Source of the DNA: Actinomycetota bacterium | Lineage (GTDB): Bacteria > Actinomycetota > JAICYB01 | DNA length: 43,096 nt | NCBI GenBank assembly: GCA_035540895.1 | Contig: DATLFR010000063.1 | Coordinates: forward strand, 1 to 43,096 | Direction of reading: 5' to 3' | Part shown: in pieces, positions 1 through 43,096 of the stretch | Layout: the number at the start of each line of letters is the position of its first letter | How positions within the stretch are numbered: position 1 is the first letter of the stretch | Program-made: the position numbers and the translations under genes | The notes under the pieces: generated by a model | Databases searched by the model: none | What the model saw: the letters and a program-made list of their open reading frames with translations, nothing else | What the model was told of the DNA's origin: nothing

Positions 1-776
1 ATGCTGCGCAGCGTGCGCATGACCCGGCCCCTGCTCGGCGCCAGCGGGAGCGCGGCGAACTCGGCCCGGGCCAGGCGTACGAACGGGACCGCCTGGCGGA
101 ACCACGGGATGCCGAGCGCGGGGCAGAGCAGCACCATCGCCTTCACGCGGTCCGGCTCCCGCGCCGCGACCTCGAGGGAGATCCGGCCCCCCATCGAGTT
201 GCCGACGAGCCCGGCCTGCTTCAGCTCCAGCTCGTCCAGGAGCTCGAGCACACGGTCGGCGAACCAGGGCGCGTCGTAGGGCGCCATCGGCTTCGCGGAA
301 TCGCCGAACCCCGGTAGGTCGACGGCATAGACGCGGTACGTGCCCGAGAGCCCCTTCACGGTCGGGAGGAACGACATCTTGCTGGAGGCGAGCCCGTGTA
401 TCAGCAGGACGGGCAGGCCCTCGGGAGGTCCGGCCGCGAGCACGCTCCAGCGGACCCGACCGATCTTGGGATGGATCGTGACCGGGTACGAGGGGTCCCG
501 CTCGGTCGGGGGGTCGAAGAGCGACTCGAGCTCCAGTCCGAGCGCGATGTTCCCGCGCGCCTCGAGCTCCCCGGCCAGGAACGCTTCGTACCCCGGGCGT
601 CGGCCGAGGAGGATCTCCTGCATGACGGTGGGAGAGGTGCGCAGGTAGAGGTCCGGGTCGCGGGGAGGGGACTTCGTGATGGCGGCCCGTCCGGAGTCGA
701 GCATCAACCCCCACGCGCCCGCGTCCCCCAGGTCGAAGGTGACGGCGGCGCGCACCCACCTCGCCTCGGGGCGCAC
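1..776 (-). CDS. SCP2-like domain fused to alpha/beta hydrolase (partial, runs off left edge)
   Basis: A minus-strand frame is open from just inside the end of mpa to the window edge. Its N-terminal ~100 residues look like an SCP2 sterol-carrier domain (motif YLRTSP, then GRRPGYEAFLAGEL and ARGNIAL). The second part is an alpha/beta hydrolase: LIHGLASSK forms the oxyanion region, DLPGFGDS follows, and GNSMGG is the nucleophile elbow with the catalytic Ser. The acid and His lie beyond the edge. The start is uncertain: a GTG at 776 precedes the whole SCP2-like segment but lacks a clear ribosome-binding site, and a second in-frame GTG slightly downstream has a GAGG-like sequence. It lies about 50 bases downstream of mpa on the same strand, where many actinobacteria instead carry dop-pup-prcBA. 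Substrate unknown; a lipid or ester is plausible. Confidence 0.8.
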   Translation of the reverse strand, partial: MRPEARWVRAAVTFDLGDAGAWGLMLDSGRAAITKSPPRDPDLYLRTSPTVMQEILLGRRPGYEAFLAGELEARGNIALGLELESLFDPPTERDPSYPVTIHPKIGRVRWSVLAAGPPEGLPVLLIHGLASSKMSFLPTVKGLSGTYRVYAVDLPGFGDSAKPMAPYDAPWFADRVLELLDELELKQAGLVGNSMGGRISLEVAAREPDRVKAMVLLCPALGIPWFRQAVPFVRLARAEFAALPLAPSRGRVMRTLRS

Positions 777-828
777 GCGCGTCGTCAGGTCTAGGAGCAG
801 GGACTCGACGTCGGGTTCCTGTCGGTGG

Positions 829-2568
829 TCAGAGGTACTGGCCAGGGGTGATCGTCTCCACGGGGCGCCGCTCCCGGCCCTCCCCGAGCAGCGTCCGGAC
901 GTACACGATCCGCTCGCCCTTCTTGCCGGAGATGCGGGCCCAGTCGTCCGGGTTCGTCGTGTTGGGGAGGTCCTCGTTCTCCTTGTACTCCTCGCGGATG
1001 GCGACGAGTAGGTCGTCCCCCTTGATACCCCGCTCCCCCTGTTCCAGCAGCCGCTTGATCGCCATCTTCTTCGCGCGCTGCACGATGGACTCGATCATGG
1101 CCCCCGACGCGAAGTCCTTGAAGTACATGATCTCCTTGTCGCCGGATGCGTACGTGACCTCGAGGAACCGGTTGTCGTCGGTCGCCTCGTACATGCGGTC
1201 GACCACCCGGTCGATCATCGACTTCACGGTCGCCTCGGCGTCGTCCCCGTGGCGAGCCAGATCCTCGGCATGCAGGGGGAGATCGGCCGTCAGGTAGATG
1301 GCGAAGATGTGCTTCGCCGCATCGGCGTCGGGGCGCTCGATCTTGATCTTCACGTCGAGGCGTCCCGGGCGCAGGATGGCCGGGTCGATGAGGTCCTCCC
1401 GGTTCGAAGCCCCGATCACGATGACGTTGCGCAGGGACTCGACGCCGTCGATCTCGGCGAGCAGCTGGGGGACGATGGTCGTCTCCATGTCCGATGAGAT
1501 GCCGGTGCCCCGCGTGCGGAACAGGGAGTCCATCTCGTCGAAGAACACGATGACCGGTACGCCCTCGGACGACTTCTCCTTCGCCCGCTGGAAGATCAGC
1601 CGGATCTGACGCTCGGTCTCCCCCACGTACTTGTTGAGCAGCTCCGGCCCCTTCACGTTCAGGAAGTAGCTGCGCGCGTCGGGGTTGCCCGTCTTCTCGG
1701 CCACGCGTTTGGCGAGCGAGTTGGCCACGGCCTTCGCGATGAGCGTCTTGCCGCAGCCGGGGGGCCCGTAGAGCAGCACGCCCTTCGGGGGGCGCAGCTT
1801 GTGCTCGGCGAACAGGTCCCCGTGCAGGTACGGGAGCTCGACGGCGTCGTGGATCGAGACGATCTGCTGCTGGAGGCCGCCGACGTCCTCGTACGCGACA
1901 TCGGGCACCTCCTCCAGGATCAGCTCGTCGACCTCGGGCTTGGGCAGCTTCTCGACGAGGTACCCCGAGCGAGCCTCGAACAGGATGTGGTCTCCGGCGC
2001 GGAGGTGGACGCCGCGCAGCGAGTCGGCGATCAACGCGACCCGCTCCTCGTCGGCGTGGGAGACGATCAGCGCCCGGTCTCCCTCCTCGAGCACCTCCTT
2101 GATCGTCACGACCTCGCCCGCCGTCTCGAACCCGCAGGCCTCGACGACGTTGAGCGCCTCGTTGAGCATGACCTCCTGTCCGAGCGCGATCTGCTTCGGG
2201 TCGAGCGTGGGGTGGACGTTGACGCGGAGCTTGCGCCCCCCCGTGAAGATGTTGGCCGTCCCGTCGTCGTTCAGACCGAGGAATACCCCGAACCCGGACG
2301 GCGGAGCGGTGAGCTTCTCGACCTCCTCGCGCAGGAGCGCTATCTGCTGGCGCGCCTCCCGCAGGACCCCCACCAGCCGCTCGTTCTGCTGGAGCGCCTG
2401 GACCAGCCGCGACTGGACCTCCCGGATGCGCTCCTCCATGGCCCGGACCGAGCGCGGCTCACCGCGGCGGGACTCCGTGACCGCGCCGAGCTGGGAGCGC
2501 AGCTCCTCCAGCTCGCGCTCGATGTCCTCGAAGCGCCCCTCCTCGGGCTCCTGGCCCCGTGGGCTCAT
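829..2568 (-). CDS. mpa: Proteasome-associated AAA ATPase (Mpa/ARC)
   Basis: A 579-residue hexameric unfoldase that feeds pupylated proteins into the 20S proteasome. Residues ~5-95 are a Glu/Arg-rich coiled coil that binds Pup in known homologues. A double OB region follows ([13 protein letters not shown] onward). The AAA module has Walker A GPPGCGKT, Walker [13 protein letters not shown] and arginine-finger region [13 protein letters not shown]. The last residues are GQYL, giving the C-terminal hydrophobic-Tyr-X motif that docks into the proteasome alpha ring. The open frame extends far upstream, but ATG at 2568 has AAAGGTGG before it and begins the coiled coil, so the extension is not coding. 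No dop, pup or proteasome subunit gene is visible; they may lie beyond the left edge. Confidence 0.97.
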
Positions 2569-2596
2569 CCGGTCCACCTTTCCTCGGGGTAGGGCC

Positions 2597-2602
2597 AGTA
2601 TA
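2597..2602 (-). promoter_or_regulatory. Putative -10 box of mpa
   Basis: TATACT on the minus strand, 28 bases upstream of the mpa ATG, followed by a leader carrying the AAAGGTGG ribosome-binding site. No convincing -35 box is seen. Confidence 0.5.
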
Positions 2603-2634
2603 GGTACCGACCCCCGACACCACCGCGCACTGGT

Positions 2635-2640
2635 TACCTT
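2635..2640 (+). promoter_or_regulatory. Putative leaderless -10 box of the PLP decarboxylase gene
   Basis: TACCTT followed by exactly six bases and then the ATG at 2647. There is no Shine-Dalgarno sequence. The same hexamer and spacing precede the gene at 42409, which suggests transcription starting at or next to the start codon. Confidence 0.5.
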
Positions 2641-2646
2641 TGTCCG

Positions 2647-3858
2647 ATGCGCCTCCCCGACCAGGGCCGGACGCCCGAGGAGCTGTTCGCGACCATGCGC
2701 GAGCGCAAGCGGGCGGACGCCGATTGGCGCGGCGGACGGACCTTCAGCCTCGTCTACCCAGCCTCCCCCGAGATCGACGAGGTGTTGACCGAGGCGAACC
2801 TCCTGTACCTGTTCGAGAACGCGCTGAACCCCGCGCGCTTCCCCAGCCTGAAGCAGATGGAGGACGAGGTGGTCTCGATGACCGCGTCGGTGCTCCGCGC
2901 GCCCGATGGAGCCGGCGGCTCGATGACCTCGGGAGGGACGGAGAGCATCCTCATGGCCGTGAAGACGGCCCGCGACGAGGCGGGGGTCGACTCCCCCTCG
3001 CTCGTGGCTCCCATCTCGGCGCATCCGGCGTTCGCCAAGGCGGCCCACTACCTGGGGATCGAGCTGCGCCAGGCGAGGCTGGACGCCGACCTGCGTTGCG
3101 ACGTCGAGCACGCCCTCTCTTTGGTGGACGGGAGCACGGTGCTCATGGTCGGATCGGCGCCGGGTTACCCCCACGGGGTGATCGACCCGATCGAGGAGCT
3201 CGCGGCGGCGGCCGCGGAGCGCGGGATCGCCTTCCACACGGACGCCTGCCTGGGCGGGTTCCTGCTCCCCTTCATGGAGCGACTCGGGCACGAGGTCCCC
3301 GCGTGGGACCTCCGGGTGCCGGGTGTGACCTCGATCTCGGCCGATGTCCACAAGTACGGGTACGCGACGAAGGGCGCGTCCGTGATCGTCCATCGCGACC
3401 GTCACAGACTGGAGCACCAGGGGTTCCTGTACGACGCGTGGCCCGGGGGACGGTACGGGTCGCGGGCCCTGGCCGGCGCCCGCGCGGCCTCCCCCATCGC
3501 CGCCGCCTGGGCGGTGATGACCCACCTCGGTTGGGAGGGCTACCGTGCCCAGGTCTCGAGGATCCTCGACACGGTCGCGCGGGTGCGCGAGGCCATCGGG
3601 TCCATCGACGGTCTGCACCTGTGGGGTGACCCCGTGGCGTCCGTACTGGCCTTCGGCTCGGACAGCCACGACATCTTCGCCGTCGGAGACGTCATGGACG
3701 ACCTCGGGTGGCACCTGGACCGCCAGTCCGGCCCGGACGCCCTGCACATGATGATCTCACCCGCCCACGATGCCGTCGTGAGCGGGTTCACGGACGACCT
3801 CCGTCGCGCCGTCGAGGCCGCGACCGTTTCGCGGGGTCGGGAGGCTCGCTACTCCTGA
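2647..3858 (+). CDS. PLP-dependent group II decarboxylase / sphingosine-phosphate lyase family
   Basis: A 403-residue fold-type I PLP enzyme. Visible signatures are [14 protein letters not shown] (phosphate-binding and cofactor stacking region), [13 protein letters not shown] (the Asp that contacts the pyridine nitrogen), and [13 protein letters not shown], where the Lys after His forms the Schiff base. Length and order match bacterial sphingosine-1-phosphate lyase-like and tyrosine/aspartate decarboxylase-like proteins; the substrate cannot be decided from sequence alone. It is transcribed divergently from mpa with a short intergenic region and no ribosome-binding site, consistent with a leaderless mRNA. 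It converges on the acyl-CoA dehydrogenase gene across a compact hairpin. Confidence 0.88.
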
Positions 3859-3859
3859 C

Positions 3860-3877
3860 GGGCCCTCGACAGGGCCC
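3860..3877. terminator. Hairpin between convergent genes, likely bidirectional terminator
   Basis: A perfect 7-bp inverted repeat GGGCCCT / AGGGCCC with a CGAC loop sits between the stop codons of the decarboxylase and the acyl-CoA dehydrogenase. There is no T-run, as is common in high-GC actinobacteria. Confidence 0.55.
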
Positions 3878-3886
3878 ACCGTCCGG

Positions 3887-5089
3887 CTAGTCGGACGCCA
3901 GCGCCCTCGATATGACCAGACGCTGGATCTCCGACGTCCCCTCGAACAGCGTGTAGATCTTGGAGTCCCGGTGCCACTTCTCGACGGGGAAGTCCTTGAT
4001 GTAGCCGTACCCGCCCAGGACCTGGATCGCCGTCTCGGTCACCTTCACGGCCGCCTCACCGGCCTTCAGCTTCGACATCGAACCCTCGGCGTTGCTGAAG
4101 GCCTGTCCGGACGCGGCCATCCAGGCGGCGCGCCACACGAGCAGGCGCGCGCAATCGACCTCGACGGCCATGTCCGCGAGCTGGAAGGCGATGCCCTGGT
4201 GCTGGTAGATCGGCACGCCGAACGCCTTGCGGTCCTTCGCGTAGTCGACGGCGAACTCGAGCGCGGCGCGGGCGATCCCCACCGCCTGGCAGGCGACCAG
4301 CGGCCGCGTGATCTCGAAGGTGCGCAGGGCACCCGAGGAGCGGCCGGTCGACTGTCCGGACTTCGCGCGCTCGAGCTTGCCCTCGAGCTTCTCGATGCCC
4401 CCGAGCACGTTCTCGACCGGGACGAAGCAGTCCTCGAGCAGGACCTCCGCGGTGTGGGAGGCCCGGATGCCCATCTTCTTCTCCTTCTTGCCCTGCTTGA
4501 TCCCCTGGTGGTCCTTCGTCGAGATGATGAACGTGGCCTGGCCGCGGTGTCCGAGGTTCGGGTCGACGGTGGCGACCACGAGGTGGACGTCCGCGATCCC
4601 GCCGTTGGTGGCGAAGACCTTCTGTCCGTTCAGGACGAAGCCGTCCTCGACCCGCTCCGCCTTCGTGCGCAGGGACGAGACGTCCGAGCCGGCGTTGGGC
4701 TCCGTGACGCAGAACGCGGCCACCGCGGGGTCGTCGGGGGTGCCGAACATGCGCGGCGCCCACGTGAAGAGCTGCTCGGGGGTCCCCCCGGCGGCGAGCG
4801 CGGAGAGCGGAAGCCCGGTGCCGAAGATGGCCAGGCCGATGCCGGCGCATCCCCAGAAGATCTCCTCCATCACGAGCGGCATGGAGAGCCCGGTCGGGTC
4901 CTGTTGGGTCTGCAGGTAGATGTCCGGGCCGTAAAGGCCTACCTCAGCGGCGCGCTTCACGACCTCCCACGGGAACTCCTCCGTGTCGTCGTACCGTTCG
5001 GCGACCGGACGGATCTCGTTCTCCGCGAAGTCGTGCGCCCACTTCTGAAGTTCCTTCTGCTCCTCTGAGAGGGCGAGGCTGAAGCTCAT
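3887..5089 (-). CDS. Acyl-CoA dehydrogenase
   Basis: A 400-residue FAD flavoenzyme of the acyl-CoA dehydrogenase family, catalysing alpha,beta-dehydrogenation of acyl-CoA thioesters. Signatures include CVTEPNAGSDVSSL in the middle domain, IRASHTAEVLLEDCFVP, the C-terminal flavin-binding segment VLGGYGYIKDFPVEKWHRD, and YTLFEGTSEIQR, which carries the catalytic Glu. The start at 5089 is supported by a strong AAGGAAGGAGC ribosome-binding site. It lies 25 bases downstream of the ProA-like gene on the same strand and may be the last gene of that transcription unit, although its own ribosome-binding site allows independent expression. Chain length and pathway are not determinable. Confidence 0.95.
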   Translation of the reverse strand: MSFSLALSEEQKELQKWAHDFAENEIRPVAERYDDTEEFPWEVVKRAAEVGLYGPDIYLQTQQDPTGLSMPLVMEEIFWGCAGIGLAIFGTGLPLSALAAGGTPEQLFTWAPRMFGTPDDPAVAAFCVTEPNAGSDVSSLRTKAERVEDGFVLNGQKVFATNGGIADVHLVVATVDPNLGHRGQATFIISTKDHQGIKQGKKEKKMGIRASHTAEVLLEDCFVPVENVLGGIEKLEGKLERAKSGQSTGRSSGALRTFEITRPLVACQAVGIARAALEFAVDYAKDRKAFGVPIYQHQGIAFQLADMAVEVDCARLLVWRAAWMAASGQAFSNAEGSMSKLKAGEAAVKVTETAIQVLGGYGYIKDFPVEKWHRDSKIYTLFEGTSEIQRLVISRALASD

Positions 5090-5114
5090 CTGTGCCGCTC
5101 CTTCCTTGGTGCGT

Positions 5115-6578
5115 CTATCGCCGTTGCGGTGCCTCGCCCGTCGTGTCCACGAATACGTCTCGCACCGTGAACACGTCGTCCCCTGCGAGGATCCCGGAAC
5201 GACCCAGCAGCCGTCCCCGCTCCCAGTTCGTCAACCCTAGCTCAGGGCGTCCCCACGCCCACTGCCCATCGACCCATCTGGTGAACCCGTTGCCCACGTA
5301 CGGGACCTCCGTACGAGCATAGAACCGCTCGAATCGTTCGCGGGACGCGGTCACGACCGAGGCGACGAAGCGGGGGCTGTAGCGGTTGACGAGGTCCACG
5401 GCCTCCTCGTCGGACCCCACGAGAGCGATCGACACCTCGGGCGTGCGGTCCCACTCCCACTCGGTCCCGAAGCCGTCGACGGGAAGCGTCTCGACCTGGG
5501 GCTCCTCGACCTCCCCGTCCTCGCGGCGCACGGTCACCATGCGCTCGGCCAGCTGAGGCGGGACGAGCGCCCGGGCCTCGGGGGCCGCGTGGAGACGGAC
5601 ATCCGGGTCGCGTTCGAGCAGCGCCTGCAGCGCCACATCGAAGAGGCGTTCCGACGCGTCGCGGTGCACGAGCAAGACGTTGAGCGTGTTGCAGACCTTG
5701 CGGTCCACCGAGTGCCGGACGGCGTTCGCGGCGGACGAGGGATCCGCGTCCTCCGCCAGGTACATCCAGGCTCCCCCGGTCCCGTGGAGGGAGGCCGGTA
5801 TACCGTGCTGCTCGGCGATCGCGCCCAGCTGCGAGACGGCGCGTCCCGACCCCCTCGCCACCGCGAGCCTCACCTCGGGCATCGTGAACAGGGCCCAGGC
5901 CGCCGCGTGCGACCGCGACCGGAGGAGCGACACCGCGCCGCGCGGGAGCCCGGACGATGCGAGGGCGGGCTCGAGGGCCTGCTCCTGGATCGCGATGGCC
6001 GTCCCGAGCGCGTCGGACCCGATCCGCATCACCGCCGCGTTGCCGTTGCGCAGCACCCCCGAACCGTCCGCGAACACGTTGGGGCGGCCCTCGAAGACGA
6101 ACGCGACGACCCCCAGGGGAGCGATGCGGCGCTCGATGCGGTACCCGTCCCCCTCGCGCGTCTCGATCACCTCGCCTCGACGGGACCGGGCAGCCGCCCA
6201 CTCCCTCAGACCGGAGATCATGTCCGCGCGCATCTTCGCGGTGGCCTCGAGACGGGTGGTGGGGCGGCCACGCTCGCGCGCGGCGGCGAGATCCGCCTCG
6301 TTGGCGTGCGCGATATCCGTCCAGATGGAGTCGTCGGCCAGGCGGTCCGCGAAGATCTGGAAGAACCCGGTGATCGCCTCGTCGGGGGCGTCGGCCAGCG
6401 CCGGGAGGGCTCCCGCCGCGGCGGCGACCGCCTCCCGTGCGGCCGCGTGCTCGGCCGCGGGCACGACGAGCAGCTCGCCGGTGGCGTGGACGGCTATCAC
6501 CCGGTCGTCGGGGGCGGTGTCCGGCATGGGGACGGTCCGGTCCCCGACGACCACCGGCGTGCCCGCGGGGATCGTCAC
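5115..6578 (-). CDS. Gamma-glutamyl-phosphate reductase-like aldehyde dehydrogenase
   Basis: 487 residues, longer than the usual ~415 of ProA because of a ~55-residue N-terminal segment. The body reads as ProA: GVVAFVFEGRPNVFADGSG, VLRNGNAAVMRIGS, and RKVCNTLNVLLVH with the catalytic Cys. The C-terminus (GLTNWERGRLLGRSG) departs from the usual ProA ending, and no proB kinase is adjacent, so it may be a divergent member with another acyl-phosphate or aldehyde substrate. The start is GTG at 6578, overlapping the trmI stop by four bases (GTGA), so translation is probably coupled. It is the last gene of the M50/TtuBA/TrmI operon. Confidence 0.75.
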   Translation of the reverse strand: MTIPAGTPVVVGDRTVPMPDTAPDDRVIAVHATGELLVVPAAEHAAAREAVAAAAGALPALADAPDEAITGFFQIFADRLADDSIWTDIAHANEADLAAARERGRPTTRLEATAKMRADMISGLREWAAARSRRGEVIETREGDGYRIERRIAPLGVVAFVFEGRPNVFADGSGVLRNGNAAVMRIGSDALGTAIAIQEQALEPALASSGLPRGAVSLLRSRSHAAAWALFTMPEVRLAVARGSGRAVSQLGAIAEQHGIPASLHGTGGAWMYLAEDADPSSAANAVRHSVDRKVCNTLNVLLVHRDASERLFDVALQALLERDPDVRLHAAPEARALVPPQLAERMVTVRREDGEVEEPQVETLPVDGFGTEWEWDRTPEVSIALVGSDEEAVDLVNRYSPRFVASVVTASRERFERFYARTEVPYVGNGFTRWVDGQWAWGRPELGLTNWERGRLLGRSGILAGDDVFTVRDVFVDTTGEAPQRR

Positions 6579-7363
6579 GCTTCCGGGACCCCCACGCGCC
6601 GAGCCACCATCAGCCATGCCGTGTGGGCGACCATGCGGTGGTCCGGTCGGACCGAGAGGCCTTCGACCTTCCAGGTCCGGTGCAGGGTCTCGAACGTCTG
6701 GACCATCCCCCAGCCGGGCCGGTCGAGGGCCTCGGCCATGCGCTGCACCTGGGGGACGGTAGGCATGTACACGGTGAGGATCCCGCCCGGACGCAGCGCG
6801 CGCTCGAGGTTGTCGACCGCCATCCACGGTTCGGTCACGTCGAGGACCACCCGGTCCACGACGATGTCGAGCGGGTCGGTGTAGAGGTCGGCCAGTCGGG
6901 CGTCCAGGGTGCCGTACGAGGGGTCGGAGCCGACGAACCGCTCGATGTTGCGGAGCGCCGTGCGCTGGTGGTCCTCCCGGCGCTCGAGCGTGTGCACCGT
7001 CCCCTTCGGCCCGACGGCACGGAGCAGGGCGAGCGTCAGCGAGCCCGAGCCGGTGCCTGCCTCGAGCACGCGCGCCCCGGGGAAGATGTCTCCCCAGACC
7101 ACGATCGGACCGACGTCCTTGGGGTAGACGACGGTCGCGCCGCGCGGCATCTTCAGCACGTAGTCGGCCAGCGTCGGCCGGAGGGCGCGGAACCTGCGCC
7201 CTTTCGAGCTGGCCACGAGCACGCCCTCCTCCGCCCCGATGATCTCGTCGTGCGGGAGCGGGCCGTGATGCGAGTGATACGCGCCTCCCGGCTCGAGCGT
7301 GATCAGGTAACGCCTCCCCCGCCCATCGATGAGCAGGACCAGGTCTCCCGCGGAGAAGGTCAC
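6575..7363 (-). CDS. trmI: tRNA (adenine-58-N1)-methyltransferase TrmI
   Basis: 262 residues. It transfers a methyl group from SAM to N1 of A58 in the tRNA T-loop, as a tetramer in known bacterial homologues. The N-terminal part is a small beta domain. Then come YPKDVGPIVVWGDIFPGARVLEAGTGSGSLT (motif I, SAM binding), TLERREDHQ, and the motif IV-like segment VVLDVTEPW. The start is GTG at 7363, overlapping the stop of the upstream thiolase gene by four bases; its stop overlaps the next start in the same way. In mycobacteria trmI also lies close to mpa, so the neighbourhood is partly conserved. The coupling to a T54 thiolase is functionally apt. Confidence 0.93.
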   Translation of the reverse strand: MTFSAGDLVLLIDGRGRRYLITLEPGGAYHSHHGPLPHDEIIGAEEGVLVASSKGRRFRALRPTLADYVLKMPRGATVVYPKDVGPIVVWGDIFPGARVLEAGTGSGSLTLALLRAVGPKGTVHTLERREDHQRTALRNIERFVGSDPSYGTLDARLADLYTDPLDIVVDRVVLDVTEPWMAVDNLERALRPGGILTVYMPTVPQVQRMAEALDRPGWGMVQTFETLHRTWKVEGLSVRPDHRMVAHTAWLMVARRVGVPEA

Positions 7364-8484
7364 GCCGACTCCCGGGACGCCTTGCGGCGTTTCATCTCGA
7401 CCATGCGGCAGAACGCGCAGACATCGCCCGGCGTGGGCATCCCGCACGAGGAGCACGCGTGGAGCGCAGGGGGGCCCTCCGCGGTGAACCTCTCCTTCGC
7501 TCGGTCGATGAACCCGCCGTAGAAGGAGGCCTTCGTCCCGGGGGCGGCCTGCTCGAGGAGGTCGAGGGCCTGCTTGTAGCGGAGCTGCGTGTTGCCGGCG
7601 ACGAGCGGGCACTCCTCCACCAGGTAGTCGATGCGTCGCAAGAACGCGTAGGTCGCCGTCTCCTTCTCGCTCAACCGGTGCAGGGGCTTCACCTTCCGGA
7701 CGAACCCCGTGTCGTCTCCCAGCACGGGGCCCTGTCGGGCCAGGTACTCGGCGTCCCAGCGCAGCGTGTTCCCGAGCAGGACGGCCGCCTCGTCATCGAG
7801 GTTGTGTCCGATCGCGATCACGTCGAACCCGCCGTCGCGCGCCGCCTTGCTTATGAGGTGTCGCTTCGTCAGCCCGCAGGCCGAGCAGGTGGGGCGCCCG
7901 GTGTCGTGCGGGAGGTCGGGGATGGTGAAGCCGAACTCGGCCGCGAGGTCGCTGACCACGAGCTCGACCCCGCGTGATCCGGCGAACGACCTGCAGATGC
8001 GCAGCGACTCGGCGGCGTACTCGTCGCCGGTGCCAAGGACGATGTGGAAGCCGGTCGTGTCGTACCCGAGGTCGATCAGGACGTCCCACAGGGCGAGGGA
8101 GTCCTTGCCCCCGGACACCGCCACGAGCACCCGGTCGCCTTCTCGCAGCATCCGGTCGGACTCGATCGCCCTGGACACCTGGTTGCGGAAGAAATGCAGG
8201 AAGCACTCCTTGCAGAAGGCTGTGTTGTGGCGCCGCAGCTCGACGACCGCCTTCGCCTTGCAGCGGCGGCACTTGGTCGTCGTGGCGGCTCCCCCCGATA
8301 TCACCGGACGGATCTCGATGTGGTCGCCGTCCTCGATGACGTCCTCCCGGGTGAGGAGCTCGTCGCCCCTGATCACGAGCACGGTGTCGGCGTCGATGTC
8401 CAGGTCGCGCAGTACGACCTTCACCCGCTTGGGGCCGTCCACCGACACCTCCCGGCGCGGGTTGCGCAGCACGATCGTCGCCAT
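7360..8484 (-). CDS. ttuA: Fused TtuB-like sulfur carrier and TtuA-like tRNA 2-thiolation enzyme
   Basis: 374 residues in two parts. Residues 1-65 form a ubiquitin/ThiS-fold sulfur carrier ending in VISGG, very like Thermus TtuB, including the RGDELLTREDVIEDGDHIEI stretch. The rest is a TtuA/Ncs6-type PP-loop ATPase: N-terminal zinc site CRRC...CKEC, PP-loop SGGKDS, CSACG plus a later Cys in EECPL that can hold the 4Fe-4S cluster, and C-terminal zinc site CSSC...CAFC. Known TtuA converts m5U54 to m5s2U54 in the tRNA T-loop using the C-terminal thiocarboxylate of TtuB. Here the Gly-Gly is internal and followed by AATTTK, so processing or a different sulfur route is needed. ATG overlaps the upstream stop by one base. 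Confidence 0.88.
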   Translation of the reverse strand: MATIVLRNPRREVSVDGPKRVKVVLRDLDIDADTVLVIRGDELLTREDVIEDGDHIEIRPVISGGAATTTKCRRCKAKAVVELRRHNTAFCKECFLHFFRNQVSRAIESDRMLREGDRVLVAVSGGKDSLALWDVLIDLGYDTTGFHIVLGTGDEYAAESLRICRSFAGSRGVELVVSDLAAEFGFTIPDLPHDTGRPTCSACGLTKRHLISKAARDGGFDVIAIGHNLDDEAAVLLGNTLRWDAEYLARQGPVLGDDTGFVRKVKPLHRLSEKETATYAFLRRIDYLVEECPLVAGNTQLRYKQALDLLEQAAPGTKASFYGGFIDRAKERFTAEGPPALHACSSCGMPTPGDVCAFCRMVEMKRRKASRESA

Positions 8485-9548
8485 CAGACCGTCGCCTCCA
8501 GTCGGGCGCGCACGGCCGGGTGGTCGAGCACCCCCACGACGGCCCCCGCGTCGTCGACCACGATCAGCACCCCGTCCGCCGCGACCGACAGCTTCTCGAG
8601 CGCGCGCGACATCGGGAGCCGGTGTGAGCAGCTGATCCGCGGGCTCCAGGGGACCATGAGGTCGCGGACGCGCGCGAACGGGTCGACATCGGCCGAGAAG
8701 GCGGAGGGAAGCAGCACCCCGTCCAGACGACCGCCGGACGAGACCGCGTACGGTCCCCCGCCGCTCGACCGAACGTACGCGGCGGACTCGTCCCCCGTCA
8801 GGGTGCCGGTGATCGGACGCGCGTAGTCGGCGGCCGGCTGGCGCGACAGGCGCGAGGTGATCCGCGAAGCGCGCCGGGCCGAGCTGGCGAGCACGTACAG
8901 GAACCCCCCGACGACCGGCAGCCACAGCGCCTCACCAAGTTGACGACGCCAGGCCACGACGAGCCCGACGACGATGAGCAGGACCGCGAATACCTGTCCC
9001 ACGATCGCTGCGCGGATGGACGACCGGTGGGGATCGTCGCTGCGCGACCACAGCCAGGCCCGGAGCAGGCGTCCCCCGTCGAGCGGGTAACCGGGGAGCA
9101 GGTTGAAGAGGGCCACGACGACGTTCGCCCACCCCACCACGCGCAGGACCGCTCCCGTGTCGCTGTCCCCCGCGGCCAGCAGCAGCCCGGCGCCCAGGAC
9201 GAGACTGGCGGCCGGACCCGATGCCGCGATAGCCGCGTCCTGCGCGGGGCGCGAGGGCTCCCGGTTTATGCGAGCCACTCCCCCGAAGATGAACAGGGTG
9301 ACGTCGCGGACCGGCACCCCGATCGACCTGGCCGTCTGGGCATGCACCAGCTCGTGCACGAGCAGAGAGAGGAAGACACCGAAGGTGGCCGCGGCCGAGA
9401 GCCAGATGGCCGAGGGGAGCCCGTGGGAGTCGTAGACCTCCAGGGCCAGGATGCAGGCGAGCAGCAGCGCCGCCGGGAACCACGACCCGTGGACTACGAG
9501 GGGGATCCCGAACGGACGGCCGAGCCGGACGCCGCGCCAGACCTGCAT
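8484..9548 (-). CDS. M50 family (site-2-type) membrane metalloprotease with C-terminal CBS-like region
   Basis: 354 residues. The zinc motif HELVH lies in the second membrane segment, and the second metal site NLLPGYPLDGG follows, both diagnostic of M50 intramembrane proteases. The first residues MQVWRGVRLGRPFGIPLVVH are typical of this rhomboid-unrelated, SpoIVFB-like group. There are about five or six membrane segments, then a soluble tail with weak CBS-domain character (DLMVPWSPRIS, then VLIVVDDAGAVVGVLDH). The start at 9548 is chosen because homologous sequence begins there; the longer open frame is Arg/Ser-rich noise. It heads the TtuBA-TrmI-ProA operon. Substrate unknown. Confidence 0.88.
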   Translation of the reverse strand: MQVWRGVRLGRPFGIPLVVHGSWFPAALLLACILALEVYDSHGLPSAIWLSAAATFGVFLSLLVHELVHAQTARSIGVPVRDVTLFIFGGVARINREPSRPAQDAAIAASGPAASLVLGAGLLLAAGDSDTGAVLRVVGWANVVVALFNLLPGYPLDGGRLLRAWLWSRSDDPHRSSIRAAIVGQVFAVLLIVVGLVVAWRRQLGEALWLPVVGGFLYVLASSARRASRITSRLSRQPAADYARPITGTLTGDESAAYVRSSGGGPYAVSSGGRLDGVLLPSAFSADVDPFARVRDLMVPWSPRISCSHRLPMSRALEKLSVAADGVLIVVDDAGAVVGVLDHPAVRARLEATV

Positions 9549-9560
9549 GGGGATGAGCCC

Positions 9561-9570
9561 AGAGTACCAT
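9561..9570. promoter_or_regulatory. Overlapping divergent -10 boxes between M50 protease and binding-protein genes
   Basis: Only 31 bases separate the two divergent starts. TACCAT (9565-9570) lies nine bases before the TTG start on the plus strand. TACTCT (9566-9561 on the minus strand) lies twelve bases before the M50 ATG. Neither gene has a ribosome-binding site. No -35 boxes are recognisable, so this is tentative. Confidence 0.35.
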
Positions 9571-9579
9571 CGCTGTGTT

Positions 9580-10371
9580 TTGGACCCCCTACGCGCACGG
9601 GCCGCACTCCTATCCGCTCTGCTGATCGCGGGGCTCCTCGTGGGGTGCAACCGGGCCGATCGCGAGGCGGGCGGGGTCGGCTGCCGCGGCTCCCGCCTGG
9701 AGCTGATCCGGCCCCAGACCTTGCTCGTGGGAGCCGATGTCGGGATCGAACCGTTCGCGTTCCGTCGGGAGGGTGAGCTGACCGGGTTCGAGGTCGAGCT
9801 CATGCGGGAGCTCGGCCGCCGCATGAACCTCGAGGTGGAGATCGTGAACCGGACCGCACCGGGACTCCTGCCCGGGTTGATCGCGAAGCGCTACGACGCG
9901 GTGGCGGCGGCCGTCCGGACGAGCGCCGAGAACCGCGCCCAGGTCTGCTTCTCCGCCCCCTACCTCGAGGCCGACCTGGCGGTCGTGTCGACCCGCGCGT
10001 TCGAGGACCTGTCCGCGGTCCCGGACGGCACACGCGTCGCCGTCGAGGCCGGGTCCGTCGCCTCGGCCTGGACCGGCCGCAACCTCGACCGCCGCCTCGA
10101 CGCGGACGTCGTCCCCACGTTGCAGGACGTCCTCCGTGCCGTAGACGAGGGGGGCGTCGCGGTCATGGACCTGGCGAACGCCCGCGCCCGGGCCAAGGAC
10201 ACCCGGCTGCGCATCGTCGAGGTGATCGACACGGGCGAGGACCACGCGGTCGCCTTCCACCCCGACGGCGGCGCCCTGCGGGATCGGATCTCGCAGCGGA
10301 TCGAGGCGATGCGCGAGGACGGGTCGCTCGAGGCGCTGGAGAAGGAGTGGTTCGGGGAGCGACCGGGATGA
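9580..10371 (+). CDS. Lipoprotein, amino-acid-type (family 3) solute-binding protein
   Basis: 263 residues. The N-terminus is a lipoprotein signal: Arg residues, a hydrophobic run ALLIAGLLVG and the lipobox Cys (LVGC). The mature part has the family 3 pattern: LLVGADVGIEPFAFRREGELTGFEVELMREL, KRYDAVAAAV, then VCFSAPYLEADLAVV and EAGSVASAW. Known relatives bind amino acids outside the membrane for ABC importers. The start is a TTG at 9580, since no ATG or GTG occurs in frame before the signal peptide. No permease or ATPase gene is adjacent. Instead its stop overlaps the start of the thioredoxin-like gene (ATGA), which suggests a linked or sensory role. Confidence 0.85.
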   Translation: MDPLRARAALLSALLIAGLLVGCNRADREAGGVGCRGSRLELIRPQTLLVGADVGIEPFAFRREGELTGFEVELMRELGRRMNLEVEIVNRTAPGLLPGLIAKRYDAVAAAVRTSAENRAQVCFSAPYLEADLAVVSTRAFEDLSAVPDGTRVAVEAGSVASAWTGRNLDRRLDADVVPTLQDVLRAVDEGGVAVMDLANARARAKDTRLRIVEVIDTGEDHAVAFHPDGGALRDRISQRIEAMREDGSLEALEKEWFGERPG

Positions 10372-10865
10372 GGGAGACGCTGAACCAGCACTCGTACGCG
10401 TTCGTCGTCGTGTCCGTGCTCGTCGTCTCCCTGGTAATGCTGCGCAGGTTCGGCGGGGGCCTCCGACTCCTCGGGTTGATCTCGGTGATCGCGGCGCTGG
10501 CCGTCGGGTGGCTCGTCCTGCGTCCGGGCTCGGGGGACGTCAGGGCGCCCGAGGACCTGGACCGCGCCCTCGCGGACGGCCGTCCGGTGATGCTCGAGCT
10601 CTACTCGAACTACTGAGCGGTCTGCCTGGCGAGCAGACCCGTGGTCGACGGGATAGCGCGGGAGTACGAGGAGCGGGCGACGGTCCTGCGGGCGGACATC
10701 CAGTCCGAGGCGGGAGCCGAACTGGCCAGGCGCCTGGACGTCTCGGTCGTGCCCACGTTCGTCTTCTTCGGTCGGGATGGGAGCGAGGTGACGCGGTTCG
10801 GGACGACGCTCAAGGCGTCAGAGGCGCAGCTCCGACGAGGGTTGCGCCAGGCGGGAGCCCCCTGA
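10368..10865 (+). CDS. Membrane-anchored thioredoxin-like selenoprotein (UxxC, in-frame TGA)
   Basis: Predicted 165 residues if TGA at 10614-10616 is read as selenocysteine. Two N-terminal hydrophobic segments (YAFVVVSVLVVSLVML and LLGLISVIAALAVGWLVL) anchor it, with the thioredoxin domain after them. The first strand VMLELYSNY is followed by TGA-Ala-Val-Cys, the place of the CxxC active site. The helix PVVDGIAREYEE and the cis-Pro loop VSVVPTFVFFG follow in the same frame, without another stop until 10863. GC-rich codon use continues unbroken across the TGA. A hairpin lies directly after it. A conventional annotation would give a truncated protein and miss the domain. Alternatives are a nonsense mutation or a base error. 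Confidence 0.72.
10617..10652 (+). promoter_or_regulatory. Candidate SECIS hairpins downstream of the in-frame TGA
   Basis: Two overlapping options exist. First, a perfect 7-bp stem GGTCTGC (10619-10625) / GCAGACC (10633-10639) with loop CTGGCGA. Second, CCCG (10638-10641) / CGGG (10649-10652) with loop TGGTCGA, whose loop begins 25 bases after TGA. That falls in the usual bacterial spacing and has GGTC like the E. coli fdhF loop. The second has a short stem and the first sits closer than usual, so which one SelB would bind is unresolved. Confidence 0.5.
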
Positions 10866-10879
10866 GCGGACGCGAGCGG

Positions 10880-12220
10880 TCATCGGCGCACGGCGTGGAT
10901 GCGCCACCGACCCGGGACCCCCTTGAGATCGTGCTCGCCCCGGTCCTCGAAGTCGATGCCCGACCCGAAGACGAGATCCTTCACCGTGCCGGACGCGCAG
11001 ATCTCGTCGGCGCCGGCCAGGGAGGCCACGCGCTGAGCTAGGTGAACGGCGATCCCGCCGATGTCCTCGCCGCGCAGCTCGACCTCGCCGGTGTGGACGC
11101 CCGCCCTCACCGAGATGCCGAGCTGGGCCGCGCCGTCGCGGACGGCGGCTGCGCAGCGCACGGCGGGGGTGGGGCCGGTGAAGGTGACGAGGAAGCCGTC
11201 CCCGGTCGTCTTCACCTCCCGCCCATCGAACCGGTCGATCTGGCGACGGACCATCGCGTCGTGGCGGTCGAGGAGCTGGCGCCAGTCCTGGTCCCCCATC
11301 TCGGCGGCCAGCTCCGTCGACCTGACGATGTCGGTGAACAGGATGGTGGCCAGGACACGCTCCGGCTCCCGGCGCCGCCGCGTCCCCGTGAGGAACTCCT
11401 CGACCTCGTCGGCCAGCAGGTCCCCGTTCGGGCTGAAGGGGTAGAGGTCGGCCTGGTCGAGCTCGACGAACCGCGCCCCGGCGATGTGCTCGGCCAGGTA
11501 ACGGCTGTGATCCGGGACGCCGAGCCCGTTGTCGCGCGTCGGGCCGAGCACCAACGTCGGGACGGACAGGGTGGGCAGGACGTCCCGGACGTCGGTGAGG
11601 AAGTAGAGGCGGACGAGGACCGCGGCCACCGTAGGACTGGCCCCACGACGCCCTTCCCCCTTCCACCACTCGAGGTAGGCGCGATCGTCGGCGAGGGAGG
11701 GCGCGTGGAGCGCTGCGATGTCCTCCGCCGGCGGGTCGGGTCTCGGTGTGACGACCTCGTCGAAACGGACCTCGAAGGACTCCACCTCGTCGCCATACGG
11801 ATAGTCCGGACCGCGGTGCGCCCGTGCATAGGTGTTGCACAGGACCAGCGCTTGCGTCCGGCCTGGGTGGGTGGCCGCGAACACGATCGCCGGGGGTCCG
11901 GACGTGAAGGGCGCGAACAGGGCGGCCCTCTCCGAGCCCACGTCGTCCAGGACGGCCAGCGCGTCCGCCACGCGCTGCTCGAGCGTCGGGGGCGCGTCGG
12001 GAGAGATCGGGTCGGAGAGCCCGATCCCGCGAGCGTCGTAGCGGATCACGCGCGCGTACGACTCCAGACGTTCCAGGAACCGAGCCAACCGCGGCTCCCG
12101 CTCGAAGGCGTCGATCGAGATGTTGATGTACGACGACATCAGGACGTCGATCGGCCCGTCGCCCTTCACCTGGTAGGCGATGTGAGCGTCGCCGCTCCGG
12201 ACGTAGCGGGTCTCGGTCAT
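10880..12220 (-). CDS. Alpha/beta hydrolase-class III nucleotide cyclase fusion
   Basis: 446 residues. The N-terminal ~270 residues are an alpha/beta hydrolase fold (VIRYDARGIGLSD; VPTLVLGPTRD). At the nucleophile elbow, where relatives have G-x-S-x-G, this protein reads ALFAPFTSGPP, so the catalytic Ser appears lost and the domain may sense a ligand. The C-terminal ~170 residues are a class III cyclase: ATILFTDIVRST and KTTGDGF give the two metal-binding Asp, and GIAVHLAQRV holds the transition-state region, with His where Asn is usual. It probably makes cAMP, but activity is inferred. It converges on the thioredoxin gene. Confidence 0.9.
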   Translation of the reverse strand: MTETRYVRSGDAHIAYQVKGDGPIDVLMSSYINISIDAFEREPRLARFLERLESYARVIRYDARGIGLSDPISPDAPPTLEQRVADALAVLDDVGSERAALFAPFTSGPPAIVFAATHPGRTQALVLCNTYARAHRGPDYPYGDEVESFEVRFDEVVTPRPDPPAEDIAALHAPSLADDRAYLEWWKGEGRRGASPTVAAVLVRLYFLTDVRDVLPTLSVPTLVLGPTRDNGLGVPDHSRYLAEHIAGARFVELDQADLYPFSPNGDLLADEVEEFLTGTRRRREPERVLATILFTDIVRSTELAAEMGDQDWRQLLDRHDAMVRRQIDRFDGREVKTTGDGFLVTFTGPTPAVRCAAAVRDGAAQLGISVRAGVHTGEVELRGEDIGGIAVHLAQRVASLAGADEICASGTVKDLVFGSGIDFEDRGEHDLKGVPGRWRIHAVRR

Positions 12221-12365
12221 GGACAGATGGTGACCTATGACAGGGAGCCGTGCCCGCGTCCGGCGGTCTACCTCCGGGGGGTCGGAGCGGCGTGTTCGCT
12301 GAGACCACGAAGTGTCGGGGTCCGCGTCACCGGCACTGCCCCGCGACCGGACGCGACCAAGCCGA

Positions 12366-12371
12366 TATCAT
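12366..12371 (+). promoter_or_regulatory. Putative -10 box of tRNA-Leu
   Basis: TATCAT nine bases before the mature 5' end of the tRNA. No clear -35 is seen. Confidence 0.4.
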
Positions 12372-12380
12372 TGCCGCCAG

Positions 12381-12464
12381 GTCGGAGTGGCGGAATAGGC
12401 AGACGCGCATGGTTGAGGGCCATGTCCCCGCAAGGGGGTGGGGGTTCAAGTCCCCCCTCCGACA
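12381..12464 (+). tRNA. tRNA-Leu (anticodon GAG)
   Basis: A full class II cloverleaf can be drawn by eye. The acceptor stem GTCGGAG pairs with CTCCGAC, with a discriminator A. The D-arm is GCG/CGC around GAATAGGCAGA. The anticodon stem CATGG/CCATG holds loop TTGAGGG (anticodon GAG). The long variable arm is CCCC-GCAA-GGGG, and the T-arm is GGGGG-TTCAAGT-CCCCC. CCA is not encoded. A lower-GC block begins about 60 bases after its 3' end, the typical place for island insertion. Confidence 0.96.
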
Positions 12465-12527
12465 CAACGCGATCGTGGACACGACCCTACTTCTGAGACA
12501 CGATCCCCACTTGAGGGACTGCCCGTC

Positions 12528-13859
12528 ATGAGGATTGACTCACTCCGAATCCAGGCATATCGGTCGCTCTATGATGTCCACCTTCGACCTTCCCCCTTTC
12601 TTGTCCTCGTTGGTCCCAACAATTCGGGCAAGAGCAACTTGTCCGAGGCCCTCGACTTTTTGGGAGATACTTACGAGTTGGGGCTCGAATTCGCGATTAC
12701 CCGCAAGGGAGGCTTCGAGAGCATCGCTCACCGTCGCCAACGGCGAACGAAGCAGCCTCTGACTATCAGCATTACCGTCTCATTCTCGGCGGAAGATCTG
12801 TCCCGCCGACCTCGTTCAGTGCTTCAACCACAGCGGCGGGTCCTGTTTGATCAACCTGATCAAGCTGTGATTCGGCTCGAGCACTCCTTCTCAATCGCTG
12901 CAGCGACACAGCGCCGCGACACAGACTTCCACATTCGGCACGAGCGGATTCACATCTCGCAGGTGAAGAAGCACGACGCCCTTGATGGAGCCCGCCTACC
13001 AATGACCATTGAGCGAAAGCACAATGAGGTTGACTTCCATGTTTCACGGAAGCGCGGGCGGACTCAGAACCCGAAGGACCGGGTGAGATTCGACAGCCCC
13101 TTCTATCCTCTTATCGAGTCCGATTTCCAATCGTTTCTTCGACAACAAGTCACCGATACCGAATTGCTTGTCAAGCATCTCGATTACACACCCATACTAA
13201 TGCTCTTCCAACGCGATCTAGCCGCAACCAGGTTGTACCAACTCAGCCCCCTGGAGTGCCGCCAGCCTGGAGTGGTTACTCCGAATGCCAACATCGACGA
13301 GCACGGTCGTAATCTACCGGCGCTAGTACACTTGATGCAGCGCCGTTATCCACAGGAGTGGAAACGAGTACTGCGCGCCATGGATAAGATTCTTCCAGAA
13401 CTCACTGACGTCTCAATCGGGTTTACCCACGATCGCCGGATAACTCTACAATTCCATGAGGATTCGGTAGGCCGACCTTGGACCCCTGAAGACATGTCGG
13501 ATGGGACAATCCAAACCCTAGCCCTGTTCGCCGCACTTCATGACCCAAGAAGCCCCTTGGCAATAGTTGAAGAGCCCGAGAACTCAATACACCCATGGAT
13601 AATTCGAAGTTTCGTCGATTCGTGCCGGGAAATCGGCTACAAACACATCATTCTTACAACACACTCTCCCGCCCTAATCGATTATCTTCGACCAAGTGAA
13701 GTAGTCGTGATCTGGCGCCAATACGGGCGCACGAAGTTAGTGCCACTGCTAGAGTTGGCCCCGGGTGCGGAGGATGACTGGGCCCACGGCAGGCTCACGG
13801 TGTTCCAATTGCTCGACTCTGGTCTCCTTCCAGAGGCGATTCCAGCTGGCTACCGATGA
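12528..13859 (+). CDS. AAA/ABC-type ATPase of the OLD-like family, likely defence
   Basis: 443 residues. It begins MRIDSLRIQAYRSLYDVHL, the usual start of SMC/OLD-like AAA proteins. Walker A is GPNNSGKSNL. The signature and Walker B region is EDMSDGTIQTLALFAAL ... LAIVEEPENSIHPW, and the H-loop is TTHSPALIDYL. The long central insert is typical of the group. The start at 12528 is chosen over an upstream ATG that lies inside the tRNA. The gene uses many A/T third positions, unlike the flanking genes, so horizontal origin is likely. Its stop overlaps the next start (ATGA). By analogy with other ATPase/Toprim pairs such as PARIS and Gabija, it may sense phage; that is inference. Confidence 0.88.
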   Translation: MRIDSLRIQAYRSLYDVHLRPSPFLVLVGPNNSGKSNLSEALDFLGDTYELGLEFAITRKGGFESIAHRRQRRTKQPLTISITVSFSAEDLSRRPRSVLQPQRRVLFDQPDQAVIRLEHSFSIAAATQRRDTDFHIRHERIHISQVKKHDALDGARLPMTIERKHNEVDFHVSRKRGRTQNPKDRVRFDSPFYPLIESDFQSFLRQQVTDTELLVKHLDYTPILMLFQRDLAATRLYQLSPLECRQPGVVTPNANIDEHGRNLPALVHLMQRRYPQEWKRVLRAMDKILPELTDVSIGFTHDRRITLQFHEDSVGRPWTPEDMSDGTIQTLALFAALHDPRSPLAIVEEPENSIHPWIIRSFVDSCREIGYKHIILTTHSPALIDYLRPSEVVVIWRQYGRTKLVPLLELAPGAEDDWAHGRLTVFQLLDSGLLPEAIPAGYR

Positions 13860-14467
13860 GAATCGGAATTGTCGTAGATGGCGAGGCTGAATACGCCTCG
13901 CTCACACTCATGTTCCCCGCTCTCCAAGCCCATACCAATCATACTCTGCTTCACCCGGTCTTGGCCAAAATTCAGCCCTATGCGCCTCCGGGCGCAATCG
14001 CCCAACGGTGCACACTTGCCTCGCGAGCGTTCCTGCACAAATCGCCCGACCTAATCGTGGTTCTCTTCGATCGTGAGAATCGCAGTGAATGTTGCGGGAC
14101 TCTGGCTCGACAGGTCGAGGCATCCCTAGAATCCGGAATTCCTTGCTCAGTAGGCGTCGTAGTAAAAGACCGGATGTTCGAGAATTGGCTTGTCGCTGAC
14201 TTGGACGCTCTGGAGCAACAGCCCGCTCGATTCCGTCTGAGCCAAAGGGATAGGCGACTCGTTGCTCCAAACAAGTCCGACCGCTGCGACGCCTTGAGTC
14301 TCCTGAAACGTGCGACTGGACATGAGTACGACAAGGTCAGAGATGCGAAGAACGTGCTTAAGCGAGCAAGCCCGGAAAGGATTGCTGCAAACTCACGCAG
14401 TTTTCGTGGTTTTCTACGTCTCCTTGGGGACCCCGATTACCTAGACCAGAGCCTCAACCCCCGCTGA
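13856..14467 (+). CDS. DUF4276 (Toprim-like) protein paired with the AAA ATPase
   Basis: 203 residues. Start MRIGIVVDGEAEYASL supplies the N-terminal acidic residue of a Toprim-like fold. LIVVLFDRENR supplies the D-x-E type motif, and KDRMFENWLVADLDALE matches the E-x-W-L-x-A-D signature of DUF4276. These would bind metal in a nuclease or primase-like active site. It overlaps the ATPase gene by four bases and shares its lower-GC codon use, so the two form one transferred unit. Expected role is effector nuclease activated by the ATPase, inferred from the architecture of related pairs. No experimental link is known to me. Confidence 0.8.
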   Translation: MRIGIVVDGEAEYASLTLMFPALQAHTNHTLLHPVLAKIQPYAPPGAIAQRCTLASRAFLHKSPDLIVVLFDRENRSECCGTLARQVEASLESGIPCSVGVVVKDRMFENWLVADLDALEQQPARFRLSQRDRRLVAPNKSDRCDALSLLKRATGHEYDKVRDAKNVLKRASPERIAANSRSFRGFLRLLGDPDYLDQSLNPR

Positions 14468-14525
14468 CAGTCGGGCCTGAGGTGCGAGCGTATGGGACGT
14501 ACATGTAGGCATCTCGTCACCCCCG

Positions 14526-17500
14526 CTATCCCTGATTACTCCCCCATCGACTAGAGATGTACTTCTCGCGTTCGGTGGGGTCAGAAATCTCGCGGGTTCC
14601 GTTCCCGATCCGGACGTAGAAGGACGTCTTGGTCTCCAGCTGACCCTTTCGGTCCACCACGACCTTGGCCTCCACCGGGAAGCTGCTCGGCGGCACGTGA
14701 ACCCGGCAGATGTCGTCCCCGTTGATCGTGTGGATCTCGCTGGATACCGAGCTGGCCGCGGTCTCCCCCACCGCGTTGATCAGCAACTGACTGAGATGGA
14801 GCAGGAATCGGTCCCGGTCCCCCTTGCCTTCCTTCCTCAGTGAGGCGTAATCCGAAGACAGTCCGTGGACGGATCCGTCATCCGCCACCCCGATGAGCAG
14901 CGTCCCGCCCTCTCGGCTGTTTGCGAACGCCGCGATCGTCTTGATCGACGCCGTCTCCAGCGACTTGTAGACCTCACCCGTGTCGGCCCCCGTCCGCAGC
15001 GTCGCCTTGAACTCGAGGTGGCTATTCTCGGTCCCGGTCGCCAGCAGCTCACCGATCGGGCAGTGCTGCTGGTACGCCACCCTCGCCCGCGCCTGGGCCA
15101 GGGTCGCGTACACCTTGATTACGTCCGCTGCCAGGGCCTCGTCGTCCAGGAACTTGTAGACCACCTTCTCGTTGCGGTCCATGCGCCCGAGCAGAGCCTT
15201 CTGGAACATCTCCGGGAAGACGACCCCGAAGTTCTCGGCAGTGTTGTTCACAGCCGTCACTTGGACGTCCTCCTGGGAGACCAGGTCTTCCAGCGCGGCG
15301 TCAAAGACGAGCCGGTCGGCGTCGGACCAGTCCGTGCCGTAGAGGGCGTTCAAGCGGTCGATAATCACGGACAGGCGCTCGTCGTCGGGCTCGTTGAGGC
15401 GTCCGGTCCCAGAGTAGATCGTGGTCACCTCTCCCCCATCGCTACCCAACGACACCGAACCCGCGAACTGCTGCTCGTTGCGAAGGTGGGTGAGCTCGAG
15501 CGCTCCGCTGAGGTCCACGGCCGCTCCGGCGTCCGCCTTGATAAACGCCTGCAACGCCTTGCCGAACAGGTAGTCACGCTCCAGCTCGGTGTCCACGAAC
15601 GACACTATCTGGGACAGAAACGAGTAGATGCGCACGAATCGCCCGAGCGCGTCCCGGAAGCGTTCCTGCTCGTCCTCCTCCAGGTCTCTGAACCTGTCGA
15701 TCGCCGGGCCCAGCGCAGCGTGCAGTCGTCCGTGGTCTGCGCTCTCCGAGAGCAACAGCCGGGCGAACGTCACAGCCTCCTCGGCTACAAGCACGCCGAA
15801 CTCGTCTAGGGCGTGACGCGTGTCGTAGAGGAGGTTGGGATCGGATGGGGGTGCGACGGTCCGGCCGTGATAGGGCTCGAAAGCCGCCGCTATCTCATCG
15901 GCGTCGTTGACGAAGTCGAGGACGAACGTGCCGTCCTTGTCCGGGTGCGTGCGGTTGAGCCGGGACAGCGTCTGGACCGCGGCCAGTCCGGTAAGGGTCT
16001 TGTCCACATACATCGCGTACAGCTTGGGCTGGTCGAACCCGGTCTGGAACTTCTCGGCCACCACCATGAGCTGATACTCGTCGCTGTCGAAGCGCTCGGC
16101 CGTCTGCGACTCCGGGAACCCGTTGCAACGGCCTTCCGTGACCGGCTCCCCTCCGTTGAGCGGCACCGCATCGGAGAACGCGACGAGCACGCCCAGGTCG
16201 TATCCGTTCTCGTTGACGTAGGCGCGCAGAGCTTCCCAGAAGCGCACCGCATGGAGCCTGGACGAGCACACGACCATGCCCTTCGCCTGTCCGGCCACCT
16301 TGTGGGCGACGTGGGCCCGGAAGTGCTCGACAACGATCTCCGCCTTCTGGGACAGGTTGTGCTCGTGCAGGATGACGAACCGGGCGATGGCTCGCCGCGC
16401 CTTGGCCGTCTCGTAGGCCGGGTCGTCCGCGATCGCCTTCTCGAGGTGGAAGAAGGTCTGGTAGGTCGTGTAGCCGGCCAGGACGTCGTGGATGAACCGC
16501 TCCTCGATCGCCTGACGCATCGAGTAGAGATGGAAGGGCTCATGGCGGCCGGTATCCGGATAGTGGCGGCCGAACAGCTCCAACGTCTTGCCCTTCGGAG
16601 TGGCGGTGAACGCGAAGAAGCTCATGTTCTCCTGCCGTCCGCGCGCGGCCACGGCCTCGGCCAAGACCTCCTGGACCTCATCCACCGGGATGTCCGGCTC
16701 CTGAGCCTGGGAAACGCCGAGCAGGCGGCGCAGCTCCTTGGCGGCCTCACCGCTCTGCGACGAATGGGCCTCGTCCACGATGACCGCGTAGCGACGATCC
16801 GGGAGATCGACGCCCTTCTTGATGACGACGGGGAACTTCTGAAGGGTCGTGATGATGATGCGGGCCTGCTCGCCCGCCAGCGCGTCGGCGAGCTGCTGCG
16901 AGGATTTGTCGATCCGCTCCACCACGCCGTGAGCGTGCTCGAACTGATAGATCGTGTCCTGGAGCTGGCGGTCGAGGATGACGCGGTCGGTGATGACGAC
17001 GACCTTGTCGAACACCTTGTCGTCGCCTCGGTGGAGCGTGGACAGCCGGTGGGCGAGCCAGGCGATCGTGTTGGACTTCCCGCTTCCCGCAGAGTGCTGA
17101 ACGAGGTAGGAGTGGCCGGGACCCTCCTCCCGGGCCGAGGCTTCCAGGTGCCGGACGGCGTCCCACTGGTGGTAGCGCGGGAATATGACCTGTCCCGGAC
17201 GCTTGGACCCCCTCGCCGGCTTCACCTCATGGACGAACCGTCCGAGGAGGTCGAGCCATGCGTCCCGCTGCCAGACGCGCTCCCACAGGTAGGAGGTGGC
17301 GTGTCCGTCGGGGTTGGACGGGTTGCCCGCTCCCCCATCCCGGCCTTGGTTGAAGGGAAGGAAGCGGGTGTTCTGTCCGGCGAGCTGCGTGGTCATGGCC
17401 ACACGCTGCGGATCGACGGCGAAGTGAACGACCGCCCGGGCCAGGGTCCTGTTCCGGGCGTCACGGTCGGTGCGGTACTGATGGACGGCCTGCTCAACGC

Positions 17501-18008
17501 CCTGTCCGGTGAGGGGGTTCTTCAGCTCTGCGGTGGCCACGGGGACGCCGTTCACGAACAGGGCCAGGTCGACCGACTTGCCGGAGCCGGGGTCGTAGCG
17601 GAGCTGTCGGGTGGCCGTCAGGCGGTTGGCCCGGTATCGCTCGACCAGCTCGGGGGTGAGCCCGTGGGCGGGCTTGAAGTACGCGATCCGGAGGGTGACG
17701 CCCTGGTCGACGACGCCGTGGCGCAGGACGTCCACCACCCCCCTCTTGTCGAGCTCGGACGAGAGCCGATCCGCGAACCTGGACTGGGTGGCGTCGGGGT
17801 CGTTGCCATAGTTCTTGACCAGCCGCTGCCACTCGTCGGACTGCGTGGCCCCGATGAACGCATAGAGCTCGGACGTGTCGAGGGCCCGGTCCGGATCGAA
17901 GTCGCGGGCCGGACCCTGCTCCTTGTCGTTCTTGACCACGTACCCACCTTGGAAGGCGAGCCAGTCACAGATGGAGGCCTCGAAGAGATCTTCGGACGGG
18001 TTACTCAA
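14526..18008 (-). CDS. hsdR: Type I restriction enzyme R subunit with C-terminal AlbA_2/Schlafen-like domain
   Basis: 1160 residues. The N-terminal nuclease has the D...ExK pattern (VDLALFVNGVPVATAELKN). The translocase has Walker A HSAGSGKSNT, the DEAH box VIVDEAHSSQSG, FTATPKGKT, and helicase motif VI region VQTLSRLNRTHP. Residues ~990-1160 carry an unusual extra module, with NSHLEFKATLR, then TIAAFANSREGGTLLIGVADDG, the hallmark of AlbA_2/Schlafen-type domains. The start is TTG at 18008, overlapping the PIN gene by eight bases, since no ATG precedes the conserved N-terminus. It is the last gene of the hsdM-hsdS-antitoxin-PIN-hsdR block. Confidence 0.95.
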   Translation of the reverse strand: MSNPSEDLFEASICDWLAFQGGYVVKNDKEQGPARDFDPDRALDTSELYAFIGATQSDEWQRLVKNYGNDPDATQSRFADRLSSELDKRGVVDVLRHGVVDQGVTLRIAYFKPAHGLTPELVERYRANRLTATRQLRYDPGSGKSVDLALFVNGVPVATAELKNPLTGQGVEQAVHQYRTDRDARNRTLARAVVHFAVDPQRVAMTTQLAGQNTRFLPFNQGRDGGAGNPSNPDGHATSYLWERVWQRDAWLDLLGRFVHEVKPARGSKRPGQVIFPRYHQWDAVRHLEASAREEGPGHSYLVQHSAGSGKSNTIAWLAHRLSTLHRGDDKVFDKVVVITDRVILDRQLQDTIYQFEHAHGVVERIDKSSQQLADALAGEQARIIITTLQKFPVVIKKGVDLPDRRYAVIVDEAHSSQSGEAAKELRRLLGVSQAQEPDIPVDEVQEVLAEAVAARGRQENMSFFAFTATPKGKTLELFGRHYPDTGRHEPFHLYSMRQAIEERFIHDVLAGYTTYQTFFHLEKAIADDPAYETAKARRAIARFVILHEHNLSQKAEIVVEHFRAHVAHKVAGQAKGMVVCSSRLHAVRFWEALRAYVNENGYDLGVLVAFSDAVPLNGGEPVTEGRCNGFPESQTAERFDSDEYQLMVVAEKFQTGFDQPKLYAMYVDKTLTGLAAVQTLSRLNRTHPDKDGTFVLDFVNDADEIAAAFEPYHGRTVAPPSDPNLLYDTRHALDEFGVLVAEEAVTFARLLLSESADHGRLHAALGPAIDRFRDLEEDEQERFRDALGRFVRIYSFLSQIVSFVDTELERDYLFGKALQAFIKADAGAAVDLSGALELTHLRNEQQFAGSVSLGSDGGEVTTIYSGTGRLNEPDDERLSVIIDRLNALYGTDWSDADRLVFDAALEDLVSQEDVQVTAVNNTAENFGVVFPEMFQKALLGRMDRNEKVVYKFLDDEALAADVIKVYATLAQARARVAYQQHCPIGELLATGTENSHLEFKATLRTGADTGEVYKSLETASIKTIAAFANSREGGTLLIGVADDGSVHGLSSDYASLRKEGKGDRDRFLLHLSQLLINAVGETAASSVSSEIHTINGDDICRVHVPPSSFPVEAKVVVDRKGQLETKTSFYVRIGNGTREISDPTEREKYISSRWGSNQG

Positions 18009-18426
18009 CGCTCGGCCCCCCGGCGAATGGGTTCAAGACCTTGACGCCGGTCCGCGCGATATCAGTCGTGTTCCGAGTCACCAAGGTCAGATCATGGACC
18101 TTGGCGGTTGCAGCCAGGAGTCCGTCGACGACTGGGAGAGGGTCAGGGACGTTGAGTCGCCCCCATTCATCTGCGACCTCAGCCGTGACAGGCAGGATGC
18201 GGTCGGTATAGGTGGAGTTGGTCCCCTCCAGCCATCGATCGAGCTCGTCGGCTTGAGCGGGATCACGACGTCGGAGCCGCTCGATCCCTGAGCGGATCTC
18301 GCCGACGACGAGCACGCTGAGGAACAGTGAGGAAGGTGAACGAGCGCGTAGCCACTCCTTGACCGCATCGTCGCCCGAACGCCTGCGGGCCTCGGAGAGA
18401 ACATTCGTATCGAGGAGGAACGCTAT
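18001..18426 (-). CDS. PIN-domain toxin (VapC-like) with apparent ATA start
   Basis: 141 residues if translation begins at ATA 18426. The frame then opens as (start)AFLLDTNVLSEARRR, exactly where VapC proteins begin with Met, and DTN is the first catalytic motif. Later acidic residues follow in SVLVVGEIRSG and in PLPVVDGLLAATA. The first ordinary start codon in frame (GTG at 18315) would remove the first catalytic Asp. ATA overlaps the antitoxin stop as ATAG, the geometry seen for ATGA overlaps. So either a rare ATA start is used through coupling, or a start codon was mutated and the toxin is weak or silent, or there is a base error. PIN toxins cleave RNA, often tRNA. Confidence 0.75.
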   Translation of the reverse strand: MAFLLDTNVLSEARRRSGDDAVKEWLRARSPSSLFLSVLVVGEIRSGIERLRRRDPAQADELDRWLEGTNSTYTDRILPVTAEVADEWGRLNVPDPLPVVDGLLAATAKVHDLTLVTRNTTDIARTGVKVLNPFAGGPSVE

Positions 18427-18665
18427 AGCGCCACCTCTCGGGGCATATCCGAGCTTCGCTCCAGTTCCAGATCGTCGAAGGGGGGACCCTCCAGCAGGAA
18501 TTCGACGAAACTCGGACGCTCCCCCACGAGCTCCTCATAGCGCTCGGCGGACAACACGACGACCACGGCCTCCCCATGCCGGGTCACGACCTGGGGGCCC
18601 TCGGTGAGGGCGCGACGAACCACCTCGCTGAGGCGTTGTTTGGCGTCTTGCAGCTTCCAGACCAT
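18423..18665 (-). CDS. Phd/YefM-family antitoxin
   Basis: 80 residues. The N-terminus MVWKLQDAKQRLSEVVRRAL and VTRHGEAVVVVLSAERYEEL are the standard Phd/YefM DNA-binding fold. The C-terminal acidic tail (FDDLELERSSDMPREVAL) would wrap the toxin. The ribosome-binding site CAGGAG precedes ATG at 18665. A palindromic operator overlapping a -10-like TAATCT lies directly upstream, so the pair should repress its own promoter. It sits between hsdS and hsdR. Confidence 0.9.
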   Translation of the reverse strand: MVWKLQDAKQRLSEVVRRALTEGPQVVTRHGEAVVVVLSAERYEELVGERPSFVEFLLEGPPFDDLELERSSDMPREVAL

Positions 18666-18676
18666 CCTTGCTCCTG

Positions 18677-18691
18677 TCTAGACGGTCTAGA
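18677..18691. promoter_or_regulatory. Palindromic operator of the toxin-antitoxin pair
   Basis: TCTAGAC-G-GTCTAGA, a perfect 7-bp inverted repeat around one base, 12 bases upstream of the antitoxin ATG. It overlaps a minus-strand TAATCT (18694-18689) that can serve as the -10 box. This is the usual layout for Phd autoregulation. Confidence 0.7.
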
Positions 18692-18709
18692 TTAGCTCAG
18701 GAGCCAATG

Positions 18710-19888
18710 CTATGCGACTTCTAGTTCTCCGGTGACAGCCGCTGTGATGAGGGCCTGACGATGCTCCTGGAGGAGCGCAAGTTGGCGGTGAATCCGTTCA
18801 CTGGCCTGACGAATCCGGGCGACAGTCGCTTCTAGACGTTCCTTTACCCCAACTTGCTCTTCGGCAGGTGGGACCGGGACAGGCAACTCCCCAGCATCTT
18901 GCGCATTGAAGTGACCGAGAGCAGCGTTATCGGATCCCGCGGCCACGAAACTCCGAGATCGAGCGGAGTTGATGCCATGGCAGAGCAGCTCTGGCAGAAG
19001 GCGAACACTTCGTCGAATGATGATGAGATCAACGCAATTCGCCCCATCGAGGTCGGGTGGGACTACCGCCGCAGTTCCAGCGTTTCCCGACCTCACCACT
19101 ACAACGTCTCCTGCCTGCAGGTTGGTTGCGCGATGCCGAGTTGCGTCCTCCTGGGAGACGCGAAGCAGAGCTCTGCGGTCGATGCCCCAGTCCCTGACAT
19201 TGAGGCCGCGCAAGCAGGGAACACCCTCTTCCGACTCGGTAAAGGAGTGGTCTCGGTTCCCGCTGGTGGGTCGGCCGGCGACATGCTTCAGTCGACGAAG
19301 GTCGTAACGGGGGTTCCACAACTCCCTATCTATCACCGCGATGCGTCTCTGCTCGAGAAGTGAGAGTAACTGCCCCTTCTTCGCGACCAGAGCATCGATC
19401 TGAGCGGTCTCGACGTCGAGGAAGTCCGCAATCGCTCGCTGCGCGCCAGGCGGGGGGACAGACAGCCGCGTAGAGGCAAGTGCGTCGGTGGTCAGCTCGA
19501 GGAACGTCGATCCCACACCTCTGGCCTGAAGTCGGTCAACAATATTCCCGAGCACGTAGCGGTAGTAGCGGATATCGCATGGGGTGACAGGAACCAGACC
19601 TCTGCACCCTTGATTGAAAGCAACAACTCCGACCGTCTGAGCGACGTAACCGATCGGCGCCCGGGTAGACAACACAAGCGATCCTCCTGGGACTGTCGCG
19701 CTACCAGTCTCGAGTCCCCGCCGGCTAAGGGTGCGGTCCGTGGTCTCGATGACTCTCCCGTTTTGACGCCCCAGGTCAACAGGCGTCGCCCATGGGATGC
19801 CCCCATCCCAGTTCCCTGGATCAGAAGTGGGAGTTCCTCCATTGACGACCTTGAAGAGACGACGCAGCGGGACCTCGGCCCACGTCAC
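18710..19888 (-). CDS. hsdS: Type I restriction-modification specificity subunit
   Basis: 392 residues with two target-recognition domains. The first covers ~1-150 (PLRRLFKVVNGGTPTSDP ... IPWATPVDLG). The second starts near ~210 and ends PVPVPPAEEQVGVKERLEA. Each is followed by a conserved helical spacer (RAIADFLDVETAQIDALVAKK; VARIRQASERIHRQLALLQEHRQALITAAVTGEL). The start is GTG at 19888, overlapping the hsdM stop as GTGA. It determines the DNA sequence that the methylase and nuclease recognise; the target cannot be read from sequence. Confidence 0.95.
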   Translation of the reverse strand: MTWAEVPLRRLFKVVNGGTPTSDPGNWDGGIPWATPVDLGRQNGRVIETTDRTLSRRGLETGSATVPGGSLVLSTRAPIGYVAQTVGVVAFNQGCRGLVPVTPCDIRYYRYVLGNIVDRLQARGVGSTFLELTTDALASTRLSVPPPGAQRAIADFLDVETAQIDALVAKKGQLLSLLEQRRIAVIDRELWNPRYDLRRLKHVAGRPTSGNRDHSFTESEEGVPCLRGLNVRDWGIDRRALLRVSQEDATRHRATNLQAGDVVVVRSGNAGTAAVVPPDLDGANCVDLIIIRRSVRLLPELLCHGINSARSRSFVAAGSDNAALGHFNAQDAGELPVPVPPAEEQVGVKERLEATVARIRQASERIHRQLALLQEHRQALITAAVTGELEVA

Positions 19889-21888
19889 TCCGTGACCTCC
19901 CGCAGCAGGTCCTGAATCTCGGCCTCCAGTTGTTTGATCTCCCTATCGATCTCCTCAAGTGGCCGGGGTGGGACGTACTTGTAGAAGTGTCGCGTGAGCG
20001 GGATCTCGTACCCGACCTTCGTCTTCGAGTAGTCCACCCACGCGTCCGGGACGTAGGGGTGGACCTCCTGCGCCAGGTGGTCGTCCACTGCGGTTCGGTA
20101 CTCGACCGACTTGAGACGTCCGGACACGTCCTCCTCGAATCCCACCCTCACCGCCGGCAACGGGACGTTCTCCTGATCCCGCAGCTCGGGGTCCGGTTCC
20201 GGCTCCCCCTTGCGGTTCGTGATCACCGGGGCGTCCGGATCGCGGACGGCCAGCGCGTCCCAGACCGCCTTCTGCTGAGGCTTGGTCAGTCCGGCCCCCT
20301 TGAGCACCTCTTCCACGACCTCAGGGTCAGCCGGTCCCGGATGGGCAGCCAGGGCTGACACGACCGAAGTGACCACGTCCGGGTGCAGCTTTGCCAGGCG
20401 GCGCTCCGAGCGGACAGCGGCCAGCGTGTCGTCCGTGACCTCCCAGCGCAGCTGCAGCGGGCGCTCTACCGTGATGCGCAGGAACCCGAACGCCTCGTTC
20501 GGAAGTATCTTCACGCGGTCGGAATCCTCGAACGCCCCGTACAGCTTCGTGATCTCCGCGATGTGCTCGGCAGATAGCTCCTTGCGCTTCTCCCCCAGGC
20601 TCTTGCGCATCTTCTGCCACAGCTCCCGGGCGTCCACCAGCTGCACCTTGCCCCGTCGCTCAGGACGCTTGCGGTTGGTCACCACCCAGAAGTAGGTCGA
20701 GATCCCCGTGTTGTAGAAGAGCTGGTCAGGCAGGGCCACGACGGCCTCCAGCCAGTCATTCTCGATGATCCATCGGCGGATCTCCGACTCCCCCGAGCCG
20801 GCGGCCCCCGTGAACAGCGGCGACCCGTTGAACACGATCGCCAGCCGGGAGCCCCCCTGCTCGACCGGCTTCATCTTCGCGATCATGTGCTGTAGGAACA
20901 GGAAGCTCCCATCGTTGATCCGTGGGAGCCCGGCCCCGAAGCGGCCCGCGAACCCCTTCGACTCGTGCTCGTCGCGCACGACCTTCTCGACCTTCTTCCA
21001 CTCCACGCCGAACGGGGGGTTGGCGAGGAGGTAGTCGAAGTGCTCGCCCGAGAACCCGTCTTCGGAGAACGAGTTGCCCAGCAGAATGTTGGCCGCGTTC
21101 TGGCCCTTGAGCATCATGTCCGAGCGGCAGATCGCGTAGGTCTCGGGATTCAGCTCCTGTCCGAACACCTCCAGGCGAGCCTGGGGGTTCAGCGACCTCA
21201 GGTGGTCCTCGGCGACCGAGAGCATGCCTCCCGTCCCGCACGCCGGGTCGAGCAGCGTCTTCACCACTCCCGGTCTGGTTAGGAGGCGGTCGTCCTCGAT
21301 GAACAGCAGGTTGACCATGAGACGGATCACCTCACGGGGGGTGAAGTGCTCACCGGCCGTCTCGTTCGAGAGCTCCGAGAAGCGGCGGATCAGCTCCTCG
21401 TACAGGTAGCCCATCTCCAGGTTCGACACGTTCTGGGGGTGCAGGTCGATCTCGCAGAACCGGGAAACGACGAGGTACAGGAGGTCGGAGCGGTCCAGGC
21501 GCTCGATCTGTCCGGGCAGGTCGAACTTCTCCAGCACGTCCCGGGCCGCCGGCGAGAACGCGAGCAGGTAGCTGCGGAGGTTGTCCGCGATGTTCGGGGG
21601 GTCGTCCAGGAGCCGGGTCATCGTGAGAGGGGACGTGTTGTAGAACTGCTCCCCAGCCGCCTTCTCGAGGAGGGGGCGCATGTTTTCGACCTGGCCGGTG
21701 AGCTTGCGGGCCGTCTCGAGCACCTTCGCCTTGGTGGGCTCGAGCACGCAGTCGAGCCGGCGCAGGACCACCATGGGCAGGATGACCCGTCCGTACTCGG
21801 ACTGCTTGTAGTCTCCGCGCAACAGGTCGGCCACCGACCAGATGAAGGCCGCGTGGTTTCGGATGGTCTCGTTCTGACCGATCGCCAT
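19885..21888 (-). CDS. hsdM: Type I restriction-modification DNA adenine methyltransferase subunit
   Basis: 667 residues. The N-terminal helical domain (HAAFIWSVADLLRGDYKQSEYGRVILPMVVLRRLD) is typical of HsdM. FTPREVIRLMV precedes motif I DPACGTGGML, and the catalytic motif NPPFGVEWK follows. The target is N6 of adenine. The ATG at 21888 is preferred to the ORF's first Met because homology begins at AIGQNETIRNHAAF and a GGGGGAG ribosome-binding site precedes it. It is the first gene of the restriction operon. Confidence 0.95.
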   Translation of the reverse strand: MAIGQNETIRNHAAFIWSVADLLRGDYKQSEYGRVILPMVVLRRLDCVLEPTKAKVLETARKLTGQVENMRPLLEKAAGEQFYNTSPLTMTRLLDDPPNIADNLRSYLLAFSPAARDVLEKFDLPGQIERLDRSDLLYLVVSRFCEIDLHPQNVSNLEMGYLYEELIRRFSELSNETAGEHFTPREVIRLMVNLLFIEDDRLLTRPGVVKTLLDPACGTGGMLSVAEDHLRSLNPQARLEVFGQELNPETYAICRSDMMLKGQNAANILLGNSFSEDGFSGEHFDYLLANPPFGVEWKKVEKVVRDEHESKGFAGRFGAGLPRINDGSFLFLQHMIAKMKPVEQGGSRLAIVFNGSPLFTGAAGSGESEIRRWIIENDWLEAVVALPDQLFYNTGISTYFWVVTNRKRPERRGKVQLVDARELWQKMRKSLGEKRKELSAEHIAEITKLYGAFEDSDRVKILPNEAFGFLRITVERPLQLRWEVTDDTLAAVRSERRLAKLHPDVVTSVVSALAAHPGPADPEVVEEVLKGAGLTKPQQKAVWDALAVRDPDAPVITNRKGEPEPDPELRDQENVPLPAVRVGFEEDVSGRLKSVEYRTAVDDHLAQEVHPYVPDAWVDYSKTKVGYEIPLTRHFYKYVPPRPLEEIDREIKQLEAEIQDLLREVTE

Positions 21889-21962
21889 GACTCCCCCGAG
21901 ATTCGAACGTGCAGCCATGGTGACATCTGGCGGGCATGGAGGGCCGACCGGCTCGGATCGAG

Positions 21963-22283
21963 CTACTCGGCCCCTGTGAGGTCGGCCCTAGCGCTGGTTG
22001 CCCACCTCTTGTCGCAGTCCCGACATCGCAGCGTACGACGGCCGCTCGTCAGGTGATAGATCCCCACTCCGACCCATCGGAGGCCCAGGATGATCGTGGC
22101 GATGAGGCCGACAGCGGGGAGCGCCGTACTGCCTCCTGATCCCTCAGCCAAGCCCAACCAGATCCCGAAGGGCAGGGGGCCGAGAAGGAAGGTAAGTACC
22201 CCGCTCCAGATGTAGCGAAGAGGGTTCGTCGGTACTACTCGGCGCCCACCGCAGCGGACACAAGGCTCCCACGCTGTCCTCAT
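21963..22283 (-). CDS. Small membrane protein with two CxxC pairs
   Basis: 106 residues, unrecognised. The N-terminus has CVRC and the C-terminus CRDC, forming a possible split zinc ribbon. Between them are two hydrophobic segments (YIWSGVLTFLLGPLPFGIWLGLA and VGLIATIILGLRWVGVGIY). It lies upstream of hsdM on the same strand, 74 bases away. The ribosome-binding site is weak. It may be a passenger of the island. Confidence 0.6.
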   Translation of the reverse strand: MRTAWEPCVRCGGRRVVPTNPLRYIWSGVLTFLLGPLPFGIWLGLAEGSGGSTALPAVGLIATIILGLRWVGVGIYHLTSGRRTLRCRDCDKRWATSARADLTGAE

Positions 22284-22329
22284 CTCAGACCGCCAGAAGC
22301 CCCCCTGTCCGTTGCGCTCCGCTCACCGA

Positions 22330-22476
22330 TCACATCGAGTTGAACGCGCTCCGGAACATCGCTCCCAAGACCACCATCCAGAAGATCGCGTGAAGCCAGA
22401 TCACGACCATGAAGGCGATCGCAGTAGCGAAACCAATCCGGAACGCCGCGCGCCAACTGAGCCGGAAATCCTCCAT
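22330..22476 (-). CDS. 48-residue single-pass membrane protein
   Basis: A short minus-strand gene with a strong ribosome-binding site (AAGGGGGG just before ATG 22476). The product starts MEDFRLSWRAAFRIG and continues with one long hydrophobic stretch FATAIAFMVVIWLHAIFWMVVLGAMF, ending at TGA 22330. No family is recognised. It lies between the HNH gene and the CxxC membrane protein, all on the minus strand. Confidence 0.6.
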   Translation of the reverse strand: MEDFRLSWRAAFRIGFATAIAFMVVIWLHAIFWMVVLGAMFRSAFNSM

Positions 22477-22540
22477 GGGCCCCCCTTCTTCAAGCTGACG
22501 GGAGAACCCTAAAGGCGGATGACGACACGGGCCCGAGCCC

Positions 22541-23719
22541 CTAGCCTCCCGGCGGCCCCCGGCCTGGGTCGGACGGCTCGAGGATCCGCTCCCGCACCTC
22601 GCGGCGCAGCGACACCGGACCCCCTTCGACGAACCGCCCCGACGGGCTGATGAACGCGACCTGATGGGTCGGATCGCCGCTGATTCGCCATCCCCCCTCG
22701 TGCACGAGCCGATGATGGAAGCCGCACAGCAGGATCAGGTTCTCTAGGTCGGTCTTCCCGTTCAGCGCCCACTCCTTAACGTGGTGAGCGGCGACCCAGC
22801 GTGAACGCTCACATCCGGGGAACCGGCAGGTGATGTCCCGACGACGCAGCTCGCGGACCATCGCCGCGGTCGGCGTCCGGCTTATCCGCCCGATCCCCAC
22901 CGCGCGCCCGTCCGGACCGTGCGCCACGATCTGCCATCGCGCATCGCAGGCCAGGCGGCGGAGGGCCTCCGACGAGATCGCCACTCCCCCCTCGAGCTCA
23001 CCGCCTCCGGGCTCGCCCATCAGGACGTCCGCATCGACGTGCACGACGACGGTCGCGCGGTCGGTGTCCGGATCGGCTGCGAGACGCATGCTCGCCAGCT
23101 CAACCAGAGCGTCCGCGCAGCGGGTCTGATGATCCTCGTACGTCCCCGTCTCCGGATCGAGAGGCGCGGTCTCGGCCAAGCGCGAGATCGCGCGCTCAAC
23201 CACCGCACCCTCGGCCTGCGGGAGCGAGCCGGCGATCCGGAGCACGAGCCCGTCGTGGTCCCACCGCAGCCGCAGCTTGCGTCGGCGGTGGGCCCGGTTC
23301 TCCTCCTCCTTCTCCACCGGACGAGCCCGGCGGGCCACCCGTCGCAGGTGAGCCGCGGACATCCTCCGAGCCTCCTCCACGAGGTCGGCCTCCGTCTCCG
23401 ACGTCGCGAAGGAGGCCAGGGCACGCGTCTGGTCCCACGAGAGGGTTCCCTCTGAGTAGGCGCCGGCCACGATCGGCAGGGCCTCCAGCGCCCGCGCGAC
23501 CCGCACCACCTCGAACGCGTACTCACGCGTCCACGCGAGCCGAGCGACCAACCACGCCTCCATGCAGGAGGAACCGTCCTCGGCCCACCCCCGGCAGGCG
23601 TCGTAGGCGGCCACGAACTCGAGCATCTGCGCGTCCACCGCCAGCTTCAAGCCATGGAGCTGCTCGATGCCGTCGGCGAGTTCCGCCGTCGACCGTCCGG
23701 CGAGGGATTCGCGACCCAT
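22541..23719 (-). CDS. DUF222/HNH endonuclease (13E12 type), LexA-box associated
   Basis: 392 residues. The N-terminal part is DUF222 (ELADGIEQLHGLKLAVDAQM ... MSAAHLRRVARRAR). The C-terminal HNH domain reads CRFPGCERSRWVAAHHVKEW, then NLILLCGFHHRLVHEGGW, with the His-Asn-His residues and Cys zinc ligands. Such proteins are abundant in actinobacteria; some mycobacterial 13E12 genes belong to the SOS regulon. Start ATG 23719 has no ribosome-binding site but a TATGCT box six bases upstream, fitting leaderless transcription. The open frame extends upstream only through codons lacking a start. Confidence 0.9.
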   Translation of the reverse strand: MGRESLAGRSTAELADGIEQLHGLKLAVDAQMLEFVAAYDACRGWAEDGSSCMEAWLVARLAWTREYAFEVVRVARALEALPIVAGAYSEGTLSWDQTRALASFATSETEADLVEEARRMSAAHLRRVARRARPVEKEEENRAHRRRKLRLRWDHDGLVLRIAGSLPQAEGAVVERAISRLAETAPLDPETGTYEDHQTRCADALVELASMRLAADPDTDRATVVVHVDADVLMGEPGGGELEGGVAISSEALRRLACDARWQIVAHGPDGRAVGIGRISRTPTAAMVRELRRRDITCRFPGCERSRWVAAHHVKEWALNGKTDLENLILLCGFHHRLVHEGGWRISGDPTHQVAFISPSGRFVEGGPVSLRREVRERILEPSDPGRGPPGG

Positions 23720-23725
23720 GTAGGG

Positions 23726-23731
23726 AGCATA
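23726..23731 (-). promoter_or_regulatory. Putative leaderless -10 box of the HNH gene
   Basis: TATGCT on the minus strand, then exactly six bases, then ATG at 23719. The LexA-type palindrome lies 22 bases upstream of the hexamer, where bound repressor would cover the -35 area. Confidence 0.5.
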
Positions 23732-23753
23732 GAGGGAGGTAGTGACAGTTTCT

Positions 23754-23767
23754 CGAACACGTGTTCG
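23754..23767. promoter_or_regulatory. LexA-type SOS box
   Basis: CGAACACGTGTTCG is a perfect 14-bp palindrome matching the Gram-positive/actinobacterial SOS consensus CGAAC-N4-GTTCG. It lies between the divergent HNH endonuclease and ComM/ChlI-like genes and can control both. Confidence 0.8.
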
Positions 23768-23829
23768 TATCCCCTGTCGGTGCCCGATGCGATACTCCAG
23801 CCGCCTTCCCCCTGGCAAGGGAGGGACGC

Positions 23830-24351
23830 ATGGAACCTACGATCCTCACCCCCGTGGGCCCCGTGGCTCACGTCGTTCGGGCCCGCACGACGCGGGGGCC
23901 CACAGCCCTGCGCTTGCGTGGCTGGCCCGCCGCATGCGGCAGGACGTCAGCGGACCGGATCCGCGCAGCCGTGCTCAACTCAGGTTTCTCGCTACCCGCG
24001 GGAAGAACGACGCTGTGGATCGAGCCCGAGCTGGCCGAAGCCAACCCGGGAACCGACCTGGCCGCCGCTCTGGCGCTGATGCTCGCCGATCCCTCGCGTG
24101 CGCACGTCCGGCAGTCGAATCTGATGGCCTGGGGCGCTCTCGACCTAGACGGGACCCTCCGTCCGGCCGACAAGGAGCCGATGGCCGAGCTCCCGGACGA
24201 AGGGTGGGTCGGACGGTTCTGGTCTCACCACGACGAGGTGCCCCGTCCGGACGAAGCCGCCGTTCTGACCGTGATCGACGTCCCGGACCTGTCCCGGGCG
24301 TGGGAGGTGATCGTCAGGCTTTTGGACATCCAAGCCGCCCTTCTGAGCTGA
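23830..24351 (+). CDS. Stand-alone ComM/ChlI N-terminal-domain-like protein
   Basis: 173 residues resembling only the N-terminal S5-like domain of ComM (YifB) and magnesium-chelatase-like proteins. SADRIRAAVLNSGFSLPAGRTTLWIEP, then GTDLAAALALMLADP, then MAWGALDLDGTLRPA line up with the corresponding ComM segments. The AAA ATPase and C-terminal domains are absent. The ribosome-binding site AAGGGAGGGA precedes ATG 23830. ComM acts as a branch-migration helicase in natural transformation; what this lone domain does is unknown. Sharing a LexA box with an HNH nuclease suggests DNA-damage induction. Confidence 0.65.
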   Translation: MEPTILTPVGPVAHVVRARTTRGPTALRLRGWPAACGRTSADRIRAAVLNSGFSLPAGRTTLWIEPELAEANPGTDLAAALALMLADPSRAHVRQSNLMAWGALDLDGTLRPADKEPMAELPDEGWVGRFWSHHDEVPRPDEAAVLTVIDVPDLSRAWEVIVRLLDIQAALLS

Positions 24352-24475
24352 GCTCTCGTTGACCCGGCGCCCGCTCCCTCTCGGAAGTGATCATGCGCCC
24401 ATCTCAGTCGAGCGTTGGGTCAGCACGGAGTTATCGCCCCTCCTGACCAACCCCAGGGAGGAATGAGTCAGGAAC

Positions 24476-24955
24476 CTAAGTGCGTCGCCCACGGAGCGTT
24501 GGCACACCCTGGCCATCGTCAAAGGAGAGAACGATCCGGGCGTCGTCTTCCACAGAGAAGGAGACGAGGAGATCAGCGATGTGTTGACCTGCCGATGCTC
24601 GCCACGAAAGAACTCGGATCCCGCTCCCACCCGAGCCGAACGTGCTCCATCCGTAGCGACCGTAGAACGGTTCCTTTGTATTGGAGCTCTTCAGCCCCCA
24701 ATAGTCCGCCCCGAGTTCTATACGGAGCGTGAAGTCCCCGCGGGCGCCGTGCGGGACAACCACGTCTGCCTCGTAGTTGCCGGGTCCAATCAAGGCCGAA
24801 CACTCTCCCGCACCTTGGGCTGCCTCGATAGGAGGGACAACGCACGCGAAATCTGGGACGTAGGCCCGAGGAGATGCAGTTGCAGGAGTCGCGCCTAGGG
24901 CCCACGTCGGCCTGAACATAAGCCTGAGCAAAGGCATCACGACCGTATTCGCCAC
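24476..24955 (-). CDS. Hypothetical protein
   Basis: 159 residues, no family recognised. The composition looks coding: after a short hydrophobic N-terminus (VVMPLLRLMFRPTWALGATPATA, possibly a poor signal peptide) the sequence alternates strands and Gly-rich turns (RGDFTLRIELGADYWGLKSS; GRYGWSTFGSGGSGIRVLSW), suggesting a beta-rich secreted domain. No ribosome-binding site is obvious. It sits in an otherwise decaying segment and could be a remnant. Confidence 0.5.
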   Translation of the reverse strand: MANTVVMPLLRLMFRPTWALGATPATASPRAYVPDFACVVPPIEAAQGAGECSALIGPGNYEADVVVPHGARGDFTLRIELGADYWGLKSSNTKEPFYGRYGWSTFGSGGSGIRVLSWRASAGQHIADLLVSFSVEDDARIVLSFDDGQGVPTLRGRRT

Positions 24956-24976
24956 GAAGCCGATGTCCCCTGCAAC

Positions 24977-25345
24977 CTAGGACCCCTCCAGAAGGCTCAT
25001 ATGTGCCGCGCGGACCTGAAGTGAATGGGAGCGACCCCTACGAGAGACCGAGTTCATGTCCTCCTCGAGCGCCCCGAGGTTGACGAGTAGGTCAGAACGA
25101 AGGTGCGCCAAGGACAACCGGGTCGCCGCGACGACTGACTCCCTCAGGTACCGCTGGGCGCCCTCGGGGTCACCATCGAGCCGGGCCAGGCATCCGAGCA
25201 TCCTGAAGGCCTGGGCGGGAACCAACCCAGGCATCGTTACGCGTAGGCGTCCTCGGGCGGGGGGCGTCCGTGATGACGTCGGTCATCACGCTGCGCGCGA
25301 GCGGGAAGTCTCCCCGCAACGCGGCGATGGTGCCGAGCGCAGGTC
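24977..25345 (-). pseudogene. Frameshifted TPR-region remnant
   Basis: Two minus-strand frames carry consecutive pieces of a tetratricopeptide region: ALGTIAALRGDFPLARSVMTDVI in one frame, then AQAFRMLGCLARLDGDPEGAQRYLRES and LAHLRSDLLVNLGALEED in another. The switch lies near 25235-25290. Such repeats are common in large actinobacterial regulators (LuxR/AfsR or cyclase type). No N-terminal domains are identifiable upstream, so this is a decayed tail. Confidence 0.5.
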
Positions 25346-25850
25346 CCCGGGGGCGCCCAGGGGCCTGGCCTTCCACGTCTGGGCATGCGTTCGAACGCCG
25401 CGAACGAACCCCTTTCCCTACATCCACGGGTAACTCTAGGCGCACCGACCCCGACGCGCGGCGCCAGTCCGAAACTTTCCCCCCGACCGCGCTCCGTCGG
25501 GTGACGAACGCGGCTCCCCGGGGGCCCCGGCTCCAGCGGTTGCAGCGTCAGACCCGCGCGCGCCGGGGGCGCGTCGCACCCGACTGCGTGCCAGGTACCC
25601 GTCACCCGCGGCGGTGTACCCACGTGCCATAGGCCCTCCGACACGCAGGTGAGAGGCCCTATCGGACACTCACAGTCACCCCAGGTCCCATGTCCTGGAC
25701 ACGTCGCGGACACGCCCCGCGAGGTAGAACACGGCGCCGCCGCCCTGTCGGTAACGACGCCTAGAGCTTGGCTGTGGATCCGAGTAGGCCTACATGCGCT
25801 TCGGCCGCGCTGGATAGAGGGGGTCTGGGGTGCGGCCAGGCCACATCCGA
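25346..25850. other. Non-coding or decayed stretch
   Basis: About 500 bases between the TPR remnant and metG. Reading frames on both strands are broken or have Arg/Pro/Gly-rich shadow composition. I see no RNA gene, repeat or convincing hairpin. It is probably the eroded front part of the TPR-containing gene. Confidence 0.4.
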
Positions 25851-27317
25851 TCAGGTCTTGGGAAAGAGAGGCGGACCCGTCCGCACCCTGTTACCAGGAA
25901 CGCCCACTCGTGCGAGGATCTCGCTCGATGTTCGCGGCAGGAAGGGTTCAAGGCAATCACCAACTGTCCGGATCACCGCGCACAGTTCCGCCAGGACGTC
26001 CTCGAGACGACCGTCGGCCTCCCGTGCGAGGACCCAGGGAGCAGTCTCCACGACATAACGATTGGCCGCTTCGACCAATCCCCAGATAGCCCCTATGGCG
26101 TCGTGAATCGCGAAGCGCTTCATGGCGACCTCGACCGCACTCGGCAGTTCCCGCGCCTGTCCTGTGAGCGGGCCGCCCCTCGCGGTTGGCACGCGGCCAT
26201 CGAGGTAACGATGAACCATCGCCACCACGCGGGACACAAGGTTGCCAAGCTGATCCGATAGATCGGCGTTCCGTGAAAGCACGAACCGGTCACGGGTGAA
26301 GTCCCCGTCCTCCGTTGTCCGGATGTGGCGCAGGAGGAAGTACCGAACGGTGTCGACCCCGAATTCATCGACCAAGGCGAACGGGTCGATCACGTTCCCA
26401 AGGGATTTACTGATCTTCCGGCCGTCGATCGTCACGAATCCGTGCGTCACGATGGCGGTCGGAAGGGGGATGCCAGCGGACAGGAGCATGGCCGGCCAGT
26501 ACACGGCGTGGAACCGGATGATGTCCTTACCGATGATGTGAACACGATGAGGGCTTTGAAGCCAGTACTGCTGGAAGGCCGGGCCATCTGTCGCGTAGTC
26601 GAGCGCCGTGATGTAGTTGCCGAGGGCATCGAACCAGACGTACATCACTTGCGTGGGGTCTCGCGGTACGGGGAGGCCCCAGCCACGAGCGCGCTCAGCG
26701 GAGCGGGAGATGCTGAAGTCTCGGAGCCCCGATCGCAGCAACGACAAGACCTCGTTGCGCCGCGACTCGGGCAGGATCTGGATGTCTCTCGACGTAACTA
26801 GCTGGAGCAACTGCTCCGTGTAGCGAGACAGACGGAAGAACCAGTTCTCCTCCTCGACCTCCTCAGGAACGGTCTCATGGGCGGAACATCGACCACCTGT
26901 CAGGTCGGAATCGTCCAGGAAGCGCTCGCACCCGCTGCAGTAGCGCCCGCGGTAATGGCCCTTGTAGATGTCACCCGCCGCGTCGCAGGCGGACCACAGC
27001 TTGTTGACGCCCGCCCGGTGGCGAGCGTCGGACGAGGTCCGGATGAAGTCGTCCACCGATAGGTCTAGGGCATCACCGAGGCGGTAGAAGCTGTCGGCGT
27101 AGCGCGCGACCAGTTCGACCACGGGCACGCCTTCGCGCTCCGCCGCCTGAACACTCTTGATGCTGTTGTCGTCGGTGCCGGTGAGGGAGCGGACGGCGTC
27201 TCCCTGCTTCCGCCTATAACGCGCAATCGCATCCGCAATCAGCGCCTCAAGAGCGAACCCGATGTGCGGGTCAGAGTTGACGTACGGTATCGCGGTCGTG
27301 ACGTAGAACGTAGACAT
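25851..27317 (-). CDS. metG: Methionyl-tRNA synthetase, short accessory-looking type
   Basis: 488 residues. It charges tRNA-Met (class I). The N-terminus is STFYVTTAIPYVNSDPHIGFALEALIADA, so the HIGH motif reads HIGF. The connective zinc site is CSGC ... GRCSAH, the KMSKS loop is GRKISKSLGNVIDPF, and an anticodon-binding helical domain follows. TGTDDNSIKSVQAAEREG replaces the usual GTDEHGLK-type segment. The protein ends soon after the anticodon domain, without a C-terminal tRNA-binding extension. Divergent motifs and a decayed neighbourhood suggest a second, accessory MetRS rather than the housekeeping one. The start at 27317 has ribosome-binding site GAGAGGAG. An unusual leader precedes it. 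Confidence 0.9.
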   Translation of the reverse strand: MSTFYVTTAIPYVNSDPHIGFALEALIADAIARYRRKQGDAVRSLTGTDDNSIKSVQAAEREGVPVVELVARYADSFYRLGDALDLSVDDFIRTSSDARHRAGVNKLWSACDAAGDIYKGHYRGRYCSGCERFLDDSDLTGGRCSAHETVPEEVEEENWFFRLSRYTEQLLQLVTSRDIQILPESRRNEVLSLLRSGLRDFSISRSAERARGWGLPVPRDPTQVMYVWFDALGNYITALDYATDGPAFQQYWLQSPHRVHIIGKDIIRFHAVYWPAMLLSAGIPLPTAIVTHGFVTIDGRKISKSLGNVIDPFALVDEFGVDTVRYFLLRHIRTTEDGDFTRDRFVLSRNADLSDQLGNLVSRVVAMVHRYLDGRVPTARGGPLTGQARELPSAVEVAMKRFAIHDAIGAIWGLVEAANRYVVETAPWVLAREADGRLEDVLAELCAVIRTVGDCLEPFLPRTSSEILARVGVPGNRVRTGPPLFPKT

Positions 27318-27348
27318 GGCTTCTCCTCTCGGGTGCGCAGGGGGTCCG

Positions 27349-27416
27349 GGTGCTCCCGAGCAGGAGGTGATGCTGGTCAGCGTGCGCGAAGCCGCAGCAC
27401 TCCCGCTGGGAGCACC
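27349..27416 (-). promoter_or_regulatory. Inverted-repeat leader of metG (possible attenuator)
   Basis: In the metG transcript a perfect 9-base pair, GGTGCTCCC (27416-27408) and GGGAGCACC (27357-27349), brackets ~50 bases. The first arm lies inside a 25-codon upstream ORF. CACCTCCT (27369-27362) in between can pair with the metG ribosome-binding site GAGAGGAG (27330-27323). This allows alternative folds that hide or expose the ribosome-binding site. Regulation is inferred. Confidence 0.45.
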
Positions 27417-27454
27417 GGCATTCGCATTCGCGTGTAGGCGCGCTGATCGGTCAT
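27377..27454 (-). CDS. Candidate leader peptide (25 residues) upstream of metG
   Basis: An ORF from ATG 27454 to TGA 27377, 59 bases before metG. It encodes a basic peptide beginning MTDQRAYTR, with two closely spaced internal Met codons (ATG CGA ATG) immediately before the left arm of the inverted repeat, and ending VLRLRAR. A TAGCCT box lies eight bases before its ATG. A ribosome stalled at the Met codons would cover the left arm. The C-terminal Arg-Leu-Arg also resembles stall motifs in macrolide-responsive leader peptides. Coding is not proven. Confidence 0.4.
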   Translation of the reverse strand: MTDQRAYTRMRMPVLPAGVLRLRAR

Positions 27455-27479
27455 CTGTTCACAGGCTAGCAGGACCTCA

Positions 27480-28036
27480 CGGTCCCGACGGGGCGGCCCC
27501 GGCCAGAGTAAGCACCGAGCCTCGTCCCCCGGCTACGGGCTGACTAGACATGGGGTCTCGTTCCAACGACCCGCTTGCTACGGGGAGGGCATCGGCCACG
27601 ACCTCCGGAGCCAAGCCTCCTGATGCTGAGGCCCCACGTGCGACAGAACCAGTTCCGTTATGCCGGCGCGAATGCTCTGGATCAGAGTCTCCACATGACC
27701 ACTGTGAAGCTCCAGAGGAGCATCCTCCAGGAGCCCCATACGACTTGAACTTGTCGCACACCTCGCGCGTCCCGCCCCTGCTGGTGGAGGATCGCAGGAT
27801 CCGCGCCGGTTGCCGTGCGGAGTCGAGGGTTGCTCCTGGCGCGCCTACGGCTGGGTCAGCCCACGGATCCCGATGATCGGAGCCCGGGACCCCGTCCCCG
27901 AGGACCAACTCTCGGAGAAGGAGCGGCGAGGCGGTGCCCGCGCCCGGGCCGAGCACCCGCGACATCCGGGCTAGAGGTTCGCGACCCCCGGCATCACCGC
28001 AAACGACGACGACGACAACCCGAGAGGAGCAGCGTG
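27480..28036. other. No supported gene
   Basis: About 550 bases between the metG leader and the WhiB cluster. Long open frames exist on both strands but have shadow composition (Arg/Gly/Pro/Ser) with no start signals or motifs. No tRNA or repeat is seen. Promoters for the flanking genes may lie here. Confidence 0.4.
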
Positions 28037-28306
28037 ATGCTGCACGAGATGCTGACAGGCAACCCAGTGGATGGAGTTGGAGGCCGAGCTCGAGCGGATC
28101 GCCTCCGCCGGCGGAAGCACCGGGAGCGGGCCGTGGCGGAGGACGCCCGCCACGAGGAGGCGCTCGCCCTCCACCGTCGAGCCGTCGAGGAGGCGAACGG
28201 CGCCGGGGAGCCCCCGCCCGCCCCCGATGGCGCCGCCCGGGCGGCCGCGGTCCGCGCGTTCATGGACGCGCGGGACTCGGTCAGGCTCCGGAGCGGGCGT
28301 TCCTAG
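28037..28306 (+). CDS. Small basic/acidic helical protein upstream of whiB
   Basis: 89 residues, unrecognised. A good ribosome-binding site (GAGAGGAG) lies just before ATG 28037. The middle is charged and helix-prone (RRRKHRERAVAEDARHEEALALHRRAVEEA), then a Pro/Ala linker and VRAFMDARDSVRLRS. A neighbouring frame shows MELEAELERIA at 28071, so a frameshift splitting one gene is possible. It precedes the gene at 28324 by 17 bases. Confidence 0.45.
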   Translation: MLHEMLTGNPVDGVGGRARADRLRRRKHRERAVAEDARHEEALALHRRAVEEANGAGEPPPAPDGAARAAAVRAFMDARDSVRLRSGRS

Positions 28307-28323
28307 CTGAGCACGGGCCGGGC

Positions 28324-28605
28324 ATGCTCGCCCGCCTGGCCGACGAGTCGCGGGCCAACCTCTCCGAGGTCGCCGAGGTCGTGAACCGGTTGGTCGTGCC
28401 GGTCGTCCGGCGGGAGGTCGCGCTGCGCCGCACGGCCGAGCGGATCCTCGCGGGGATTCCATCCCCCCGGCCGCTCGCCGGCCGGGAACGCGTCGACGCG
28501 GTCGCGGTGGTCGTCGCGGCACCGGCCGGGGAGGACATGCTCCGGGTCGAGCCCGGCGGCGGGAGCCGGCAGCCCGCGTACCGGCGGCCGAACGTCGCAC
28601 AGTGA
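28324..28605 (+). CDS. Small protein coupled to whiB
   Basis: 93 residues, unrecognised. A helical N-terminal part (ESRANLSEVAEVVNRLVVPVVRREVALRRTAERIL) is followed by a Gly/Pro-rich tail. Its stop overlaps the WhiB GTG start by four bases (GTGA), the main evidence that it is translated. No ribosome-binding site is clear; the frame extends a little upstream of the ATG. Confidence 0.5.
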   Translation: MLARLADESRANLSEVAEVVNRLVVPVVRREVALRRTAERILAGIPSPRPLAGRERVDAVAVVVAAPAGEDMLRVEPGGGSRQPAYRRPNVAQ

Positions 28606-28859
28606 AGCAGGTCCCCCCATTGCGCGCCGCGCCCGGGGACGTGACCGACTGGCGGAACCGGGCGTCGTGCGTGGGCACGGACCGGCGCCTGTGGTTCCCG
28701 GAGCGGGGCGACCCGGGGAGGGCCGCTCCTCGGATCTGCGCGGGCTGCCCGGCCCGGGAGCCGTGCCTCGAGTACGGGCTCGTGGACCCGGCGCGCGGGC
28801 ACGGGATCTGGGGTGGCCTGACCGCGAGGGAGCGGATCCTCCTCGTAGTCATTCTCTAA
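28602..28859 (+). CDS. WhiB-family iron-sulfur regulator
   Basis: 85 residues. Cys23, Cys46, Cys49 and Cys55 form the C...CxxC...C cluster-binding set of WhiB proteins (RASC; CAGCPAREPC). WFPERGD and the beta-turn GIWGG, followed by LTARERI, are present. These proteins hold a 4Fe-4S cluster and usually partner the principal sigma factor. The GTG start at 28602 is coupled to the preceding gene. It ends shortly after the helix following GIWGG, without the basic AT-hook-like tail of longer members. Confidence 0.92.
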   Translation: MKQVPPLRAAPGDVTDWRNRASCVGTDRRLWFPERGDPGRAAPRICAGCPAREPCLEYGLVDPARGHGIWGGLTARERILLVVIL

Positions 28860-28895
28860 GAGGGGAAGCGTGGATCCGGGTCGAAGTACCTTCCC

Positions 28896-29384
28896 ATGCG
28901 ATCGAAGTGTGGACTCATCCTCTCTGCGCTGGTGATCTTGGCCTGCCCAACGGCCCAAGCCTCAGAGGACGGTTACTGCGAAGTCCGGGAACCCGTAGTC
29001 GTCGCGGGATATGACCCTGACCGAATCTGGGTCGGCTATGAGTCGCCGATTCCAATCCCGGTGGTAGGGGGCGGCCTGGTCGCCTGCGGCGTGCCCGTGA
29101 CCTGCCCGGCCGACCACGAACCGTACTGCGAGTTCGAGACCAGAGCTATCATCCAGGGCATCGGGCTAACGGCGGCAAAGGCCAGCGATTGGAACTCCCA
29201 ATCATGTGTGGGGTTCAACGGTTGCGTCACCGGTTGGACCAACCAGACCATACCTGTGCCTCCCGGTCATCAGAGACACGTCGCATCCTGTCTCGCTCAC
29301 GCCGGCCTTGGTATCCACTGGCGCGCGCAGATCGGCACGACGGCGACCGATGTGGTCCTTCGCTGCGAGGCCCGGTTGCGTTGA
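28896..29384 (+). CDS. Secreted Cys-containing hypothetical protein
   Basis: 162 residues. A signal peptide is evident (MRSKCGLILSALVILA, then a C-P-T-A-Q-A-S cleavage area). The mature part has about eight Cys residues suited to disulfides (CEVRE, VACGVPVTC, CEFE, SCVGFNGC, ASCLAH, RCEA). No family is recognised. It lies 36 bases after whiB on the same strand and may be cotranscribed. Confidence 0.7.
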   Translation: MRSKCGLILSALVILACPTAQASEDGYCEVREPVVVAGYDPDRIWVGYESPIPIPVVGGGLVACGVPVTCPADHEPYCEFETRAIIQGIGLTAAKASDWNSQSCVGFNGCVTGWTNQTIPVPPGHQRHVASCLAHAGLGIHWRAQIGTTATDVVLRCEARLR

Positions 29385-29623
29385 GATGCGTGTGGGTCGA
29401 ATCTTGGCCCGCAGCGGGGAGCGAGCCGTCGACATCTCGCCTCTTCGCCCCCCCTTGGGACCTTCCATATCGCTCGTGTCGGCGAGGGATGGTCGGCTCC
29501 ATCGCCGAGTTGGCCAGCGGGTCCAGGCGCATCGATTCCCGCCGGCGCGAGGACGGCTCGCTCACTTCGTCGAAGAGAAGGTCGATCATCGTGTTGTCTG
29601 CCGCGGGTGTGCCCTCCGTGAGG

Positions 29624-30661
29624 TCACCTCAGCGCGACTCGCACCGACAGCTTCCCGGATCGGAGGGTCACACGGAGCGCGTCAGGCGCGACCCCGGGTC
29701 GGAACACATACGTCATGAATGAGCCATAGCCTGTCCGAGATGATCCAACGCCGGGTTCCCCGATGAACTCGCGCCCTGCGTCGTCTACGAGAGCCCAATC
29801 TCGCGGTCCCCAGTGTCCATCCGGAGCCCACGTGCGGAGTCGGATCTCATCGCGCCAGATCTCAAGCATGAGGGGGTGAATCACGTCACCTTCCTGAACG
29901 GCCGTACCGCTGTCCCCCGTAAGCACATACAACGACCTCGGTGTGTTGAAACCCTCCGCCGGTTCAACATGCACCAGGCTCGCCTCCGACGGAGTCACCG
30001 GGACGTCAACCGGGACAGGCTGCCCAGGAGTCTTCACGCCCACAGCCCGAACCTCGAGAGGCGAGACCCTCGCATCGACCACGGACGTCCCGAACCAGAG
30101 CCCCTGCGGGCCTCGTGATCCTCCCGCCCCGAGCCCCCTAAGCGGCCGTTCCAGCCCATCGGTCGTGCGCAGATACACCAGCGGCGATGGTGGAGGTTCG
30201 CACTCCATAGGCTTCACCGGGCGATCCTCGCCGTCCTGCTCTGCGCCGACCTCCACGGGCGCGGGACTGGCACAGGCAACGGAGGGAGCCGGGACCTCCA
30301 CCGTCCACAGCTCGGTGAACGTCGGGAACCTCGTCATGCTCAGGACATAGAGAACCCGGCCCGGATCGAGCGGGATCCGCGTCCCCACTGGAAACACCTT
30401 CGGACCGGTCGAACGCATCCCGGCCGGCAGGACTGTGCGGCGGCCGCCCACTAGCAGAGCACCGAGAACGAGAGCAACGGCCGCGAGGATCGAAACTGCA
30501 ACGGGGAACGCCCTCGAGGACTCCAGGGCTCGCCCGCCACGTGCTGCGGCACGGTCGAGCACGTCATCCCAGTCCGGCTCCCGGACCTTCACGGCAGTCG
30601 CCCGCTCACGGATAAGGCTGCCGATGTCCGCCCTGTGTCGAGGCCTGGTTTCATCCGTCAC
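29624..30661 (-). CDS. Membrane-anchored protein co-encoded with ECF sigma, probable anti-sigma factor
   Basis: 345 residues. The cytoplasmic N-terminus (~50 residues, DWDDVLDRAAARGG) precedes one membrane segment (AFPVAVSILAAVALVLGALLVGG) and a ~265-residue extracellular domain, beta-rich, without recognised family. The GTG start at 30661 overlaps the end of the sigma gene by 11 bases. This layout is typical of anti-sigma factors that sense an external signal; no zinc-binding HxxxCxxC motif is seen, so it would be a non-ZAS type. The assignment rests on context. Confidence 0.65.
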   Translation of the reverse strand: MTDETRPRHRADIGSLIRERATAVKVREPDWDDVLDRAAARGGRALESSRAFPVAVSILAAVALVLGALLVGGRRTVLPAGMRSTGPKVFPVGTRIPLDPGRVLYVLSMTRFPTFTELWTVEVPAPSVACASPAPVEVGAEQDGEDRPVKPMECEPPPSPLVYLRTTDGLERPLRGLGAGGSRGPQGLWFGTSVVDARVSPLEVRAVGVKTPGQPVPVDVPVTPSEASLVHVEPAEGFNTPRSLYVLTGDSGTAVQEGDVIHPLMLEIWRDEIRLRTWAPDGHWGPRDWALVDDAGREFIGEPGVGSSRTGYGSFMTYVFRPGVAPDALRVTLRSGKLSVRVALR

Positions 30662-31136
30662 GATCGCTCATCCCCTTGAGTCGCAGGGCCTGCACCGCCC
30701 GACTGACCTGACTCTTCGCAGTCCCCTCCGAGATCGACAAAGCCTCAGCGATCTGGGCGTAGCTGTAGTCCAGATAGAACCGAAGCATGAGGCACACGTA
30801 CTGCCCCTCCGGGAGTTCGCGGACGCTCGCCCACAGTGCGACCCCCTCCCCGTGGTCCGCATCGTCCGGGAGCTCGCGCAGGAGGCGGCGGATCTTCTCC
30901 CACCTCCTGTTACGCCTGTACCGGCTCTTGGCCATGTTGAGGATCGCGCCCCGGACGTAAGCCGGAACATCCTCGACCTCCGAACCCCTCTGCAGCGCAG
31001 CTGCGAACGCCTCCTGGACGAGGTCCGCAGCCGCATCTGCATCACCGATCAGCAAGAATGCGAACCGCGCGAACCGGTCGTAGGTTTCTCGGTACGCACG
31101 CTCGACCGCCGAATCAGCCCCGTGAAGTCGGTGCAT
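30651..31136 (-). CDS. ECF (sigma-70 family) RNA polymerase sigma factor
   Basis: 161 residues. Region 2 is YRETYDRFARFAFLLIGDADAAADLVQEAF. Region 4 is LPEGQYVCLMLRFYLDYSYAQIAEALSISEGTAKSQVSRAVQAL, with the helix-turn-helix. The linker is short, as in SigE-like ECF sigma factors. ATG 31136 is chosen because region 2 begins about 15 residues later; the longer frame upstream has no family similarity. It is cotranscribed with the probable anti-sigma gene. Confidence 0.9.
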   Translation of the reverse strand: MHRLHGADSAVERAYRETYDRFARFAFLLIGDADAAADLVQEAFAAALQRGSEVEDVPAYVRGAILNMAKSRYRRNRRWEKIRRLLRELPDDADHGEGVALWASVRELPEGQYVCLMLRFYLDYSYAQIAEALSISEGTAKSQVSRAVQALRLKGMSDRDG

Positions 31137-31304
31137 CACATAAGAAGTCGAACGAGTCCGATGAATGGTTGCTCCTGGCTCGAGGCTTGACTGCACGTCA
31201 GCGCACCGGCTTGCAGCAGGATCAACCGGGTCGCGCACCGCATACTCGGTCGGCGGGTGGCGGTCGTCTCCGGCGCCGATGACTGTGTGGCCGCGGCGGG
31301 ATCG

Positions 31305-31484
31305 CTACCGTTCGGGCGCTCCCTCCTCAGACGCCAGCCTCTCGAAGCTGCCGAGCACCTCGACCCACCCATCGTCGTAGGACGGACGCAGACGCAGCGC
31401 GTGGCCGCCGAGCCGGTCCCATCCCCGATGCTCCAGATCGAGCCGAGTGCCTCATCAGCCGGGGTGAATCTAACCTCCCGGTCC
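31305..31484 (-). pseudogene. AHSA1/SRPBCC C-terminal remnant, frameshifted
   Basis: The reverse strand reads DREVRFTPADE in one frame, then GTRLDLEHRGWDRLG and YDDGWVEVLGSFERLA in a frame shifted by one base, then a stop at 31305. This is the C-terminal signature of AHSA1-type SRPBCC proteins (E-L-E-H-x-G-W ... GW-x-x-V-L-x-x-F). The N-terminal two thirds are missing. Confidence 0.65.
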
Positions 31485-31578
31485 GTGGCGGGGGTGTAAG
31501 GGGGTCAGGGGCTTGGCGCACGTGCACGACGCCGCGCCCACACAGCACACCCGGAAGGCCTGCACGCGCGAGACGCCC

Positions 31579-31878
31579 TTATGGGTAGACGGTGATGGAG
31601 GTGCCCGAGCCCCCAGCGGCCGCGTCGAATCGGCATCCCCAACCCACCCCCTGCGCGTCCCACACCCAGGCGACCTCGACGGACACCGGCTTGTGTTCAG
31701 CCGTCTGCGCTCGGCACTCCGCCAGTGAGGGTCGTTCGGTGACGTTGCCCAGGCGCCACCCGAACACGGTCGTGGAAGCTGCGCCGAGTATCAACAGCAG
31801 AACGATCACTCCGCCGGCGATCAGTACGCCGGCAGCCCACCGCGGCCCGCGCTCTTCAGGCGCGGCTTGGTCATCCAT
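31579..31878 (-). CDS. Small single-pass membrane protein
   Basis: 99 residues. A short cytoplasmic N-terminus (MDDQAAPEERGPRWA), one membrane segment (AGVLIAGGVIVLLLILGAASTTV) and an external tail with two Cys (AECRAQT, WGCRFDA). ATG 31878 follows GGGAG; a GTG 15 bases upstream is an alternative. No family is recognised. It is 67 bases downstream of the kinase operon, same strand. Confidence 0.65.
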   Translation of the reverse strand: MDDQAAPEERGPRWAAGVLIAGGVIVLLLILGAASTTVFGWRLGNVTERPSLAECRAQTAEHKPVSVEVAWVWDAQGVGWGCRFDAAAGGSGTSITVYP

Positions 31879-31945
31879 CCTCTTGTCTCCCACTTTCCTC
31901 TCCAGGCGTCCTCATGGCTGTACCAGCGGGTGCCGGCTCCCCGGG

Positions 31946-33172
31946 TCAAGGAGAAGCGGCGGCCCCGGCGGCCTCGGGACGCTCTGGTGCGAGGACGACC
32001 CGGAAAGAAGCTCCTCCGCCGGGACGATCCTCGACCCACGCCGACCCCCCGTGCAGGTCCGCGAAACCGGCCACCAGGCACAGACCGCTGCCCAGGCCCG
32101 GAGTGACCTCGTTCTGCTTCGGGCCCCAGTCGAAGCGCTCGAATACCGAGACCTTCCTCTCGTCAGGGACGCCGGGCCCGCGATCGTCGATGATCAGCCG
32201 CAGGCCCTCGGCGGTGGCCTCCGTGCTGATGTTGACCGGTTCGGAAGCGGGGGTGTGCCGGATGACGTTCACCAGGAGCGCGTCGAGGATCCGCTCGAGG
32301 TAGCCGCCATCGATCTCGGCCTGTATCACTCCCAGCGAGACCTCGACCGGTCGGTCCCCCAACTGCGCCGCCAGATCCGCGACGACCCGGTCGACGAGCG
32401 CAGCTAGGTCCGTCGGCTGACGATTCGCCTCGAACGTGCCCCTCCTCAGCTTGTCGATGTCGAGGACCGTCAGCAGCAGACGCTCAAGCCGTTCGGCGTT
32501 GTCCCGGAGGCTGCCCAACAGGCTCACGACCTGCGTTCGCGGCAGCCTCTCCAGCCGGCCATGGAGCAAGCTGGCTATCCCGCCGACGACGGTCAGAGGG
32601 GTACGGAGCTCGTGCGACACGCTGACGAGGAACGCATCCTTCATCGCGTCCAGATGGCGGAGGCGGATCGCGTCGCTCCGCTGATGCTCGTAGGCTCTTT
32701 CGAGTTCCTCGGTGCGACTCCGGACCCGGTCTTCGAGGTGAGCGACGCTCTCCGCGAGGTCATGTTCGAGGAGTCGTCGAACCACCAGATTTCGCGTACG
32801 CAGTACCACCTCAACCGTGTCGAGCGGTTTGGTCAGGAAGTCCGCCGCTCCGCAGGAAAGTGCTCGCCGCTTCGTCTCTGCGGTGACATCGGCCGTCAGG
32901 ACTATCACCTCGGGGGCATCAGGGTCCTCGCGAAGACCGTCCAGAACCCCGAAACCGTCGATGACGGGCATCATGACGTCCAGCAGCAACAGGTCTGGAC
33001 GGACCGTCGCGCACAGGTCGAGGCCGATCTGCGGGTCCGTGGTGGACGTCACCGCGGTGAACCCAGCCTCCTCCAGGATGGCCTCGAGCAGTTCAACGTT
33101 GAGCGCTTCATCGTCCACGATCAGGATCGGGGCTGAGAGGATCCGGGCTTCCTGGGGGCCTAGCTCGCTCAT
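31946..33172 (-). CDS. Receiver-histidine kinase hybrid
   Basis: 408 residues. An N-terminal receiver domain (ILIVDDEALN; phospho-Asp in LLLLDVMMP; TKPLD) is followed by a coiled-coil linker, HisKA with SHELRTPL, and an HATPase domain (LLVNVIRHT N-box-like; DDRGPGVPDE G1; GLGSGLCL G2). No membrane segment is seen, so it is cytosolic and probably takes phosphate from, or senses the state of, its operon partners. ATG overlaps the previous stop (ATGA). Last gene of the five-gene signalling operon. Confidence 0.93.
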   Translation of the reverse strand: MSELGPQEARILSAPILIVDDEALNVELLEAILEEAGFTAVTSTTDPQIGLDLCATVRPDLLLLDVMMPVIDGFGVLDGLREDPDAPEVIVLTADVTAETKRRALSCGAADFLTKPLDTVEVVLRTRNLVVRRLLEHDLAESVAHLEDRVRSRTEELERAYEHQRSDAIRLRHLDAMKDAFLVSVSHELRTPLTVVGGIASLLHGRLERLPRTQVVSLLGSLRDNAERLERLLLTVLDIDKLRRGTFEANRQPTDLAALVDRVVADLAAQLGDRPVEVSLGVIQAEIDGGYLERILDALLVNVIRHTPASEPVNISTEATAEGLRLIIDDRGPGVPDERKVSVFERFDWGPKQNEVTPGLGSGLCLVAGFADLHGGSAWVEDRPGGGASFRVVLAPERPEAAGAAASP

Positions 33173-35118
33173 GCGACCGCCCCTATCAACCGCGAGACCA
33201 TCCGGTCGAACTCACTGAGGTCGAGGGGCTTGATCAGGTACGCCGCGGCCCCTCCGGCGAGGACCCGGCGACGGCGGGGCGACGAGACGTCTGCTGAGAG
33301 CACCGCGACGGGGATGTCCCTCGTCCGGGGATCGGAGCGCAGGCGGTCCAGGAGCTGCTCCCCCGACATGTCGGGGAGATCCAGATCGATGAGGATCACG
33401 TCGGGGCGGTGGACCCGTGCGAGCTGGAGGCCCAACCCCGCCTGCATCGCGGAAAGGATCTTCACGTCCGTTCGGTCGGCCAGCATGTGCTCGATCAAAC
33501 CAAGGCTGGCGAGGTTGTCCTCCACGTAAAGGACGGTGTGCACCAGCCCACTCGCGGGCGCACGCACGTCGGTGACCACGCGTGCCGTCGGGGGGGCCGA
33601 GGCCGGCAGGTTCACGGTGAACCGGGTGCCGACGTCAGGGGTGGACTCGACCTCGATCGTCCCGTCCATCGCCTCGACCAGGCGTTTCGCCAGCGCCAGG
33701 CCCAGTCCCGTCCCCTGCACCGAGGTGTGCTCGGCTCCCAGTCGCTCGAACGGCGTGTAGAGCGACGCTGTCCTATCCGCGCTCATCCCCATGCCGGTAT
33801 CGCTCACGAACAGCTGTATGACGGGCCCCATCGCCGCCCACGACACGCTGACCGAGCCCTCCGGGTGGTTGTACTTCACAGCGTTGGAGAGCAGGTTGAG
33901 AACGACCTGCTTCAGGCGCTGGTGGTCGGCATGCACGAACACGTCGTCCGGACAGGACTGGACGAACACGGATATCCCTTCCTGAGCTGCGATCGGCTTC
34001 ATGAGATCGGTGGTCTCGGTGACGACGGCCAGGACGCTCACGGCCTCGCACGAGAGGGACAACTTGTCGGCCTCGATCCGGGAGATGTCGAGGACCTCGT
34101 CGATCAGTGCGAGCAGGTGCCGACCGCCCTTGAGTATGTGATGGACCTTCGCCAGGTCCGGCCCGGAGATGGTTCCCGTGTCGAGCAGCTGCGCGAACCC
34201 AAGGATCGCGTTCAGGGGAGTTCGCAGCTCGTGGGACATGCGGGACAGGAAGGCTGACTTCGCTCTGTCTGCGGTCTCGGCAGCCTCTTTCGCCATCTCG
34301 AGGTCCGCGGAACGGGCCACCTGCTCCGCCATCGCGACGGACTCCGACAGGTCGCGCAGCACGATCACGGCTCCGGTGACCGCTCCTCGTCTGTCGTGGA
34401 TCGGGGCGACCGAACCGTCGACGTGCATCTCGGAACCGTTCAGGCCGAGGAGTAGGCATCCGTCCGGGAGACGCAGGGTCCTGTCGCGATCGAGCGCCGG
34501 TCCGACCTGATCCGCGAGGGGGGACCTCGTGGCCGCGTCCACCATCCGGACCGTGTCCATGAGCGGGGCTCCCAGTCCTTGCTCTCGGGAGAGGCCCGTC
34601 ATCCGCTCGGCTACCGGGTTGAGGAAGGTGATGCGTCCATCCTCCCCCGCGCAGATGACACCATCCCCGATGCAATGAAGTGTCACCTGGGCGTTCTCCT
34701 TCTCCGCGAAGAGCGCCTCCTCCAAGGCCTTTCGTTCAACGGCGTACCTCAGGGCACGGTCGATGCCTCGCGAGTCGATCTGCCCCTTCACCAGGTAATC
34801 CTGTGCGCCCTCCTGCAGGGCCCCTAGAGCGAGGTCAGTGTCGTCCGTCCCGGTCAGCACGACGATCGGGACGCCCGGGGCGGCCGCCTGCGCCCGGCTC
34901 ACCGGAGTCAGCCCGTCGGTGTCGGGAAGACCCAGGTCCAGGAGGATGATGTCGGTCGCGGTGGCGGCCAGATGGGTCTCAGCGTCCCTCATGGTCTCTA
35001 CGTGTGAGACCTTCGTGGCGCCAAGGCTGCCCTCACGAAGCATCTCCCGCAAGAGCCTCGCGTCGCCTGCGTTGTCCTCGATCAGTAACAGCCGGGCTGA
35101 TCCCTGCGACGGGTTCAC
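33169..35118 (-). CDS. Hybrid kinase REC-PAS-HisKA-HATPase-REC
   Basis: 649 residues. N-terminal receiver (LLLIEDNAGDARL; IILLDLGLPDTDG). A PAS domain (LHCIGDGVICAGEDGRITFLNPVAERMTG). HisKA SHELRTPLNAILGFAQLL. HATPase (LKQVVLNLLSNAVKYN; SDTGMGMS; GTGLGLALAKRLVEAMDG). A second receiver at the C-terminus (TVLYVEDN; VILIDLDLPDMSGE; IKPLDL). Cytosolic. The GTG start at 35118 overlaps the upstream stop as GTGA. Two receivers flanking a kinase suggest an internal phosphorelay. Confidence 0.94.
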   Translation of the reverse strand: MNPSQGSARLLLIEDNAGDARLLREMLREGSLGATKVSHVETMRDAETHLAATATDIILLDLGLPDTDGLTPVSRAQAAAPGVPIVVLTGTDDTDLALGALQEGAQDYLVKGQIDSRGIDRALRYAVERKALEEALFAEKENAQVTLHCIGDGVICAGEDGRITFLNPVAERMTGLSREQGLGAPLMDTVRMVDAATRSPLADQVGPALDRDRTLRLPDGCLLLGLNGSEMHVDGSVAPIHDRRGAVTGAVIVLRDLSESVAMAEQVARSADLEMAKEAAETADRAKSAFLSRMSHELRTPLNAILGFAQLLDTGTISGPDLAKVHHILKGGRHLLALIDEVLDISRIEADKLSLSCEAVSVLAVVTETTDLMKPIAAQEGISVFVQSCPDDVFVHADHQRLKQVVLNLLSNAVKYNHPEGSVSVSWAAMGPVIQLFVSDTGMGMSADRTASLYTPFERLGAEHTSVQGTGLGLALAKRLVEAMDGTIEVESTPDVGTRFTVNLPASAPPTARVVTDVRAPASGLVHTVLYVEDNLASLGLIEHMLADRTDVKILSAMQAGLGLQLARVHRPDVILIDLDLPDMSGEQLLDRLRSDPRTRDIPVAVLSADVSSPRRRRVLAGGAAAYLIKPLDLSEFDRMVSRLIGAVA

Positions 35119-35567
35119 TTCTGGGCTCGTTGGGGCAGCCTGGCTTTGCTCCAGAAGTCGTTGATGCTCTGCACGAGGTCGTTGAAGGCCACGAGTTGGA
35201 CGGGCTTGCTGAGATAGGAGTTGGCACGCAACTCGTAGCTCTTCAGGATGTCAGCCTCTGCTTCGGACGTCGTGAGGATCACGGTCGGGATCGTCTTGAG
35301 CGCGTCTTCCTCCTTGATGAGGGCGAGAACCTCTCGACCGTCCATACGTGGGAGGTTGAGGTCCAGGAGTATCAGGTCGGGGCGCGGCGCGTGCTCGTGC
35401 TCTCCCTCCTGCCTGAGGAATGTCATCGCTTCCACACCGTCGTAAGCGACGTGCAAGCGGACATGTCCGTTGGTCTCGCTGAACGCCTCACGCGTCAGCC
35501 TGACGTCCCCGGGACTGTCTTCGACCAGGAGCACGTCCATCGGCGCCGAGGGACTCGCGGTCGTCAT
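35115..35567 (-). CDS. Single-domain response regulator (Rcp1-like)
   Basis: 150 residues made only of a receiver domain: VLLVEDSPGDVRL acidic pocket, phospho-Asp in LILLDLNLPRMDG, TVILTTSEAEADI, and YLSKPVQLVAF. This matches the Rcp1 group, which partners phytochrome-like kinases. It lacks a DNA-binding domain and so acts as a phosphate shuttle. ATG 35567 overlaps the stop of the upstream PAS kinase (ATGA), its likely phosphodonor. Confidence 0.94.
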   Translation of the reverse strand: MTTASPSAPMDVLLVEDSPGDVRLTREAFSETNGHVRLHVAYDGVEAMTFLRQEGEHEHAPRPDLILLDLNLPRMDGREVLALIKEEDALKTIPTVILTTSEAEADILKSYELRANSYLSKPVQLVAFNDLVQSINDFWSKARLPQRAQK

Positions 35568-37441
35568 GATGCACCCCCGACGGCCGTCATCGTGAAGCGG
35601 AAGGTGGAGCCCGCGCCCTTCACCGATTCGACCGAGATCGATCCACCGTGCCGCTCAGCGATCTTCTTGCAGATCGCGAGCCCGATCCCGGTTCCCTCGA
35701 ACTCGTCTCTCTTGTGCAGTCTCTGGAACATCCCGAAGATCCTTTCGAAGTATTCAGGCGCGATACCCAGCCCGTTGTCCTGAACAGAGAATGTCCAACC
35801 CTCCAACTCGTCGCCGGTCGCGGAAACGTGCACCGTCGGCGTCCCCCCCGCCTGGTACTTGATCGCGTTGCCAACGAGGTTCTGGAAGAGCTGCGTCAGT
35901 TGGGCTCGATCGGCGAGAACGGGAGGGAGGGGATCATGCGTCACGACCGCTCCGCTCTCGTCGATGGCCGCTTGGAGATTCCGCATCGCGTCGCCCAAGG
36001 CATCGTCACTCGCGGTGGGCTCGAGCTCACGGCCCTTCGTCGCGACGCGCGAGACGGAGAGGAGGTCCTGGATCAGACGCTGCATGCGGTTCGCACCATC
36101 CACGGCGAAAGCGATGAACTCATCCGCGTCGGCATCGAGCCTCCCCGAGTAGCGCTTCGACAGCAGCTGCGTGTAGCTCGACACCATCCGCAGGGGCTCC
36201 TGCAGGTCATGGGAGGCGATGTAGGCGAACTGTCCGAGCTCCTCGTTGGAGCGCTGCAGCTCCCCCAGCTTCACCAGTAGGTTCGCCTCGGCTGCTTTGC
36301 GAACGCTGATGTCGCGTATCGCCGCCGTCACTACGACGCCCTCGTCGCTCTCGAGCGGACTCAGCATGATCTCTATCGGGAACTCGCTGTTGTCCTTCCG
36401 ACGCCCGGTCAACTCGATGCCGGTTCCGATGCGTTGGGCGAGGGCGTCGGCTGGGGAACGCAGTCCGTCCGCAGCCAGACGCTCGGCGAAACCTTCGGGA
36501 ACTATCTGCGTGATCTGTTGACCCACCAGTTCTTCGCGCCTGTAGCCGAACTGCCTCTCGGCCTGCGCGTTGAGCAGAAGGATCTCCCCTTGCTCGCCGA
36601 CGGCGACGATGGCATCCGGCGCCGCTTCGAGGAGGCCCCGGTACTTCGCCTCCGTCTGAGCCAACTGGCTCTCAGACGCCTTGCGCACGCTGATGTCTCG
36701 GATCGCTGCCGTTACGAGGATCTCTTCGGCGCTGGCCAGCGGGCTGAGCATTATCTCGATAGGGAACTCGACACCGCTCTTGCGGCACCCTACGAGCTCC
36801 AAGCCCGTCCCGATCTCCTGTGTCAGGGCGTCGGCTGGCGTTCTGAGGGCGTCGGTCACCAGCCGCTCACTGAACCCTGCAGGGATGATGTTGGTGACTG
36901 GCTGGCCCACGAGTTCGTCCCGGTGGTACCCGAACTGTTTCTCCGCCTGCAGATTCAGCATCACGATCTCTCCGGACCCATCCACGACCACCATGGCGTC
37001 GGGGGCCGCTTCCAGCAGGCCCCGGTACCTCGCTCCGGCTTCTTTGCTTTCGTTCAGGTCGTGGCTGAACTCGGAGAAGCCCCTGAGTGACCCGTCTGGA
37101 CCCCGCAGGGCGGTGAACGTCAGCCGGGCCAGGAACCGGGAGCCGTCCTTGCGAACGCGCATGCCTGTCACCTCGTGCCGGCCCTGCTCCGCGGCGAGCC
37201 GCAGGACCTCCGCCGGCCTCCCCCGGGCGACATCGTCCGGAGGGAAGAAGCAGGCGAAATCGCGACCCACGATCTCGTCTGCGGTGTAACCCTTCAAGCG
37301 CTCTGCGCCGGCGTTCCACATCAGGACCCGCCCGCTCACGTCGAGCAGCACGACGGCATGCTCCTGTATCGAGTCCAGCAGCATCGGGTACATGTCCTCG
37401 TGCCCGAGGGCCGGATCGCGGCCGGCGGCCGTGGTTGTCAT
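35564..37441 (-). CDS. PAS-PAS-PAS sensor histidine kinase (phytochrome-like kinase module)
   Basis: 625 residues. PAS1 (residues ~20-130: HAVVLLDVSGRVLMWNAGAERLKGYTADEIVG). PAS2 (~140-260) and PAS3 (~265-385) are highly similar to each other, both starting KYRGLLEAAPDA or RYRGLLEAAPDA and ending AAIRDISVRKA. The kinase has ASHDLQEPLRMVSSYTQLL, the phytochrome-type phospho-His motif, then LTQLFQNLVGNAIKYQ, DNGLGIAPEYFERIFGMFQRLH and GTGIGLAICKKIAERHGG. There is no GAF/PHY photosensor and no membrane segment. It starts ATG 37441 with ATGA overlap. Confidence 0.94.
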   Translation of the reverse strand: MTTTAAGRDPALGHEDMYPMLLDSIQEHAVVLLDVSGRVLMWNAGAERLKGYTADEIVGRDFACFFPPDDVARGRPAEVLRLAAEQGRHEVTGMRVRKDGSRFLARLTFTALRGPDGSLRGFSEFSHDLNESKEAGARYRGLLEAAPDAMVVVDGSGEIVMLNLQAEKQFGYHRDELVGQPVTNIIPAGFSERLVTDALRTPADALTQEIGTGLELVGCRKSGVEFPIEIMLSPLASAEEILVTAAIRDISVRKASESQLAQTEAKYRGLLEAAPDAIVAVGEQGEILLLNAQAERQFGYRREELVGQQITQIVPEGFAERLAADGLRSPADALAQRIGTGIELTGRRKDNSEFPIEIMLSPLESDEGVVVTAAIRDISVRKAAEANLLVKLGELQRSNEELGQFAYIASHDLQEPLRMVSSYTQLLSKRYSGRLDADADEFIAFAVDGANRMQRLIQDLLSVSRVATKGRELEPTASDDALGDAMRNLQAAIDESGAVVTHDPLPPVLADRAQLTQLFQNLVGNAIKYQAGGTPTVHVSATGDELEGWTFSVQDNGLGIAPEYFERIFGMFQRLHKRDEFEGTGIGLAICKKIAERHGGSISVESVKGAGSTFRFTMTAVGGAS

Positions 37442-38373
37442 AGGGAGAGCTCCTTCTGATCGTCAGAGAAGTGGTCGGAGGCCGGCCGCCACGGGGGATC
37501 GTCGACCAGGCCGAGGAATCGAGGGATGTCGAGAGGCTTCGTGACGAACGCTGCCGCACCCGACTCGATCAGCCGTCGGCGTACACGAGGTGAAGCATCG
37601 GCGGACACGACGACCACGGGGATATGAGATGTGCGGCGGTCGACGAGGAGCCGACGAAGGACCTCCTCTCCCCCCATGTCGGGGAGGTCGAGGTCGAGGA
37701 GTACGAGGTCGGGCAGCGCATCACGAGCCAGATCCAACCCTGCTAGGCCGCGTGTGGCCGTCAGCAGCGTCACGCCGGCGCGGGCGCCGAGCGCTTCCTC
37801 GACGAGTTCCAGGTTGGCAGGGTTGTCTTCTACGTAGACGACCGTCATCGGCGACGTCTCGTCGTCCAGCCGGGGGTAGGTACGTCGGGCCCGGATCGCG
37901 CCGTCCGGTGGTCGATGGTGTCTCGTCTCGGCGGCCGGGAGGTTCAAATGATGGGCTCCCCCTCCGGCTGGGTGGACCCAGACGACGACCTCACCGCCCA
38001 TCGACTCGGCGAGGCGATCCGCCTGAGGGAACTCCTCAGGAGCAGTCGCTGCACCGTCGCAGACCACTATCGATACCCGCGACTCGGAAGGCTTGAGCCA
38101 CGAGACGCGGATGTGACCTCCACCCGCGCTCCTCTGCATGCCGCGTTGCACTAGCAGGGTCAGGACGCGCGACAAGGCCCGCTCATCAGCCATCACCGAC
38201 GTCCGCTCTGCTCCCGCGGCAACGAGCAGTTGGACCCCTGTCTGATCCGGCGAGGCTCCTGCGGCCGTCAGAACGGACCGGACGACCGGCTCCACCTCCA
38301 CAGCTTCGAGCACCAGCGTCGGGCACGACGCGACGGCATGCGCCTCTGGGTGAGCAGGTTCATCCGAGGCCAT
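37438..38373 (-). CDS. Degenerate HATPase-like region plus receiver domain
   Basis: 311 residues. The first ~180 loosely resemble an HATPase module without its nucleotide motifs (ADERALSRVLTLLVQRGMQRS; IRVSWLKPSESRVSIVVCDGA; LAESMGGEVVVW). The C-terminal ~125 are a normal receiver (TVVYVEDNPANLELVEEAL; LVLLDLDLPDMGGEE; TKPLD). ATG 38373 follows AAGGA. It is the first gene of the operon, divergent from the OmpR-type regulator. Its receiver closely resembles the C-terminal receiver of the hybrid kinase at 33169. Confidence 0.85.
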   Translation of the reverse strand: MASDEPAHPEAHAVASCPTLVLEAVEVEPVVRSVLTAAGASPDQTGVQLLVAAGAERTSVMADERALSRVLTLLVQRGMQRSAGGGHIRVSWLKPSESRVSIVVCDGAATAPEEFPQADRLAESMGGEVVVWVHPAGGGAHHLNLPAAETRHHRPPDGAIRARRTYPRLDDETSPMTVVYVEDNPANLELVEEALGARAGVTLLTATRGLAGLDLARDALPDLVLLDLDLPDMGGEEVLRRLLVDRRTSHIPVVVVSADASPRVRRRLIESGAAAFVTKPLDIPRFLGLVDDPPWRPASDHFSDDQKELSL

Positions 38374-38436
38374 GACCGGTCCTTCTTCGGGTAGACGGGC
38401 GGGAGGCGCCCTGTGTCTGAGTCTGCCCCGACCTGC

Positions 38437-38453
38437 GTGAATGCGGAGTGAAC
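38437..38453. promoter_or_regulatory. 11-bp-period direct repeat, OmpR/PhoP-type site
   Basis: GTGAATGCGGAGTGAAC on the plus strand. On the minus strand it reads GTTCACTCCGCATTCAC: two TTCAC units 11 bases apart, like the PHO boxes of Streptomyces (GTTCACC repeats). It lies in the 169-base divergent region between an OmpR-type regulator and the signalling operon. Confidence 0.5.
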
Positions 38454-38542
38454 GCCTTGCGAAGGACGCCGACCCGCGGCACCCGTTAGGATTCCCCTGC
38501 CGCGAGGCAAGCTCGGTTGCCGCGGAGGGGGCCAGCTCGCTC

Positions 38543-39232
38543 ATGACTAGCGTTCTCGTCGTCTATCCACACGACGATGGGGCTCGACCGAACCTGCTCG
38601 GCCTGCGCGAACACGGCATCACGGCCTCGGTTGCCCGCTCCGCGGAGGAGGCGATGGGTCGGGCCGCGGAGGTTCGTCCCGACCTCATGGTGGTCGAGCT
38701 CGAGCGGGCCGACTCAGCCGGGATCGACCTGATCCGGGAGGTCCGGCGGTGGTCGGACCTCCCTCTGATCATCGTCTCCTCCGTCGGGGACCTCGCCACC
38801 AAGGTCGAAGCATTGGAAGCCGGCGCGGATGACTACCTCACGAAGCCGGCCGAGGACGAAGAACTGGTCGCGCGCATCGAGGCCGTCCTGCGGCGGTCCG
38901 TCTCCGGGAGCACGAGGCACGGCCTACTCACCTTCGGGGACCTCAGCGTCGACCTGCGGCGCCGGCTCGCGACGATGGCCGGGGTTCCCATCCACCTCTC
39001 GGACACCGAGTACAGACTGCTGGCCATGTTCGTCTGCCACCCCGGGACGCTGCTGAGTCACGACGAGCTCCTCCGGGCGATGTCCGGGGGGGTGGGGGCC
39101 GAAGCGAGCACCCTCAGGGTGTACGTCCGTCGCCTACGGCGCGCGCTCGGCGAAGGACCCTCCGGGACCCATCACATCGCGAACGAGCCTGGGCTTGGGT
39201 ACCGCTGGCTCACTGAACCCGACAGCCCTTGA
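38543..39232 (+). CDS. OmpR-family response regulator with Glu at the phospho-acceptor position
   Basis: 229 residues. The receiver has HDD at 10-12 for the acidic pocket, and the conserved Lys in YLTKPAEDEEL. The phospho-acceptor position, in PDLMVVELERADSAG, is Glu52 instead of Asp. The C-terminal winged helix is intact (LLTFGDLSVDLRRRLATMAG; LSDTEYRLLAMFVCHPG; STLRVYVRRLRRALGE; IANEPGLGYRW). An Asp-to-Glu change can mimic phosphorylation, so it may be always active or controlled otherwise. ATG 38543 has only a distant GGAGG. Confidence 0.93.
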   Translation: MTSVLVVYPHDDGARPNLLGLREHGITASVARSAEEAMGRAAEVRPDLMVVELERADSAGIDLIREVRRWSDLPLIIVSSVGDLATKVEALEAGADDYLTKPAEDEELVARIEAVLRRSVSGSTRHGLLTFGDLSVDLRRRLATMAGVPIHLSDTEYRLLAMFVCHPGTLLSHDELLRAMSGGVGAEASTLRVYVRRLRRALGEGPSGTHHIANEPGLGYRWLTEPDSP

Positions 39233-39349
39233 CGCGGCCCGGCCAGCGATCCGGGGCTCGCGGGAGGAATCATCCGGGATCAGCTAGCGCATCTCGCCGC
39301 GGCGCGGACGAAACGCACCCGTATGAGAGTCACGGCGCCCTGGCCCCGG

Positions 39350-39865
39350 CTAGACGTCCACGATCGGCCCAGGTTCCTCGATCCCGATCCCGCCGAGCGC
39401 TTCGAAGATCTCGCGCATCAGTGCGTGGTCACGTTCCGCGTCGAACGGGACGCTCGCACGGAGCCCGCGCTCGTAGTTCCACACCGGCCCGCTGCGGTAC
39501 GGCTCCGGTTCGGTCGTGTAACGGGGGAAGATGTGCGCGTGCAGAGCCGGGTCGGAGTTTCCCAGGATCTCGTAGTTGGTACGGATGGCGTCGGTGACAG
39601 CCAGGAGCGCGTCCCCGACGGCAACCATGTCGGCGAGGAAGATGGCGCGCTCGCTGCCCCGGAGATGGTTGACGCTGGGCACGACCGGATCGGGAAGCAG
39701 GAGACAGTAGCCGCGCAGGTGCTGACTGTCGCCCAGGACGACCCACCCCGAGCGGAGCCGACCGATGACGGTAGGGTTCGCTCCTGCTCTAGCGGACGCC
39801 ACCCGCTCGTGGATGAGTGTCTGCACCGAAGGATCTCCGGACCGGAAGCCGATCATGCATCTCAT
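39350..39865 (-). CDS. HIT-like nucleotide-binding protein
   Basis: 171 residues. HLRGYCLLLPDPVVPSVNHLRGSE and the end LHAHIFPRYTTEPEPYRSGPVW follow the HIT plan. The catalytic triad H-x-H-x-H reads H-A-H-I-F, so the third His is Phe. Known HIT proteins hydrolyse or transfer nucleotides; activity here is doubtful. The start is uncertain: ATG 39865 or the Met three codons later. It converges with the OmpR-type regulator. Confidence 0.75.
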   Translation of the reverse strand: MRCMIGFRSGDPSVQTLIHERVASARAGANPTVIGRLRSGWVVLGDSQHLRGYCLLLPDPVVPSVNHLRGSERAIFLADMVAVGDALLAVTDAIRTNYEILGNSDPALHAHIFPRYTTEPEPYRSGPVWNYERGLRASVPFDAERDHALMREIFEALGGIGIEEPGPIVDV

Positions 39866-40002
39866 CACGTAGGCAGGAGGGAGCGTCCCCGACAGATGTG
39901 GTCCAAGACTCCCTGGGCGGCCGAGCCCCCCGTCCGACCCGGTGCGCGCCCCGGCGGTACCCGCTACGGGAGCCACCGCGGTGACCCCCGGCGATCATCT
40001 CC

Positions 40003-40740
40003 ATGACCGACGCTATCTTCAGCGACGGTCGCTTGGCCGAGATCTACGATCCCCTCGACCACGACAGATCTGACCTCGATCTCTACCTGTCGCTCGTAGA
40101 GGAGGTCAGGGCGCATACGATCATCGACATCGGATGCGGCACGGGAACCTTCGCCTGCCTGCTCGCGACCCGCGGGTACAGCGTCGTGGCTGTGGACCCG
40201 GCTCGCGCTTCCATCGATGTCGCGCGGCGCAAGCCAGGCGCCGAGCGCGTGCGATGGGTGGTAGGGGGCGTCACCGATCTGCCCGACACCCAGGCCGACG
40301 CCGTGACGATGACGGGGAACGTCGCGCAGGTGTTCCTGTCCGATGCCGAGTGGTCCACGGTGCTCGACGGGGCGCGCCGTGCCCTCAGGCCCGGAGGACA
40401 CCTGATGTTCGAGGTCCGCGACCCCGCCGATGAGGCATGGCGGCGCTGGACGAGGGAGCTCTCTCACAGGCGCGTGACGATCCCGGACGTTGGCCCGGTC
40501 CGGACGTGGGTCGACGTCACCCGCGTCGACCTGCCGCTCGTGTCCTTCCGCTGGACGTTCGAGTTCGAGAGGGATGCGTCGGTCCTCACATCGGACTCGA
40601 CCCTCAGGTTCCGCGATCGCCCCGAGGTCGAGCGATCCCTGGCAGAAGCCGGTTTCGTGGTGGAGGACGTGCGTGACGCTCCGGACCGACCAGGCCGCGA
40701 GCTGGTCTTCATCGCGCAACGGCGCGAAGTTGAGTCTTGA
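40003..40740 (+). CDS. Class I SAM-dependent methyltransferase
   Basis: 245 residues. Motif I is TIIDIGCGTGTFACLLA, and the acidic ribose-binding residue is in VVAVDPARASID. Motif II/III positions are ADAVTMTGNVAQVF and RRALRPGGHLMFEVRDP. It belongs to the methyltransferase 11/25-type small-molecule group; substrate unknown. It starts 137 bases from the divergent HIT-like gene. No ribosome-binding site is seen. Confidence 0.9.
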   Translation: MTDAIFSDGRLAEIYDPLDHDRSDLDLYLSLVEEVRAHTIIDIGCGTGTFACLLATRGYSVVAVDPARASIDVARRKPGAERVRWVVGGVTDLPDTQADAVTMTGNVAQVFLSDAEWSTVLDGARRALRPGGHLMFEVRDPADEAWRRWTRELSHRRVTIPDVGPVRTWVDVTRVDLPLVSFRWTFEFERDASVLTSDSTLRFRDRPEVERSLAEAGFVVEDVRDAPDRPGRELVFIAQRREVES

Positions 40741-40921
40741 CGAGAGAACGGGGTGAACCGCATGGTTGGGGCGAGCTCGAGCTCGCGACGGGGGTGCGCC
40801 ACCCGCACCCGTGTGGCCGTCTCCTCGGCTTCGCGGCGCGGAGGCTCGGACGTCGTCGTGAACGTACGGACGGGGATCATGGCGACGCATCCGGGTTCGA
40901 GGTGTTCCCTCTGATGGTGGC

Positions 40922-41563
40922 ATGGGAGTTCACCCGGGGAGCCGGAGGGTGAGACGCCGCTCCCCTGCCGTACGGCCGGAGCCGCGCCCCGACGGATCCA
41001 CACGTCTGCTCGCTCTCGGTGGCGTCGTCGGACCCGCCGCCTTCGTCGCTGCCTGGGCGATCGGAGGAGCCCGCGCCGTCGGCTACTCGCCCGTGGAGGA
41101 CGCGATCAGCCGGCTCGCGGCCGTCGGTGCCCCGACCCGTCCCGGCATGACGGCCGGGTTCATCACGTTCGGTGTGGGTGTGCCGCTCTACGGCCTCGCC
41201 TTGAGACGGGTCCTCCCGGGCCCCGCCTGGGCCTTCGCCGTCGCCACCGGCCTCGCCACCCTCGCTGTCGCCGCCCTCCCCCTCGATGCGGGGGTGGACG
41301 AGGCTCACGGCGTCGCGGCCGGCCTCGGCTACGCGACCCTGGCCGGCGTGCCGTTGTCAGCGGCGCCCTACCTGCAGGGGAGGCGGGCCACCGCCGCCGC
41401 GCTGGCCGCCGGGGCAGCTACGGCCGGGCTCCTCATCGCCACCCTGGGCGGAGGTCGCCACGGACTGCTCCAGCGAAGCGGTCTCGCGGCTACGGACGTC
41501 TGGATCGCTGTGACCGCCGCGAAGCTGGCCGTCCGGGCACGGCTGGAGAGCCCGGGCGGTTAG
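40922..41563 (+). CDS. DUF998-type membrane protein
   Basis: 213 residues with about six hydrophobic segments (LLALGGVVGPAAFVAAWAIGG; GMTAGFITFGVGVPLYGLAL; AWAFAVATGLATLAVAALPLDAG; VAAGLGYATLAGVPLSAAPYL; AAALAAGAATAGLLIATLGG; a last weak one). SPVEDAISRLAAVGAP and the D-A-G-x-D-x-x-H pattern in the third loop fit DUF998. Function unknown. The ~180 bases before it hold no gene that I can support. Confidence 0.8.
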   Translation: MGVHPGSRRVRRRSPAVRPEPRPDGSTRLLALGGVVGPAAFVAAWAIGGARAVGYSPVEDAISRLAAVGAPTRPGMTAGFITFGVGVPLYGLALRRVLPGPAWAFAVATGLATLAVAALPLDAGVDEAHGVAAGLGYATLAGVPLSAAPYLQGRRATAAALAAGAATAGLLIATLGGGRHGLLQRSGLAATDVWIAVTAAKLAVRARLESPGG

Positions 41564-41578
41564 AACCGACCGTCCAGG

Positions 41579-41584
41579 TATCTT
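41579..41584 (+). promoter_or_regulatory. Leaderless -10 box of the broken LLM gene
   Basis: TATCTT, six bases, then the GTG at 41591: the same geometry as upstream of 2647, 23719 and 42409. Confidence 0.4.
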
Positions 41585-41590
41585 CTCGAC

Positions 41591-41909
41591 GTGCGATTCA
41601 GCATCTGGCCGACGCCCGGTTCAACGTGGGAGGAATCCTCGCGCTGATCCGGCGCTGCGAGGCCACCGGCTGGGACGGCGTCTACTTCGCCGACCACTTC
41701 ATGCCGAACGGTCCGGACGCCACGCCCCTGGACGGAGACATCATCGAGTGCTGGTCCGTGCTGGCGGCGATAGCGGCCTCCGTGCCGCGCCTGAGGATCG
41801 CCCCGCTCGTCACGAGCGTCACGTCCCAGCCTTCCCTTTCGACAACCTCCAACACGCGTTCGAGACCTGCGACATGTTCATCGAGACGGTCGCCCCCTCG
41901 TTCCGCTGA
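41591..41909 (+). pseudogene. Broken LLM-class (F420/flavin) oxidoreductase
   Basis: VRFSIWPTPGSTWEE in one frame is followed after a one-base shift by ILALIRRCEATGWDGVYFAD, then DIIECWSVLAAIAASVP and IAPLVTSVT. The sequence then jumps directly to the family's C-terminal end, FDNLQHAFETCDMFIETVAPSF, in another frame with a stop at 41907. The catalytic core of ~150 residues is deleted. Two frameshifts plus the deletion make it non-functional. Confidence 0.8.
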
Positions 41910-42071
41910 CCCGCCGAACCGGGCGCTTCACCGCCGCCGGGTCGCGAGCCGGACCGGCTCTGAGCATCCGACCTGCACCGAACCTCCACCGTTCACGACG
42001 GACCCGCTGACATCGGCGTCCTAGGCTCGCTCAGTGGTCGCATCCGGTGGTCGAGCAGGGAGGAGCGCGTC

Positions 42072-42377
42072 GTGAGAGCCAGCAAGAGGGACGTGATCGC
42101 GGATAACAGGGTCTTCCTCTGGATCGCTCTGGCGACGGCCGCGGTCCTGCTCATCCCACTGGTCGCCATGCGCTTCACGGAGGAGGTCGAGTGGACCCTT
42201 TCGGACTTCGCCGTCATCGGCACGCTCCTGCTGGGGACGGGGTTCTCCTTCGTCCTGGCGGCGAGGAGGATCGACAGCAGGAGGGGCCGAGCACTGGTGG
42301 CGGTCGTCCTGACCCTGGCGCTCCTCTACGTCTGGGCGGAGCTGGCCGTCGGGGTGTTCACGACCTGGGGTAGCTGA
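42072..42377 (+). CDS. Small three-helix membrane protein
   Basis: 101 residues. The GTG start has AGGGAGGAG before it. Three hydrophobic segments are visible: VFLWIALATAAVLLIPLVAM, FAVIGTLLLGTGFSFVLAA and ALVAVVLTLALLYVWAELAV. No enzyme motif. It resembles the small multipass proteins common in actinobacteria; function unknown. Confidence 0.75.
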   Translation: MRASKRDVIADNRVFLWIALATAAVLLIPLVAMRFTEEVEWTLSDFAVIGTLLLGTGFSFVLAARRIDSRRGRALVAVVLTLALLYVWAELAVGVFTTWGS

Positions 42378-42396
42378 TCCCGTCTCCCCGCGCGTC

Positions 42397-42402
42397 TACC
42401 TT
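42397..42402 (+). promoter_or_regulatory. Leaderless -10 box of the cNMP-binding protein gene
   Basis: TACCTT, six bases, ATG at 42409; same hexamer and spacing as at 2635-2640. Confidence 0.5.
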
Positions 42403-42408
42403 GTTCTG

Positions 42409-43096
42409 ATGCGCGCCCTCCCCTGGCTCCCAGGCGACGAACGCGTCGAGATCCTGCGATCCGCCCTGGGCGACCGTCCCAGGCGGGAGCTGAGGCGCGT
42501 GGCCCGGCTGTTCCGTCTGGACCGCTTCGCCGACGGGGCCGTCCTGTGCAGTGAGGGGGAGGTCGGTCGGGAGGCCTACCTGATCGCCCGAGGACACGTT
42601 CGCGTCTCCCGCGGGCGCGAGGTGGTCGGTACGGCGGGGGCAGGCGAGTTCGTCGGCGAGATGGCCCTCGTGGACGACCGTCCGCGCAACGCGACCGTGA
42701 CCGCCGAGGGAACCGTCACCGTCCTCACCGTGCAGCGCGCGGACTTCGAGCTCCTGATGCGGGAGCCGTCGTTCCTGACGCGTGTCCACGACGGTCTCGT
42801 TGGTCGGGTGCAGCCGTCCGCGAAGGAGCGGGCCCGGCGTCTGAAGGACCCGACCGACTGGCGTGTGCTGCTCGATGCCGCGCGCGCCCGACGGATCCGG
42901 GCTCGACGTCGTCGGCTCGTCTTCACCGGCCTCGCTCTCTTCCTGCTCGTGGCGGCGCTGGGCATCGCGATCCGCGCCGTCGCCGACCGTTCCACGCCCG
43001 TCGCCGTCGACGACGCCGTCTCGCGCTTCCGCGAGGCGAGCGCCCGGGCGGCCGCGCCCGCTCCGGGGTCCGGGCTCGAGGAGGAACCCCCGGCAC
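42409..43096 (+). CDS. Cyclic-nucleotide-binding-domain membrane protein (partial at right edge)
   Basis: At least 229 residues, cut by the window end. Residues ~20-135 form a Crp-type cNMP-binding domain (FADGAVLCSEGEVGREAYLIARGHVRV; GAGEFVGEMALVDDRPRNATVTAEG, the phosphate-binding cassette with Gly-Glu and Arg). After a basic linker, one membrane segment follows (LVFTGLALFLLVAALGIAIRAV). No helix-turn-helix has appeared by the end, so it is not a CRP regulator as far as seen. The class III cyclase at 10880 could supply its ligand. Confidence 0.85.
   Translation, partial: MRALPWLPGDERVEILRSALGDRPRRELRRVARLFRLDRFADGAVLCSEGEVGREAYLIARGHVRVSRGREVVGTAGAGEFVGEMALVDDRPRNATVTAEGTVTVLTVQRADFELLMREPSFLTRVHDGLVGRVQPSAKERARRLKDPTDWRVLLDAARARRIRARRRRLVFTGLALFLLVAALGIAIRAVADRSTPVAVDDAVSRFREASARAAAPAPGSGLEEEPPA

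Follow-up and report, generated by a model that had tools for sequence, protein, structure and literature searches.

A predicted thioredoxin-fold selenoprotein with a two-helix membrane anchor in a genome of the Actinomycetota

Reading frame, fold and selenocysteine machinery

In a stretch of 43,096 nucleotides from an Actinomycetota bacterium (the window, by which we mean the whole stretch analysed), a thioredoxin-like frame is interrupted by a TGA at its active site, which raises the question of whether this codon ends a short membrane protein or is translated as selenocysteine (Sec). The gene (10368-10865, forward strand) runs for 82 codons up to the TGA at 10614-10616 and for another 82 codons up to a true terminating TGA at 10863-10865, near which the ends of homologues also fall; the read-through product would have 165 residues. 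A candidate ribosome-binding site read from the sequence (GGGGAG or nearby, approximately 10353-10358, same strand) lies 5' of the ATG. Residue 83 stands in the context LELYSNY-U-AVC, at the position of the first Cys of CxxC in aligned thioredoxins. According to the preliminary description, the TGA splits the frame exactly at the active site (SNY-U-AVC), and indeed the Pfam thioredoxin match (PF00085, E = 5.5e-10) extends across it, from residue 62 to 146. The half after the TGA continues in the same frame and includes the cis-Pro loop VVPT, both of which are visible in the sequence. This match across the TGA, together with many relatives carrying TGA at the same codon, shows that the split frame exceeds chance.

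AlphaFold2, given an alignment built from 12 proteins of the window and the loci, modelled a single thioredoxin domain with block pLDDT values of 92-97 from residue 71 onward, in which residue 83 immediately precedes the helix that follows the domain's first strand. Foldseek gave hundreds of matches at E <= 0.001; thioredoxins ranked highest, with TMt values of up to 0.86 against solved structures, and DsbD-gamma was also matched. The domain (about residues 62-160, active site U83-A-V-C86) follows two hydrophobic helices (about residues 11-29 and 32-51), and hydropathy and AlphaFold2 agree on the two-helix membrane anchor proposed earlier. Read by eye, the charges flanking the helices point outward in the window protein and inward in the L029 relative.

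The preliminary description also proposed looking for selA, selB, selC and selD in the same genome, and all four are present in the assembly (2.64 Mb, 97.7% complete, a draft of 245 contigs). The tRNA-Sec gene (selC) has the anticodon TCA and scored 76.3 bits, and the genes for SelB (355.9 bits) and SelA (524.8 bits) lie near each other on one contig. SelD (380.6 bits) has an in-frame TGA of its own in the motif HGAG-U-ACK, where selenophosphate synthetases usually carry Sec or Cys.

Gene neighbourhood and described systems

Upstream of the thioredoxin gene lies a gene for a family-3 solute-binding protein (9451-10371, forward strand; PF00497, E = 8.6e-26), a predicted lipoprotein with the lipobox LLVGC, whose true start is probably 3' of 9451. 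Its TGA overlaps the thioredoxin ATG by 4 bases (ATGA, 10368-10371). An M50 protease gene is found further upstream and a LipJ-like hydrolase/cyclase gene downstream on the other strand. The coupling to a binding protein that had been suggested rests on this overlap, which was seen at no other fetched TGA-thioredoxin locus. No relative of the binding protein was found at those loci, and the two closest homologues of the thioredoxin lie behind an alpha/beta hydrolase gene. The 4-base overlap, seen in this genome only, makes translational coupling likely here and leaves a shared function as a guess, plausible but unproven. It is doubtful that the gene represents a distinct class of two-helix-anchored seleno-thioredoxins that is coupled to a lipoprotein binding protein and acts as an extracytoplasmic, selenium-dependent redox partner or sensor of that protein or of its ligand.

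Other parts of the window hold recognizable gene groups. On the minus strand, positions 829-9824 encode an M50 protease, a TtuA-like tRNA thiolase, a TrmI methyltransferase and a proteasomal AAA ATPase, which suggests a proteasome neighbourhood of actinobacterial type; the TrmI and proteasomal ATPase genes would fit an origin in the Actinomycetota. Downstream, at 12381-14467, a tRNA-Leu(GAG) adjoins an AAA_21 ATPase gene (12438-13859) that overlaps a DUF4276 gene (13856-14467) by 4 bases, a candidate anti-phage pair resembling HEC-01/PARIS. Genes for the type I restriction-modification proteins HsdR, HsdS and HsdM follow directly (14526-21918), and together with the HEC-01-like pair they form a candidate small defence island at the tRNA.

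UxxC selenoproteins of the thioredoxin family have long been listed (PMC1794560, PMC9312934, PMC13188914 Table 1), as the preliminary description assumed in calling them an established bacterial type. The members of this selenoprotein family (PF00085) likewise combine a thioredoxin domain, Sec in place of the first Cys, a SECIS element close 3' and Cys homologues, whereas the window protein adds a two-helix N-terminal anchor; the reference member was compared by its description. Against the housekeeping thioredoxin model TIGR01068 the window protein scored 39.6 bits, below the cut-off of 96.8. Membrane-tethered Cys thioredoxins and the C-terminal domain of DsbD likewise have a membrane-linked thioredoxin domain; the window protein differs from them in its Sec active site, its two-helix anchor and the lack of an adjacent CcdA gene. 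TsoB (NF045694), a rhodanese/DsbD fusion-like protein listed with a UxxxxU motif (PMC13188914), is much larger, and the thioredoxin part of the window protein matches it weakly (20.9 against a cut-off of 805). A text search of the literature, with subscription journals mostly outside its reach, found no bacterial membrane-anchored seleno-thioredoxins. The comparison gives good support to regarding the gene as a further member of an already described type of bacterial selenoprotein and not as a new type; its two-helix anchor is a minor variation.

The nearest described system is that of SaoT (NF040730), likewise a UxxC thioredoxin with a substrate-binding protein gene alongside; SaoT and the binding protein SaoB are both listed as selenoproteins (PMC13188914). 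Since the UxxC thioredoxin gene of the window overlaps a binding-protein gene, it might encode the Sec protein of an SAO-type transport system. This is very improbable, because neither of the two proteins matches its profile (NF040730 for SaoT, NF040727 for SaoB) at E <= 0.1, the binding-protein gene has no in-frame TGA, and among the neighbouring genes examined beside the locus none encodes the permease, the ATPase or SaoC.

Conservation of the TGA codon and of a downstream hairpin

At a threshold of E <= 1e-9, 25 of 397 sampled genomes of the phylum gave a match to the protein, and in 12 of them, including that of the window, a match has one in-frame TGA. A profile search of one related class added further TGA relatives, and a second phylum sample with a different centre, which returned largely the same genomes, added one genome. 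The total is 30 TGA-thioredoxin genomes with the window's included. TGA was read at the identical codon in 28 of the other 29, G148 being counted from the search output alone, codon position aside. Ordinary relatives have Cys at this codon, so that the relatives carry Cys or Sec where the preliminary description had proposed to look for a redox residue. SelB scored over its cut-off in 27 of the 30 TGA-thioredoxin genomes and in 24 of 44 genomes lacking such a gene (Fisher p = 0.001; the sample was partly hand-chosen and the p value ignores kinship). The three without a SelB above the cut-off were G094, G255 and G296, two of which are at most 91% complete and one 97% complete.

The nearest full-length relatives, in G159 and G296, come from one genus of a different class and are 34-35% identical to the window protein. 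They share its two-helix anchor, its N-Q-H-S-Y start, the TGA and both halves; other relatives show one helix only or a signal of lipoprotein type, and some carry an N-terminal rhodanese domain. Between G159 and G296, changes in either half fall mainly at third codon positions and dN/dS is about 0.09 before and about 0.16 after the TGA, which argues that both halves are under purifying selection as protein. In the half after the TGA, 8 codon changes are synonymous and 5 alter the amino acid, with the frame intact. In the pair L029/L030, dS is much lower after the TGA (0.18) than before it (0.66), as a result of RNA constraint, recombination or chance.

Closer to the window's own lineage, the gene was not found in the two other genomes examined of its family, and three genomes examined of its order and class yielded no close homologue beyond the window's own. 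One member of the family, G001, has a SelB of 342 bits, yet no match to the two-helix Sec-thioredoxin. A scan of named genomes gave a single weak match and a plasmid search four distant ones, of which those annotated are ordinary thioredoxins.

Several of the relatives have settings of their own. Three loci (L035, L041 and L053, in G131, G185 and G164) encode rhodanese-thioredoxin fusions whose thioredoxin active site contains the TGA (UPTC); these fusion selenoproteins are weakly TsoB-like, but have a UxxC motif. Six others (L066, L071, L073, L074, L076 and L077) come from one family, in which the Sec-thioredoxin gene is flanked by those of an ordinary thioredoxin and of a protein that by eye resembles metal-sensing repressors of the CsoR/RcnR type. 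In G105 (G105:C38:54331-56474; L042, L064), G126 and G342, Sec-thioredoxin genes adjoin a gene with CMRC/CH motifs, possibly for a c-type cytochrome, and in G105 two of them surround it.

Two hairpins follow the TGA of the window. The 7-bp hairpin that the preliminary description placed two bases past the TGA is present (10619-10639, forward strand; arms GGTCTGC at 10619-10625 and GCAGACC at 10633-10639), but we rejected it as a SECIS element, as it is not conserved and its pairing across relatives, 42.9%, equals that of shuffled sequences (mean 42.3%). The second hairpin (10638-10652, forward strand) pairs CCCGT (10638-10642) with ACGGG (10648-10652), a CCCGU/ACGGG stem in the RNA, around a GGUCG loop (GGTCG in the DNA, 10643-10647). 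This loop lies 29-33 nt from the U of the UGA, at the SECIS distance claimed for it earlier, and provides the small apical loop with a G, close 3' of the UGA, that characterizes bacterial SECIS elements. Bases 10638-10639 are common to both hairpins, which therefore cannot form fully together. Single-sequence folding says little for either: the folding energy of 10590-10680 alone was not clearly better than that of shuffles (z = +0.27 to -0.97), and under loose criteria a SECIS-like hairpin occurs at 38% of the sense codons of ten window genes, so that hairpins alone are weak proof. That the second hairpin of the window is not unusually stable and competes with the first counts against a Sec reading, as do the three TGA-thioredoxin genomes without SelB above the cut-off and the failure to find the gene in the two other genomes examined of the window's family.

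Comparison across relatives gave a strong signal, and by this means only did the second hairpin reach significance. Between the TGA and +57, a gap-free alignment was obtained for 28 TGA sequences, counting that of the window, and for 33 Cys relatives. The helix from +24 to +38, which corresponds to the second hairpin, was the best of all possible 5-bp helices of this 57-nt region in the TGA set, with 87% of cells paired compared to 37% in the Cys set, and sliding it by one base cut the pairing to 44-46%. Extended to 7 pairs over 25 distinct sequences, it showed a covariation of 0.399 against 0.136 in shuffles, none of 500 of which reached it, although kinship of the sequences inflates such counts somewhat and the contrast with Cys relatives removes this only in part. 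The covariation is present in register only, with both partners altered in 28 cells; at pair 27-37, 12 sequences have C-G and 10 have G-C, while A-U, C-G, G-C and G-U all occur at pair 28-36. From the same alignment, RNAalifold chose the three innermost base pairs of the helix. In addition, a hairpin of 8 bp in the SelD gene of this genome places its 5-nt loop (AGGUG) at +29 to +33, as in the thioredoxin gene. The second hairpin, and not the first, is probably the SECIS element.

All these data suggest that the UGA at 10614 is almost certainly read as selenocysteine, and we place at about 95% the probability that the product of the gene is a selenoprotein, namely a thiol-disulfide oxidoreductase of thioredoxin fold held by two transmembrane helices. 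Misreading of UGA, by near-cognate Trp-tRNA or with Cys on tRNA-Sec under selenium shortage, is known in selenoprotein systems and might supply the main product here, but as the genome has the entire Sec pathway, with SelD itself of the Sec type, and the SECIS covaries, this deserves very little credit. It is still harder to maintain that the TGA is a nonsense mutation in a pseudogene, or a sequencing or assembly error, that replaced TGC or TGT and left the second half untranslated. Either codon is one base from TGA and the genome is a 245-contig draft; against this, the same codon is TGA in independent assemblies from distant families, the half after it retains frame and fold, its GC content by codon position (0.73/0.54/0.88) is close to that of the neighbouring gene (0.74/0.51/0.92), and the hairpin is conserved in TGA relatives only. 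Relatives with the same TGA refute mutation, pseudogene or error for the thioredoxin family and make a base error in the window copy very unlikely. Equally remote is a true stop, with an 82-residue two-helix product and a second half perhaps started separately: the frame 10347-10616 is open as such, but no gene boundary is visible at the TGA, the domain would be cut within its active site, and both halves and the TGA are conserved jointly in the closest relatives.

Proposed decoding and implications

The scheme proposed here builds on what was established computationally: the frame, the fold, the Sec machinery, the conservation of the TGA and a covarying hairpin. When a ribosome reaches the UGA at 10614, SelB carrying GTP and Sec-tRNA would bind the hairpin at 10638-10652, and selenocysteine would be inserted at position 83. 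Decoded in this way, the gene would yield a redox protein that contains selenium and is tethered to the membrane by its two helices. Sec83 would be the attacking residue of the UxxC site, and Cys86 would resolve the mixed selenide-sulfide. Re-reduction could come from a carrier of the CcdA/DsbD type or from cytosolic partners, depending on the side of the membrane on which the domain lies; the genome holds one DsbD_TM/CcdA-like protein, which could pass electrons outward. If selenium were lacking, the chain would end at residue 82 and comprise no more than the two helices and the beginning of the domain.

Annotation by gene callers that take TGA for a stop would reduce the protein to a membrane fragment of 82 residues. 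A SECIS element backed by covariation and by contrast with Cys homologues is stronger evidence than the fold of a single sequence, and such comparison could help the prediction of selenoproteins in GC-rich genomes, where chance hairpins abound. With about 30 genomes found from modest samples, seleno-thioredoxins prove to be widespread in the phylum.
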